Assembly: GCA_031841125.1 (NCBI GenBank)
Contig: CM063112.1
Span: 25,384,603-25,448,602, forward strand
Length of the DNA: 64,000 nucleotides
Source of the DNA: Acanthococcus lagerstroemiae
Taxonomy: Eukaryota > Arthropoda > Insecta > Hemiptera > Eriococcidae
Direction of reading: 5' to 3'
Shown here one piece after another: positions 1-64,000 of this stretch (position 1 is its first letter; every line of letters starts with the position of its first letter). The notes under the pieces were generated by a model. It ran no database searches and was not told the DNA's origin. It saw only the letters and a list, made by a program, of their open reading frames with translations. A program made the position numbers and the translations under genes.

Positions 1-13
1 AGAAAGATTACAG

Positions 14-849
14 GTGATTGGAAAAAGTGCCAAGCCTAGATGTTTTAGAAACGTAAAGAAATTGCCGGTTGATTATTTTGCAAACCAAAATGCTGGGATG
101 ATGACTATAATTTTTAATGAATGGTTAATGAAGTGGGACGCCACTTTGAAACGTAAAATTCTGTTGTTAATCGATAACTGTACGGCTCATGTTGTTTCAA
201 AACCTTTGAAACATATCGAAGTGATTTTTTTACCGGCGAATACCACATCATTAATCCAGCCTTGTGACCAAGGGATAATTCGTAATTTGAAAGCTTATTA
301 TCGTACACATATGCGACGTCGGATCTTAGCGGAACTGGATTCACTCATTGGTTTGTCGGCGGCAGAAATCAGTAAGAAAACGGATCTCCTCAGTGCCCTC
401 CACTTACTAGCGCAGGCTTGGAAAAATGTGACAAGCAATACGATTCAAAATTGTTTCACTAAAGGCGGTTTCAAGGACGTTATTGGTGAGACGTATAATG
501 ATGACCCTACCCCTCTTCCGTAAGCCATGTCGACTGATGAATTTGATGACTGGGATGATTATCGATAAAAACGAGCAAACAGCATACGTCGTAACTGAAG
601 ATGAAATTTGTGCCGAAATAATGTCTAAAATCTACCGCGTCTTCTGAGGAAAATGAAGAATGTAATGACGATGAGATTGTGTGCCCTCCAACAAACAAGG
701 AAGTTCAACACGCTCTCAATGTTCTACGACGCACGGTTCAATGCTTATCTTAAGATTTCCGACCCCATTTTAGATATGAAACTTTTATAAATAATTTATT
801 GGTGACTCGAGGGACGCAGTCGACTATTGATAAATATTTCAAAATGTGA
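14..849 (+). pseudogene. Tigger/pogo-type (Tc1-mariner superfamily) transposase, C-terminal half, frameshifted
   Basis: The frame open from the window edge to 523 reads as the DDE catalytic core of a pogo/Tigger transposase. It shows LLIDNCTAH, whose Asp belongs to the catalytic triad, then FLPANTTSLIQPCDQGIIRNLK, whose DQG Asp is the third acidic residue. The helix-turn-helix/CENP-B DNA-binding half lies outside the window. After the stop at 521-523, matching sequence continues in other frames: TEDEICAEIMSK near 600-630, then QSTIDKYF near 820-849, which is the usual Tigger tail. At least two frameshifts therefore make it a dead copy. The family cuts and pastes DNA into TA sites in the nucleus. 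The assignment is by motif recognition only. Confidence 0.85.
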
Positions 850-1003
850 CTTGTACGAACATACCTCTACGTACAAGTAGGTATGTATGTATGTACTTAT
901 ATTCTCAGTTTATAAGAATTTTAGACATCATAAAATCATGTTCAGAATTTTTCCTGTCGTTTTGTGGAATACGCCGCTTTATGTCATAAAATCCTCTTTG
1001 CCC

Positions 1004-1034
1004 AACGTCATTATAATAAGCGACTTTTACTGTA
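1004..1034 (+). repeat. Probable right terminal inverted repeat of the Tigger/pogo element with TA target site
   Basis: Read from the other strand, this is TA-CAGTAAAAGTCGCTTATTA and onward: a CAGT-type pogo end followed by a TA dinucleotide (1033-1034). It lies 155 bp past the last recognisable transposase codons. The left end is outside the window, so the pair cannot be checked. Confidence 0.55.
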
Positions 1035-1879
1035 TTTGAAAAAACTGAACAAGCGCTTCAGAACAAAGTAACAAGGCAACCAATAAGTGCTTTGAAAAGG
1101 TGGGTAAAACTGACGAGCTTTTCTAATAGGAACCAAGTTTTGTAGTACCTAATACTAAAGAGGCTTTATGAGGAACAATGTTTTACAATAAATCGTTACG
1201 TACTTTCAAAAAGGTGTGATCTAAATCCGTCACACAATCCTCTCTCATGTACAGGCTTTTTGACCGAAATAATTTGAAACGGTTATCGGCTATTGGTCAT
1301 AGAGAGTATTTCCAGAAACGGTCAAACAACTAAGTATAACTGTTATAACCGTTAATTCTAAAAATTATTCGGTCATAATAGTTAGATGAAAATGGCCTAT
1401 GCAGAGCCGGCGATTTACCATTTTCTCACCTGGTGCAAATACAAAACTTCTAAATAAGGAACCCTGAACCCCCCAAGAACATTGATACACAAAAACATCC
1501 AGTAAGTACCGATAAGTTTTAAAAAGTTGAATTAAAAAAAAAAAGTGAATTTTCCCACCTGGTGCAATGCACTAGGTGAAGAATCCAGCCTAGAGTGCAC
1601 CGAGCAAAGTTGCTATAATTTTAAATTTAGAGTTGTTCTGCAACTGAAAGAAAGTGATACCATATTTCTAACGCCCCTGGATCCGCCGAAAGGGGCTTTC
1701 GAAAGCAGTAACTCAAGAAACCTGTATTTCGGCGCTCTGAATCCAAAGTTGGTGGAACATTCTACTCTCCCATTTGAACAGAAAATGTTTCCACTAAAAA
1801 AGAAACGCAGTATCTTATGCCGAGCGAAGAACCTCCTAGGAGCAGGGACCCCAACGGAGGTTCAATAAAAAGCCGCGGT
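1035..1879. other. Unassigned sequence between the Tigger end and the R1-like LINE
   Basis: The stretch is AT-rich. A 107-codon plus-strand frame at 1545-1868 resembles nothing I recognise and lacks splice or promoter context, so I do not call it a gene. The phrase TTTTCxCACCTGGTGCAA occurs twice, near 1422 and 1550, suggesting a small duplicated repeat. Confidence 0.4.
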
Positions 1880-2895
1880 GATTCCCATGAGGATGGAGCT
1901 GAAGTACCTTGACGTGATGCTAGATGCCGAGGGAAATTGGCTGCCCCACTTGGTGTGAGAAGGTAGTGCCCGTGCTGACGCAGTTATGTCAGAGAACCTT
2001 CGGGTACAGTCATGAGGCCTGAAGGGTGATGGTTGCCGGCTGTATCTTGAGCAGATACTAATACTGCAGTTCGCTGTACTAGCACCGAGTGCACGAGCTG
2101 TGGTACTAGGCAGAAGTGAACAAGGTCAAGCGAAGATATGACCATCATTTGCAGCCGGCTGTGCCATTGCGTCAGCACGGAAGGGGCGGCCGTGATCAAC
2201 GCGATACTTTCCCTGGACCTGCTAATCAACGAAAGATCAGTGAAATATCTGGTCAAGAGCGGGTTCAGGGTCGACGATTGGCGACATCTTTCGCGCGTTG
2301 ATCCCTCCTCCAACAAGTAGCAAAGTAAGCTCCACCAGGCAACCATCGACGAGTGGAATCGTCGATGGTGGGTCAACACGACAATGGCGCAGTGGACATA
2401 GGTGCTGTTCCCAAGCGTACGCGCCAGGGTTCAGTTACAAGGAGAAGAAGACGAGATCAGGCAGATGGATTTCTTCCTGGCGCAGGCGGTTTTGGGCCAC
2501 GGGTGCTTTGCAACCTACCTACACCGCCGGAACCGCTGGGACAGCGACCAGTTCTCCTGCGGTGCTGGCCCCGAAACTCCTCGGCACGTCTTTCGAGACT
2601 GTGTCCGGTCGACTGACAGGAGTTCGGACATTTGAACAAAGACCAGCTGTCAGCACCTGCGGTACATGCGTGGGGTCGAAAAGAGTTTGCGGATACTCGA
2701 GAACCCAACATTTCCTGCAGGCGACGAAGACCGGACCGGATGAGGTCGAAGAACCAGGAAGAGACCGCCCCCACCATCGCCGTCGTCGCTGCAGCGGCTA
2801 CAGAAGGTATAATCGTTCAATTGCCGCCAACCACGGCCGGCGGACTGGGTTCCCTAGTGGATGAGTCCATAGTAAGTCGGGTGTCGAGATAAATC
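1880..2895 (+). pseudogene. R1-like non-LTR retrotransposon, C-terminal reverse transcriptase fragment
   Basis: The sequence is decayed but retains R1-clade signatures spread over frames. KYLDVMLDAEGNWLPHL near 1900-1955 is the post-palm strand ('KYLGV.LD...W..H'). A WN-W region lies near 2340-2370. The zinc-knuckle tail QAVLGHGCFATYLHRR...CGAGPETPRHVFRDC (about 2485-2610) is the typical cysteine/histidine end of R1/LOA-type ORF2. There are many frameshifts and no EN or palm domain, so this is a 5'-truncated dead copy. A second R1-like copy lies at 29.3-30.6 kb. Confidence 0.7.
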
Positions 2896-3036
2896 TCCAT
2901 CTCCTCGAGAATGATGCAGGGCATGAACGGGGCGCCGCCCTCAACGAATTTAGTGCATATAATACTGAAAGAAGCTGGTACCACAATCATCAGAAGTCAA
3001 GATGTAGGAGACACAGATTTTAAACTTTAGATTGTA

Positions 3037-3150
3037 AGGCTCACCTCTCTCATAAGGGGAGGTCCGGATTGGCCAAAAGGCGAAAAAATCTTATATATGT
3101 TAAGAATAGTGAGGCCTGCCCCTCCCATAAGAAAAGGTCCAGATTGCCCG
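3037..3150. repeat. Two imperfect direct repeats, ~38 bp each, 75 bp apart
   Basis: The copies at 3037-3074 and 3112-3150 share 'CCTCYCATAAGRRRAGGTCCRGATTGSCC'-like sequence. They could be remnants of a minisatellite or of a transposon terminus. The surrounding 2896-3570 contains nothing else I can assign. Confidence 0.45.
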
Positions 3151-3624
3151 GAAAACCAAAGTGCAAGACTATTAGCAGGGGTCTCCTGTGGCACCGGCGA
3201 GAAACCTCAGAGTAAAAGTCGGGCAAAGCAGGGGACCCCACATAACACTTGAAACTTGGAACTTGTAATTATTTACTGCTGTAAACTTAATGGAGCCACC
3301 CGGCAAGTTTGGGATTAGCCGCCCCGTAAGGAGAAAAAACAAGAAACAAGAAAAAAGTATCTTATGCAAAGGGGTCCAAGTACGGTAGGTTACCAACGTT
3401 GACGGCCTCTCACGATAGTTTGAAAGATTCAATTCAATTCGAACCCGTTCTCTTATAGAAACGAACTTTACAGCAATATTGTTACGCTGCAAGTGTCCCC
3501 GGCCCTTTAAGGGCAAAGGTGTATCTCACCCTCTCCCACTCTCCTCCATCTTGAGTTATTCTGTGATAGAATTTGTGTTGAAGGAAATGATTTATGTCAT
3601 CTACCCATTTCTCACGTTACCTTC

Positions 3625-3828
3625 GTTTCTCCTTTTCATGAAAGGAAAAGCCCAAAATGTCGTTTGGTGAGCCCATCTTTCGGACGGCATTCGGGCGATG
3701 TGCCCCTCCCAACCCCATTTTTGGTTCCTAATATGGACTATTGCGTTTTTGAGATTCGGGATTCTTTTTCTTAGAGTGTCGGTACTGATTTTTTCTATTT
3801 TTCTTACACCCAGGATAGACCTCAGCAT
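3625..3828 (-). pseudogene. RTE-type LINE reverse transcriptase tail fragment
   Basis: On the minus strand the frame reads ILGV then KWGWEGHIARMPSERW. This is the 'KW.WAGHIAR..D.RW' signature near the C-terminus of RTE-type endonuclease-reverse transcriptases common in insects. Palm and endonuclease domains are absent, so it is a short fragment. Several other RTE scraps in the window carry the same signature. Confidence 0.7.
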
Positions 3829-5039
3829 GACATTTTCCGGGGTACATGTCCGGGGCTGTACTGAATTACAATACCAAAGATAATAATTTACGTGTTAATT
3901 GGTTTTTGCAGGCTCAAGAAAAGAAATACAGGTTGTTATTGGGCGTTCGTAGTAGAATTGAGAGACTGGAAGTGATGTTTAAAGCTAAAGAATTATTGGG
4001 TGGAAAGAAGTGTTCCAGAGTAGAAACCTGGTTAATAATTCGGACCGGGCAGCGCTAGCGTCGCGTAATGTTTACGAGAAGTGATAAAGAGTTCTGTGAG
4101 GTTTCAATGGGTGAATTTATAGCAAGAACATTATCGGTTCTGTTCGAAAATTCGGGTTCATTTCCTCTGTTTTTTATTATTCTTCAATTATCTTCTTGAA
4201 TTTTGATTGTAAGCAACCATTGAAATCTTCGATTCGACAAGACAGAGTCAAAGTAGTGATTATAAAGATTATGATCTAGAATATTGTCCTCTTGAAGATA
4301 GTGAGTAATATTGTCCTTATAATATTTGTTTTAATACTGAAATAAAAAGGATGAGGGAATACAAGAGAAAATATAGAAAATAAACGAATTGAATAGAGAT
4401 ATAAGAAGAGAATGGTTTTTGGAAATATAATATTCCAGGAAAAATTATGAAAATAGATACAAACGATGAGAATTTTCTGAAACGTGAGGCGATGACGATA
4501 CCATGGTAATCGATCAAAAATTGTTTAAAAATGGAGAAACCCAATATCTCTTGAAAACTAGGCAGAATGAGAGGAAATTTGATGAAAATTGATACAAAAG
4601 AAATTTATAAATTGTCTTAATGCGTAATCAGGAGAAAATAATCTATTGTTGCTTAGAAAATATTTAAATTTTCACTACGCGAATTCGGTTGATAATTTTT
4701 TTTTTAGATTCTGAAAATTGATTAAAAAATTGAAAAATTTGTGATTGCGCAAGACTGCGCCAGAATAAAAATCTCCCTCTATATAAAACTGTAGAAAACT
4801 TGAAAAATGTAGGAAGTTAATGGAAAATTGACACAAACATTTAAAAATTTTATGACTTGACTTTATGAAAAATTTAGAGAAAATGGTCTCATTTTGATTT
4901 AAAAATTGACAAATATTATGCGTCAAAACTTCACAAATTTACAAGATATTTAAAAGTGATGAAAAGTTGAGGAAAAATTGAGAAATCTCTAAGACTGCGC
5001 CGGAACATACATGTTACCTCTACTATTACTCAATAACAA
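3829..5039. other. AT-rich sequence with a short duplicated motif, no gene seen
   Basis: No supported coding region. The phrase AAGACTGCGCCRGAA followed by a YCTCTA pyrimidine stretch occurs twice, near 4749 and 4990, about 240 bp apart. This suggests a diverged tandem unit. Confidence 0.4.
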
Positions 5040-5445
5040 TAGAAAAATTTGTATTAAAAAAAATAATAATAAATGTAAAATAAATGTAATGCAAAATGCC
5101 ATGGAAAGGTCTATGCTAGCAATGAAATTGAAAGACAGAGTTAGAAATAACATAAAAAGAAAAATTTTAAAGAATTCGAACTCCATGTATGTTGCACCCG
5201 TCGTAAAAAGTGGGATTGGGCTGGTCATATTTCAAGGCTAAAAGATGATCGATGGACTTACAAAATAAAAAACTAGTATCTCAAATCAGGACGAAAACAG
5301 GGCCGACAGAAAACTAGATGGAAAGATGACATTGAAAACTTTTTGGGCAATAGACTATATCATAGAGTGGCTGATGACAGGCTAGAATGGACAAGGCTGA
5401 GGGAGGCTTATGCCCAATTTTACGGGCCTAATGTAAGACACTGTA
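5040..5445 (+). pseudogene. RTE-type LINE reverse transcriptase C-terminus
   Basis: Joined across frames this reads MERSMLAMKLKDRVRN, then KWDWAGHISRLKDDRWTYKI, then GRKQGRQKTRWKDDIENF, and finally WTRLREAYAQFYGPNV. That order (DRVRN, W-AGH-R, GRP-RW-DDI, W--L-EAYAQ) is the standard RTE ORF tail. One frameshift lies near 5240. The 5' part is missing, as usual for LINE insertions. Confidence 0.8.
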
Positions 5446-6640
5446 AGTATTAAATATAAGAATACATACTGTATAAATGATAATTAGCACATGAAGCTTG
5501 TTGGATGAATGAATTAGAAATCGAGGAGGTCAAGGCAGAGGAACTGTCATTATTAACATCACTCCACTCTGTTCGCTAGACTTTCTTGCAGGGGAAAGAC
5601 GAAACTTATTATGCAGTTTCCAGACACAGTGACCTAATACTCGTAATTCATTAATTAATAGTCAGTTATCGAAAAAAACAAGATTTTGTGACACTTTTTT
5701 GCCTCCAGGGCTTAGTAGCGCATAAATGTGCTCGAACTTTCAGTGTATTGTTTAGTCCTGTTATATCCAATCCTGTATATGTATATTCAACTTTCCAACA
5801 ATACTTTCAGAAATAATTGTACCCGACTAAGAAGTCTGGAAACGCCTCGCGAATGAGACAGTTATGTTCTCGTTATTTTCTTCGCCTACTTTTCCACAAC
5901 AGCCTACGCGTAAAAATCTAAAATAGAAAAACCAGATATTCTTACGCGATTCAGCCATCCTAAAAGTTAAACTTTTTCATTCCTTTCTACTTCGTAACCA
6001 GACGAATGATTGTTAATTTATAAAAAAAGTTCCTTCGATTCTGTTAAGTGCTCGAGGAGGAAGGAAAAAAAACAGAGGAAAAAAAACACTAAGCACCAGA
6101 AAATAATCTTCAAAAACATTGAATGAATTATTCAGTAGCTGTTACTTCACCAGACTAAAAATAAAACTTAATGCTGCCTTTGAGATCCGTTGTAGTGAAT
6201 CGAGCGATAAGCTTTCCGCTGCAATGAAATACATCTTTTTATTCTCATTATTTACTTAGTCAACTGTATATATTTATTCGGCGGGCTAAACGTCTTATAA
6301 AATTAAGAATTTTTATGACGTTCAGCAGCTGAAATAAGGACGAGATCGTTTGTGTATTACAAATGACGTAACAACACGAATTCCATCGAGGGTTCCCGCG
6401 TCCAAAATCATTTACGTATCGTTAAATAATACGACGACGTTTTATGCTGTATTTAATTTCGTTTTACGTTTTCCCTTTGTTTTTTTTGTGTGTTTTTTTT
6501 TTCATTTTCTCCTTCGTTTCATTAGGGAGGTCAAGCTAAAAGAAAAAACTGACTGGAATTTTCTTTTTTAATAAAGGAATATTTTGGTAGATTCCCCATA
6601 ACGGGCTTCTTATAAAATCGTCAAAGTACGTTCGTGTTCC
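5446..6640. other. Unassigned AT-rich sequence
   Basis: Open frames here are short and composition-driven (for example a poly-T-encoded Phe-rich frame at 6350-6571). I see no domains, repeats or RNA genes I can support. Confidence 0.4.
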
Positions 6641-7000
6641 GATAGAATAATAATAATAGCGTTTATTTAATACAACATATCGTAGTTTTTATAAGTACAA
6701 TTTATAACAGAAATCAATTCTTTCGCGTCGTGTTAGCCCTTTTGTTGGGCGAACGCCTCCCTCAACCTTGCCCAATCGTCAGCGGCAAATTTGTGGAATA
6801 AGCGATGTTTCAGCAATTTGTTTATGTCCTCTGACCACTCAGACTTCTGCTTTCTCCTCCCCAATATTACCAAACAGTTACTTTTTTTCGCCCACCTACT
6901 ATTCATCAGTCTGCTCAGATATCTGCCAGTCCCATTTTATTCTTTTTACCAAGTAAAGTATGTTGTATTTTCCCAAAAATTTTTCCTTGATTTTTTTAAA
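6640..7000 (-). pseudogene. 3' end of an RTE-type LINE with (ATT)n tail
   Basis: On the minus strand, frame-shifted pieces read VTVWYWGGE, KHRLFHKF, then ADDWARLREAFAQQKG and stop. A ~100-bp 3' UTR follows, ending in an ATT microsatellite at about 6645-6656. RTE elements typically terminate in such microsatellites. The copy points opposite to the RTE fragments at 5.0 and 7.5 kb, so it is a separate insertion. Confidence 0.75.
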
Positions 7001-7469
7001 TTTTAATTTTATCCATAAGTTTCAGACCTAACATAGCTTGTTGTATAATCTTCTGATGTTTTTTGAATTGTTGAATAATGACTCGTATGTATACATATTT
7101 ATAATCAGATGTTTTAAAGTGTTGTGTTAGTTGCGTTAAACCCAGTGGGCGGATTGTAAATAGCGCTGCTAACCGAAATTTTAAAAATTCCCTAAAGTAG
7201 CTAAAATTCTTTTGGTAAAAATTCCTTAAAATTCCGTAACTTTTTTCTTCTTTCTTTTTCTTACTGATAACGGTGCAAATCATGCAAATGACCAAATGGT
7301 GTCACTTAGAACGTTACTTTACACCTAATTCTGATTTTATAAAAATAAAAGAAGAATAAAGCCGTTCTAGACGCAAAAGAGAAAGGTCCTAACATAATTG
7401 TACAGAAAGTCTTTTTTCGCAGGCAAACACTGAATATAGGCGGGAAACTTTGCGAAAGAATTTTTTACC
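7001..7469. other. Unassigned spacer
   Basis: AT-rich sequence between two RTE fragments. No supported gene or repeat. Confidence 0.35.
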
Positions 7470-7705
7470 AACCAAAATTGGAAGAGGAAAGGATTGAGGG
7501 TCGATGGTGAGTACTTGAGCAACTTGAAATTTGCGGATGACGTAGTAATAATTGCCAATTCACGGAGATAGTTAAAGGAAATGGGAGAAGAATTTATTGC
7601 CAAGAGTAGGGAAGTCAGTCTAATTATAAACGGAGCAAAATTCCAAGTGCTGGCAAAAAAGAAAATAGAAAAATTCGAAATATGCGGGTTAGGAATTGAG
7701 GGGGT

Positions 7706-7862
7706 CCTTTCGATGTGATTCTAATTAAACTCGAATATAGTTATTGGTCAAGTTTATTATACGACCTGATTCTTCAGTCTCGTCTTTCCTTCGAAGTTAG
7801 TTAAAAATAAATAATCTTATAAATTATAGTAGCCGGATATTTCTTACATATTATTTATAACA
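7706..7862 (-). repeat. 3' LTR (relative to element)
   Basis: 157 bp. Its outer dinucleotide on the minus strand is GG instead of the expected CA. The other LTR carries a ~10-bp extra repeat (GGATATTTCT). Confidence 0.85.
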
Positions 7863-8191
7863 TCTCCCTTTTTATCGTATATTATAACAAATTAAATTAT
7901 AATACAAAAATAATAATAATAATAATAATTTAGACTGATTATAGCTACGTGTACAGTAATTAACTTTGAAAAGAAAACCACAGAATCATTTGAGCACTGA
8001 TATTTTAATTAGTATGATAATTGACTCGGCTTCCTTGATATTCGTCCGGATCGTGTTCGAGTTTCCTTGTTATTGTTATCAGTTTCAATTTTAGTGATAT
8101 CGTTCCCACATTTAGCAGTCTGTGAAATTTCGTTAGATTTGTTATCAATAATTGATGTATTCATGTTATTCTGATTTATCTGGGAGTTATT

Positions 8192-8350
8192 CTAATTTGT
8201 TGTGCTGAAGTGATGTCTTTTGGAAATGTGAGTACGATTTCGATGATATAGCTTCCCGTTATGATTTATGACGTACTCGCGTATTCCTACCTTATCCTCT
8301 ATTTTTCCCAGATACCATCTACCGTTTGATGATAACTGGAAGTATACATC
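8192..8350 (-). pseudogene. Ty3/gypsy integrase C-terminal tail
   Basis: The minus-strand frame reads NGRWYLGKIEDK, then REYVINHNGKLYHRNRTHI. The ending 'Y.V...GK.YRRNR.H(L/I)' is typical of the tail of gypsy-type Pol polyproteins. It ends about 330 bp before the 3' LTR. Its upstream continuation stops abruptly near 8340, where the antisense foreign frame begins. Confidence 0.65.
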
Positions 8351-9000
8351 AAGAAGCGGCTGTAGCAGCCGATGTGAAAGACGTGGGGATGAAACTGGCA
8401 GGTTTAACAGCACAGCAGGTCAGCGTTTTTGGACCATTTCTCGCTTTTGTAATATTGCGCTTCGAACGTAGAAATTATGAAGCCTGCCTGAGTAAAATGT
8501 GTCAAGTAAAAGAAGACTTCGCTAAGTTGTATCCTTCTGCAATCTACCCCGATATTGGTCTTCCAAATTCAAGAGACGACATGAAATCACTGATACAGGA
8601 ACTTGAACCAGGACAGCTTGACATCTCTTTACGGAAAACAGTATTCAAAGCTATGATTGAGAAACGGCATCATGAAGGCGCTCTTTCATCACAAACTGGT
8701 TTACTGGATTACTGTTTACTTTAGTCTTTGAGATATAATGGCATGCAGTTGATTACTTTGGCTGATCAGGTTATACGATTATATAATATCAAGGACTCCA
8801 TACTTGTAGAAGCCACTTTTACAAACGCAACAATAAAATCCTGGAAAAATTATCTTGAAATTTGTAGTAAGTACCTGCTGAAGCCAGTAAAGTGGGCATA
8901 TGCAAGGGAATTTAATTCTGCAGCTTTCGCATCAATGACGTTCAAGCAAAATTATTATATATGCGGACTCCTGGCTGTTCTGATTGACGAGATGAAACAT
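8326..9000 (+). pseudogene. Foreign open frame captured inside the LTR element (possible RNA-virus nucleoprotein-like sequence)
   Basis: A single frame of about 225 codons runs antisense to the host retrotransposon, broken only by an in-frame TAG at 8722-8724. The predicted product is helical, with no gag CCHC knuckle and no recognisable retroelement domain. Features include LTAQQVSVFGPFLAF near its start and TFTNATIKSWKNYL followed by KPVKWAYAREF near its end. The spacing of 'TxxTI...PVxAyexRxF' recalls nucleoproteins of some mononegaviruses, but this is a weak impression and I could not test it. The frame runs into the primer site, so its last codons are not its own. Alternatives: another viral gene, or a captured host mRNA. 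Confidence 0.45.
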
Positions 9001-9016
9001 CCCACTTCTGACACCA
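8999..9016 (-). promoter_or_regulatory. tRNA-Leu primer-binding site
   Basis: The minus strand reads TGGTGTCAGAAGTGGGAT immediately after the LTR's terminal CA. This matches the complement of a eukaryotic tRNA-Leu 3' end including CCA. Position and length fit a minus-strand DNA primer site. Confidence 0.8.
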
Positions 9017-9183
9017 TGTTTCGATGTGATTCTAATTAATCTCGAATATAGTTATTGGTCAAGTTTATTATACGAACTGATTCTTCAGTCTCGTCTTTCC
9101 TTCGAAGTTAGTTATAAATAAATAATCTTATAAATTATAATAGCCGGATATTTCTGGATATTTCTTACATATTATTTATAACA
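9017..9183 (-). repeat. 5' LTR (relative to element)
   Basis: 167 bp, TG...CA on the minus strand. Adjacent to the primer-binding site on the inside and to the GGGGT target duplication on the outside. Confidence 0.85.
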
Positions 9184-9235
9184 GGGGTCGAGGAAGTGGA
9201 ATACTTGGGGCAATTAATTTCGTTAAAAAATAAAA

Positions 9236-9466
9236 TCAGTTCTTATCTATCGATCGCAGTGTAAAGACGCGTCGCTGTTCGCCCTCTCTCGCGTCGCTCG
9301 TACAGTGTTATCTCTCTGCGCTCGATCATAGTTTTTTATTAGCTGAGCACTATAAGTGCTGCATGTTCTTGCTTACCGCCTATCAAAACTATTCTAATTA
9401 CATTGTGAAAAACATACTGAATTGTATTGAATTACGCATTCCCGAGGCCAAGGGGGCTCTGTAGTT
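9236..9466 (+). promoter_or_regulatory. Jockey LINE 5' untranslated/promoter region
   Basis: This stretch, richer in CG-containing words, begins where RTE similarity ends (about 9240) and leads directly into the ORF1 ATG at 9467. Jockey-clade elements carry an internal downstream promoter here. A retained 5' end suggests the copy was full length at insertion. Confidence 0.45.
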
Positions 9467-10641
9467 ATGACAGATCCCAACCCTACGCACCACCAAACTC
9501 CTATCACGAGCTATACGGAAGCCAAATGGCAAACGGTACGTAAAAAGCGAAAAATTACCGACTCTGCACCCTCTCCAGCAGGGACTCATACGACCAAAAA
9601 TAAGGCTAAGAACCAACCAACTACAACGACCAACAAGTACGCTGCTCTTGCGGAGTCCGATACGAACACAGGATGTGCAGACAACGAAAGGTCAACGGAA
9701 ACTACGAATGATAATCCTAGCGTCAGAAAAATTACGCCCCCGCCAATTATCGTCAAAGGGGTGAACAACCACAAAGCCATGATGGAAAGCGTACTGCAGC
9801 TCATCCCGGCTGAACATATAATCACGAAATCGCTGACCAACGATACGGTAAAAATTAATGTTACAGCCATCGATAGTTACCGTAAGCTAGTTAAAAGAAT
9901 TTCGTAACCGCCAGGTTGCTTTTTATACGTACCAAATCAAATTGGGACGTGCGTTTCGCATAGTAATACGAGGTCTTCACCAAATCTGCACTCCCGACGA
10001 AGTCAAAGATGCTCTACGTGAGGAAGGCTACGAGGTACGTAACGTGGCCAACATACGTCATCATCGAACCAAGGGACCACTACCGCTTTTCTTTGTGGAC
10101 CTTGAACGGTACGGATTCCAGTTAAAAAATCTACGAACTTCATCCGCTGCTTCACCAGAAAGTCAGGGTCGAATCTCCGCGACCGCGAACTGAAGTCACA
10201 CAGTGTCAACGGTGTCAACAATTCGGACACATCCGCACTTATTGTACCCTCCCTCCCGTCTGCGTGAGATGCGGGCAGGACCATGATAACCGTGCGTGTA
10301 CGAAAACGCGTGACGAAAAACCCAAATGTGGGTTGTGTGACGGCGATCACACTGCCAACTTACGAGGGTGCCCTGTTTACCTCAAACTTCGACGGGGGAA
10401 ACCCTCATCAAAAACTACGACAACAGCTACCGGCACAACCAACCCACCTACGGCTCCGGCTCCTTCTACTGATCCCGCCAACGGAACTCAAATTCACCAC
10501 GGTTTACCAACCTACGCCCAAACAGCTGGACCACGAACAGCCAACAACGACTACGAATCACTTACTGTACAACTACTGAACAAGATGACTACACAATTTG
10601 AGAAAATCTGCACCCAAATGCGCGATCTAAGCAAATGTTGA
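9467..10641 (+). pseudogene. Jockey-clade LINE ORF1 (gag-like nucleic-acid-binding protein), two frameshifts
   Basis: The ATG at 9467 opens a Thr/Lys/Pro-rich N-terminus (146 codons). After a frameshift near 9905, the PRE_C2HC-type region follows: FRIVIRGLHQICTPDEVKDAL and NVANIRHH. After a second shift near 10190 come three zinc knuckles: QCQRCQQFGHIRTYC, CVRCGQDHDNRAC and CGLCDGDHTANLRGC. The stop is at 10639-10641. ORF1 proteins of this type bind LINE RNA and help retrotransposition particles reach target DNA. ORF2 begins 34 bp downstream, the normal Jockey arrangement. Confidence 0.85.
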
Positions 10642-10675
10642 CCATTCTGCTCAAGCTTGTCAACAAACTTTTGCA

Positions 10676-10948
10676 ATGAGTGCGACAATAACCACACGCC
10701 TCAGTCAAAAAACATGCATTCTAGCATGGAATGCTAATGGGTTATTAGCACGTAAAATGGAGCTGGCAGCATTCCTCAAAACAGAGCACGTCGATATCGC
10801 TCTAATCTCAGAAACACATCTTACCACACGGCAGAAGGCCGAAATCCGTGATTACAACTGTTACGCCTGCAATCACCCGAGCGACAACTCCCATGGCGGC
10901 TCAGCTATTTACATTCGTAAGCACTTACAACATCACCTGAACGGGTAA
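10676..10948 (+). pseudogene. Jockey-clade LINE ORF2, endonuclease N-terminus only
   Basis: It starts ATG SATIT and reads ILAWNANGLLARKMEL, then DIALISETHLT and GGSAIYIRKHL, which are the first motifs of an APE-type endonuclease (N of WNANG, E of SETHL). It breaks off near 10945. The remaining endonuclease and the whole reverse transcriptase are gone. Loss of the 3' end is unusual for a LINE and implies later deletion or replacement by the adjoining hAT remnant. Confidence 0.8.
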
Positions 10949-11239
10949 TTATCCAGACAACGCACTTTTATTGTCCCAAGCTAATTGTAAGCCTAATTTC
11001 AATTCTCTTGCCTGTCCCAAATTATTTTCAGATGTCATACACCTTCGACGACGAAACTATACAATTTTTAAATTCAAGCGGTACTTCCCCCCTCCAAAAA
11101 TTGAGCAAATACACTTGTTTTCTCATTACCGTGGTTTGTCTAAGCAGTGGTTTTCGAAACTCTTTCTTTTTTTTTATAATGAGAGGTATAGCGGCAATGA
11201 TCAATCACAGTTCGTTACTCGCAAACATGTTTTCCTAGA

Positions 11240-12360
11240 AGCGATGTGTGAGTAGAAGACTTAGAAGATTTTTATAATTTTCTTGCCAGATCTACAGGAC
11301 GCTGGGACTTGTTTACAAAAAAATTAAAGTCGGATTAGAAAGTACCAGAGAGGGTCTTGGGAACTAGATGGTCCAGTCGTTATAACGCATGCTCTGCATT
11401 TACTAATGCATACAATGAATTAATGGAACTTCTCAACGACATAGAAAATAATACAGCTTAAAAGCCAGAAAATCGAAGGAAAGCGGCTGGGTTGAGAAAT
11501 AATTTTTATAAATTTGAATCATGTTTTATGGCTATATTCTGGACAACACTGCTCGAGCGAATTGATAAAACAAATAAAATTTTACAAGCAGTAAGGATCA
11601 ACCTGAAAGATGTTGTTGATCATTATAAATCCTTAATTGATTTCATTATTGAATTGAGAACGGATGAAATGTTCTTAAATTTTTTAGAACAGGCAAAAAA
11701 ATTTAGAAATGAAGATTACAAACGTTCCCGTATTCTCGAGCCCTATCATCTGATGAGAGCCGAGAAAATGAAATTGTTTTAGAGGGTAGAAGAAAACTGA
11801 AAGTTGATATTTACTTTGCTACAATAGACAAGTTGAGAACTGAATTGCAATAAAGGTATTCCAAATATGTAGAAATTTACAGAAGATTTTATTTTCTCAC
11901 AAACATAGAGGATGAGTCTGTCAGTGCTGAGGACCTGACTTAACAGGCAGAAGTCTTCCAAAAATTATATGACAGAGACATCGAAACAACTTTTTCCATT
12001 GAATGTCTTCATTTTAGAAGTTTCATTCTGAATGCCAAGAGAGAGACAAACGAGTGTTTCAGTGGAGCTGTTGGTTTACTCAAATTTATTATAATTGGCG
12101 ACTTAGAAGAACTTTTCCCAAACATGTGCATTGCACTACAAATTTTTATATGTTTAGCTGCAACAAACTGTTCGGCTGAACGAGCTTTTTCGTGCCTGAA
12201 AAGAATCAAAACTAATCTCAGGTCAGCACTTTCCGAAGGTAAGCTGGACGACCTTTCTTTACTTTGTATTGGAAACAACTTCCTCAATATACTTAATACA
12301 GAAGATATTATTGATGAATTTGCCCAGCTGAAGTGCCGAAAAAATTTCTAAATTTTGAAT
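11240..12360 (+). pseudogene. hAT transposase remnant (ZMYM1-like)
   Basis: Successive frames resemble the C-terminal half of ZMYM1-like hAT transposases. 11492-11782 has LLERIDKTNKILQAV...VVDHYKSLIDFI. 12124-12351 has IFICLAATNCSAERAFSCLKRIKTNLRSAL...LDDLSLL, the hAT dimerisation motif, ending DIIDEFAQLKCRKNF. Stops and shifts occur between the blocks, and the N-terminal zinc finger and catalytic D region are not recognisable. A CAGCGGCGGATGAAGC-type end lies about 200 bp downstream. Confidence 0.8.
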
Positions 12361-12539
12361 GAGAATCTTTTCCTTTATTTCGTATTAATTTTTATAAAAA
12401 TAAAATAAGCTTGTATATTATGTGATTATGTGTACTTTTGTGAGTAAATGTGTTTTACTCCTTGCCTGTAAATACTTATTGTAAGATTAAGAGGAGATTT
12501 TGAGTGAGTTGTGAGTGGTAGGAGCGGCATACTGGAAGG

Positions 12540-12574
12540 TGCTTCTAGGCGGCAAAATGCTTCATCCGCCGCTG
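12540..12574 (+). repeat. Probable right terminus of the hAT remnant
   Basis: On the minus strand this begins CAGCGGCGGATGAAGC, a CAG-GCGGAT end typical of hAT elements. The partner at the left was not found, so no target duplication can be confirmed. Confidence 0.4.
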
Positions 12575-13346
12575 ACAAGCCAAGTATATATTGGTAAATT
12601 AATGGTAATTCGATAGGCCTACCTATACCAGAATCTAACATCAGCCCACGGCCACCTCTATAGAAGGCCCTATAAGCTAATGTGACAACGCTGAATTCGA
12701 CCTACTACGGTAGACGTTTCGGTATGCGAGCAGCAAAGTGTAACGGTACCGCACTTCGTCCTCTATCCGACTTTTAATTTTCAAACAATCGCTACTTGTT
12801 CCACAATGAACCGATTCCATTGAGAGTTGGCTCAAAAAATCGAAAATCGTTTGCTCTTTAAATTATTTCCCCTTCAATTTTTTCGCGAAACTCACTGTAT
12901 TCGCAAAAGAACCGATTATTCGTATTTTTCAAAGTTTTTTCCATAACAACATGTGTAAACATAGACCTTCACGCAGCGTTGCCAAACGTCTAGATCAGCC
13001 ACGTATTTGCGTATGACGTCACGTGCGAGCGAGATGCACGTTTACCAACTAATGTGGTATCACCCAAGAATCGGGATAGTACGTGTAATAATCGTGGTAT
13101 TACAGAGATAAAGGCATAACAAAAATTTCGTGGCCATTTATATTTATAAATATGGTAAATAGAACAATAGATATAAACAATGAGTAAAAATATTCGGTTA
13201 AGAAACTGCATAAAAAACCACTAGCGAAATCATCATAAATGATAAATGAAAAAAAAAGAAGGTAAAACAAAAATATTTCATCGCGAATTCATTGACGATA
13301 ATTTGAGGATAAGTTTATATTGCGTGCACGGAAAGAAAAAATTAAT
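12575..13346. other. Unassigned sequence upstream of the micro-exon gene
   Basis: Moderately AT-rich, no coding similarity or clear repeat. If the 13.3-kb gene is real, its promoter and any 5' exons would be here. Confidence 0.35.
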
Positions 13347-13769
13347 ATGAATTCGACTGAGCAGGTAATATTTATATATTTTATTAGTCTTTTTATGTTG
13401 TCTATATTATGATTGCTTACTCTGTTGCACCAGTGCAATAATAATTTGAATAATTTTTTTTTTGTAATACAGGCGATATTATTTAGCGGCGCTATGGCAA
13501 TACAACAGTTATTGGACCGAATAATTGGAAACAGAAGTACGTATCTACAATGAATTAGTTTAAAATTAGCTAATGTAATTATGTAATAATTCATGTAATA
13601 TTAACATAGGAAAATATAAATTTAAAGTCATCAGTATAAAGATAGAAAAATTTATATTTTGTATGCAGATTCGTCAAATAAAGAAAATGGAAAGCCTGAA
13701 GATAAACACCGAAATAAGAGACACCATCAAGATAAACGCCAAACTCAAGATACGAACTGCGTGTATTAG
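13347..13769 (+). CDS. Candidate three-exon gene of 60 codons, unknown function
   Basis: Three tiny exons join in one frame using GT-AG introns: 13347-13364 (ATG AAT TCG ACT GAG CAG, then GTAATA), 13473-13536 (preceded by a poly-T run and TAATACAG, followed by GTACGT) and 13669-13769 (preceded by GTATGCAG, ending TAG). Phases agree (18, 64 and 101 nt). The product has a short hydrophobic/amphipathic segment (AILFSGAMAIQQLL) and a very basic, His/Lys/Asp/Gln-rich tail (KRHHQDKRQTQD). No known family is recognised. The small exons and hydrophilic tail could be chance, a secreted effector-like gene, or part of a larger gene. The third exon is duplicated downstream. Confidence 0.35.
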
Positions 13770-13983
13770 TTTTAAATTAGCTAATGTAATTATGTAATAA
13801 TTCATGTAATATTAACATAGGAAAATATAAATTTAAAGTCATCTGTATAAAGATAGAAAACTTTATATTTTGTATGTAGATTCGTCAATAAAGAAAATGG
13901 AAAGCCTGAAGATAAACGCCGAAATAAGAGACACCATCAAGATAAACGCCAAACTCAAGATACGAACAGCGTGTATATGAAAA
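13556..13983 (+). repeat. Tandem duplication (~211 bp x 2) containing the third exon
   Basis: Copy one starts AGTTTAAAATTAGC (13556) and copy two AGTTTTAAATTAGC (13767). They match closely through the intron, the acceptor (GTATGCAG in one, GTATGTAG in the other) and the exon. Copy two lacks one A (TCAAATAAAG becomes TCAATAAAG), so exon 13880-13980 is read in another frame, which happens to stay open to a TGA. A donor-like AAAAGTAAGA follows at 13981. Confidence 0.85.
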
Positions 13984-14223
13984 GTAAGATACAACATTTT
14001 TTTTCACTAAACTGTGTCAGTTTTTAGTGTATTTTTCATTCATGATACATGAATTGAGAAGGCAGATCGGATCTAAACTTCGGCTGCAAGCAAGGTATAC
14101 GTTTGTAAGGTTATCTACCTACCCGATGCGCAATCAGATACCCTCAGATTACTTTCCATAAGTTGTCATTCAACCAATCAGAACCCTCCATTTACGCTGA
14201 CAGATCACGTGTGGTAGATATAC

Positions 14224-14291
14224 AGGGTTGCCACTTTTTCAGGATTGGTTTTCCCTGACTTTTCCCGGTTTTCCAGGCCAACTTTTCCAAT
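14224..14291 (+). mobile_element. Left-end fragment of the CAGGGTTGCCAC MITE family
   Basis: About 68 bp match the left end of the complete MITE at 18854-19275 (CAGGGTTGCCACTTTTTC, then GGTTTTCCCTGACTTTTCCC). It stops abruptly at the junction with the Jockey fragment, so it is truncated. Confidence 0.75.
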
Positions 14292-14793
14292 GATGATCCC
14301 ACGCCATCGCCAATAGCGAGGATTGAACAGCTATTCGAAAAAATGTGCGGACAGATCGAAATGATGGTAAATCAAAACATGCGAATCTTCGATCTGCTCA
14401 CCAAACTGGTCAGTAAGTTGATCTAATGGCTAACACCAACAAGCCCTCAAAAACTAGTCAAACCACACGCATTATTACGTGGAACGCCAATGGTATTCTC
14501 TCCCGAAAATCGGAGCTTGAAACTCTTTTCAAGACAGATGACATAGACATCGCCCTTGTAACAGAAACCCATCTTAATTCTCGCAGTAGCGCAGAAATAA
14601 GAGGGTACAAACTGTACACCTGTCATCATCCTAGTCGATCGTCCCATGGAGGTTCTGCTATCTATATCAAGGGAGGCCTGAAACACCACGAAGCCTAAGC
14701 TTACTGCACAATGTCCACTCAGGCCACAATAATAACGACACGACTTCACTGCGGAACCAACGTTAAGGTCGCCTCCGTCTACTGTCCGGTGAC
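14292..14793 (+). pseudogene. Second Jockey LINE copy: ORF1 end and ORF2 endonuclease start
   Basis: 14292-14425 encodes the end of ORF1 (RIEQLFEKMCGQIEMM). ORF2 starts with ATG at 14426 and shows IITWNANGILSRKSEL, DIALVTETHL and SHGGSAIYI. After a stop near 14696 the protein continues in another frame (MSTQATIITTRL, then VASVYCPV). At about 14793 it switches without a gap to an RTE LINE sequence. Like the 10.7-kb copy, this Jockey has lost its 3' end. Confidence 0.8.
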
Positions 14794-15937
14794 AGTGATG
14801 ATGGATGGCATAAGCATCGAATGGGAAAAGGAAGTAAAATACCTCGGACAAATCATCTCATTTGAGTGTGCAAGAGAGAAGGAACTATCTAACAGGATAA
14901 GAGGAGGATAGAATTGCTACTGGAAGTTAAAAAATATTTTCAAAAGTAAACTCCCTATAGGTATTAAAGCTGAAGTGTGGAGAAGCTGCATACAACCAGC
15001 CATGGCTTATGGGGCCCAAACATGGGCACTGACCAAGGCAAACGTTCGGCTAAGGACAAACCAAAGAGCCATGAAAAGGATTATGTTAGGTGTGAGGAAA
15101 AAGACAAAATCAAAATTGAGGCCATAAAACAGAAAACAAAGTTGAAAGATCTGGGAGCGGTGGCAAAGGGCCTGAAGTGGAACTACGCGGGACACATTAT
15201 CAGGCAAAAAGAAAATAGGTGGGAAAGAAGGGTGGTAGGGTGGACCCCATATGATCAAGAAAGGGAGAGGGGCAGATCCTATACCCGCCAGGGATGTGAA
15301 AGAAGCCGGAAGCCGGAAGTTTTTATGTATCCTGACTCAAATCGAGAAGCCGGTAGCCGGAAGCCAATTCCAGTCGGAAGCCAGACGCTGGAAGAGAAGT
15401 CTTTTGTTTATCGGCTTCTTTCTGACTTCCAAGTTCCAACTCAGAGTCAGCATTTGGCCTAACTTGTCAGTCATTATTTATAAGAAAAGAGCTCTTAAAC
15501 TCGTTGCTTCAAAGTCTAAATAGATTATTTCATTTAAACTTATTTTGTGCTTCTTATTATTTTGGAAGAGGGGGGAGAGGGGCTTAAAAGATGCTAGAGG
15601 TGAAATAAAGTGAAATTTCGGGAGCTAGAAGTCGGAAGCTGGAAGTTTTTTGAAATAGCAGAAGCCAAGTTTTTAAATTACAAAATTGAAAGAAGTCAGA
15701 AACTGGAAGCTTTTTAAAATTATGGAAGCCAGAAGCCGGAAGAGAAGTTTTTTCAATAAGCTTCTCATCCCTGATACTCGCTGGCGAGATGAGCTAAGAA
15801 AAGAGCTAGGCCCCACCTGGAGAAGGTATACCCACGACAAAAAAGATTGGAGGAAAAGAGGGGAGGCATATGCCCAAAAGTGGGCTGGTTGGGAAGAAAA
15901 GTGTAAGGTTGGAGGGGGAGTCCTCCACTGCTTGTGA
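14794..15937 (+). pseudogene. RTE-type LINE C-terminal half, split by a hAT MITE
   Basis: It reads VKYLGQIISF, then KLPIGIKAEVWRSCIQPAMAYGAQTW, LKWNYAGHIIRQKENRWERRV and, after the MITE at 15289-15773, TRWRDELRKELGPTWRRYTHDKKDWRKRGEAYAQKW. All are standard RTE landmarks in order. Frameshifts and a stop (14910) make it inactive. A (TTATTA)n tail near 15995-16010 probably marks its 3' end. Confidence 0.8.
15289..15773. mobile_element. hAT-type MITE, 485 bp, with GGAAGCC subterminal repeats
   Basis: The ends are CAGGGATGTGAAAG and, inverted, CAGGGATGAGAAGC. They are flanked by 8-bp repeats, ATACCCGC (15281-15288) and ATACTCGC (15774-15781), with one mismatch. An 8-bp duplication and CAG-type ends indicate hAT. 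The interior near both ends is full of (GAAGCC/GGAAGC) words, likely transposase-binding motifs. There is no coding capacity. Insertion lies in the coding region of the surrounding RTE LINE. Confidence 0.85.
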
Positions 15938-16194
15938 CGCAGAGTGTCACGAGTTGTAAAAATATGAAAAAAGGCAACCAAATAAATGCTGTTGTTATTA
16001 TTATTATTCTTCATATTGTAATAAGAAGATAACGCGACCTGTTGACATGGAAGTGGTATGACATATTACCATTGCCGATTTTGTAGCTTCCTTTTGTAGA
16101 ATTTAGCGTTAAAATGAGCCTGTCCAATGCGAAAAAGAAAGAAAGAAAATCAACGCATGATCGCACACCTCTCGCGTCACTATAGTTTTATTGA

Positions 16195-16455
16195 AGTCGT
16201 TCAAGTGGGATATTTTGCCGCACCCAGCCCACTTTTCCGACTTGAAACACTCCAATTTTCATTTATCTCCGTATTCAAAAAGATACTGGGTGGAACTCGT
16301 TTTGAAAGCGGTAATGAGATGCCAAAAACAGTTATGAACTGGTTTAATTCGCTGGACGGCCAATTCTATAGGGAACGCATTGTAAGTTCGCAAACAAGTG
16401 GGATACATGCACCAATCTAGAAGGTAACTATGTTGAAAAGTAGTTTAAGGTCGTA
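16195..16455 (+). pseudogene. Mariner-type transposase C-terminus
   Basis: Pieces in shifting frames read HPAHFSDLKHSNFHLSPYSK (degenerate 'HPPYSPDLAPSDFHLFP'), LGGTRFES, MNWFNSLDGQFYRERIV, then KWDTCTNLEGNYVEK and a stop. This is the end of the mariner DD34D domain and its tail. At least two frameshifts make it dead. Confidence 0.8.
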
Positions 16456-17157
16456 TGTTTGAAAATTTTATAAAATAAAACTTTTACGATTTATAGTTAC
16501 TTCATGATAGCCCTTGTTACCTTACTTTTTGAACGTCACTCGTACACTGCATGCGCGGATACATCGGTACATGGATATGTCCTATGCCTATGGCTATCAA
16601 ACACACGTTTCACGCGTTCAGCCATTCAGTCGACGCACAACAGGAACACGTAAAATATTCGACATGAGTCGTCCATTCACGGTGTCCGTCGCTAAAATTC
16701 GTTGAGGGCCAGCAAACAGACATATTCATGTCAATAATAAATAGATAAATAAACATCGCGATCGTTGCATAAGGCTGCACTTAGTCTGCCATCGGCATCG
16801 CGCCCTTCAAATGCGCCTCCAAAGTGTATTCACTTGGAATGTTCCTTCTGAATTCTACAGCTCAAATTTTCGCCCAATCAGAGTACCACATTCTCGCTCA
16901 TTTTTCCACTCCATCTGCCCACAACTACTGCACACAGAGGCAGCGGGAAGATGCGAAAATCACAACCGAATAAACAATTCAAGCGTCCTCGTTGTAATTC
17001 CACAATTTCACGCGTGCACATTCGCCAAAGAGAGAGAGAAAAAAGAGCAATCCAAAGTCGTAAATTATCCGAGTTTTCTTCGACTACGTAATATTCCAAT
17101 TAGTGGTTCGGTAATTAAAAACTGCGTTCGAAATAGGACGGCTACCGTACGCGCTAC

Positions 17158-17219
<62 letters not shown>

Positions 17220-18019
17220 GCACACACATGTACATAAAATGAGCGAAAAGGGCAGAGGATTAATTAAATATTGATACGCTAAGTTCAGAAGTCATAAAAT
17301 AAGCACCGCAAAATGTTGGCGGTAAGGATAGGGTTTCCATGTGTATATCCGTCCCCGCTGTGTACCCATACCCACTCAGCGCTCTCGCTCTCTCTTTCTC
17401 TCGCCCCCTCCTTTCTCTCTCTATCTCTCTATGGCAGTTCTCTCATTCCACCGTCATAAATGAAACACGCACCGAGGGCGGCGGCGGTATAACACGTTGG
17501 ACCGTTGGAGACTGTGTCGCAACCGTCTCCGGCTTTTATACATGAAAACTACAGAGGTACATTACACATATACATCCACAATAGGTACACGAGTGTCCAA
17601 AACGCTGCTAATATTTATTACACTGACATACTTCGGTATGAAGAACTTCCTGATTTATGCTCTATTAGTGTTGGACGTGTACCTATCGTAAATTTATTCC
17701 CGTACTATTTGCAACTACCCTTTTGGCTTTTTGCTATGCCATGTAATTCGATGGTGTGTTTTCCCCTTCCCCTTTGCGCTCAGTCTCATTTTTTGTTTCG
17801 CTATAAATTTCATCGGAAATGCACGCACGATTGTTCGCGTTTGCAAAGGTTGAATTTGCGTCGGAAACTTCTAACGCCGAGCAAGAACTCGAGCATTCTA
17901 CATTACAGCTATATGCAATAAGAAAGAAATATCTTCTTCGCTTCTTCGACGGTGATGTAGTGAATCGCTGGCAGGCAGACGAAGTCCAGGCCTGGAGAGC
18001 ACTTCAGAGTGTGTAACAT
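16456..18019. other. Unassigned sequence with simple repeats
   Basis: It contains an (AC)n/(CG)n microsatellite (17159-17229) and a pyrimidine-rich (CT)n stretch (about 17385-17430). Frames of 60-140 codons here are driven by the repeats or show no family resemblance. No transposon end recognised. Confidence 0.4.
17159..17229. repeat. (AC)n-(CG)n-(CA)n microsatellite
   Basis: About 22 AC units pass into alternating CGCG then CACA. An alternating purine-pyrimidine run of this length can adopt Z-DNA. Confidence 0.95.
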
Positions 18020-18699
18020 TTGAATATGTGCCCCCCCCCCAACGAAGCAGGTACTTGAATCATATTCTCGTTATGGTAAATGAGTCAGTAGACGAACAAA
18101 AGGTCATGGAGAAATAGTTGGGTGATCATATACGATTTGGGATAAAAGCTTGACTAACGATGTACAAAAATGGACCTGCATAAAAAGTTCGTGTAAAGCC
18201 TATATGGAAATTAATTCGCGGAATGTTGTTACTTTCGAAAATTCAGACCACTCTCATCCACCTGATAGCAATCATAGCCTTGTTCGTCAGCGTGTAAACA
18301 ATACGCTCAAGATGAAAGCAGTAGAGGACATTCACGAATGGCTACGCGAACTGATACGGAAGGAGTGACACCCGAATCACTCGACACTCTGTGTGCATTG
18401 GACGTGACCCAAATTCGAAAAAATATTCACCGCACACGCTCAAAAGTACACTCGCTTCTCCGGAAAAACATTAACCGATTTACATTCTTCAATCAATGCA
18501 TACTCAATGCGGACAATAGCGAACGAAAATTTTTTGAAGCTGAATGATGCAGCGGAACATGGCATATTTTCCACGTCTAAGAATTTAGAATTCATAACGC
18601 AGTGCGATGCGATCCTTATGGATGGTACGTTTTCCGCTTGTCCAGCATTCTTTTATCAGTTGTTCATCATTCGTTGCGAGCCCGTGCGCAGAAATTATA

Positions 18700-18840
18700 C
18701 AAGGGGGGGGGGGGTTGATCGTATGTTTCATGTTAGTTATTTTGTTATAAAGGGCAGTGATCGCCATAAATTATTAAATCATCTACATATCAACAAAGGG
18801 CAATGGGGGAACCCCCCTTGAACACGGCCTGATTCATGGA
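18700..18840. mobile_element. G-run MITE fragment of the 'CACGGCC' family
   Basis: A run of G at about 18702-18714 (AAGGGGGGGGGGGTTGA) is mirrored by GGGGAACCCCCCTTGAACACGGCCTG at about 18805-18832. CCCCCCTTGxxxACGGCCT recurs at 21467-21488, so this is a shared MITE family. Precise ends and target duplication are unclear. Confidence 0.45.
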
Positions 18841-18853
18841 TTGAGGAATTGTA

Positions 18854-19275
18854 CAGGGTTGCCACTTTTTTTCAGGATTGGTTTTCCCTGACTTTTCCCG
18901 GTTTTCCAGGCCAACTTTTCCAATTTTCCCTGACTTTTTTACAGGATTCCGAGAAAGCCCAGAGGGAGGAGAGTCACAGAAATTTTTTACAATACAGATT
19001 TTTAAAACATCGCTATCGAGAAGAAGAAGGTACAGATGTAATTTATGTAATATTTTTCAATATTATAGACTATTTCATTTGCGAATAGATTATCATTATT
19101 CTTATGTTATGATAAAAAAAGTTTACTCTGATAAAATACGAACTCGTTTGTTATTTTCAGAAAATTTCCCTGACTTAAATGAAAATTTCCCTGACTTAAA
19201 TGAAAATTCCCTGACTTTTCCCTGACTGACCGAATTCCCTGACTTTTCCCGGTTTTCCAGAAAGTGGCAACCCTG
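18854..19275. mobile_element. MITE with CAGGGTTGCCACTTT terminal inverted repeats, 422 bp
   Basis: The left end CAGGGTTGCCACTTTTTT and the right end (inverted) CAGGGTTGCCACTTTCTGG are flanked by TTGTA on both sides (18849-18853 and 19276-19280). A repeated phrase TTCCCTGACTT fills both subterminal regions and the right interior. It has no coding capacity. It sits inside the MULE pseudogene, and a broken copy lies at 14224. Confidence 0.85.
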
Positions 19276-20030
19276 TTGTATGTAAGCATTCCTTTGGCCT
19301 TCTGCCTGCTCACTGGTAAAACTGCAGCGATTTATGAATACGCATTACGAGGACTTCGAGATCACTTGCCCAATACTTTCCGTCCGTCTACTATTTTCAT
19401 CGACTTTGAAGAAGCCATACACGTAGCGGTGAGACAAGTAAGGCCTAGTTTCATTATCAAAGGGTGCCGATTCCACCTCGGTCAAGCGTGGTACCGAAAA
19501 ATGGGAAAAGTCGGCCTGAAAAATGTGTACAGCTGCAACAGCGAGGAGGGATCGTTCCTTCGCAGTTTCTTTGGTCTGTCTTTCCTAAATGCGCACGACG
19601 TAGAAGATTGTTTCTTCGAGGATTTTATGAGTATTTTGCGCTTGATACCCGTTTACAAGAATTTACGGATTACGTGTTACTAAATTACGTACTCCCGAGT
19701 GCCAAGTCACCCCCTACATTATGGGCTGCTTTTTCATCTACTCCCAATCGTACTACTAACGCCTGCAAGGCGTTCCATTCACAGTTAAACAGAATGTTTC
19801 ATCATTCGCGTGCTAATATTTTGCGGTTAACTGACGCTCTCCTGGAAATTCAGGACTTATCCAAAAATGAAGACTTCGAGACAGAACCGAGTGGTCGCGA
19901 ACACACGTGTTCAATTCCTAGAGGAAAGTATGACTTCATTTCGAAATTGTTCGGTAGGTCTGTACGATTACATAAAGAAAGTGTGCCGAAAGTTCTTGCC
20001 TCCAAAAATAAAGTAAGCGGATATCTTTAA

Positions 20031-20470
20031 CTACACCTGCGTTTTTGTGCAGCCAGTCCTAAGTCTGGTTAAGAGGGGGAGGAAAATATTCGCTTACACG
20101 CCAGACTCAACAACGATATATTTCTTTCATATGTGGGACTCAACTGCGATGTGTCCCCTCTCCTTCCGGTGTTGTTCCGGACTCAACTGGGAACTAGCCG
20201 GGAAAACCGCAAGAGGTATTCACCTGTCGACTTCGTTCACAAATATCAAGACAACAAAACGAAATCATGACCACAGTAGCAACAGACGTTACACAACTTA
20301 AGAACGTATTTACGGGGAATTGAGTATGCAATTTCATATGCATACAATTGGCGACGAACACTACATACAGGGTCCATCATATTCTCTGAATGCGAAGTCG
20401 AATCGACGCGGGATAAACAGGAACTTCAAGTTGAAGGGTCTATTTTGTTTTTTTTTTGTTTGGTAAAAAT
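20031..20470. other. Unassigned sequence
   Basis: Contains GGACTCAACT-type short repeats (about 20136 and 20178) but no gene or mobile element I can support. Confidence 0.35.
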
Positions 20471-20735
20471 AGTATTGTGGCAACTCGGCTTGCCGATCGT
20501 TTTCACCGAAGTGAGGGATGTATTGATCTTTCGAAATTCCACGAAATCTTTCTTTTCGCACTGAACCTGTTTCAGCTACCTTTCTCGGCTTCTTTCTCGC
20601 GACCCGGTCTCCGGCACCCCTCGCTTAGAGGATTAAGAGTGTCACCTGCCTCTTGTTCACTCTCGCTCTTTCTCTCCCTAATGATCATTCGAATCGGCGA
20701 AAACGATCAGCAAGCCGAGCCGCCACAAGTATATT
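20471..20735. repeat. Inverted repeat/hairpin element (~40-bp arms)
   Basis: TTGTGGCAACTCGGCTTGCC and onward (GATCGTTTTCACCGA) at 20474-20508 is mirrored at about 20696-20730 by TCGGCGAAAACGATCAGCAAG and GCCGAGCCGCCACAA. The match is about 90% over 35-40 bp with a ~190-bp loop. It resembles a foldback MITE. No target duplication identified. Confidence 0.65.
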
Positions 20736-21064
20736 TTGCAACGAGTGCAAGAAGCGCGTCATTCGGGACGAGTGCGAAGTTTCGCAGCACGCAGAGACGC
20801 GAGTGATGCAAATCGCACGAGCGAATAACACGCTTCTTGCAGAAGTTGCGAACGATATTTTTCTCAATAAATGCTAGAAAAACAGTTCATAGGAGTCATT
20901 ATTGAAGTCCATAGTGTTTCATCAGTATTCCGAACCATCATTCTACACTAATGCTTCTACAGGAGGAAGGTTTATACATGAATATTTACTTTTTGTTCAT
21001 TTTTGCACTAGAGCATAGAAGTTACTTTTCATGCACACTTTTTACTTTTTAAGCATATAGTCAG

Positions 21065-21300
21065 TGCCGGGTCTGGTTAGGCGAGTGGATAGCGCGCTGC
21101 TGTCAGAATCCGGAGGTTCCGGGTTCGAGCCCACGTAGCAACTCGCTACATTTCGACCTAGGCCAATTTTTCGGCAAGAAGTGAGGGGGACTAAGACAGC
21201 CCTAACAGCTACTCCGACGTCTCTGAGGTAATACTCGAAAAGATAGGGTTCCAGGGCTCGGGTTGAGAGCAAAATTAGAAGAGAGGTTACTGTGGTAATT
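21065..21300 (+). mobile_element. tRNA-derived SINE
   Basis: An A-box-like TGGTTAGGCGAGTGG (from 21074) and a canonical B-box GGTTCGAGCCC (21122-21132) are about 48 bp apart. The body is unrelated to tRNA and ends with CCAGGGCTCGGGTTGAGAGC. The same 3' body recurs inverted at 27780-27840, confirming a dispersed family. It would be transcribed by RNA polymerase III from the internal promoter. Confidence 0.75.
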
Positions 21301-21336
21301 AATTTTCAGCTATGCATATTGTCAATGCACTCCACG

Positions 21337-21488
21337 CAGTGCCGTATCCAGGAATATAGCGGGGGGGGGGTTGACCTAACATACGGGGTTTTTAATGTTT
21401 CTGAGAGTCGCATTTTTCTACATTTTTAAGCGCACGGCCGTACCCAGGGGGAGTCAGACCCCTAAAACCCCCCTTGTGTACGGCCTTG
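21337..21488. mobile_element. Probable hAT-type MITE with G-run
   Basis: The left end CAGTGCCGTATCCAGG is followed by a run of ten G. The right part has CCCCCCTTGTGTACGGCCTTG, whose inverse CAAGGCCGTACACAAGGGG resembles the left end. The flanking 8-mers ACTCCACG and ACACCACA match only partly, so the boundaries are tentative. A further TATCCGCCACTG end at about 21915-21929 suggests nested copies. Confidence 0.5.
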
Positions 21489-22259
21489 ACACCACAGTCG
21501 GGTTTGTAAGTTTCACTTCTTGCACTGAAAAGTAATTACAAATAAGGCACTTTACGAGCACGTATTGAAAAATAGAATTTCTCCTCGAAAAGAGGACTGA
21601 ATGTCCACCAACCTTGGAATTTTAAATGGAAAGGTACCGAATAAAATATCAAATTACGGTTTCCTTGGGTCGCTGTTTTCGGAAATCGTGTCTGATTTTC
21701 AATGTGGCCCTAATTCGAGCCTAAAATCTAAATTTTGAACCCAAAATGGGCAAAACTAAACAGATTGTAAAATTCAAACAGCATATATCAAAATAGGTGT
21801 TTTCTGGGTCGCCCCCGAAATATTTAAATATCGACTAACGTAACTTATTTCATATGTTTCGTCTACAACATTTTTTAAACATTTTTCATTCCCCCCTCCC
21901 CGAAATTATTTTCTGTATCCGCCACTGGCTTAAGAGCTCGAACTTTCAGGGTGTATTTGTATGAACTCTGAATAGGTCTTAGGCCAAAAAAAAAATCTGT
22001 ACACTTATTAGAAGGGGGCACAGAACTTTGCCATCTCTGGACCCCCTAATTTTTTCACTTGGGTTTTTGGGAATTGTTTTACATTTAATTTCATCACACT
22101 ATGTTGACATTTGGTGGCTGTAATTGTCTCACTTCAGAAATTATTAGGGGGCTGAAAATCAGAATTTTTCAAAACGAGCTCAAAATACCTTATTACATTT
22201 ACATATAATTTAACGCGACCATAATATACTTGATATTGTTCCGTTCTCAATAATGTGCC
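21489..22259. other. Unassigned sequence with a stray hAT-type end
   Basis: AT-rich with C- and G-run patches. 21915-21929 inverted reads CAGTGGCGGATAC, a hAT terminus like that of the MITE at 62465. Nothing else is recognised. Confidence 0.35.
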
Positions 22260-22289
22260 TCACGACCCATTTCCAGCCACATATCCCAA

Positions 22290-22770
22290 CGATTTCAGAT
22301 TTTGGAAACCATAAAAAGGCGTAAGACAGGGAGATCCGCTGTCCCCGAATCTATTTAACTGCATATTAGAAGGAATGTTTAGAGAACTGGAATGAGAAAA
22401 TGTAGGGATACAGATAAACGGTGAAAAACTGAACCATCTATAAACGAGAATATAAAGATGCCACAAGAAATGGGAGAAAAATTCACAGAAATAAGTGCAG
22501 AGGAGGGCTCAGAAATGAATTATAACATAACTTTTATATGTACAATATATGAAAGGGGAATGTAATTTCAAAATAAAAGGAACTGAAATAAAAAGAATTT
22601 CCGAATTCGACTATTTTTGAGACAAACCCAATCGTTTGGAGACAGAATAAATAGGGAGATAACCAAAAGAATAAATAAAGCATGGGTAAACTTCTGGACT
22701 TTAAAAAACATAAAGGTAAAATAAAGATTGAAACATGAAAATTGTCCTTTGAAAATATAATAGTAGACTT
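22290..22770 (+). pseudogene. RTE-type LINE palm fragment
   Basis: 22314-22445 reads KGVRQGDPLSPNLFNCILEGMFREL in corrected frame, then VGIQINGEKLNHL. QGDPLSP is reverse-transcriptase motif 4. At 22590-22730 comes RISEFDYL-like sequence with GDRINREITKRINKAWVNFW, the post-palm region. The FADD box between them is lost to decay. Confidence 0.75.
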
Positions 22771-23645
22771 CTTCGTATATGTGAAACAATTTCACGAGGG
22801 GGGGGGTAGTTTACGCAAAAAAGTATCGTAAATCATTCACTCAATGTGCCCAAATTCATGACAAAACAGTTTTCTCATTTTAAAAAGATCGAACCTATCG
22901 GCCTGTCTCACTTTTGGACCAATTCTTGCCAGTTCTTTTCTGCAAGAACAAAGAAAGAGACAGGCACACACACAGGGAAAGTGGGAGGAGAGGGAGAGAG
23001 AGTGAAAGGGACAGAGGGGGGAGGAATGAACATAGGGGCCTCCCGGCGCCGGATTTAGAATCCAAAGGCCCCAGGGTCCATGTCATGTGGGACTAAAAAT
23101 ATTTTCAGAAACTCGTCAAGGAGGTGGTGCGTCCTCATGTTTTCTCTCATCAACACATTATTTTTATTAGGAAACGAATAACGTTGTAACTAATGCCTAT
23201 CAAAAATCGAAGAGACAAAACCAAAATTGAGATATGTACACCATTTCTTGGGCTTCCTGAACAATTTAGAAATATTCACTTACTGCATTTCAAAAGAATA
23301 CTTTTCGCCGAAACACATTCCAAATTTCTGATGCCTCACTTTTTTGTACAACCGACGATATGAATAATTACTCCTTGTATATGAAAACCTACATTTAGTT
23401 GAAATACTTTTTAGACACAAATTAACAGAGCTGGATTTGGTTAAGCCTATGGAATTTTTGAATTTAAGTCCCCCTCCCCTGGAAATCATTTCTCGCCCGG
23501 AATATGAAAGGCAAAGTGGAAGGATACAATGACTATGGTCAAAGGTCTGTGACCGTTGTGGGGGAGGAGTTTGTTGGTGAGGAGGGCTGCGACTGTTGAA
23601 GTGTGACCGTGGAGGTAGAGAGCGACCGTGGTGAAGGAGGAGGCT
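22771..23645. other. Unassigned sequence with purine-rich tract
   Basis: A G run at 22798-22806 and a (GA)n-rich purine stretch at about 22975-23030. CCGGCGCCGGATTTAGAATCC near 23044 resembles a degenerate hAT-type end. No coding sequence recognised. Confidence 0.35.
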
Positions 23646-23775
23646 CGTGATGAAGAAAGGATGGAAAGGGGTTACCAGAAATCCCGGAAACGACAGAATA
23701 GAAGTAGTACAAGGGTTTATACACCTAGGCTCTCTAATTTCGAATCAAGGCGGCTCATCGGGTAAATTTGAGAGT
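23646..23775 (+). pseudogene. RTE-type LINE scrap
   Basis: IEVVQGFIHLGSLISNQGGSS matches the 'VE.V..F.YLGSLIS..G' strand that follows the RTE palm. Only about 40 codons are left. A poly-T tract lies at 23876-23899. Confidence 0.6.
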
Positions 23776-24026
23776 TGTAGAAAGGCTCTATCAATCTTGT
23801 GGTCTGATGAAAACCGAAATCTGTTTGAACTCCGTTGCTTAAAACTTATCTTGCATGTGTTATCAAAAGGTAGTTTTTTTTTTTTTTTTTTTTTTTTTTG
23901 TAAAGCTGTCCGGAGATTTCCATGTCTGTTTTTTCCTCTCACGGAGGCGGGGGAGGGACACAACATCGCCTTTTCTAATGACACACCGGTAACACAAAGA
24001 ATAACATTACCATTTCGGGACTAACA

Positions 24027-24125
24027 AGAAGGACGGAAGGAAGAAGAGAAGGAAGGGGTTAAGAAAGAGGAGAGAGAAGGATGGAAGAAGGAAGAGAGAG
24101 GGGTGATAGGGAGAGAAGATGAGAA
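24027..24125 (+). repeat. Purine-only (GGAA/GAGA)n tract
   Basis: Nearly 100 bp composed almost only of A and G with GGAAG and GAGAG words. Low-complexity sequence capable of triplex formation. Confidence 0.85.
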
Positions 24126-25632
24126 GCTCTATTTAAGTTTATTGTCAAGTACCACCGAAGAGCCTGTGGAGAAATAGAAAAGTTTTCTGTATTTCTCAAA
24201 ATGCCGGGAAGGGCACTTGATCTTGTGCTGCCACAATAGTGCTACCCTTTGCTTAAGTGTCAAGAAAGACTTTGTATGATACTTGTGCAAGGGCGTACCG
24301 ATAAGGGAAAGCTTCCCCATTTCGGAAATTTTTTACTCAGTAGTTGGGAAAATCCAATAAGTATCAGTTGGAATGTTCACACTCCTCCCCCCCCCCCCGG
24401 GAAAAACTCTTCGGTACGTTTCTATACTTATGTTGTTTATTATTGATACTTGCGCATATGAAATTGAATCAACATTGTGCTCTATCTGAAAAGTAGACGT
24501 ACGGTCTAACTAGAACTGAACGTAAGCTTTTGGTGCGCAAATGTCAACAATATGTTTATATCCGAAAGGATATCACCTGAAATTTTGCTTTGAGAGTGGA
24601 TCGGTTGAAATAAAAATACTGAAAGTACATAGATAAAGAAGAAAGTAAAATAAATACTGGTTAAAATTGGTTGCACTAGTTCAAAATTCATGAATTTGGC
24701 AACACTGATATATAGCTGACTCATACACGCTCTGTTTGACGTTTATGTTTCTTGCTATTCTTTGCTACTTCCCTAACATTGATTACTATTGTGGAGTTGT
24801 ATATTGTTAATTACTTTTTCCTGTGATTATAATTCTTTACAGTGGCTTGGCAGTCAACAAGGCTCTGGCGTAATATCATCACTATTTCATCGTCTTTCGG
24901 ATCGACGTATATATGTACGATATGAGACAGGGCAAGGCGTTAAAGTTTATGCATAGTTTCCATGAATATTCTGAATTGTTGGCAAAATTACACGTAACAT
25001 GAACCCGTATATGAAGAGAAGAATGAGAACCCCCTACAGGTTGCATAATATGTTCTACGTCAACCAACGTAATATCATACGGTATTTTTCGGAGTCGAAA
25101 TTCACCCACATATGATACGCTACACATTGATAACAAATAATGAAAAATAAACATGGAAGGCGAAACTGTCATAACAGAATTAAAAAAAAAAAGATGACAA
25201 CGTTCAGGATCGCGCACATATTCTCGATGTGGTTCGAGCTTTTCTTTTCGTCATCTTCTCCATGTTTGCAATAACCTCTTGTAACGAACCATATTTGATT
25301 TTTTTTTTGTCAACACATCCAAAAGCTGATGCAGAATATTTTGTATACAGTAGGCTCGGAATTCCAATAGTGTTGTACAGTGGTTTCCTTGAAACAGGCA
25401 AACATACGCGGCAATTGCTTCCTGCTACTGGTCTGCGGGTCTGACCCTCGGGTTACTTACAATTTAAATAAACTTACTTTGCAAACGCGAAAGAACAGGC
25501 ATAGATGTGTTCAATTTGAACTCACTCGGGCGGCCACAAAATTCATTTATCAACTCGAGCAAGTAGATGAATTTGAACCACTGATGTGATAATAACCCAA
25601 GAAAATTCTATAGTCAAGTAACTGAAAAACTT
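24126..25632. other. Unassigned sequence
   Basis: AT-rich. A C run at about 24388-24401 and short frames only. I see no domain, RNA gene or transposon end. Confidence 0.4.
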
Positions 25633-25640
25633 ACTTAGAC

Positions 25641-27739
25641 CAGCGCTTCCCCGCCTGTGCTCCGTGGAGCCCTGGGGCTCCGCGGAACCTTTCCAGGGGC
25701 TCCGCGAATGCCAAGAAATTTCAAGAGTTTAATGCATACTAAGTAACATGAAAAAAAAAGCAATCGAATTTGCATTATATCTATCTATTTGACGAGATAA
25801 TGTTGGGTGTTGGAAGATAACACTTTACCGAGGAGCAAGATATGTCTTGCTTGTAGGACGTACATGAATAATTCAATATGATGTGCATTCGCGTGTACAA
25901 ATACCTACTGTTCACTGGTATCGTTTCGTCTGTTGCTGAAGTTGTTTTCTGCGCTTTTTTCATAACAAATAATTCGCACAAAAATGAAACGGTGGTTGCT
26001 GTCTGATTCAGGTCCATCAAACAAACGAAAACAACATGAATGCGATCCAGGTAAGTGAGGAAAGTAACCAAAGTAAATTTTTCCTTCACGAAATTGAAAA
26101 TATAATTTTGTGTGGTTCAAACAGAGGGTGATGATAAAAGAACCGATTCAATCACTGACGAGCCGAAGAACAATGATCCCCTTCAGGGGTCATGTGCCAC
26201 CAAGACAACGTCTTCCAGCTCACTGAAGAGAAGAAAGTACGACGAAAGTTATATTTCTTACGGTTTTATGGACGCAGGTGGTTTCATTCCACAGTGTGTT
26301 GTGTGTGGTCAAACATTTCAGAACAGTACCCTCTTTCCAGCTAAAATGATTCGTCACTTACAAAGTAAGCATACTCAATATAAAGACAAACCAGTCGATT
26401 TTTTCACGCGGAAGCGAGATGAACTTATAAGAAATCAAAAATGTATGAAAAAAGTTGCAAGGGTTACTAACGAGAAGGCTACAGAAGCATCTTACCGAGT
26501 TCCGTTGAAAGTCGCAGAAATGGGAGCGGCTCATACGATTGCTGAAAATCTCATAAAACCCTGTGCTCTGGAATTGGCTCGATGCATCTTAAATGATAAG
26601 GCAGCTGCAGAGATAAGTTTGGTGCCCCTTTCGAACAATACCGTTTCTCGTCGTATACACGATATGGCAGACGATGTGAAAAATCAATTAATTTCCTATT
26701 TACGTAAGCGTTGGTTTGCTCTTCAAATGGATGAATCAACCGATACACTCATGCTTATTATTGCACACTGAAGTACGATGGTTATCACGAGGGAAGATTT
26801 TGGTTCGCCTATCCGAATTGCGAGACGAAGTTCGCGCTTTTTTAATGTATTCTGCCTCTCAATGGCGTGACCAAATGAGTGATGAGATTTGGTTGTACCA
26901 CCTTGCCTACTTGAGCGATATTTTTACAAAACTTAATGACGACAACCGAGCTCTGCAAGGAAAACGAACCAATAAATTCAGTGTTCAGGACAAAATTCGG
27001 GCTCTGAAAAGGAAACTGGATTATTGGATCACTGCTATCAAATCTGGCGACTTGGACAGCTTCCCAACGTTAAAAGAATTTTCAGAATGTTCCAAAACAT
27101 GTAGTCTCCCAGTTGCTATTACCAACGTCATCATTGACCATCTCGAAGCACTACGAATTGCCGTCAAACATTACTTTCCAGAGGAGTGGCACGATACAGT
27201 TCTCAAAAGTCAATGGGTGAACAATCCATTTCTTGTCTCCAAAAAACCAGAATACTCTTTCATCATTGGAGTATGAAAAGCTTCTTGAAATGACGTCGGA
27301 CTTCACAATGCGCGAATCTTTTAAGCAGCAATCGTTGGCAGAGTTTTGGTGTGGCGTTAAAAATGAGTACCCGGAATTGTATCGCAAAGCTCTTGTAGTT
27401 TTGTTACCATTTGTTAGTACATATTCCTGTGGACAGGTTTCTCAGCATATGTTGGTGTGAAAACAAAGTACCGGAACAGTCTGGATGCCGGACCAGACCT
27501 GTGATTGAAATTATCATCTTTGAAACCAAATATAGGGGCTCTTTGTGCTGAAAAAACGCAATATCAGCCGTCGCACTAACTTTATACTCGTATTTTATTT
27601 TCACGTTTTTTTAACCCAAATTTTAAAACATCTGATTTTTTTTTCTCTCGAATTTTGACAATATATTATCTTTAAGGGCTCCGCGTCGAATTTTCTTTTC
27701 AACAAGGGCTCCGCCAGTAAAAAAGGTTGGGAAGCGCTG
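25641..27739 (+). mobile_element. Complete hAT element (ZBED5/SCAND3-like), internally deleted, perfect 8-bp target duplication
   Basis: The ends are CAGCGCTTCCC at both termini (inverted on the right), flanked by identical ACTTAGAC at 25633-25640 and 27740-27747. The 2,099-bp element contains one transposase gene with an internal deletion. GGGCTCCGC words are repeated near each end as likely subterminal binding sites. The intact flanking duplication suggests a relatively recent insertion. Confidence 0.93.
25984..27575 (+). pseudogene. hAT transposase (ZBED5-like), spliced, with internal deletion
   Basis: Exon 1 is 25984-26050 (starts MKRWLLSDSG, donor GTAAGT). A 74-bp intron ends TTCAAACAG at 26124, and exon 2 continues in frame as EGDDKRTD. 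A BED-like zinc finger follows: CVVCGQTF...MIRHLQSKH. Then come the hAT core start QMDESTDT and, after a deletion of roughly 150-200 residues at about 26757, LLHTEVRWLSRGKIL. The tail continues to FTMRESFKQQSLAEFW and, in shifted frames, to TKYRNSLDAGPDLRL near 27540. Most of the catalytic domain is missing, so the protein cannot be active. It may be mobilised by an intact relative. Confidence 0.85.
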
Positions 27740-27779
27740 ACTTAGACATACTTCGATCCGATCGACTTCCCCCCCCTAA

Positions 27780-27840
27780 TTTGTTCTCAACCCGAGCCCT
27801 GGAATTCGTCCTTTCGAGCATTACTTCAGAGACCGGCCAC
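27780..27840 (-). mobile_element. SINE 3'-end fragment
   Basis: Inverted, it matches the end of the SINE at 21065-21300 (GGTCTCTGA-GTAATRCTCGAAA, then CCAGGGCTCGGGTTGAGA). The tRNA-like head is absent. Confidence 0.75.
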
Positions 27841-29300
27841 CTAGACGTTGGTCAATCTGATGGACGAGTTCAACACCATAAAAATAAATAAAAATCTGTA
27901 CAGCTTAAATTCATTTACAACAAAGTGAATATAAATAAAATACTAGTAAGTCGGGCAGACAACTTACACAACTTCAAGTATTTCCTGTGAATCGCAAAGT
28001 TAAACTGATCTAAGGAAGCTAACCTATGAATTGGTGCACGCCAAAAGAGGATATCTATCCGAAATAGGAATTGTCTTACATGACATTTTTAGTGTAGGAA
28101 GCCAAGACGCCGAAGGCGTATGGGAACCCGGCCAAATTATTCGTTCGTGAATCGCACTACACTGTAAAGTTATGGTGGAGAAGAGTAATATTATGGGCCA
28201 TTCACAGTTACTCCTCAAGTTTTCGTTATTTTTTTGAACAATTATACTCGGATACCCTTCACAGCTTCGTCTGTGCTGATCTCCCATTGGATGCTTCACA
28301 CCTTCCGCTTTCTGTTCGTCTTTGGGTCTCCATCTCTATGCATGTAAATACCTCCGTTTGGATGCCAGTCTGTCTCTATAATCTCGGTCAATAAAGATAC
28401 TCGGAGAAAGAAAGGGGAACAAGCGGGAGTTCGCTGAAAATTGTTGAAGGTGGGGTTCTACCTAACATACGAAAAGTTCCCCTTAAACGGACGATGCAGC
28501 AGGTTACCTCTCCCCAAGCCACGGAGAGGGAGGATTTGCGCCAGCGCGAAATCATTTACGGTTTGCATTCGCCAACTCCTACACAGCACCTGCATGTTGT
28601 GACAGAGTGCGAGCCAAGCAACACAGCTGGACGACTTCAGTGCCGCGACGGGGCCGACCCATTGTCTGTGCACTTGTCTCGGCCTAATACCGAGATAAGA
28701 AAACAGCCAACCCTCGCTTGCAAGAGCGGGTGAATATCTGTGATGCGCAAGCGTGGAGGTATGTAATGGTGATAGCACAGCGTATACAGTAGGCTACCAA
28801 TAGTACCTCAGAAGAAAGAACCTTGGAGGAAAAGAAAAATACCGAGAATGAAACCAATTTTGGAAAACTCGAGTAAACCCGACCAAAGTCGTGATCGGAG
28901 CCTTCTGCAGTAAGAGACCGAACAGCCCAACTGCAGCTGTAACGGACTACAAGACCCCATAAAGACAAGACGTCGGTGGGCGAGGCAACAAACTACTTTC
29001 AATGAACAAAGAAGACTGCGAAGCCTCGGAGAGTGGGGCGGACAAAGACGTCCCCCAGCAACAGACGGACCCCATGGAGAATGAAAACTTACTACCCCAC
29101 AACATAACAACACACGAGAAATGTCCACCCGTATAACTTCGGCTAATTTTGTTGAAATGAGGGGAAGAGAGTTTGAACACTCAAACACTCCTAAAATCAG
29201 TTTTCTTTTTTAAACATGGATATGTCTATTGGCTGACCTTCTATCCTATTTTCGACCGACACCAATTCCGATCGACATAGAACCATAGAGACTGCACTGG
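27841..29300. other. Unassigned sequence, possibly including the 5' part of an R1-like LINE
   Basis: From about 28450 GC content rises and short plus-strand frames appear (28494-28733). They lead towards the R1-like LINE at 29.36 kb and could be its 5' UTR/ORF1, but I recognise no ORF1 zinc knuckles. 27880-28450 holds nothing I can assign. Confidence 0.35.
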
Positions 29301-29360
29301 CTGTTTTCCGCAGGGATCCGAATAATCCTCGAGTTTGCGACGAGCAACCACCTGGTACCA

Positions 29361-30569
29361 ATGAACAACAGCGCCGCCTATATCCGCTTTCATCAAGAGT
29401 ATGGGTCGAACATCGACGTAACATTCGCCTCAGAATGCCTAGCCCGACAAATCCAGGTCTGGGCGGTACTGGAAGAGGAATCAGGAAGCGATCACAGCAG
29501 AATCACCATTGCTGTGGCAAGGGAGAGAGTGGTCGCTACTCCAAGGAAGCTGGGAAGATGGGCGACTAGCAAGTTGGACAAGGACAAGCTGGAAGCAGCC
29601 TTGCTAGTGAACAGCTGGGGCAGAGAAGAGGCGGAAGATTTCGAGAATGCAGGAGAGGTGGCGTAGAAGCTACATCGAAGAGTAGCTGCCGTCTGCGATG
29701 CCGCGATGCCCCGCCGAGGAAGAAAGGAGAGACATATTGGTGAACCGCGGACACTGCCCATCTTAAGTCCGAGGCCAATCAATCGCACAGAAGACATCGG
29801 TGTACACGTGGCCGAGAGGAGGCGCAACTGGTGGCCGAGGAATACCAGCGCGCTCGGAAAAGCCTGAAGACTGCAATCAGACACAGCAAGCTGAGATGCT
29901 GGAGAGAGCTGTGCAGTCAGGTGGTGGATGACCCCTTTGGAAGACCCTACAGAATGGTGATGAAGAAGGTTGGGGGCCCTTCCATAACCGAGCGTCTGGA
30001 GTCGGGCACTGTGGAACAGATAGTGGACCATCTATTTCCACAACGCCCAGCATCAGTGGACACACCTCTGGAAGTAGACGCCGTACCACCACTGTTGGCA
30101 GCGGAAATCGACGCAGCAGTAGACAGAACACGTACAAAAGCGAAGAAGGCGCCGGGACCAGATAGGATACCGAATAGTGTGTGGTACGTCATCCATCAGG
30201 CCGACCCGGGAATACTGGCTGCAGTCTTCAATGCAGCGTTAAGCGGAGCAGTATTCCCTGCCAGACGGAAGGTAGCCCGACTGGTGCTATTGCCAAAGCC
30301 ACCCGGGGAACCTGGTCCCGACCATGCTGAAGAGCAGAGCAGGATGGGATCGGACAGCTGCCTTTGTCAAGAAGACGTTGGGCCGCAAGGTGGAGCTGGA
30401 GTGGCAGAAACAAAGGCAGCAGACGCAGCACCCTATGCCGGCACTCGCTATCCCACCAACATCAACGACAACGACGACGTCAACGAGCACGACGACGACG
30501 ATGTCGCAGCTGCCATCAACCGAGGAAGAAGACGATCCGGCGCAACTCAACAGCGAAGATGAAGTATAA
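29361..30569 (+). pseudogene. R1-like LINE ORF2: endonuclease end, RT start, then C-terminal tail, internally deleted
   Basis: 29361-29666 has SNIDVTFASECLARQIQVWAV and GSDHSRITI, the end of an APE endonuclease (DHxxI). 29831-30310 has KKAPGPDRIPNSVW and RLVLLPKPPGEPG, the first RT motifs. Near 30318 the sequence jumps to a C-terminal tail (TMLKSRAGWDRTAAFVKKTL) that ends in a Thr/Ser/Glu-rich stretch at 30569. The catalytic YADD/FADD palm and the zinc knuckle are gone. A frameshift separates the first two blocks. About 330 bp of 3' UTR-like sequence follow. Confidence 0.8.
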
Positions 30570-33021
30570 GACGCCCGTAGATGACAAGAGAAATGGGGGT
30601 AGCTGGAGCTACCTCAAAGCGATCCCCCCTATTCTGAGACAGGCCCATTCGGGGCGTTTCCGGGATAGCGGGTGCGGTGTCCCGGGGCCAATTTGGCATG
30701 CGTGCATCGCCATACGCTCCTCTATCATCGGATCCTGAAAGTCAGCGGCTAAGGGCTTTGTTCCCGACTACAGGGCAGATACCGCGGGTTAATCGGAACT
30801 GCTACTGCGATCTGTCTGGGCTGATTCTGCTGGACATAGTTATCGGCAGACTCATTTTAATAGATCATTTATTAATTAGCTTACAGAAATACCAGGTTTA
30901 ACTCCCAATGAAAGACAGTATGTCCAGCTTCTTGCGCAATTTTTGTATTCTTACTGACAACTCCACCAACGCTGCGTCCTGCTGGAAGCTTCTTCCGGAA
31001 GTACTTCGGTCTCCTCCTCCCGGAAGCCTTTCACTCCCAACTTGATTACAATCTACACTACTCTGTGTGAACTACTATACATTTATCAAGTAAATACTTT
31101 GAAAATTACTATTGTAGTAGTTGAGTGGGAAATGTCACCGCCTTTTACTAGGAGCGCTACCATAAATTTCCTAGCTTGGTCTTTGCCAGAAGAAAATGTA
31201 AGTACTACAACCCTTTTCGGAACGAAAAAGGAAAAACGACAGCTATGTAAGACGTTTACATCGCAAATTAAAAGACTTTTCATTTTGCCACGAAACAAGG
31301 TCACTCCACCAAATGTATTATAACACCACACCTTCAAACCTCTGTTTGCAGTCATTCTCAAGTCTCGTTAAGTGGGAAAAGAAATGTGGCACCCAACCGC
31401 GATGAGTGTTTTCTAAGCACGCAGCTCAACTGGAATGTACTCTTTTTCAACACGGGATTCAGCTGGGACGAAAACTCCAACTTCGGACTCGACTGAGACT
31501 TTCACGACGCCAGCCCCCGAAATATCATTCGATTAAATCGCGTTGAAACCGCGAAATGGCTCACTGCCGAATTGCCGCGTAATCGTATCGGGCGCGCGGT
31601 TTTCAATTCCGTAACGAATTCGTGTGGCGGCCGCATTCGGCGCTTTCGAATTCGCCTCAAAATCCGACCTGCAAATCAGAGTTCGCTTCTCTGCCCACCG
31701 CGACCAGAATACAACGCCGCATTTTAATAACAAAAGATCACCGATTAGAGGTGAAACATACTATATGTGTACACGAAAATCGCCGCACCGACCCATGTTC
31801 ATATTGATCGAGTGTATTGTAAATACCATATAATACGAAGGCGGTTGTGAAGAGTGCAAGGCGCGAAATTTTCCTATCAATTAAAAGGCGAAAGTACAGG
31901 TAAAATCCATTATTTCCTATAATTAAGCGGTATATATAACACGAGCTTACGACTGCTGGTCGCGGTAAACGTTATTTCCGATTCGCCGCGAAAGGCAGAG
32001 CAAAAGAGAGAGCCCTTTGCACCAATCCCCTTCAACAATCGAACCGTGACAGAGAGAGTCGGCGGTACCCACGTACTCGTATTCCACACCGTTTGTCTAT
32101 CTCCCTTCTTCAGCCTCTCCCGTTCGGTGTCCAGCACTCACACTGCGGAAATCGGAGCAAGATTCCTTCAGCATTCGTCTTTGTCAGCAATCCGTACCGA
32201 AATTTCGGGAATATCTCTGACTCTGTCCATCCGAAGTGGTGATACCAAAAAAGGTACAATTTTGGTATGGGTTATTTTGGTGAGCTGGAAGGAGTGGCTC
32301 TGTGACTGATTGGTAACGCGCACACCTCGTTTCGGTTCGATTCCCAGCGTCAGATAGCTAGTGAACAGATTTTGACTCTCCACGCCAATATCCCGGCATA
32401 AGGAGCGGCCACAAAACATCGGTGGATAAATAACGTGTCCTACATTTCCCTGCTTGCGCTCAGAAACAAAGCATTACCCTAGCAGAACAGAGTACGATCA
32501 GTATCTATCCCATCAGTTCTCAGGAAGAAAGCACTGCACTCGCACCGCAAAATACCATCGTTATCTAAAGAACTGGTGTAATATGAATCTTGTGGGTTGT
32601 TCATCAAATGGTACCTATGAATAAACATGTGCAGGGCCGGCACCAGTTATAGAAGTTGTGTAGTACTGACTACACATGAATTTTTGCGATCGCACAGTCA
32701 CATTCAGTCTTTGTAACACTGAAGACAGGTTCACATTACGCTGATGACGTTTCGTGTTAACACGACACAACGCAACACAACAGATAAAACTGTACACATT
32801 GTTCTGTTGCGTTGTCGTAAAGTTCACGCAGTTTATGTAAAGTACAAAATTCGTACTTACAATTAAATACAACCATTCCAAAACGTGCTTAGTCCAAAAA
32901 TCTGAAAATTAGGCTAAGAGCACTACCTTATGGTAGAAACTAGTACCAATCGAACTGCGAACACGGAACTGTCGGACGGTGCTTAGTCTATGAGATACTA
33001 AGGAGTCAAAGTGTTCGTTCA
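30570..33021. other. Long stretch without a recognised gene
   Basis: Begins with the probable 3' UTR of the R1-like LINE (to about 30900). 31042-31323 is open for 93 codons but resembles no known family. 31500-31740 is a CG-rich island-like patch (GCGCGCGG, GCGGCCGC). A possible tRNA-like promoter lies near 32307. TTCCAAAACGTGCTTAGTCC at 32876 recurs at 35446. Confidence 0.4.
32300..32430 (+). mobile_element. Possible tRNA-like SINE remnant
   Basis: TGATTGGTAACGCG (A-box-like, 32307) and GGTTCGATTCC (B-box, 32334) are present, but only ~27 bp apart, shorter than normal. The downstream AATATCCCGGCATAAGGAG weakly resembles the SINE at 21.1 kb. Confidence 0.3.
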
Positions 33022-33031
33022 CAAACATATC

Positions 33032-35428
33032 ATTATAGGAGGGGACTTCAACGCCAAGCACTCCATTTGGGGTTCACGCACCATTAGTCCACGTGGCCGC
33101 GCACTCCTCAGCGCAGGCCAATCGTTCAACTGCTCGTTCCTCTCCAGCGGAGAGCCAACTTACTGGCCCACCGACCTAAACAAGGTCCCGGATCTGCTCG
33201 ACTTTTTCATCACCAGAGAGGTCTCCAACAACTACGCCCTCGCCGAGAACATCTCCGATCTATCTTCCGACCATGTCCCAGTGCTCCTAACAATTAGCAC
33301 AGAGATATTGATGAAGGCTAAGAGCACCCATCTAACCAATAAAAGGACTAATTGGGACTTATATCGCGACTCAATTTCTCTTGCCGTCAATCTCAAAGTT
33401 TTACTGAAGACCCCAGCAGAACTCGACACCGCAACGATAGAATTCACTAGCATCATTCGTGACGCAGCTAAAAAAGCTACCCCAGCATATAAGCCTCCAA
33501 TCTCTAAAGAACTGCTCTATCCTACCGAAGTACGCCAGCTTGTAAAAGAAAGAAGAATAGCAAGGAAAAAGTGGCAGAGAACTAGACTCCCGAGCGACAA
33601 GACGATTTTCAACAGGATCAGCAGAGAGGTCACCACTCTAATTCGAACTATTAACGAAAAAACCGTCGAGAACTATCTGGTCAATCTGTCGCCTGGCAAC
33701 GACTCTGATTACTCGCTGTGGAAAGCGACTAAACGACTAAAACAACCAGTCATTGGTGTCCCTCCTCTGAGGACTCCTGGTGGTGGCTGGGCTAGAAGTG
33801 AGCAGGAAAAAGCAGATCTGTTTGCTGACCAATTATCCGATACATTTACACCGCACAACATCGCATCAGACGCGCTGCCTGACACGTTGACTGAGTGCGA
33901 CGGACCAATCCAGTTCTTTACTCCCCTTGAGGTGGCCAAGGAGCTTGATCGCCTGAACCCAAAAAAGGCACCTGGTACAGATGATATTACCGCTGCTATG
34001 CTCAGGGAGCTACCAAAGAAAGGAATAGTGTTGCTCACCTATCTCAGCAACGCCGTCCTTCGACTTCATCACGAGCCCAAATGCTGGAAAACAGCAAAAA
34101 TAATCATGATTCTAAAAGCCGGTAAACCAGCTGAACAACCTACTTCGTACAGGCCAATCTCTCTTCTGCCGATTATGTCTAAGCTGTTTGAGAAATTATT
34201 CCTCAGCAGGTTAGCACCTGTCGTCGAGAGGAATAAACTGATCCCTGACCTGCAATTCGGATTTCGTAAGAAGCACTCGACTATCGAACAAGCCCACCGA
34301 GTGGTTGCAGTAATTGAGGAAGCCTTCGAAAACAACGAATTCTGCCCGGCCGTTTTCTTGGACGTTAGCCAGGCCTTCGATCGTGTCTGGCACAGCGGAC
34401 TCATTTATAAACTGCAGAATCTCCTCCCCGGGAGTTTCTGCGCAGTTATCGGTTCATACTTGAAGCATCGGCGGTTTGCAGTCACTTACAATTCGGCAAC
34501 TTCGAGAACCCACATCATCCGCGCAGGAGTGCCTCAAGGTAGCACGCTTGGCCCAATTTTATACCTATTGTACACGGCGGATATCCCGACTACTCGGAAA
34601 GTGACGGTTGCGTTATTCGCAGACGACACTGCCATTCTATCAACGCACAAAGAATACAGCATTGCGACCTCCCAATTACAAATCGCAGTCAATAAAGTCA
34701 CTTTATGGGCCAACAGATGGAAAATAAAACTCAACGAATCTAAATCTGTGAGAGTCGACTTTGCCCTCAGACCCCACAACATCGAACCCACCTACATAGC
34801 CAACAAGTCCGTACCTATATCAGGTTCGGCTCGGTACCTGGGCTTCCACCTGGACTCCAGGTTGACCTGGCAGATCCACGTCAACAAAAAAAAAGACCAT
34901 GTCAGAGCACTCCTGAGAAAATATTACTGGCTGCTAGGCTACCACTCTATGCTCGGCCTAGGTAACAAACGGCTAGTTTACTCGGCGATTATCAAGCCGT
35001 CCTGGTCATACGGCATCCAGGTCTGGGGTACCACGAAAAAATCGAATCGCGATGTAGTCCAGAGGGCGCAAAACAAAGTCCTCCGCTGCATAGTCAAAGC
35101 GCCATGGTTTGTATCCAATGCTACTATTCACCGCGACCTCCAAATGGATACGGTCGAAGAAACAATCAAGAAGGCTGCCGAAAAATACAGTAAGCGACTC
35201 CATAGTCATCCCAACGTCGAGGCTCAACTCCTGGACGAATCCATGATCACCAGAAGGCTCAAGAGGAACAAGCCTTCGGACCTCCTGTTGTAATTAATTT
35301 AATTGAGGACTAGCTAATTGCAGCGAAGCCTCCCCCTGTGATAACTACTATTATGTCAAAATTATTGGTGTATGTATGCCTAAAGGCAGTTCCGGTGTAT
35401 AAAAGAGAAAAACAAACAAAAAAAAAAA
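33032..35428 (+). mobile_element. 5'-truncated Jockey-clade LINE with target duplication and poly-A
   Basis: The element begins inside ORF2 and ends with an A-rich tail (35403-35428). CAAACATATC occurs just before it (33022-33031) and just after the tail (35433-35442), consistent with a 10-bp target duplication plus four untemplated bases. 5' truncation and poly-A are typical of target-primed reverse transcription. Confidence 0.85.
33035..35293 (+). CDS. Jockey-clade ORF2 (endonuclease C-terminus and complete reverse transcriptase)
   Basis: One uninterrupted frame of about 750 codons, lacking only the N-terminal ~100 residues lost by truncation. It has IIGGDFNAKHSIWGSR (endonuclease GDFN), LSSDHVPVLLTI (endonuclease SDH), then RT motifs NPKKAPGTDDITAAML, YRPISLLPIMSKLFEK, AVFLDVSQAFDRVWH, AGVPQGSTLGPILY and VALFADDTAIL with the FADD catalytic pair. 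SARYLGFHLD and the C-terminal domain follow to the stop at 35293. It nicks target DNA and copies LINE RNA. There is no natural start codon here, so it is not expected to be translated, but the absence of stops suggests a young copy. Confidence 0.9.
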   Translation: MGGDFNAKHSIWGSRTISPRGRALLSAGQSFNCSFLSSGEPTYWPTDLNKVPDLLDFFITREVSNNYALAENISDLSSDHVPVLLTISTEILMKAKSTHLTNKRTNWDLYRDSISLAVNLKVLLKTPAELDTATIEFTSIIRDAAKKATPAYKPPISKELLYPTEVRQLVKERRIARKKWQRTRLPSDKTIFNRISREVTTLIRTINEKTVENYLVNLSPGNDSDYSLWKATKRLKQPVIGVPPLRTPGGGWARSEQEKADLFADQLSDTFTPHNIASDALPDTLTECDGPIQFFTPLEVAKELDRLNPKKAPGTDDITAAMLRELPKKGIVLLTYLSNAVLRLHHEPKCWKTAKIIMILKAGKPAEQPTSYRPISLLPIMSKLFEKLFLSRLAPVVERNKLIPDLQFGFRKKHSTIEQAHRVVAVIEEAFENNEFCPAVFLDVSQAFDRVWHSGLIYKLQNLLPGSFCAVIGSYLKHRRFAVTYNSATSRTHIIRAGVPQGSTLGPILYLLYTADIPTTRKVTVALFADDTAILSTHKEYSIATSQLQIAVNKVTLWANRWKIKLNESKSVRVDFALRPHNIEPTYIANKSVPISGSARYLGFHLDSRLTWQIHVNKKKDHVRALLRKYYWLLGYHSMLGLGNKRLVYSAIIKPSWSYGIQVWGTTKKSNRDVVQRAQNKVLRCIVKAPWFVSNATIHRDLQMDTVEETIKKAAEKYSKRLHSHPNVEAQLLDESMITRRLKRNKPSDLLL

Positions 35429-35442
35429 TCATCAAACATATC

Positions 35443-36046
35443 GTTCCAAAACGTGCTTTGTCCAGAATTTTTCTAGTTTCTTCGGCTGCTTGTTATCAGT
35501 TTGAATATTGCGTTGTTTACCGGCATGATATGGTTCCTGGTATCAGTTGTAATGACAATATCGTGAAAATTATAGGTTTTCTGATATTTGCAGTGGAAAT
35601 TGAGCCTATGAAAGGTATTGGAAAAAAGGTGGAAAAAAAATTCATTTTTTTTTTAAAGAGGATTATGCTGTATACCCTTTAATAGTACAGAGTGTGTATA
35701 TTTTGTAATGATGTTAAAAAGTGGACGTTCGTGAGGGTCAAAGAAGAAGAAAGAAGAACCCTGAGGAATGACAAAAAAAATGTGAAAAAAAAAGCTCGTC
35801 ATTCATTAGCAGTAAAAGATATAACGAGGCTTATATCATCATGTAACCACGGAGGCGAATGCACATTTTGCGGAGCAGCTTGGCTATCCAAGAGTGATAA
35901 GGAAGGTATGTTCTTATTGATATCAGTGACATTTTTCTACCTGTTAGAGCAGTAGTTTGTAGTTTATTTTTCTTACTGATTAGAGTTTTGGAAACTGGTC
36001 CACCGACCAGCAGATGCAGCGGCGCAGAATGCAAGCATTTTAAAAT
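35443..36046. other. Unassigned sequence
   Basis: Short frames only. A Cys-rich snippet (GGECTFCGAAW near 35850) could be a decayed zinc finger of the neighbouring DUF-type gene, but this is uncertain. Confidence 0.3.
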
Positions 36047-36135
36047 ACAGTTGACGCCGCTTATTAGAACCACTTCGGGACCATAGCAAATTGGTTCCAA
36101 TAACCGAATGGTTCAATTACCCGAAGTACAAAGTT
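36046..36135 (+). mobile_element. Left-end fragment of a pogo/Tigger-type element
   Basis: TA followed by CAGTTGACGCCGCTTATTAG and then GGTTCCAATAACCGAATGGTTCAATTACCCGAAG is the style of Tigger/pogo termini (CAGT start, TA target, internal 'ATAACCGAA' words). No right end or transposase accompanies it. Confidence 0.5.
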
Positions 36136-36310
36136 TGCTGATATTTTTAACAAAACGTTTAATTTGGGATTTGGTCGGACAAAAACAGATGAATGTTCCA
36201 TGTGCAAAATATTAGAGGTGAAAAGTAAAGAGGGTACAGAAGAAGCTCAGAAGGAAAACAAACTACTTTGAGATTTCCATACTGTTCGATGGAAAAAATT
36301 TTACAAACTG

Positions 36311-36916
36311 TTGGAAGATGCAAGATGTAGAAGAGATACTCTTGCGATAGTCTCCGATCTACAGCAAACACAACCGTTACCGCAAACTAATGTTTCCGAA
36401 GCTTTTTACAGACGTCAACTGTGGGATTACAATTTAGGGGTTGTAATCCACAGTCACAGTAAGAAGCAGCCGATAAACAATGTTTTCCTATATACATGGT
36501 TAGAATCGCAGAGTGGCCGCAGTTCCAATGAAGTTGCTTCAGTTTTGCAGAATATGTTTCACACAGGTTGCAAAATAGAATTAAAAAATACCGATATCAT
36601 CACTTGGCGCTCTTTTCTGATTCATGCGCTGCTGAAATGCGCGAATGCTCGAGAAATGAAATTTCGGGACATTACATTCGCATTGCCAATAAGGGGACAC
36701 AGCTACTTGCCTCCAGACCGGGTGTTTGGAAGGATTGAAAGAGAGGTCAGGAAAAAAGAGGATATTGTGTCACCACAACAGTATTACAATATTTTCAAGA
36801 ATTATGGGAAAGTGAGGGTATTTCCTCAAGATTGGCAGGTATTTGATTATAAAGAATTAGCGGAATCAACCTTGATGAATTGTGCCAAACTGAAGCTGCG
36901 TAGGCTCGCATTTTGA
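36311..36916 (+). CDS. Transposon-associated protein of the DUF7869-like type, partial
   Basis: A 201-codon open frame from a non-ATG position. The order is SDLQQTQPLPQTN, EAFYRRQLWDYN, FLYTWLESQSGRSSNEVAS, then GHSYLPPDRVFGRIEREVRK, PQQYYNIF and FPQDWQVFDYK. This order recalls an uncharacterised domain frequent in invertebrate transposon-derived proteins. Function is unknown; an RNase-H-like fold has been suspected for such proteins, but I cannot show it here. The aspartates of the core region appear to be missing between VLQNMF and the HSYLPPDR block, indicating an internal deletion. It lies 135 bp upstream of the Harbinger fragment on the same strand. Confidence 0.5.
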   Translation: MEDARCRRDTLAIVSDLQQTQPLPQTNVSEAFYRRQLWDYNLGVVIHSHSKKQPINNVFLYTWLESQSGRSSNEVASVLQNMFHTGCKIELKNTDIITWRSFLIHALLKCANAREMKFRDITFALPIRGHSYLPPDRVFGRIEREVRKKEDIVSPQQYYNIFKNYGKVRVFPQDWQVFDYKELAESTLMNCAKLKLRRLAF

Positions 36917-37051
36917 GGTTTAAGAAAAATTCGACTAGTGTGGCTGTTGCGGCAGTAGCGGCAGATAACTACAGTTTCATGTTTAGTACATTCAAGATTC
37001 TGAAAAAAGGAATGGTGTCAAGCTATTTGGGAGACTCTGAATTCAATATAT

Positions 37052-37335
37052 TTGCCTAAACTAGATGAAATGCGATGGAGAGAAATTGCAAAAGAATTTC
37101 AAGCACAATGGCATTTTCCACATTGTTTAGGTGCACCAGACAGAAAACATATACAGCTACGCTGTCCTTCTCGAGCTGGTTCCCGTTACTTTAATTACAA
37201 GGGTACATATTCAATTGTACTGATGGCATTAGTGGATGCGAATTATAAATTCATTTGGATTGATATTGGAGAATATGATCGAAGTAGTGATGGTGGAATA
37301 TATTCTAGGTCTGATTTTGGGACAAAAAGTTGATC
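37052..37335 (+). pseudogene. PIF/Harbinger transposase, N-terminal part of DDE domain
   Basis: WREIAKEFQAQWHFPHCLGAPDRKHIQ (first catalytic Asp in the position of 'GaiDGKH'), YFNYKGTYSIVLMALVDANYKF, then SSDGGIYSRSDFG (second Asp region) match HARBI1-like nucleases. Coding similarity stops at about 37328 and resumes at 41169, after a 3.8-kb insertion. Harbinger transposases cut and paste DNA into 3-bp target sites. Confidence 0.85.
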
Positions 37336-37365
37336 TTTAAAATTCACCCATGAAAAATATCATAA

Positions 37366-37392
37366 ATGGCACACATGGATGAAATTCATCCA
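37366..37392 (+). repeat. Left inverted repeat of the 3.8-kb insertion
   Basis: Matches 41141-41168 in reverse complement, with one mismatch near the centre of the internal palindrome. Confidence 0.8.
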
Positions 37393-37891
37393 CCTAATAA
37401 AATAATGAATTTTGTCTATAAATATCTAAAATTTAGGAAATCAATTATAGGACGTTAATACACTATGAAACCACAAAAAATTCAATATGTGAAAAAATTG
37501 CCTATCGTTGAATTTGAAGGAGCAAACTGGTCTTGAAAAAAGGGTTAAATTGTGCAATTTGATGATACTAAAAAAAAAAATCAAAAATGGGGAAATTTAA
37601 ACATGAGGCATAATTGTACTCATCATTTACAACAAACAAAGTTAGGTGACCCTATTGCCTACTGCCATTTTTGAAGGGACAATTAATAATTATTTGTTAA
37701 ATACAAAATACTTAGTATTTTTTTGTCAACTTTTTTTTTCTCTTTTTGAATGAATGTCAGACCAATAAAAATTTTGGGACATAGAGATTTTTACTCCGTT
37801 TTATTTATTGCAATGTTACCAACTTGGGCAGCAAAAATTGCTATTTTCTTCTGAATAATTAAATTGCTAACATACAGTAAAAACCAATAAT

Positions 37892-38386
37892 TTAAGAAGA
37901 CGTTAAAAACTTAACTAAGTTACAAGCACATACTCGAGCGCCATATTCGTTTAAGTGTAGACCGTGTTTTGTAAAATGCTCTCGACGCAAAAACGTATTT
38001 GGGTCAAAAATTATAAGGTTTGGGACCTTACGTTTGAGAATGGTCAAATTTACTTTTTCAACTAACTGATTCAATTGCGGTTGATCCCAGCGGTAGAATA
38101 CCAACACGAAAACTGGTTTTCCGCATTTCTCGATGAGTTTTCCAGCGAAAGTTTGTACCGCTGGTAGGACATCTGCCGGATGATCATCGATGTTATTCGT
38201 ACCACCAATCATTACAACCAATTCACCACTGTCACAATGAACTTGCTCAACAATTTCTTTGATCGGTGCTCCGGAGGATGTATAGACGTATGAGCTGGTA
38301 CCATGTTTTCGCCATTTCTTTGCTAAATACTTCTGGATTTTTCTGCTGTGACTATCAGCGAATACAGAGACGTTCGAAACTGGCAT
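37892..38386 (-). CDS. SGNH/GDSL-hydrolase-like protein, 164 aa
   Basis: The ATG at 38386 opens an intact frame ending at TAA (37892). The SGNH blocks are in order: block I VFADSHSRKI (nucleophile Ser about residue 12), a Gly-containing block around SSGAPIKE, block III MIGGTNNIDD (Asn of the oxyanion hole), and block V HGLHLNEYGARV with the catalytic His. These enzymes are esterases or acyl-hydrolases. At 164 aa it is a minimal SGNH domain with no signal peptide, so a cytosolic product or a non-catalytic RNA-binding relative (the Oskar OSK domain is a related fold) is possible. It lies divergent to the piggyBac frame (ATGs 268 bp apart) within the same inverted repeats, and unlike its neighbour it has no frameshift. 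Confidence 0.7.
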   Translation of the reverse strand: MPVSNVSVFADSHSRKIQKYLAKKWRKHGTSSYVYTSSGAPIKEIVEQVHCDSGELVVMIGGTNNIDDHPADVLPAVQTFAGKLIEKCGKPVFVLVFYRWDQPQLNQLVEKVNLTILKRKVPNLIIFDPNTFLRREHFTKHGLHLNEYGARVCACNLVKFLTSS

Positions 38387-38653
38387 TTTACATTAGCTGC
38401 TCTTCTTCCATAATTATACGAATACAGTGACCACTTTGAATGAAAATTAAGCTTTTACAATCTTTTTGCTGAATTCTCATTGTTGCTAAGCATAATTTTT
38501 TCCTCCAATACGTGACATGGCTTTAAAATACACATATATTCGAAAATACCATGGGAAGGGGAAAATATGTGAACCTCTTCCAGTTTATTCTTAAAACATT
38601 CAGTTTTGCAAAAACTTGCGTCCCGAACGACCGTTACACACACACACGTAAAA

Positions 38654-40537
38654 ATGGCAGCTCCGTCAACGTCCTCGAATGTACACGATGATCTCTACAA
38701 TTTGCTTTTCGACGTCGGCTACGAGTTCGAAGCTGAAGACGATCCAGAAGATCCAGATTTTGTTTTTGAAGATGAGCATGATGAGGACGAGTTTGAACCA
38801 GCGGAGGCAAGTCAAGTTAGTCGATCAACGATTGCTGGTCCATCGTGGTACATTGGTCGAGACGGGACGCAGTGGAAAGTCAACCATGTTGTTACACATG
38901 GTCGCGGCTTGACGTTCACCCAGAAACTCTACGTACCTGGATGCGAGAAGGGCGCCAAGACCGCTGATACTCCTCTTAACTTCTGGAAGTTATTCGTTGA
39001 CGAAAAAATTGGAGTTGAAGGCTGGCCAAAGACGTGAATCTCATTCTACTACGCAGTCCCACCATAACAAGACGACAATCACGGAATTATACGCCGTTTT
39101 TGGTCTACTGTATCTCATCGGCATACACAAGAATTCAAAGGTAAATGTGTCTGATTCATGGTCCAGCGACAATGGTATTACCGTTTTAGGGCAACAATGT
39201 CTGAACACCGTTTTCGATTTCTCCTCATCTGCATAAGATTTGATGACAAGGATACAAGAGATCAACGTCTCAAAGATGATAATTTTGCTGCTATTCGAGA
39301 GTTTTGGTCTAAATTCATATTAAATTGTACGGATCATTACCGTCCCGCCCATAATATGACCATAGATGAACAACTAATGGGGTTCAGGGGAAATTGTCGC
39401 TTTAGAGTATACATTCGTTTGAAACCAGTTAAATACGGGTTAAAAATATTTATGTTACATGACTTCACGACATATTACATGTACAATGCTATCCCGTATG
39501 CAGGAAAATCGGAAAACGAAAAAATTGTGGAGGAAAAGAAAAAGGAGGAAGTGAGAGAAAAAGGAGGAAGTGAGAGAAAAAGTTCAAGCTCAGAAAAAAC
39601 CTCCAAAGAAATTTAAAATTACTGCTGAAAAACAAAAAGAGGAGAAAGAAAAAAGGGCAGAAAATTTAGAAAAGCAATTTGTTGCGTCTCGTTATGTTAA
39701 GGAACTTTGCATTCCCATTCAAAACACAACTCGTAACATTACTGTAGAGGTACACCAGTATCCCATTATTTAATGAAATGCTAAGTGAGAATAAAATATC
39801 TATGGTCGGTACAGTTAGAAAAGGCTTACTCCAAGTGCCCCAATATTTTATTGAAAAACAGAAACCAGATACAAGCCTCTATGCGTTCGACAAAACAAAA
39901 GTTTTGATGTCTTATACGTCCAGTACAAAAACTCCAAAAGTGGTTCTCCTAATGTCCACCCTTAAACATATGTACAATACGCATGTAGATAAGAAAACGA
40001 ACAAGCCCAACCTAATATTATTTTACAATAATACAAAGGGAGGTACCAATACATTCGATCTTTTGTGTGCGAATTACACTACAGCGAGGAAAACGAATAG
40101 ATGGACGATGAGATTGTCTTACGGAATTTTAGACATGGCTGGGATTAATTCAATGATTTTGTACACCCTCAATAAGAATGCGCAATCAGAACAGACAGAT
40201 AAAACTTATAAAAAAATAGTTCGTAGAAAATTTTTGCAAAATTTGGGTAAAGCGCTTATTGAACCCCACTTGCGAGATCGATATAAAAATGTAAACATTC
40301 GGTTGGGAATTAGGTTGGCTATTGAAGAAATTTTGAACATCGAAGCTTCTACCTCTTCCTCCGCAGCATCAACTGCTTCGTCTTCTACCCCTCGGTCACA
40401 ACTAGCTTACAACAAAATGTTACATTTGCCAGGAGAAGAAACGGAGACGTAATAAAATCGGAGAATGTGACATATGCCAACAAGGATTTTGTAAAGAGCA
40501 TCAACTTGCACGTTGTGTACGCTGTGGATCTACGTAA
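38654..40537 (+). pseudogene. piggyBac-type transposase (PGBD family), frameshifted, catalytic Asp lost
   Basis: It starts MAAPSTSSNVHDD with an acidic N-terminus. Later blocks are LYAVFGLLYLIGIHKNS, FRATMSEHRFRFLLICIRFDD, TIDEQLMGFRGNCRFRVYIRLKPVKYGLK (first catalytic Asp), NTTRNITV, EMLSENKISMVGTVRKGL and NNTKGGTNTFDLLCANYTTARKTNRW. The C-terminal zinc motif CDICQQGFCKEHQLARCVRCG reaches 40537. Frame changes occur near 39040, 39160, 39590, 39760 and 40450. Between NITV and SIPLFNEML, the 'DNWF(T)' block with the second catalytic Asp is deleted, and the segment before it is a K/E-rich low-complexity expansion. In the third block the expected GGVD aspartate reads GGTN. It cannot be catalytically active. 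Confidence 0.88.
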
Positions 40538-41140
40538 TCGATTGTACTCGCATTTTTTCAAAGATCAAATGTACAAATAAAAATCTCGTTATATCGGTTA
40601 TGTGTTGGTACTATGTATTCTTAGATAAAAATCTACTGGCAATATTGACATGTCTTTTGAAATCAAGAAAATTAGAAAATATCGCTCAAAAATTGTATAG
40701 CTCATTCAATACCAACTGGCTATATGCTCATTATTATTTTTTATATTACTAATTCACACAACCAAACTACTTTTTACATTTCCTCACTTTTCAAATTTTT
40801 CATGAACCAGAAAAAAACCCCACATAATTATAAAAGTTTTTGCTCCTTCAATACCGACGATAGGCAATATGTACATATAACATTTTTTGCTGTAAATATT
40901 AAGAGCAATAAGTTGCCATAGTTAGATTTGCAAATTTTGAATTTTTTATAACAAAAAAAAATGTACCGGTACTACACAATTTATATTTTTGCACTTGGCC
41001 ACACTGACTAAAACTACTGCCGCACGAGGCACGAATGTCGCTTGGTGTCGAATGAGGGTGTAATAATAGTAGCATAATTGCGCCCCTACGTTTAACGCGT
41101 AGAGTTACTACCAGGATGGCGCGGCAACGAGATATACCAG
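40538..41140. other. 3' non-coding part of the 3.8-kb insertion
   Basis: AT-rich, with the inverted subterminal motif near 40840-40868. No gene. Confidence 0.5.
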
Positions 41141-41168
41141 ATGGATGATTTTCATCCATGTGTGCCAT
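41141..41168 (-). repeat. Right inverted repeat of the 3.8-kb insertion
   Basis: Mirror of 37366-37392. Immediately outside it the Harbinger reading frame restarts (SKALNFPSAENL). Confidence 0.8.
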
Positions 41169-41413
41169 TCTAAGGCTCTCAATTTTCCTAGCGCTGAAAA
41201 TCTGACCTCAGATGGAGCAGCTTACCCATATGTAATAGTTGCTGATGAAGCACTCCCTTTGAAAACATATATTATGCGACCCTATGCTCGAGTTTCTATT
41301 AAAGATGATGAAGAACAGATTTACAATTACAGACTGTTAAAAGCTAGAAGTACTGTGGAAAATGCGTTTGGCATTTTGGCGGGAAGGTGGAGAATTTTTC
41401 TCAAGCTGATGGC
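41169..41413 (+). pseudogene. PIF/Harbinger transposase, C-terminal part
   Basis: SKALNFPSAENLTSDGAAYPYVIVADEALPLKTYIMRPYA contains the third acidic residue region ('DEAFPL'). It is followed by YNYRLLKARSTVENAFGILAGRWRIF, the classic Harbinger C-terminal signature. It continues the protein interrupted at 37328. Confidence 0.85.
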
Positions 41414-41580
41414 CCACCCCAGGAGGGAGGGGTCTTTGGTGAAGGAAGCACCGTGTTGTTTTCATATGATTTCCATAGAAATTCTTTTATGTAGGGTAAG
41501 ATACACTTATGTTACTCTGACGTCCAGTGCCGTATTCATATATAGGCAACAGGAGGAATGACGTAGGAGGAGCTGGGAGC

Positions 41581-43682
41581 ATGCAGGTACGGTGTTTTTA
41601 CCAGAACGTTCGGGGACTCAGAACCAAACTCAATAATTTTAAGTTAAATGTTCTCGCAAACAACTACGATGTTATCGTGATTACCGAGACGTGGCTACAA
41701 GAAGACATCCATACCTACGAAATATTTGATAATACATACAGAGTCTTTCGGAAGGACAGAAATTTAGGGGCAGTAGGAAAAACTACAGGAGGTGGAGTAA
41801 TGGTAGCGGTGAGAAATAATTTCATAGCAGAGAGAATATCCTGGTTAGAAACACCAAACAATGCTTACGAACAGGTATGGGTAAAGATAAAACCGCTAAA
41901 CAGAAGTACTTCAGTTTATGTCGGAGCTTTTTACTTTCCTCCAGTCTCAGAACAAGAACATTATGCAGAAATTTACAAAACGATAACACGACACAGCATC
42001 TCAGTAGAAAATTTAATACTGATCGGCGACTTTAATCTGCCTCAGATTGTCGACGATGACGGTTCTCCCGTTAGCTGCGTCTCAATGAACGAAAATAAAA
42101 TTCAAGACCTGAACAACTTTATGCACTTCCATAACCTAGTCTCGTACAACAGGGTCCCTAATAAATATGGCAAAACTTTAGACCTAGTCCTGAGCAATAT
42201 CACGTCTTTAACGGTCAATCTAGGTCATCCCTTGTCAACACCTTCCGATAGCTATCACCCTCCTTTGGAAATAGATTTATCACTCGCTCGAATTTTTCAT
42301 AAGATGAACACCCCCCCACACCTCCAGTCGCTTCTCCAGCCTATAACTTCGCCAAAGCAGACTTCTTTAACATGTATCTGCTGTTGAAAGAGACACCCTG
42401 GGAAGAATTGTATGAAATTACTGACAGCAATGAAGCCGCGAGCTATTATCAAAAAGCGCTACACGATATTATAAAGAGAACCGTTCCCCTTAGAACCTAT
42501 CGAAAAAAAATCAACTATCCTTCTTGGTTCTCAAAAGAAATAATCAATAATCTTAGAATAAAAGGGAAATTGCACTCTAAATTTAAGAAAACACAATGTC
42601 CCAGTGTACATCAACAGTTCGCCATGTGCAGGAAAGAAACTAAGAAGTTAATCAAAGAGGCATGGGAGAGGCATAGTCGTAATGTAGAAGGACTACTCAA
42701 ATCCAACCCGTCACAGTTCTGGAGATACGCAAATAACTCGCGTAAAAATATGGGCTCAAACACTACTAGCATTGAGTTTAAAGGGCAAATACTTAGCTCA
42801 CCGAATGAAATCTCAGAGGCTTTTGCCTCAAAGTTCCTCGCTGATGAGGAACTCACTACCAATCAGAAACTACAAACGAGTTTAACCCGTGCTTCAAATT
42901 TAAATTTAACTTTAAATCTAAATACTGTGCATATTAAAACTGTCACTGTAGACGAAGTGAAAGGTGTCATGGGCTCCCTGAAACCTAAACTATCAAGCGG
43001 ACCAGACGGTATCCCATCATACATTTTTAAGGCTTGTAAAGATCTCTTAGCTCCGCCGTTGACACATATTTTCAATATCTCCCTTCTAAACTCGCAATTC
43101 CCTGAAACATGGAAAATATCTAAAGTAATACCAGTGCCTAAAAATGACAACAGGAAAGACTTGACTAATTACCGGCCCATATCCCTTATACCTGCCTCAG
43201 CTAAAATATTTGAAACTGTGGTTTATAATAAGCTTTATCCAAAGATAAAAAACTACTTGGTTTCTTCTCAACATGGTTTTATGGAAGGCAGATCTGTCCA
43301 GACCAACTTAATTCAATTTACTCAATACGTCCTGAAAGCCCTCGATCAAAGAACACAAGTAGACGTTATATATACAGATTTCAGTAAAGCCTTTGATAAA
43401 GTACACCATCGTATACTCATAACAAGAATGCAAGAGCTTGGCTTTTCGACAAATTTGGTTAGCTTTTTCAACTCGTATTTGGGAAATAGGAAACAGTTTA
43501 ACTCGTTCAGAGGAGCCGAGTCTACATACTTTGACTGTACCTCGGGGGTACCACAAGGATCCATTTTGGGGCCCTTATTATTCTTGATATTTATCAACTC
43601 TGCCGCAACGGTCCTCCGCGATTCAGAAATTCTGCTCTATGCAGACGATATTAAAATTTTCAGACAAATAAAATCAGCTGCG
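41581..43682 (+). pseudogene. Jockey/CR1-type ORF2, N-terminal part (endonuclease and most of the RT palm)
   Basis: The ATG at 41581 opens MQVRCFYQNVRGLRTKL. Endonuclease blocks VIVITETWLQ, TGGGVMVAV, LILIGDFNLP and SDSYHPPLEI follow. A +1 shift at a run of seven C (42311-42317) moves the frame, after which it stays open. RT motifs are SGPDGIPSYIFK, YRPISLIPASAKIFE, GFMEGRSVQTN, VIYTDFSKAFDKVHH, GVPQGSILGPLLFLIF and LLYADDIKIF (YADD). The frame meets the palindrome after K-S-A-A. The downstream residues encoded up to 44003 are palindrome sequence, not LINE. Confidence 0.9.
43677..43682. repeat. Left 6-bp target-site duplication (GCTGCG)
   Basis: In frame as Ala-Ala codons of the LINE. Identical to 59824-59829. 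Confidence 0.93.
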
Positions 43683-43849
43683 AGTAGAGTAAAAGTGGGG
43701 CGGCTGGCGCAGGTCTCCCGTGTATTTTTAAATGGAGTGACGTCACAGTCGATGCTAAAAGCCCTGGTTCCCCTGCAAACCTTGAGTATGCAATCCGCGT
43801 ACTGTATTCGAAGAAAATTTCGTCTCTCTCGACGCGTTGGTGATTGTAT

Positions 43850-46130
43850 ACGTCGTATAGATATGGGTCGGTACTTACCGTGTGATGAACAGTGGACCCA
43901 TCAGCAGCCCCCTCCCCTCCCTATGGTTGAACCGAGTGTATTTTTGCGTACATTAATAATTGGAATACAAATTGCATCAGACTCTTGGTCTTGGAAATGG
44001 TAGACGCAGGCGTCGTATATGGATAGGCACTTGGGTAGGTACTTATCGTGTGATGAAGAGTGGACCCGTTTACTGCCCCCTCCCCTCCCTCACGCTTGAT
44101 TAGAATTTATTTTCGTAACTTTCATCTCTCTCAAAGTATAGGTTACTAGTTGTGTTGTATATGGGATACTTACGGCGTGGATATGTCAGTATAGGTAAAT
44201 GGGTAGGTTAGAAAAAGGTTCACGACCCAGACTCCGGGGAAACTACAATCCAGAGTGTCCCTCGTCTTCCCCCCTTGATCCAGATGTCCAGGTTCGTGAT
44301 TGAAATCGACTAGTTGTGTCGTATGTATGATGATGATAGTATGCAGATAAATAGGTATGTTAGAAAGAGGTCCGTTTCCCAGACTCTAGGGAAACTACAA
44401 TTCAGAGTGCCCCTCCCTCCCCCTCCTCATCCCCCCTTGTTGAGTCGGTTCAGATTTTCACGCTCCGCGGTTGAAGCGAGTATACTTTTGTATATAATTG
44501 CCAGCCATGACCCCAGACCCCTCTTCTCCCCATTATCCACACAATCCAGTTTCCCACACATGGTGGAGCCTGTATCTTTGTATATAATAATAATAATAAT
44601 AATTGGAATATGAAATATAACACATATGGCGGTAAGAGTGAAAAAAAGTGTCTGTTTGTCTCCTACCCTGAGGGAACCACAGATTACAGCTCCCATCCCT
44701 TCCCTTGTGATTGAACCTATATTTTCGGGTATAATAATAATTGGAATATGGAATATATCACGGCCAAAGGTAGGCTGCAGGAACTATGATGGTGAGAGGG
44801 GGAAAAATGGAAGGGAAGGTTTGTCTATGCCCCCTATCTTGAGTCCGAGAGTACCACAACCCAACCCCCTCCCCTCCTCTGCGGATGAACCTGTATTTTC
44901 GATATAATAATTGGAATATGAAATATATAACACATGGTGGCTACAGGGAGAAAGGGAATATTTACCTACGTCTCTGTCCCGAAGGTACCACAACCCAGCC
45001 CCCTCTCCCTCTCCTCATCATACCAACACTCGAAAAGAGGTCGTTTCACGAATCGAAGTATTAGGAGAGTATGAATTATTCGCAGGTCTTTCTTTCCTAC
45101 CAAACTTTAGATGAGTCATCAAAAAAAAAAAATTATTAAATATCGAAATTCCAGACAGGTCTAAACTTGACGCGCTCTTATCGGGAAGATATTTTCGCAC
45201 GTTGCGACGACTGAGTCGTCGGTGGCTGTACAGAAAAAATATATCTATACATATGGCGTATTGTGTTTATTGCATCATCCTAATTAATTCTCTTTGTGCT
45301 TTACCAATCCGTAGGTGAAATAGTACGATAATATGTAGTTTGGATGTGTCAATTCGCGTTATAAATTATTAGATTTTCGAATCTGTCTTATCAAAAAGTG
45401 AAAATTATCTCCAGCCTGGATTGAAACATTATTCGGCGCGGCGCGCTTTTAGCTTCGAATCTTTATCGCTGAATATTTTCCAACATATATCGGGGGTTGT
45501 TTGGATATTTTTTTTTGAAACTCTCACTTAGCCCCAGTTCAACCAGTCGTGTAGATATGAGGAAATTTGATGTCCGAGCATAAAGTGTAGTATAGTGTAG
45601 CTGAAGCTACTGACTCCCTGGTGTAAACAGGAGGTTATACGAGTCGCTGAACATTTTCCAATACATATGGTGGATGCTCAGGTATTTTTGAAACTTTCAT
45701 TTAGTCCCAGTTTGACCAGTCGTGTAGAAATGAGGAAAACACTTGTTCGAATATGAAGAGTATAATATAGTATAACATAGGCAGGTCCCCGATGTAAACA
45801 GGAGATTCGAACCCCGACTCTGTGTACCACAATTCACATACGCAACAAGATGTTCCAGCCCCCTCCCCTTCCATTTCCTAAGAAATCTTCGCTTTATCTG
45901 TTTGTGTTCTAAGAATTTGTGTGTATCTGTATGCCCAGGTGCATGTATTAGATGGTTGTGAGAATGGAAAAACGAATATTTGTCTCCAGACCCCTATGTA
46001 CCACAATCTAAATACCCAACAAAATGTTCCAATCCCTCCCTCTCCCCATCTCTCAAGAAATCGTTGTTTTATCTGTTTATGTTCTAAAAACGCGTGTATT
46101 CCTGCATGATGATGGAGAAAATGGTTGCAG
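43850..46130 (+). repeat. Diverged ~140-185-bp tandem monomers, outer left arm
   Basis: Recurring order: GTCGTATAxxGATA, a GGGTAGGT-type phrase, ACxACAATyCAGAG followed by CCCCCTCCCCTCC, then TTGAxCCxxxTATTTTxGTATA and AATAATTGGAATA. I see units starting near 43850, 44014, 44150, 44311, 44480, 44620, 44750 and 44925, with outliers at 45780 and 45960. Some units encode chance frames of 60-100 codons, which I do not consider genes. Confidence 0.75.
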
Positions 46131-46243
46131 AAATGGAATATGAAGTATAAAGTAACGGTAAAGTGACACTATAATTCTCATAACATATGTAGGCAACTAA
46201 AGGTTACAAAGAAAAAAAGATGCTCTTGGTTAATTTACAGTTT

Positions 46244-46248
<5 letters not shown>

Positions 46249-46279
<31 letters not shown>
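46249..46279 (+). repeat. (GT)n microsatellite, left arm (mirror 57387-57418)
   Basis: About 15 GT units, with the same length class in both arms. Fast-mutating microsatellites rarely stay equal in independent copies, so this supports recent homogenisation. Confidence 0.9.
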
Positions 46280-46283
<4 letters not shown>

Positions 46284-46699
46284 TTATTGATATAAAATAA
46301 TGGTAAAAACAGGAGTAACTTAATATCTCGTGTAAACTGTGTAGGTACATTATGAAAATACCCTATAACCTAATGGTAATGTAATTTATGTAAATAATGC
46401 GTGTTTCGGGTAATTTATCACTCATTTCTCAGTACAAAGAGTAGTAAGTTGGAATATTTGCCTTGATTCGAGTCAGTAGAGTTAATTATCATTGAAATTG
46501 TAACTAAAATGATAAAAAGTGTGGAAAAATAGGTAAAATTTGATATTTTCTGAATAAATTGTCGGTTTTTGTGGTAAATTGCGGTCTGGTAGATGATTTG
46601 AGGAACAGAGTAACTGGTTAATTCTAGCTGGTAAAGTTAATATCTGTTGACAAAATAGCTAAAACGAGAAAAAGTGTAGAAAAAAAAAGAAGGGAATTT

Positions 46700-47880
46700 G
46701 AATATATTGCAAAAGTGCACTGTCAGGTGTGTACTGTATATATTACACACGAAAAGGAAAAAAGGGCAATGTTTGTTCCCTGATCTAGAGCCCCCTCGGG
46801 AAGTCTTAGTATACATGGAATGTGTGTAAAATGTGTTGATTTGTTGATAAATTCTGTAGGCTGTGTGTTTGTTAGATGTTTTGAGGAGTAGAATAACTGG
46901 ATTATTTACTAATAATTATACCCAGTATAGCCAGTGTCTGGTGGAAAATATAGCTAAAACGAGAAAAAGTGAAGAAGAAAAAAAAAATTTGAATTATAAA
47001 TTAGCATGAGTCTGTACTGCCAGGTGTATGTCAGAGCCTGTAGATTATATGGGAGAGGGGAAAAGAGAATGTCTGTTCAATAGCCCGTATGTACCACAAT
47101 TCAGAGCCCCTCGAGAAGTTTCGAAATGCGTGAAAAGAGTGAATAGTGTGTGAAATGTGTTAATTTCTGGATCCATTGTTGGTATTCGAGTTGATTTCTA
47201 TGTGATAGCTGATTCAAGGAGTAAAGGGACTAGATTAGTTATTTTATATTTTTCGAATAAATTGTTGGTTTTCGAGTTGGTTCATGTCTGAGAGATGATT
47301 CGAGGAGGAGATGGTCTGGATTATTTACTAATAATTATACCCAGTATAGCCAATGTCCAGTGGGAAATGTAGCTAAAACGGGAAAAAGTGGAGGGAATAA
47401 AATGAATTTGAATATTATGTTATCATGAGTAAGTGCTGTCAGGTGTATGTCAGAGCCTATAGATTATATGGGAGAGTGAAAAAGAGAATGTTTGTCCCCT
47501 GTTGTCTACGCTTCATGATTCAGAGCCCTCTGAAGAAGTTTTGAAATGAGTGTAAAATGTGTCAGTTTCAGAATAAATGTTGTAGATAGTAGGTTTGTGG
47601 TACATGATTCAAGGAGTAGAGTGTCTGGTTTATTTATTAATGATAAAAAATTAATTGGAACACATGAGGAGTCTGTACTGTCTCGTGCGTGAAGAGGATG
47701 TACGTATAGATTACACAAGGAGTGAAAAGGGAAATGTCTGTCCCATACCCACTGTGTACCACAATCTAGAACTCCCTCAAGAGGTGTTGAAATGAGTAAA
47801 AAGTGTGAAATTTGTCGATGACTGAGTAAAGAATGGGTTTCCAAATTTGGTTTCAGTTTAGTAGATGGTGGAAGGAGTAG
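46700..47880 (+). repeat. Second block of diverged repeats, left arm (mirror at about 55785-56970)
   Basis: Four units near 46720, 47020, 47440 and 47690 share TGYCAGGTGTRTRY, a GGGARxGxAAAARxGxAATGTYTGT phrase, TGTACCACAATyyAGAGCCCyCTCrAGAAGT and GCTAAAACGrGAAAAAGTG. Spacing is irregular (250-420 bp). The shared ACCACAAT/CCCCTC phrase links them to the terminal monomers. Confidence 0.65.
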
Positions 47881-50610
47881 AAGTCTACAATACTTGCTAA
47901 TGAATCACACCAGTAGAGCAATCTGTTATTAGAAGTAGAAAATAATAGTTTGATTGGAGCTCTCAGGTATTAGGAAAAAGTCGTGTTCTTAGATGTTAAA
48001 ATATTCAAAGTTAACGCAATTGCATACTATTAAAGTTGAAGGGGTAAGAAGAAAAAAGAGAAGGAAAAAAAAAAGGAATGATATTATTGTCTAACTGGGA
48101 GACTCAGGGGTGTAGTAACAAGTGATATAAAAACATAAGAATAACATACGTATTTATTTGAAACAGCGAACCGGATTTGAAAAGACAGAGGGGGAGAGGA
48201 AGAGAAAAGATTGAAAACAATAAGATTTTATATTCGCGGAAGTTAGTTACCAGGGAGATTAGGACAATGCAAAATTGTCAGTTTTCTGAAGATTATGATG
48301 AAGTGGTACAGGATAGGTGGGTATTGTTAGAGGGGATGAGGGAACAGTTATAGTTCTTACAGGAACTGGAAGTTGGGAAAGAAGGTTAATCTCCGACACT
48401 AAAAGCAAACAAATCTAATTCAAAGTGTGGGAAAAGTGTGGATAGTAGCAGAAAGGGGGGAATTTGGAAATGTTGATATTATAGAAAATCCCAAGTCTAT
48501 CGGGAAAATGTGAACTGTGTAGGTAGGTAGATGAGCATGGTTAATTTCTTATATTTTTACTCTGTTATTTGTAATAGGTATAACCATCTATATGGCTATC
48601 AGTTGGCTGTCTAGTCTATTCAGTGTATCCTTCCACAATTAAACGATAAAATTTGAAAATAGACATAAAATTGATTGAAAAGTACGTAAAGAGGTACCCA
48701 GGTATAAAGTATTCTGTATTTATCTGTTTATTTAGCTACTTTTATGCATCAAGAGTTTGTTTTCGAGTTGGTTTTTGTCAGTCAGTCCCCTAATGTGTAG
48801 TGGGACTTTTATCATTGTTGAAAATTGTGGGAAAATGGACAATAAATGAAACAAGTTAGTTAGAGAGGGAGGGGTAAAGAGAAAGTTTCAGGATATATTT
48901 ACCAAGGGAATGTAGCAAAAGTATGTTAATTTGTCGAAAAACTGACAGAAAATTGTTTTAAAATGGAATATGTAGCATTTTGATATCGGTATGCGTTCTG
49001 TTAATAAGCCTCTGTACATTTAAAAGGTCAGATTATTCGTAAATGGTCGGGAAAATGTGTAGGTAAGGTATGGTGTACTCCTGTTTCAGGTGAAAAGGTA
49101 GCCAAGTTGAAAAATTATTATTGAATTTCAGTTCGATACAAAGGGGATAATTCTACTATTTTTTCGAGTATAATGTGTTCAAATCAAAATTGTACCCCTC
49201 TTACCCGTTGTCACCTATGTGTATAGGTTATTCTGTAACCTGTTTATTACAGATTTGATACATGGTATGGGGGGGAAACATGAAAAAGAGAAAGAAATAT
49301 ACACATCTAGATGGCTTCTTATCAAAAATTTGCTAAGTTGTAGAAAAATAGTCAAAACTGGCAAAAAATGGATAAATCTCAAATATTTAGTGTTTTTCTG
49401 TATCACATTATTCTGTTAAGAGAGGAGTAGGTATATACTTGTGTATACCATGTAATAGGCTACCTAGACACCCTTGTTATTTACAAATAGCCAGTCAGCC
49501 AGTCAGTTGAGGAGAGAAAAATATTAATAAAGAGAAAATAGGCTCGAATATTGGGTTATCTATACTTATACCTGTAGATTATTATAAAACCTGGATGTTT
49601 TGTCTTTGATATACAATTCAGTGAGATGAGTAAACGAAATAGTCAGGTGTATAATATTATGTATCTACCATCTTGGTTGGAAAATGAAAATTAATCGAGT
49701 TGATAAATTTAACAATTTCAAAGTAGGTAATGTTTGATATAAATGTTGTCATAATGGAATATGGTTGAAAATTAGGATGATCTGTTATCCAAGATATTCA
49801 ACAAATAATCGCTGCTATACTACAAACCGTGTATTTAGGTTATTGTGTACCAGTTACATAAAAAAAAATACAGTAGGGTAGAGAAAGAAAATGGAAAGGG
49901 GTAAGAGATAATATCTACATGTGTGAGGAAATCAACTAAAATCTGATTGGTTGAATTCAAGTAGTACAGAGGTGATGTTCTGAGAGCCAGAAATTTCTAG
50001 AAGATCGGAATTCTCAAACTTTGGTGAAGTAATGATTACTTTTTCTTGGAATTAGGTAGGTATTATTTATATTGTATTTATTATCTATTGTGTTGTATAA
50101 TTACTATATAGACTGGTAGGTCAGGAGAATTGGAATAGAGGTTTCATAAATAATCAGGGAAGGTAGGTATTAATTTGACTGAGAAATGGGTAAAATTAGG
50201 GAAAACACTAGTTGAATCTGACTAAAAGTGCTCTAAATTTGAATGCTATTTTTTTTTTTTTTTTTGTTAGAGGTGAAACAGATAATGGAGGAGAAGAAGT
50301 TGTACCTATGTTACTAGGATAGTATAATGAGTTAAAAAGTTTTGAAAGGGTAGACATATAGTAGAAAAAGAGCAAAGAGTGGCTTCCCCTCCATGTCTCC
50401 CAATGAAGAGAAAATAAACAAAGAAAAAATAGTCAAAATACTGTTGTACACAACGTATATTTACAATAAATACGACATCTTCATCTTATATGTATAGGAA
50501 TATACCACTTAATCTATTTCATAAGGGCAAATGTAGTACATGCTTAGGTATAAGTATATCATTAGCCTGTTAAATAGTCGCTTCTCTATACAAATCAGAC
50601 ATCTATTTAT
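47881..50610. other. Non-coding AT-rich part of the left arm (mirror 53056-55786)
   Basis: No frame above ~66 codons and no recognised motif. Purine-rich on this strand. If genes exist here they must be multi-exon with very small exons, or RNA genes. Confidence 0.4.
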
Positions 50611-51351
50611 CTAATCATAAAAATGGTTTCTATGGTGAAACGAGTCGAGAAAACTGGATTTTATAGTCTTGACTGTATTAATTATTTTGGATTTTGCAAA
50701 AACTTTCAATTCTGCAAAAATTTGTTGACATATGATGGCATCTAAATTCGCGCATAGAATGTGTACATTATCTAGTTCTGGAAGATGCTCAATTTCTATA
50801 CCGTACAAAGAGTCAACATTACCTTCTATGCTCGACTTTTGTAAAAAATAGTTCACAATCCTGGAAAACAGGTACTTTGTATATAGCTGGTATTTGAGAA
50901 GCAGTTCCAGTTTCAGGGAAATTACTTCATAATTGGTTATCAGCTCAGTATATGAGGTAGTATCAAAATGAATTATTACGTCATCTTGATCAAATACACC
51001 GATGCTGTTTGTTGATTGGTCCAATTTTAGCGAATATTTGCCAATATTAATGACCATATTCAAATTTACAGAAGGTAGTAGGGCTTCTTGTAAATCAGGT
51101 CGGCTGTCGGGGTAATCATATCCCCCTCTTCCTGATGCAAGATGCAGCAAATCATAAATATGTTTTCGATGTTTTTTAGCAAATGAAAACCATTGTGTCA
51201 CTGATAATTCCATTTTCTTCGAACATCCTTCTTTTCCTAAGTTGAATATTTGAAGTACTGGTTGGAAGCTGTTATTCGGGTCTATTCCAATATGGATGAA
51301 AAATTTGCTTTTCTTTGCTCCTATGATGTCTGATTGAAGCAACAGTTCCAT
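50611..51351 (-). CDS. Palindrome gene, left copy, 246 aa, unknown function
   Basis: The ATG at 51351 (context GACAATGG) gives MELLLQSDIIGAKKSKFF. The same frame is open 35 codons further upstream without an ATG (through ..IKIVLYILILARINN..), so an upstream exon is possible. The product is mixed alpha/beta, 246 aa, with no signal peptide in the ATG version. Residues about 15-70 (SKFFIHIGID, then QPVLQIF, then MELSVTQWFSFAKKH) have a strand-strand-'LTxxQW'-helix order that loosely recalls PC4-type ssDNA-binding cofactors. I regard this as a hint only. No Polinton core protein is recognised. It matches the right copy residue for residue and is transcribed away from the centre. Confidence 0.65.
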   Translation of the reverse strand: MELLLQSDIIGAKKSKFFIHIGIDPNNSFQPVLQIFNLGKEGCSKKMELSVTQWFSFAKKHRKHIYDLLHLASGRGGYDYPDSRPDLQEALLPSVNLNMVINIGKYSLKLDQSTNSIGVFDQDDVIIHFDTTSYTELITNYEVISLKLELLLKYQLYTKYLFSRIVNYFLQKSSIEGNVDSLYGIEIEHLPELDNVHILCANLDAIICQQIFAELKVFAKSKIINTVKTIKSSFLDSFHHRNHFYD

Positions 51352-51808
51352 TGTCACAACTTCACTATTATTAATACGCGCAAGTATGAGTATGTAAAGC
51401 ACTATTTTGATCAGGTAGCTAAAAGAAACGTCCGACCCAAACCAAGAACTACACAACTATGAAGAAAATTTGGAAATTTCTGGTACCTAATATATATAAA
51501 TATTACTCGTATTTTTCACTCTACCTCTCACCAATCAGATAATTTTTATATTATATTACCTTCTTTTCAGTCTCTGTCTAATTAAATTTATGAACATATT
51601 TGTAATAAGTATAGGTAAAACTCAGGAAATCCAAATTTTTTGGGTTAAAACCATATTTTTGGGTAAAAATGCCCACTTTTTCCATGTTTCAGTTATATTT
51701 AAACAATTTATAGATTAATTCTACTATTCTTATATATTTATGGAATATTTATACTAAATTGCTAAATTAAAAAATATCTCATTTTATCGATTTTTCACGT
51801 TAGGTTCA

Positions 51809-51857
51809 GCTGCTACGCTTTGCAGTGCAAAGCGTAGTAGCTATGTGTGTTTAAATG
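51809..51857. other. 49-bp asymmetric centre with its own hairpin
   Basis: 51809-51841 is a second, smaller palindrome: a 16-bp stem (one mismatch) around a single G at 51825, containing CTACGCTTTGCA. Its axis (51825) is 8 bp left of the axis of the large palindrome (51833). 51842-51857 (TATGTGTGTTTAAATG) is unpaired. As single strand the whole element could form an 8-kb hairpin with this structure as its loop. Confidence 0.9.
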
Positions 51858-52314
51858 TGAACCTAACGTGAAAAATCGATAAAATGAGATATTTTTTAAT
51901 TTAGCAATTTAGTATAAATATTCCATAAATATATAAGAATAGTAGAATTAATCTATAAATTGTTTAAATATAACTGAAACATGGAAAAAGTGGGCATTTT
52001 TACCCAAAAATATGGTTTTAACCCAAAAAATTTGGATTTCCTGAGTTTTACCTATACTTATTACAAATATGTTCATAAATTTAATTAGACAGAGACTGAA
52101 AAGAAGGTAATATAATATAAAAATTATCTGATTGGTGAGAGGTAGAGTGAAAAATACGAGTAATATTTATATATATTAGGTACCAGAAATTTCCAAATTT
52201 TCTTCATAGTTGTGTAGTTCTTGGTTTGGGTCGGACGTTTCTTTTAGCTACCTGATCAAAATAGTGCTTTACATACTCATACTTGCGCGTATTAATAATA
52301 GTGAAGTTGTGACA

Positions 52315-53055
52315 ATGGAACTGTTGCTTCAATCAGACATCATAGGAGCAAAGAAAAGCAAATTTTTCATCCATATTGGAATAGACCCGAATAACAGCTT
52401 CCAACCAGTACTTCAAATATTCAACTTAGGAAAAGAAGGATGTTCGAAGAAAATGGAATTATCAGTGACACAATGGTTTTCATTTGCTAAAAAACATCGA
52501 AAACATATTTATGATTTGCTGCATCTTGCATCAGGAAGAGGGGGATATGATTACCCCGACAGCCGACCTGATTTACAAGAAGCCCTACTACCTTCTGTAA
52601 ATTTGAATATGGTCATTAATATTGGCAAATATTCGCTAAAATTGGACCAATCAACAAACAGCATCGGTGTATTTGATCAAGATGACGTAATAATTCATTT
52701 TGATACTACCTCATATACTGAGCTGATAACCAATTATGAAGTAATTTCCCTGAAACTGGAACTGCTTCTCAAATACCAGCTATATACAAAGTACCTGTTT
52801 TCCAGGATTGTGAACTATTTTTTACAAAAGTCGAGCATAGAAGGTAATGTTGACTCTTTGTACGGTATAGAAATTGAGCATCTTCCAGAACTAGATAATG
52901 TACACATTCTATGCGCGAATTTAGATGCCATCATATGTCAACAAATTTTTGCAGAATTGAAAGTTTTTGCAAAATCCAAAATAATTAATACAGTCAAGAC
53001 TATAAAATCCAGTTTTCTCGACTCGTTTCACCATAGAAACCATTTTTATGATTAG
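52315..53055 (+). CDS. Palindrome gene, right copy, 246 aa, unknown function
   Basis: Mirror copy of 50611-51351 with an identical predicted protein: MELLLQSDII at the start, FHHRNHFYD at the end. The two copies are head to head with start codons 963 bp apart, so the centre should contain a bidirectional promoter region. Both frames are intact while nearly everything else in the arms is non-coding. This suggests either recent origin or maintained function. Confidence 0.65.
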   Translation: MELLLQSDIIGAKKSKFFIHIGIDPNNSFQPVLQIFNLGKEGCSKKMELSVTQWFSFAKKHRKHIYDLLHLASGRGGYDYPDSRPDLQEALLPSVNLNMVINIGKYSLKLDQSTNSIGVFDQDDVIIHFDTTSYTELITNYEVISLKLELLLKYQLYTKYLFSRIVNYFLQKSSIEGNVDSLYGIEIEHLPELDNVHILCANLDAIICQQIFAELKVFAKSKIINTVKTIKSSFLDSFHHRNHFYD

Positions 53056-56000
53056 ATAAATAGATGTCTGATTTGTATAGAGAAGCGACTATTTAACAGG
53101 CTAATGATATACTTATACCTAAGCATGTACTACATTTGCCCTTATGAAATAGATTAAGTGGTATATTCCTATACATATAAGATGAAGATGTCGTATTTAT
53201 TGTAAATATACGTTGTGTACAACAGTATTTTGACTATTTTTTCTTTGTTTATTTTCTCTTCATTGGGAGACATGGAGGGGAAGCCACTCTTTGCTCTTTT
53301 TCTACTATATGTCTACCCTTTCAAAACTTTTTAACTCATTATACTATCCTAGTAACATAGGTACAACTTCTTCTCCTCCATTATCTGTTTCACCTCTAAC
53401 AAAAAAAAAAAAAAAAATAGCATTCAAATTTAGAGCACTTTTAGTCAGATTCAACTAGTGTTTTCCCTAATTTTACCCATTTCTCAGTCAAATTAATACC
53501 TACCTTCCCTGATTATTTATGAAACCTCTATTCCAATTCTCCTGACCTACCAGTCTATATAGTAATTATACAACACAATAGATAATAAATACAATATAAA
53601 TAATACCTACCTAATTCCAAGAAAAAGTAATCATTACTTCACCAAAGTTTGAGAATTCCGATCTTCTAGAAATTTCTGGCTCTCAGAACATCACCTCTGT
53701 ACTACTTGAATTCAACCAATCAGATTTTAGTTGATTTCCTCACACATGTAGATATTATCTCTTACCCCTTTCCATTTTCTTTCTCTACCCTACTGTATTT
53801 TTTTTTATGTAACTGGTACACAATAACCTAAATACACGGTTTGTAGTATAGCAGCGATTATTTGTTGAATATCTTGGATAACAGATCATCCTAATTTTCA
53901 ACCATATTCCATTATGACAACATTTATATCAAACATTACCTACTTTGAAATTGTTAAATTTATCAACTCGATTAATTTTCATTTTCCAACCAAGATGGTA
54001 GATACATAATATTATACACCTGACTATTTCGTTTACTCATCTCACTGAATTGTATATCAAAGACAAAACATCCAGGTTTTATAATAATCTACAGGTATAA
54101 GTATAGATAACCCAATATTCGAGCCTATTTTCTCTTTATTAATATTTTTCTCTCCTCAACTGACTGGCTGACTGGCTATTTGTAAATAACAAGGGTGTCT
54201 AGGTAGCCTATTACATGGTATACACAAGTATATACCTACTCCTCTCTTAACAGAATAATGTGATACAGAAAAACACTAAATATTTGAGATTTATCCATTT
54301 TTTGCCAGTTTTGACTATTTTTCTACAACTTAGCAAATTTTTGATAAGAAGCCATCTAGATGTGTATATTTCTTTCTCTTTTTCATGTTTCCCCCCCATA
54401 CCATGTATCAAATCTGTAATAAACAGGTTACAGAATAACCTATACACATAGGTGACAACGGGTAAGAGGGGTACAATTTTGATTTGAACACATTATACTC
54501 GAAAAAATAGTAGAATTATCCCCTTTGTATCGAACTGAAATTCAATAATAATTTTTCAACTTGGCTACCTTTTCACCTGAAACAGGAGTACACCATACCT
54601 TACCTACACATTTTCCCGACCATTTACGAATAATCTGACCTTTTAAATGTACAGAGGCTTATTAACAGAACGCATACCGATATCAAAATGCTACATATTC
54701 CATTTTAAAACAATTTTCTGTCAGTTTTTCGACAAATTAACATACTTTTGCTACATTCCCTTGGTAAATATATCCTGAAACTTTCTCTTTACCCCTCCCT
54801 CTCTAACTAACTTGTTTCATTTATTGTCCATTTTCCCACAATTTTCAACAATGATAAAAGTCCCACTACACATTAGGGGACTGACTGACAAAAACCAACT
54901 CGAAAACAAACTCTTGATGCATAAAAGTAGCTAAATAAACAGATAAATACAGAATACTTTATACCTGGGTACCTCTTTACGTACTTTTCAATCAATTTTA
55001 TGTCTATTTTCAAATTTTATCGTTTAATTGTGGAAGGATACACTGAATAGACTAGACAGCCAACTGATAGCCATATAGATGGTTATACCTATTACAAATA
55101 ACAGAGTAAAAATATAAGAAATTAACCATGCTCATCTACCTACCTACACAGTTCACATTTTCCCGATAGACTTGGGATTTTCTATAATATCAACATTTCC
55201 AAATTCCCCCCTTTCTGCTACTATCCACACTTTTCCCACACTTTGAATTAGATTTGTTTGCTTTTAGTGTCGGAGATTAACCTTCTTTCCCAACTTCCAG
55301 TTCCTGTAAGAACTATAACTGTTCCCTCATCCCCTCTAACAATACCCACCTATCCTGTACCCACTTCATCATAATCTTCAGAAAACTGACAATTTTGCAT
55401 TGTCCTAATCTCCCTGGTAACTAACTTCCGCGAATATAAAATCTTATTGTTTTCAATCTTTTCTCTTCCTCTCCCCCTCTGTCTTTTCAAATCCGGTTCG
55501 CTGTTTCAAATAAATACGTATGTTATTCTTATGTTTTTATATCACTTGTTACTACACCCCTGAGTCTCCCAGTTAGACAATAATATCATTCCTTTTTTTT
55601 TTCCTTCTCTTTTTTCTTCTTACCCCTTCAACTTTAATAGTATGCAATTGCGTTAACTTTGAATATTTTAACATCTAAGAACACGACTTTTTCCTAATAC
55701 CTGAGAGCTCCAATCAAACTATTATTTTCTACTTCTAATAACAGATTGCTCTACTGGTGTGATTCATTAGCAAGTATTGTAGACTTCTACTCCTTCCACC
55801 ATCTACTAAACTGAAACCAAATTTGGAAACCCATTCTTTACTCAGTCATCGACAAATTTCACACTTTTTACTCATTTCAACACCTCTTGAGGGAGTTCTA
55901 GATTGTGGTACACAGTGGGTATGGGACAGACATTTCCCTTTTCACTCCTTGTGTAATCTATACGTACATCCTCTTCACGCACGAGACAGTACAGACTCCT

Positions 56001-57385
56001 CATGTGTTCCAATTAATTTTTTATCATTAATAAATAAACCAGACACTCTACTCCTTGAATCATGTACCACAAACCTACTATCTACAACATTTATTCTGAA
56101 ACTGACACATTTTACACTCATTTCAAAACTTCTTCAGAGGGCTCTGAATCATGAAGCGTAGACAACAGGGGACAAACATTCTCTTTTTCACTCTCCCATA
56201 TAATCTATAGGCTCTGACATACACCTGACAGCACTTACTCATGATAACATAATATTCAAATTCATTTTATTCCCTCCACTTTTTCCCGTTTTAGCTACAT
56301 TTCCCACTGGACATTGGCTATACTGGGTATAATTATTAGTAAATAATCCAGACCATCTCCTCCTCGAATCATCTCTCAGACATGAACCAACTCGAAAACC
56401 AACAATTTATTCGAAAAATATAAAATAACTAATCTAGTCCCTTTACTCCTTGAATCAGCTATCACATAGAAATCAACTCGAATACCAACAATGGATCCAG
56501 AAATTAACACATTTCACACACTATTCACTCTTTTCACGCATTTCGAAACTTCTCGAGGGGCTCTGAATTGTGGTACATACGGGCTATTGAACAGACATTC
56601 TCTTTTCCCCTCTCCCATATAATCTACAGGCTCTGACATACACCTGGCAGTACAGACTCATGCTAATTTATAATTCAAATTTTTTTTTTTTCTTCTTCAC
56701 TTTTTCTCGTTTTAGCTATATTTTCCACCAGACACTGGCTATACTGGGTATAATTATTAGTAAATAATCCAGTTATTCTACTCCTCAAAACATCTAACAA
56801 ACACACAGCCTACAGAATTTATCAACAAATCAACACATTTTACACACATTCCATGTATACTAAGACTTCCCGAGGGGGCTCTAGATCAGGGAACAAACAT
56901 TGCCCTTTTTTCCTTTTCGTGTGTAATATATACAGTACACACCTGACAGTGCACTTTTGCAATATATTCAAATTCCCTTCTTTTTTTTTCTACACTTTTT
57001 CTCGTTTTAGCTATTTTGTCAACAGATATTAACTTTACCAGCTAGAATTAACCAGTTACTCTGTTCCTCAAATCATCTACCAGACCGCAATTTACCACAA
57101 AAACCGACAATTTATTCAGAAAATATCAAATTTTACCTATTTTTCCACACTTTTTATCATTTTAGTTACAATTTCAATGATAATTAACTCTACTGACTCG
57201 AATCAAGGCAAATATTCCAACTTACTACTCTTTGTACTGAGAAATGAGTGATAAATTACCCGAAACACGCATTATTTACATAAATTACATTACCATTAGG
57301 TTATAGGGTATTTTCATAATGTACCTACACAGTTTACACGAGATATTAAGTTACTCCTGTTTTTACCATTATTTTATATCAATAA

Positions 57386-57423
<38 letters not shown>

Positions 57424-57534
57424 AAACTGTAAATTAACCAAGAGCATCTTTTTTTCTTTGTAACCTTTAGTTGCCTACATATGTTATGAGAATTATAGTG
57501 TCACTTTACCGTTACTTTATACTTCATATTCCAT

Positions 57535-59690
57535 TTCTGCAACCATTTTCTCCATCATCATGCAGGAATACACGCGTTTTTAGAACATAAACAGATAAAA
57601 CAACGATTTCTTGAGAGATGGGGAGAGGGAGGGATTGGAACATTTTGTTGGGTATTTAGATTGTGGTACATAGGGGTCTGGAGACAAATATTCGTTTTTC
57701 CATTCTCACAACCATCTAATACATGCACCTGGGCATACAGATACACACAAATTCTTAGAACACAAACAGATAAAGCGAAGATTTCTTAGGAAATGGAAGG
57801 GGAGGGGGCTGGAACATCTTGTTGCGTATGTGAATTGTGGTACACAGAGTCGGGGTTCGAATCTCCTGTTTACATCGGGGACCTGCCTATGTTATACTAT
57901 ATTATACTCTTCATATTCGAACAAGTGTTTTCCTCATTTCTACACGACTGGTCAAACTGGGACTAAATGAAAGTTTCAAAAATACCTGAGCATCCACCAT
58001 ATGTATTGGAAAATGTTCAGCGACTCGTATAACCTCCTGTTTACACCAGGGAGTCAGTAGCTTCAGCTACACTATACTACACTTTATGCTCGGACATCAA
58101 ATTTCCTCATATCTACACGACTGGTTGAACTGGGGCTAAGTGAGAGTTTCAAAAAAAAATATCCAAACAACCCCCGATATATGTTGGAAAATATTCAGCG
58201 ATAAAGATTCGAAGCTAAAAGCGCGCCGCGCCGAATAATGTTTCAATCCAGGCTGGAGATAATTTTCACTTTTTGATAAGACAGATTCGAAAATCTAATA
58301 ATTTATAACGCGAATTGACACATCCAAACTACATATTATCGTACTATTTCACCTACGGATTGGTAAAGCACAAAGAGAATTAATTAGGATGATGCAATAA
58401 ACACAATACGCCATATGTATAGATATATTTTTTCTGTACAGCCACCGACGACTCAGTCGTCGCAACGTGCGAAAATATCTTCCCGATAAGAGCGCGTCAA
58501 GTTTAGACCTGTCTGGAATTTCGATATTTAATAATTTTTTTTTTTTGATGACTCATCTAAAGTTTGGTAGGAAAGAAAGACCTGCGAATAATTCATACTC
58601 TCCTAATACTTCGATTCGTGAAACGACCTCTTTTCGAGTGTTGGTATGATGAGGAGAGGGAGAGGGGGCTGGGTTGTGGTACCTTCGGGACAGAGACGTA
58701 GGTAAATATTCCCTTTCTCCCTGTAGCCACCATGTGTTATATATTTCATATTCCAATTATTATATCGAAAATACAGGTTCATCCGCAGAGGAGGGGAGGG
58801 GGTTGGGTTGTGGTACTCTCGGACTCAAGATAGGGGGCATAGACAAACCTTCCCTTCCATTTTTCCCCCTCTCACCATCATAGTTCCTGCAGCCTACCTT
58901 TGGCCGTGATATATTCCATATTCCAATTATTATTATACCCGAAAATATAGGTTCAATCACAAGGGAAGGGATGGGAGCTGTAATCTGTGGTTCCCTCAGG
59001 GTAGGAGACAAACAGACACTTTTTTTCACTCTTACCGCCATATGTGTTATATTTCATATTCCAATTATTATTATTATTATTATATACAAAGATACAGGCT
59101 CCACCATGTGTGGGAAACTGGATTGTGTGGATAATGGGGAGAAGAGGGGTCTGGGGTCATGGCTGGCAATTATATACAAAAGTATACTCGCTTCAACCGC
59201 GGAGCGTGAAAATCTGAACCGACTCAACAAGGGGGGATGAGGAGGGGGAGGGAGGGGCACTCTGAATTGTAGTTTCCCTAGAGTCTGGGAAACGGACCTC
59301 TTTCTAACATACCTATTTATCTGCATACTATCATCATCATACATACGACACAACTAGTCGATTTCAATCACGAACCTGGACATCTGGATCAAGGGGGGAA
59401 GACGAGGGACACTCTGGATTGTAGTTTCCCCGGAGTCTGGGTTGTGAACCTTTTTCTAACCTACCCATTTACCTATACTGACATATCGACGCCATAAGTA
59501 TCCCATATACAACACAACTAGTAACCTATACTTTGAGAGAGATGAAAGTTACAAAAATAAATTCTAATCAAGCGTGAGGGAGGGGAGGGGGCAGTAAACG
59601 GGTCCACTCTTCATCACACGATAAGTACATACCTAGTCATACACGATGCAGATGGAAATCAACCGAGCGAAACACGAGAGAGACGAAATT
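57535..59690 (-). repeat. Diverged tandem monomers, outer right arm
   Basis: Mirror of 43850-46130 with one monomer fewer next to the tip. Confidence 0.75.
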
Positions 59691-59823
59691 TTCTTCGAAT
59701 ACAGTACGCGGATTGCATACTCAAGGTTTGCAGGGGAACCAGGGCTTTTAGCATCGACTGTGACGTCACTCCATTTAAAAATACACGGGAGACCTGTGCC
59801 AGCCGCCCTATTTTTACTCTACT

Positions 59824-59829
59824 GCTGCG
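59824..59829. repeat. Right 6-bp target-site duplication (GCTGCG)
   Basis: Identical to 43677-43682. Followed directly by GACTGCGATCTC, which continues the LINE codons. Confidence 0.93.
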
Positions 59830-60639
59830 GACTGCGATCTCTTACAACAAGATATAAATCGACTAGCCACTTGGAGTCAACAAAACGGACTACCGTTCAA
59901 TCTGAGCAAATGCGAAAAAATTACATTCAGAAGAATACTAAATAGAATCGAGCATGACTATCATATAGATGGAGCCACGTTACGGGAAGTTGACAGGGTG
60001 AGGGATTTGGGGGGGATTCTAGATGCAAAACTTACGTATAAGGACCACCTATCTAACATCGCATTGAAATCAAACAAAACGGTGGGTTTTATAATCAGGA
60101 GTGGACGAAATTACATTGATGTTGATACGCTCAAAGTACTATATTTCTCACTTGTGAGATCCCATTTAGAATTTGCGTCATTAGTCTGGAACCCAACAAC
60201 GCAAAAGGGAGTGAAATTGATAGAGAAAATCCAAAACCGTTTTCTGAAATACTTATACTTCAAACTATTCTCTTACTACCCTACTGATGTAAGCCACACA
60301 GAATTAAGAACAGGTTTCGGGGTCATCAGCCTAGAAAAACGCAGACTAATAACCTCCCAATTACTGCTATATGACATTGTTCATAGTAAAATATGCGATG
60401 AAAATCTACTGCGACAAATCTGCTTTCGGGTACCCTCGTTCCAAGCGCGATCAAAAGATCTATTCGAAACAATAACTGCCCACACAAATGGATACAGGGA
60501 GTCCGCTATGAATAGGGCGGCACGACTGTATAATAACATAGTATCTAAAAATCCCCACGTCGATATATTTTTCTTAAAACGTAATAATTTCAAAAATACA
60601 ATAACCAAAATCATAGCGGCTCCAAATTTTAAATTTTAA
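59824..60639 (+). pseudogene. Jockey/CR1-type ORF2, C-terminal part
   Basis: It begins with the duplicated GCTGCG and continues D-C-D-L-L-Q-Q-D-I-N-R-L. NLSKCEKITF, VRDLGGILDAKLTYKDH, LKVLYFSLVRSHLEFASLVWNP and the C-terminal domain to TKIIAAPNFKF and stop follow. This is exactly the continuation of the frame left at 43682. No stops are present. Confidence 0.9.
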
Positions 60640-60939
60640 AATAACCAGGCGCGTGCTCCGAGCTCCTTACTGGAGGGGGGGGGGGGCAAGTGGTAACCCT
60701 GCGTGCACCTTTTTTTCCCCCTTCTCTCTTTTTTTTTAATGTTTTTATTTTCGATATACTTTTAAAATATTTTAATTACTTTACTTCCCTATTAGGTACT
60801 TCTTTTATTTTGTGTTATTTTTGTTTCATTTATCATATAAATTTATTGTATCTCTGCCTTGCTCCTCCTGTAATTGGCCGAAAGGCTGTTGGAGGAAAAT
60901 ACATTATTATTATTATTATTGTTATTATAGGCACGTGCC

Positions 60940-61245
60940 TAGGGCGCTAGATTATGGTCTTCGAGGAAATCGTGGGGCCAGCCCGAATTTCGGCATCGGC
61001 GCCAGATATACGCCAAATTTACCGCCTCAATTCTGGCGCAAATCGAAAATTGGCGCTCGATTGACGCCAGGCGCCATAGTCGGGCCAAATATACGCCGGC
61101 CCCAACTGCCCCAAAATTCCGACAACGGCGCTTGCATGTATTTCAAATGGGAAGGTGCTAGCGCCAAACTGGCGTAAATTTGATGCTGTTCCCACGATTC
61201 CCAGGCGGGGGTTGGGCCGCGAAGCGGCCAAGGGGCGAAGCCCCA
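60940..61245. other. GC-rich patch with repeated GGCGCC/GGCGC words
   Basis: Clearly more GC-rich than its surroundings, with CGGCGCCAGATATACGCC, CAGGCGCC, GGCGCTCG, TGGCGTAAAT and stem-forming words GGCCGCGAAGCGGCC and GGGGCGAAGCCCC at 61217-61242. It lies between the LINE's microsatellite tail and a piggyBac tail. It could be a transposon end or a structured non-coding element. Confidence 0.5.
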
Positions 61246-61788
61246 CAGTATAATGACAATAAATTCGGCGTTGACGTCTTCGCCAGGCTGTGCAAGAACT
61301 ATACTACGTCAAGGGGTAACAGACGCTGTCCGTTGTGTATTTTCTACAGCCTTCTAAATGCAGTAGGAATAAACTCATATATCCTCTGGAAGAATAATAA
61401 AGAAGAACAGAAGAAACAGAAGCCGAAAAGAAAAAATGCGCGAGTGTTAAGAGGAAGTCAGCAAGGCTATAGGCAGAAAAGAATTTCTGCTATCTCTGGG
61501 GTTCCAGTTAATTCATCCACATGTTCGCACGCGCCTCAACAACCCCAGAATACAAACGAAAGTCAAAGGAAACATACGTCAGCTACTGGAAATTGTGGAA
61601 CATCGGCCAGCTGAAGCATCTCCTGAAGCACAAAGAGCTCTTCCTGTTGAGGGTGGCCGAGGTCGATGTTATCTCTGCCGAGAGATGAAATCGCCCAGAG
61701 AGCGACAAACAAGAACCAAACGTCAGAAATGTGGCAAATGGGTTTGCCCTGACCATTATCTTACCATTTGTTTTCGACACATGAATTA
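61246..61788 (+). pseudogene. piggyBac-type transposase C-terminus (second copy)
   Basis: NKFGVDVFARLCKNYTTSRGNRRCPLCIFYSLLNAVGINSYIL is the final catalytic block (GVDxxD, with the Asp kept, unlike the copy at 40 kb). In another frame at 61595-61788 comes the Cys-rich tail GRCYLCREMKS...RQKCGKWVCPDHYLTIC. One frameshift separates them. The N-terminal two thirds are absent. Confidence 0.85.
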
Positions 61789-62456
61789 AGACACTTCAAA
61801 ATCGTTTATGTAGTGCAGTATTTTCCGCCAATTTTAACATCATTTTTGCGAAAATTGTCATTATTTTTTAAATTGTTATTTGAAGTTTCTATAAATTCTA
61901 GCAGTATTGAAAAATTTTAACATATCGTACAATGTTCTGTAACAGAGTATTTTACACCAATCTGAACCATTTAAAACTTTTTATTTTATTTTTAAATTTC
62001 AATTTAAAACTTCTGTACTTGTCAGAAGTTTGACTAATTTTTAACTCAGTCCAACTCTGTACACCATTACCTATTAATTTACTACCATTTTCCGTAAAAA
62101 ATGATTGTATAATTTCTCGTATTTAGGCCAAGGTCACAATTCTTGAAATAAAAATTATTTTTCAACAGATAGTATCGTAACAGAGTAGCGATTCTACATG
62201 GAAAATAACCTCCTGTGTTATGATAACTACAAGTCTGGTGAAAAAAGTTTTATTTCACGAATAAGTTACCCACGAAATATTTTCTCACACTGAGCAATAT
62301 CAAAAAACCAACTCGAATGCATAAATTAAACCACCAATATGATAAATTTTGGTTTAAATGACTGAAAACAGAATTCAGTTTAATCTATTAACCTCAAAAT
62401 TGTACACAGTGCTTTGTAAGAGTGAAAATAGGTCGGTGTGACAAATTGTCACATCA
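61789..62456. other. Unassigned AT-rich sequence
   Basis: No gene or repeat that I can support. Confidence 0.4.
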
Positions 62457-62464
62457 GTGGGTAT

Positions 62465-62737
62465 CAGTGGCGGATCCAGGATTACACTTTGGGGGGGAGG
62501 GGCTCAATGTTGGAGAAAAAAAGAGTAAACAAAATTTTAAGCATGAATGCATGATTGTTGATAAGTGATAATGTTGATTCATTGATAACGCGATATGTAT
62601 TCACGAACTATGCTGTATGAGCGCTACTGTCATTAAAAACATCGGTGGCTAAAATAAGTGGAAAAGCGAGTGAAAATTTTTTTTGGAGAGGGGGGGGGGC
62701 TATAGCCCCTTTAGCCCCCCCCCTGGATCCGCCACTG
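62465..62737. mobile_element. hAT-type MITE, 273 bp, perfect 8-bp target duplication
   Basis: The ends are CAGTGGCGGATCCAGG in both directions, flanked by GTGGGTAT at 62457-62464 and 62738-62745. G/C runs sit next to each end. No coding capacity. Confidence 0.93.
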
Positions 62738-62745
62738 GTGGGTAT

Positions 62746-63639
62746 TGACGATATTAAACCGAAAATCAATTTAAAAAATTCATGCCCACAGATACTAGGA
62801 GTTATGCGGCTGAATTTCCCCTTAATACGCGCCGCTGCTGCGAGTTTTATACCACTGTGACAATTGTCACATGTGTGGTCACGCTGTTTGCAGACTGAAG
62901 CATAGTTACAATACAATTATTTCCAGGTATTTTTCATTAATTTTGCGTAATAATATCATCCATTTATGGAAAAATTATTTATTACCTACTGTTCAGAATG
63001 GCACAACGAATTAATTTCATGTAAATATATAAAATAATACAGACAAATTCAGGTAGTCAGATTCTTAATTGCAGTCATTTATAGACAACAATTCATAATG
63101 AATGTATTGTTATTCCTGATTCTGATATACGGTACCTAATAATTAAGAGTTGTTTTTATTTACCTGTATTCATACATTTCTGTGGAAATATGATAATTAG
63201 TAATGTTTGTTATTACTCTTTCTTCATATTGTTTAAATAAAGTGTAACTGTGTTAATGTAATTTTTATGGTGTACTTAACCTAACGGAACCATATGGGGG
63301 TGTAGCAAAATTTTCATCATGAATCGTACCTAACCTGACTCAACCATTGTTGAGAGTTTAGCAAATTTATCGTGATGATCTTTCAAAGATCATACTTGAC
63401 CTGCCTGAACTGTTAATAGGGGTTCAGAATACTTTGCGTCATAAATTATGAGATGTTATAACTTCTCGTACCCAAACGTTGATTTTTTTGTTCCTTTTTT
63501 CGTACCGATAAACTGATTATTTGTTCGTCCTTCTCGTACTTATACGTTAATTTTTTGTTGCATTTTAAAATTATGAATCGTACATTTTGCATTTGCATCG
63601 GTAACAAATGCACCTTGTTACCTATGCATTTGGCCGCCT
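62746..63639. other. Unassigned AT-rich sequence
   Basis: Phrases such as ATTGTTGAxxGTTTAGCAAA and CCTAACxTGACTC recur loosely between 63270 and 63440, but no gene or clear repeat boundary is seen. Confidence 0.35.
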
Positions 63640-63960
63640 GCAGAGAAGACCAGATAACAGACTTTTAGTTACAACAAAAATAATCCCGTATTTTACCACC
63701 TGTCCTACATGCAATGGGTATTTACCGATAAATAAAAACAATATGAATTTCTGATGAGACCGAACAGCCGCAGATGGAAGTCGTTGTCGATTTTTCAAAA
63801 GTGCCTGTGACAGTAGTTGGCTTTCAAATTCAAATTTGAACTTGCAGAAGAATTTCTTCGTCAACGATGCCTCCTCCGCGAACAAATTTTTTACGACAGT
63901 ACTCAGGAATTGGAGAGCACACAATTGTAGAACTGGGCCCACTTCATGAGAGGAGTATTT
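63640..63960 (+). pseudogene. Possible Merlin/IS1016-like transposase N-terminus
   Basis: Plus-strand pieces read TTCPTCNGYLPINKN (zinc-ribbon CxxC), then DGSRCRFFKSACDSSWLSNSNLNLQKNFFV. This recalls the 'DGxxWRC...C...S.R..SwF..S.L.L' opening of Merlin-type transposases. Frame changes and stops occur between blocks, and the catalytic part would lie beyond the window. The 117-codon open frame on the opposite strand (63622-63975) is more likely a shadow. Confidence 0.35.
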
Positions 63961-64000
63961 ATTGACTACTGTCACAGAGAATCCGTACGCAAAATTGGAG

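What the first reader, a model, noticed from the sequence alone, without database searches (positions are those of the whole stretch)
43683..59823. A 16-kb near-perfect palindrome inserted as a Polinton-like mobile element
Seen directly: two ~8-kb arms in reverse complement around a 49-bp spacer, AG...CT tips and a 6-bp target duplication. Known: Maverick/Polinton elements have AG termini and 6-bp duplications, but their inverted repeats are usually 0.1-1 kb and they carry polymerase B, integrase, ATPase, protease and capsid genes. Here the whole element is inverted repeat and has none of those that I recognise. Inference: it may be a snap-back derivative made during protein-primed replication, or a distinct class of giant foldback transposon mobilised by Polinton enzymes.
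Basis: partly seen in the sequence, partly recalled or inferred. Interest (0 to 1): 0.93.

Follow-up and report, generated by a model that had tools for sequence, protein, structure and literature searches.

The report
Self-mirrored snap-back Polinton mobile elements
A 16-kb piece of mobile DNA reads almost the same on both strands because each copy is two mirror-image halves; this genome holds many such copies, which look like folded-back by-products of a virus-like transposon (Polinton) that became a mobile lineage of their own.

Summary
The palindrome is real. Window 43683-59823 is an insertion with 6-bp target duplication GCTGCG, inside a Jockey-like reverse-transcriptase ORF that is open (706 aa) in the empty site. 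Substitutions between its 8.1-kb arms lie in the outer 542 bp, plus one in the central hairpin. It is one of a family: its single gene (246 aa) occurs at 20 loci at 85% identity or more, 17 of them head-to-head palindrome centres. Six of seven palindromes read tip to tip (five of this family, one carrying PolB) have 6-bp duplications. Canonical Polintons (PolB, integrase, ATPase, protease, capsid) in the genome share the tips. Two other palindromes are inverted PolB ends of Polintons. Three fold-back junctions (one a re-formed family centre) sit at 4-6-nt inverted microhomologies, as expected if a nascent strand folded back and copied itself. Arms are homogenised within copies: 153 private substitutions on both arms, 5 on one. 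A hinge asymmetry persists in 16 of 17 centres. The retained protein is predicted to have a PUR-alpha-like (ssDNA-binding) fold and matches adintovirus MOSUB in structure. Best reading: a snap-back Polinton satellite lineage, trans-mobilised and regenerated by fold-back synthesis. In situ homogenisation remains a rival.

The parts
43677..43682 (.). left target-site duplication GCTGCG
59824..59829 (.). right target-site duplication GCTGCG
43683..59823 (.). whole palindromic element, AG...CT tips
43683..51824 (+). left arm (tip to centre)
   Evidence: self-alignment
51826..59823 (-). right arm (mirror of left arm)
43683..44224 (.). outer left zone, which holds all arm-to-arm substitutions except one in the hinge hairpin; includes the ~323-bp TIR shared with canonical Polintons
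59443..59823 (.). outer right zone: a different terminal variant from the left one
51809..51841 (.). central hairpin (16-bp stem, 1-nt centre at 51825; one G/A mismatch)
51842..51857 (.). one-sided hinge asymmetry (16 bp), present in 16 of 17 family centres (15 bp in one of them)
50611..51351 (-). left-arm gene ORF246 (PUR-alpha-like fold, MOSUB-like)
52315..53055 (+). right-arm gene ORF246
42372..43682 (+). 5' part of the interrupted Jockey-like reverse-transcriptase ORF (target; RVT_1 E=2e-26)
59830..60639 (+). 3' part of the interrupted ORF; open to 706 aa in the empty site

Best explanation
The element is a non-autonomous satellite of a Polinton. Shown: it has the Polinton tips and 6-bp TSD, it is multicopy, and its arms evolve in concert. 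Inferred: during protein-primed replication a nascent strand whose 5' end lies at a Polinton tip stops inside the element, its 3' end folds back on a short inverted microhomology and copies its own length, giving a hairpin whose complement is a palindrome with two intact tips. Polinton PolB replicates it and Polinton integrase inserts it. Once a palindrome exists, a nascent strand that has passed the centre can fold at the hinge and complete the genome from its own first arm. That would regenerate a perfect palindrome each cycle, homogenise the arms, and leave the hinge asymmetry untouched. The one retained gene probably encodes a single-strand DNA-binding protein used in strand-displacement replication (inferred from the predicted fold).
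Against: No replication intermediate was seen. In situ gene conversion could also give identical arms. The family's own founding snap-back cannot be traced: its arm shares only the TIR and a 26%-identical gene with resident Polintons. The C8:13477399 palindrome carries about 76-80 bp of mirrored host flank, so chromosomal fold-back also happens in this genome. C1:29011 lacks a TSD and its right tip has lost about 21 bp. Four other tips with family-type arm sequence had no partner tip in 2.1-kb windows at the expected distance; one of these is the truncated palindrome C6:63534, and another (C1:28455453) runs only to W position 5855 in the 9 kb read, without a centre. Three gene loci are single.
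Confidence: 0.75

Rival explanations
1. Snap-back origin, but arm identity is kept by gene conversion between the arms in the chromosome (as in Y-chromosome palindromes; recalled), not by re-synthesis at each mobilisation.
For: Very few one-arm changes in many copies: 0 in the inner 1.3 kb for 10 of 15 copies examined. The five full-length copies used would otherwise all have to be very young despite 1.4-2.4% divergence from each other. Canonical Polinton TIRs (372-378 bp) differ more within an element (2-7 mismatches in three elements).
Against: The truncated copy C6:63534 has 6 substitutions in 1.3 kb between its arms, all private to one arm, so arms do diverge in situ there. Arms of four other copies differ at 1-2 sites. 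Conversion should sometimes have erased the hinge asymmetry; 16 of 16 centres of that type keep it, though a hinge may simply be hard to convert.
Confidence: 0.25
2. Palindromes arose by chromosomal inverted duplication (fork fold-back or single-strand annealing between inverted repeats), and some kept two tips so that the integrase could move them.
For: C8:13477399-13484048 is such a rearrangement: its 5-kb palindrome includes about 76-80 bp of host flank, while the TSD ATTTTC brackets the whole 6.65-kb insertion.
Against: Five of six W-type copies read tip to tip, and C3, end exactly at the tips, with TSDs and unlike flanks. The two other independent palindromes, C3 and C2:32062, both come from a PolB end and have short fold-back stems.
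Confidence: 0.08
3. Assembly artefact (missed-adapter or mis-joined reads).
For: Raw reads were not available.
Against: Distinct flanks with TSDs, the same kind of centre at 16 of 17 loci, retained arm differences in W tips and C1:29011, and copy-private variants on both arms.
Confidence: 0.02
4. Unrelated cut-and-paste foldback transposon (FB/Galileo type) with chance tip similarity.
For: Very long inverted repeats, few genes.
Against: About 323 bp of TIR shared with resident Polintons at 81-88%, 6-bp TSD, and a Polinton-family gene.
Confidence: 0.01

Closest known systems
Polinton/Maverick elements (insect adintoviruses)
   Same: AG...CT tips, 6-bp TSD, shared TIR, a homologous gene (MOSUB-like by fold), same genome as canonical copies
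   Different: No detectable PolB, integrase, ATPase, protease or capsid; inverted repeat is the whole element, versus TIRs of 46-1,447 bp (mean 402) in intact vertebrate Mavericks (PMC8097293, passages)
AAV snapback genomes and other snap-back/copy-back defective genomes
   Same: Self-complementary molecules made of one genome end, symmetric or asymmetric (PMC8235507, passages)
   Different: There packaged subgenomes of a parvovirus; here integrated, multicopy palindromes related to a protein-primed element
Yeast linear killer-plasmid hairpin/inverted-dimer deletion derivatives (recalled, nothing read)
   Same: Palindromic derivative of a protein-primed linear replicon
   Different: Cytoplasmic, not integrated
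Foldback/Galileo transposons
   Same: Very long inverted repeats
   Different: P-superfamily (PMC3573991 and PMC4168063, abstract starts in a search listing); no Polinton tips

Membership tests
Polinton/Maverick (mobilisation class) | 6-bp target-site duplication | tested here: met
   GCTGCG here; 6 of 7 full-length palindromes, 3 of 4 canonical copies
Polinton/Maverick (mobilisation class) | AG...CT tips and TIR shared with elements that encode PolB and integrase | tested here: met
Polinton/Maverick (autonomous) | encodes protein-primed PolB and rve integrase | tested here: not met
   No match in the W arm below E=0.15; present in the resident canonical element C5:28306671, PolB also in the C3 palindrome. 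Hence a non-autonomous derivative, not an autonomous Polinton
Polinton/Maverick (autonomous) | ATPase, protease, capsid genes | tested here: not met
Snap-back derivative of a protein-primed replicon | inverted duplication of one genome end with a hinge at an inverted microhomology | tested here: inconclusive
   Met for the sister palindromes C3 and C2:32062 and for the re-formed C9:15967 centre; for the window's own family the founding junction is not traceable
Snap-back derivative of a protein-primed replicon | linear hairpin or palindromic replication intermediate | not testable with these tools
   needs DNA from the animal
Foldback/Galileo (P superfamily) | P-superfamily transposase or its termini | tested here: not met
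   termini are the Polinton's; no Pfam match in the two arm ORFs tested
PUR-alpha/PC4/Whirly-type ssDNA-binding fold (ORF246) | paired beta-beta-beta-beta-alpha modules matching solved members | tested here: met
PUR-alpha/PC4/Whirly-type ssDNA-binding fold (ORF246) | binds single-stranded DNA | not testable with these tools
   needs a binding assay

The most novel reading that the evidence does not exclude
A new class of mobile element: a self-regenerating palindromic satellite that needs only half of itself copied, since any nascent strand past the hinge can rebuild the whole genome from its own arm. It has persisted long enough to stand at about 26% protein identity from its helper's homologue, keeps a single dedicated ssDNA-binding gene (two per element), and repairs its arms on each mobilisation, so that arm divergence would date insertions as LTRs do.
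Probability: 0.5. Interest if true: 0.87.

Novelty: new variant of a known kind. Interest (0 to 1): 0.78.

Why it matters
Replication of Polintons in animals has not, as far as I recall, been observed directly. These insertions look like frozen replication by-products: their hinges record where nascent strands folded back, and their concerted arms imply a molecule that completes itself from one arm. They would make protein-primed, strand-displacement replication of Polintons testable in an animal, give a natural counterpart of defective snap-back genomes in an animal genome, and explain a source of giant, near-perfect palindromes.

Tried and rejected
Assembly artefact: rejected, since flanks are unlike, TSDs match, the palindrome recurs at 17 loci, and arm differences are retained where they exist.

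Counting the C8:13477399-13484048 locus as another clean palindrome: rejected because host flank is mirrored and the TSD brackets the whole rearranged insertion.

A first count of private substitutions (220 on both arms, 5 on one) was too high: 67 of the 220, 65 of them of C9:15967, fall beyond W position 7934, where C9 has a replaced, non-homologous centre. Without those columns it is 153 to 5, and 118 to 2 if the outer 1,000 columns are left out too; the between-copy range falls from 1.4-3.2% to 1.4-2.4% without C1, and is 1.7-2.6% against C1. The reading does not change.

Treating the 1,119 bp in the C3 palindrome as a captured insert: doubtful; an ORF runs across its edge into canonical sequence, so canonical copies have more likely lost it.

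Sequence-level identification of ORF246: no match in PHROGs or the phage records, none in Pfam at E=1 for the window protein (for the alignment members, one row at E=0.0054 and the rest above 0.1), nothing convincing in PDB sequences; viral contigs gave none. Seven relatives were found by protein search; a search with the canonical 233-aa protein found none.

GC skew as a replication signature (W arm up to +0.43): AT skew does not fit cytosine deamination, so not used.

Limits on counts: the tip search scored 40 of 128 candidates and the PolB search 39 of 666, so copy numbers from them are lower bounds; the ORF246 search scored 85 of 85. Private-variant counts left out C1:29011, and C1:29011 and C1:55440. 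The tips of the C2:32062 palindrome were not identified; about 4.5 kb of its arms were compared (99.7-99.8%). Only C5:28306671 was checked gene by gene with Pfam among the four canonical copies; the PolB frames of the other three are split or hold stops.

Literature: ten searches. No title or abstract start listed there described a palindromic or snap-back Polinton; only listings were seen, and passages of five papers. The adintovirus paper is not held.
Full report
What is there. Window 43683-59823 is a 16,141-bp insertion with AG...CT tips and a 6-bp duplication GCTGCG. It splits a Jockey-like reverse-transcriptase ORF; with one copy of the duplication kept, the empty site reads open for 706 aa. 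Self-alignment gives one inverted match of 15.6 kb at 99.7%. In the arm alignment the arms differ by 25 substitutions, all within 542 bp of the tips; from there to about 50 bp from the centre there are none, only three 1-2-bp indels, and one more mismatch lies in the central hairpin. The centre at 51825 is not a unique spacer but a 33-nt hairpin plus 16 bp present on one side. Each arm holds one 246-aa gene, read outward.

It is a family. The window lies in a 658-Mb assembly of 438 contigs, unnamed. A tip search gave 40 scored matches of 128 candidates, many in facing pairs 15-20 kb apart. Seven palindromes were read tip to tip: the window copy, C9:15959045, C6:13237681, C3:957488, C234:10651, C7:12881852 and C1:29003724. 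Arm identity is 99.84-99.95% in six (for the window copy, without its outer 351 bp) and 97.8% in C1; six of seven have their own exact 6-bp duplication, while C1 has none and an altered right tip. A protein search of the assembly (85 of 85 candidates scored) placed the gene at 20 loci with 85% identity or more, 17 of them head-to-head pairs and three single. All 17 pairs have inverted repeats across the centre.

The helper. Four elements with the same tips have the canonical Polinton layout, 17.2-20.6 kb, with 372-378-bp TIRs in three and 6-bp duplications in those three. The one checked gene by gene, C5:28306671, encodes DNA_pol_B_2 (1174 aa), rve integrase with a weak chromodomain match, A32-like ATPase, a weak adenovirus-protease match and a double jelly-roll capsid. 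PolB frames of the other three are split or hold stops. It also encodes a 233-aa protein that is the 26%-identical homologue of the palindrome's gene. Of 15 proteins from resident Polintons, that is the only one with a significant match in the window arm. Other PolB genes, 34-47% identical, show several Polinton lineages in this genome (39 of 666 candidates scored).

Snap-back origin. C3:957488-974059 is a tip-to-tip palindrome whose arm is the PolB end of the canonical Polinton, 98.8-98.9% over 6.8 kb, with a full PolB frame in each arm. Its hinge fits a strand reading ...ACATAT-TTTCTATCGT-ATAT whose 3' ATAT folded on the upstream ATAT and copied itself back: 4-nt stem, 10-nt loop. C2:32062613 is a second palindrome of a PolB end (PolB 46-47% identical, head-to-head, one side holding stops and the other lacking its first half in the match list); its arms are 99.7-99.8% identical over the 4.5 kb compared, and its hinge has a 5-nt stem and 5-nt loop. 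In C9:15967 the family centre has been replaced: the arm runs to W position 7934, jumps to a 180-bp duplicate of W 4308-4484, then to 77 bp of antisense Polinton PolB, and folds back at TCGCTT/AAGCGA: 6-nt stem, 68-nt loop. Stems that long at those loop sizes occur at 0.65%, 0.04% and 0.07% of positions in one canonical PolB half. If any loop of 3-100 nt is allowed, stems of 4 or more are available at 39% of 1,500 sampled positions, so fold-back sites are common. L036 (C9:41839908) joins 771 bp of canonical capsid end to the family arm, a second sign of exchange with the helper.

Concerted arms. Across the six family copies read tip to tip, arm-to-arm substitution divergence is 0-0.09% in four, 0.32% in the window copy and 1.74% in C1. 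Between the five copies other than C1 it is 1.4-2.4%, with the replaced C9 centre left out. Among those five, 153 private substitutions are on both arms and 5 on one; an earlier count of 220 included the replaced centre. A 573-bp deletion removing about the first 150 codons of the gene is in both arms of C1:55440. In the inner 1.3 kb of 15 of the 17 copies, arms differ at 0 sites in 10, 1 in one, 2 in three and 6 in the truncated relic C6:63534 (20 private changes shared, 12 in one arm, 6 of these in the relic). The hinge asymmetry is present, in either orientation, in 16 of 17 centres (15 bp rather than 16 in C6:63985); the seventeenth is the re-formed C9 centre. In the two copies with unlike outer arms, the substitutions are tipward (up to 542 bp in the window copy, up to 4,670 bp in C1) and none follows before the hinge, although C1 keeps indels further in. 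This polarity fits synthesis that starts at the hinge and runs outward, with a late exchange with another molecule (inference).

Mechanism. Shown: tip identity with Polintons, 6-bp duplications, multicopy spread, fold-back junctions in sister palindromes, concerted arms. Inferred: protein-primed nascent strand, self-priming, integrase in trans, hinge-started re-synthesis. Against: no intermediates seen; in situ conversion is not excluded; C8:13477399, with 76-80 bp of mirrored host flank, shows that chromosomal fold-back also occurs here.

Known context. Intact vertebrate Mavericks have TIRs of 46-1,447 bp and 6-bp duplications (PMC8097293, passages). Snapback genomes are described for AAV (PMC8235507, passages). 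No paper listing describing palindromic Polintons was found in the ten searches named under Tried and rejected; that is not proof of absence.

Noticed in passing
L025 (C8:13476899-13484548), 501-7150: A Polinton insertion (TSD ATTTTC) whose interior is a 5-kb palindrome of the PolB end including about 76-80 bp of mirrored host flank: a chromosomal fold-back rearrangement after insertion.
   Followed up: partly
C9:15967 centre (L009 end / L010 start): A family palindrome whose centre was replaced by a duplicated arm segment and 77 bp of antisense helper PolB, then folded back anew.
   Followed up: yes
L036 (C9:41839888-41841900), 21-791 and onward: Chimera: 771 bp of canonical Polinton capsid end followed by family arm.
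   Followed up: partly
centres of C8:14583 (L045) and C2:40046 (L050): The central base is G where the other copies in that orientation have C; could be a mutation or a flip of the hairpin relative to the 16-bp side, as in parvovirus flip/flop (recalled).
   Followed up: no
L017 7280-8398: 1,119 bp present in the C3 palindrome arm and absent from the canonical copies compared; ORFs of 187 and 100 aa, one running into canonical sequence, so probably lost from the canonical copies.
   Followed up: partly
window 46000-50000 and 54000-58000: Strong GC skew (about +0.33, mirrored) in the mostly non-coding middle of each arm; cause unknown.
   Followed up: partly
window 46874-47495: Two direct sub-repeats of about 204 bp (84%) within each arm.
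   Followed up: no
canonical elements E, J, F (L015/L016, L021/L022, L026/L028): Terminal variants are largely shared by both TIRs of an element and differ between elements, so TIRs too look homogenised within elements.
   Followed up: partly
C9:48298007-48305034 and C4:144945, C4:2864974: Degenerate relatives of the 246-aa gene at 34-63% identity, possibly an intermediate lineage between the palindrome and canonical versions.
   Followed up: no
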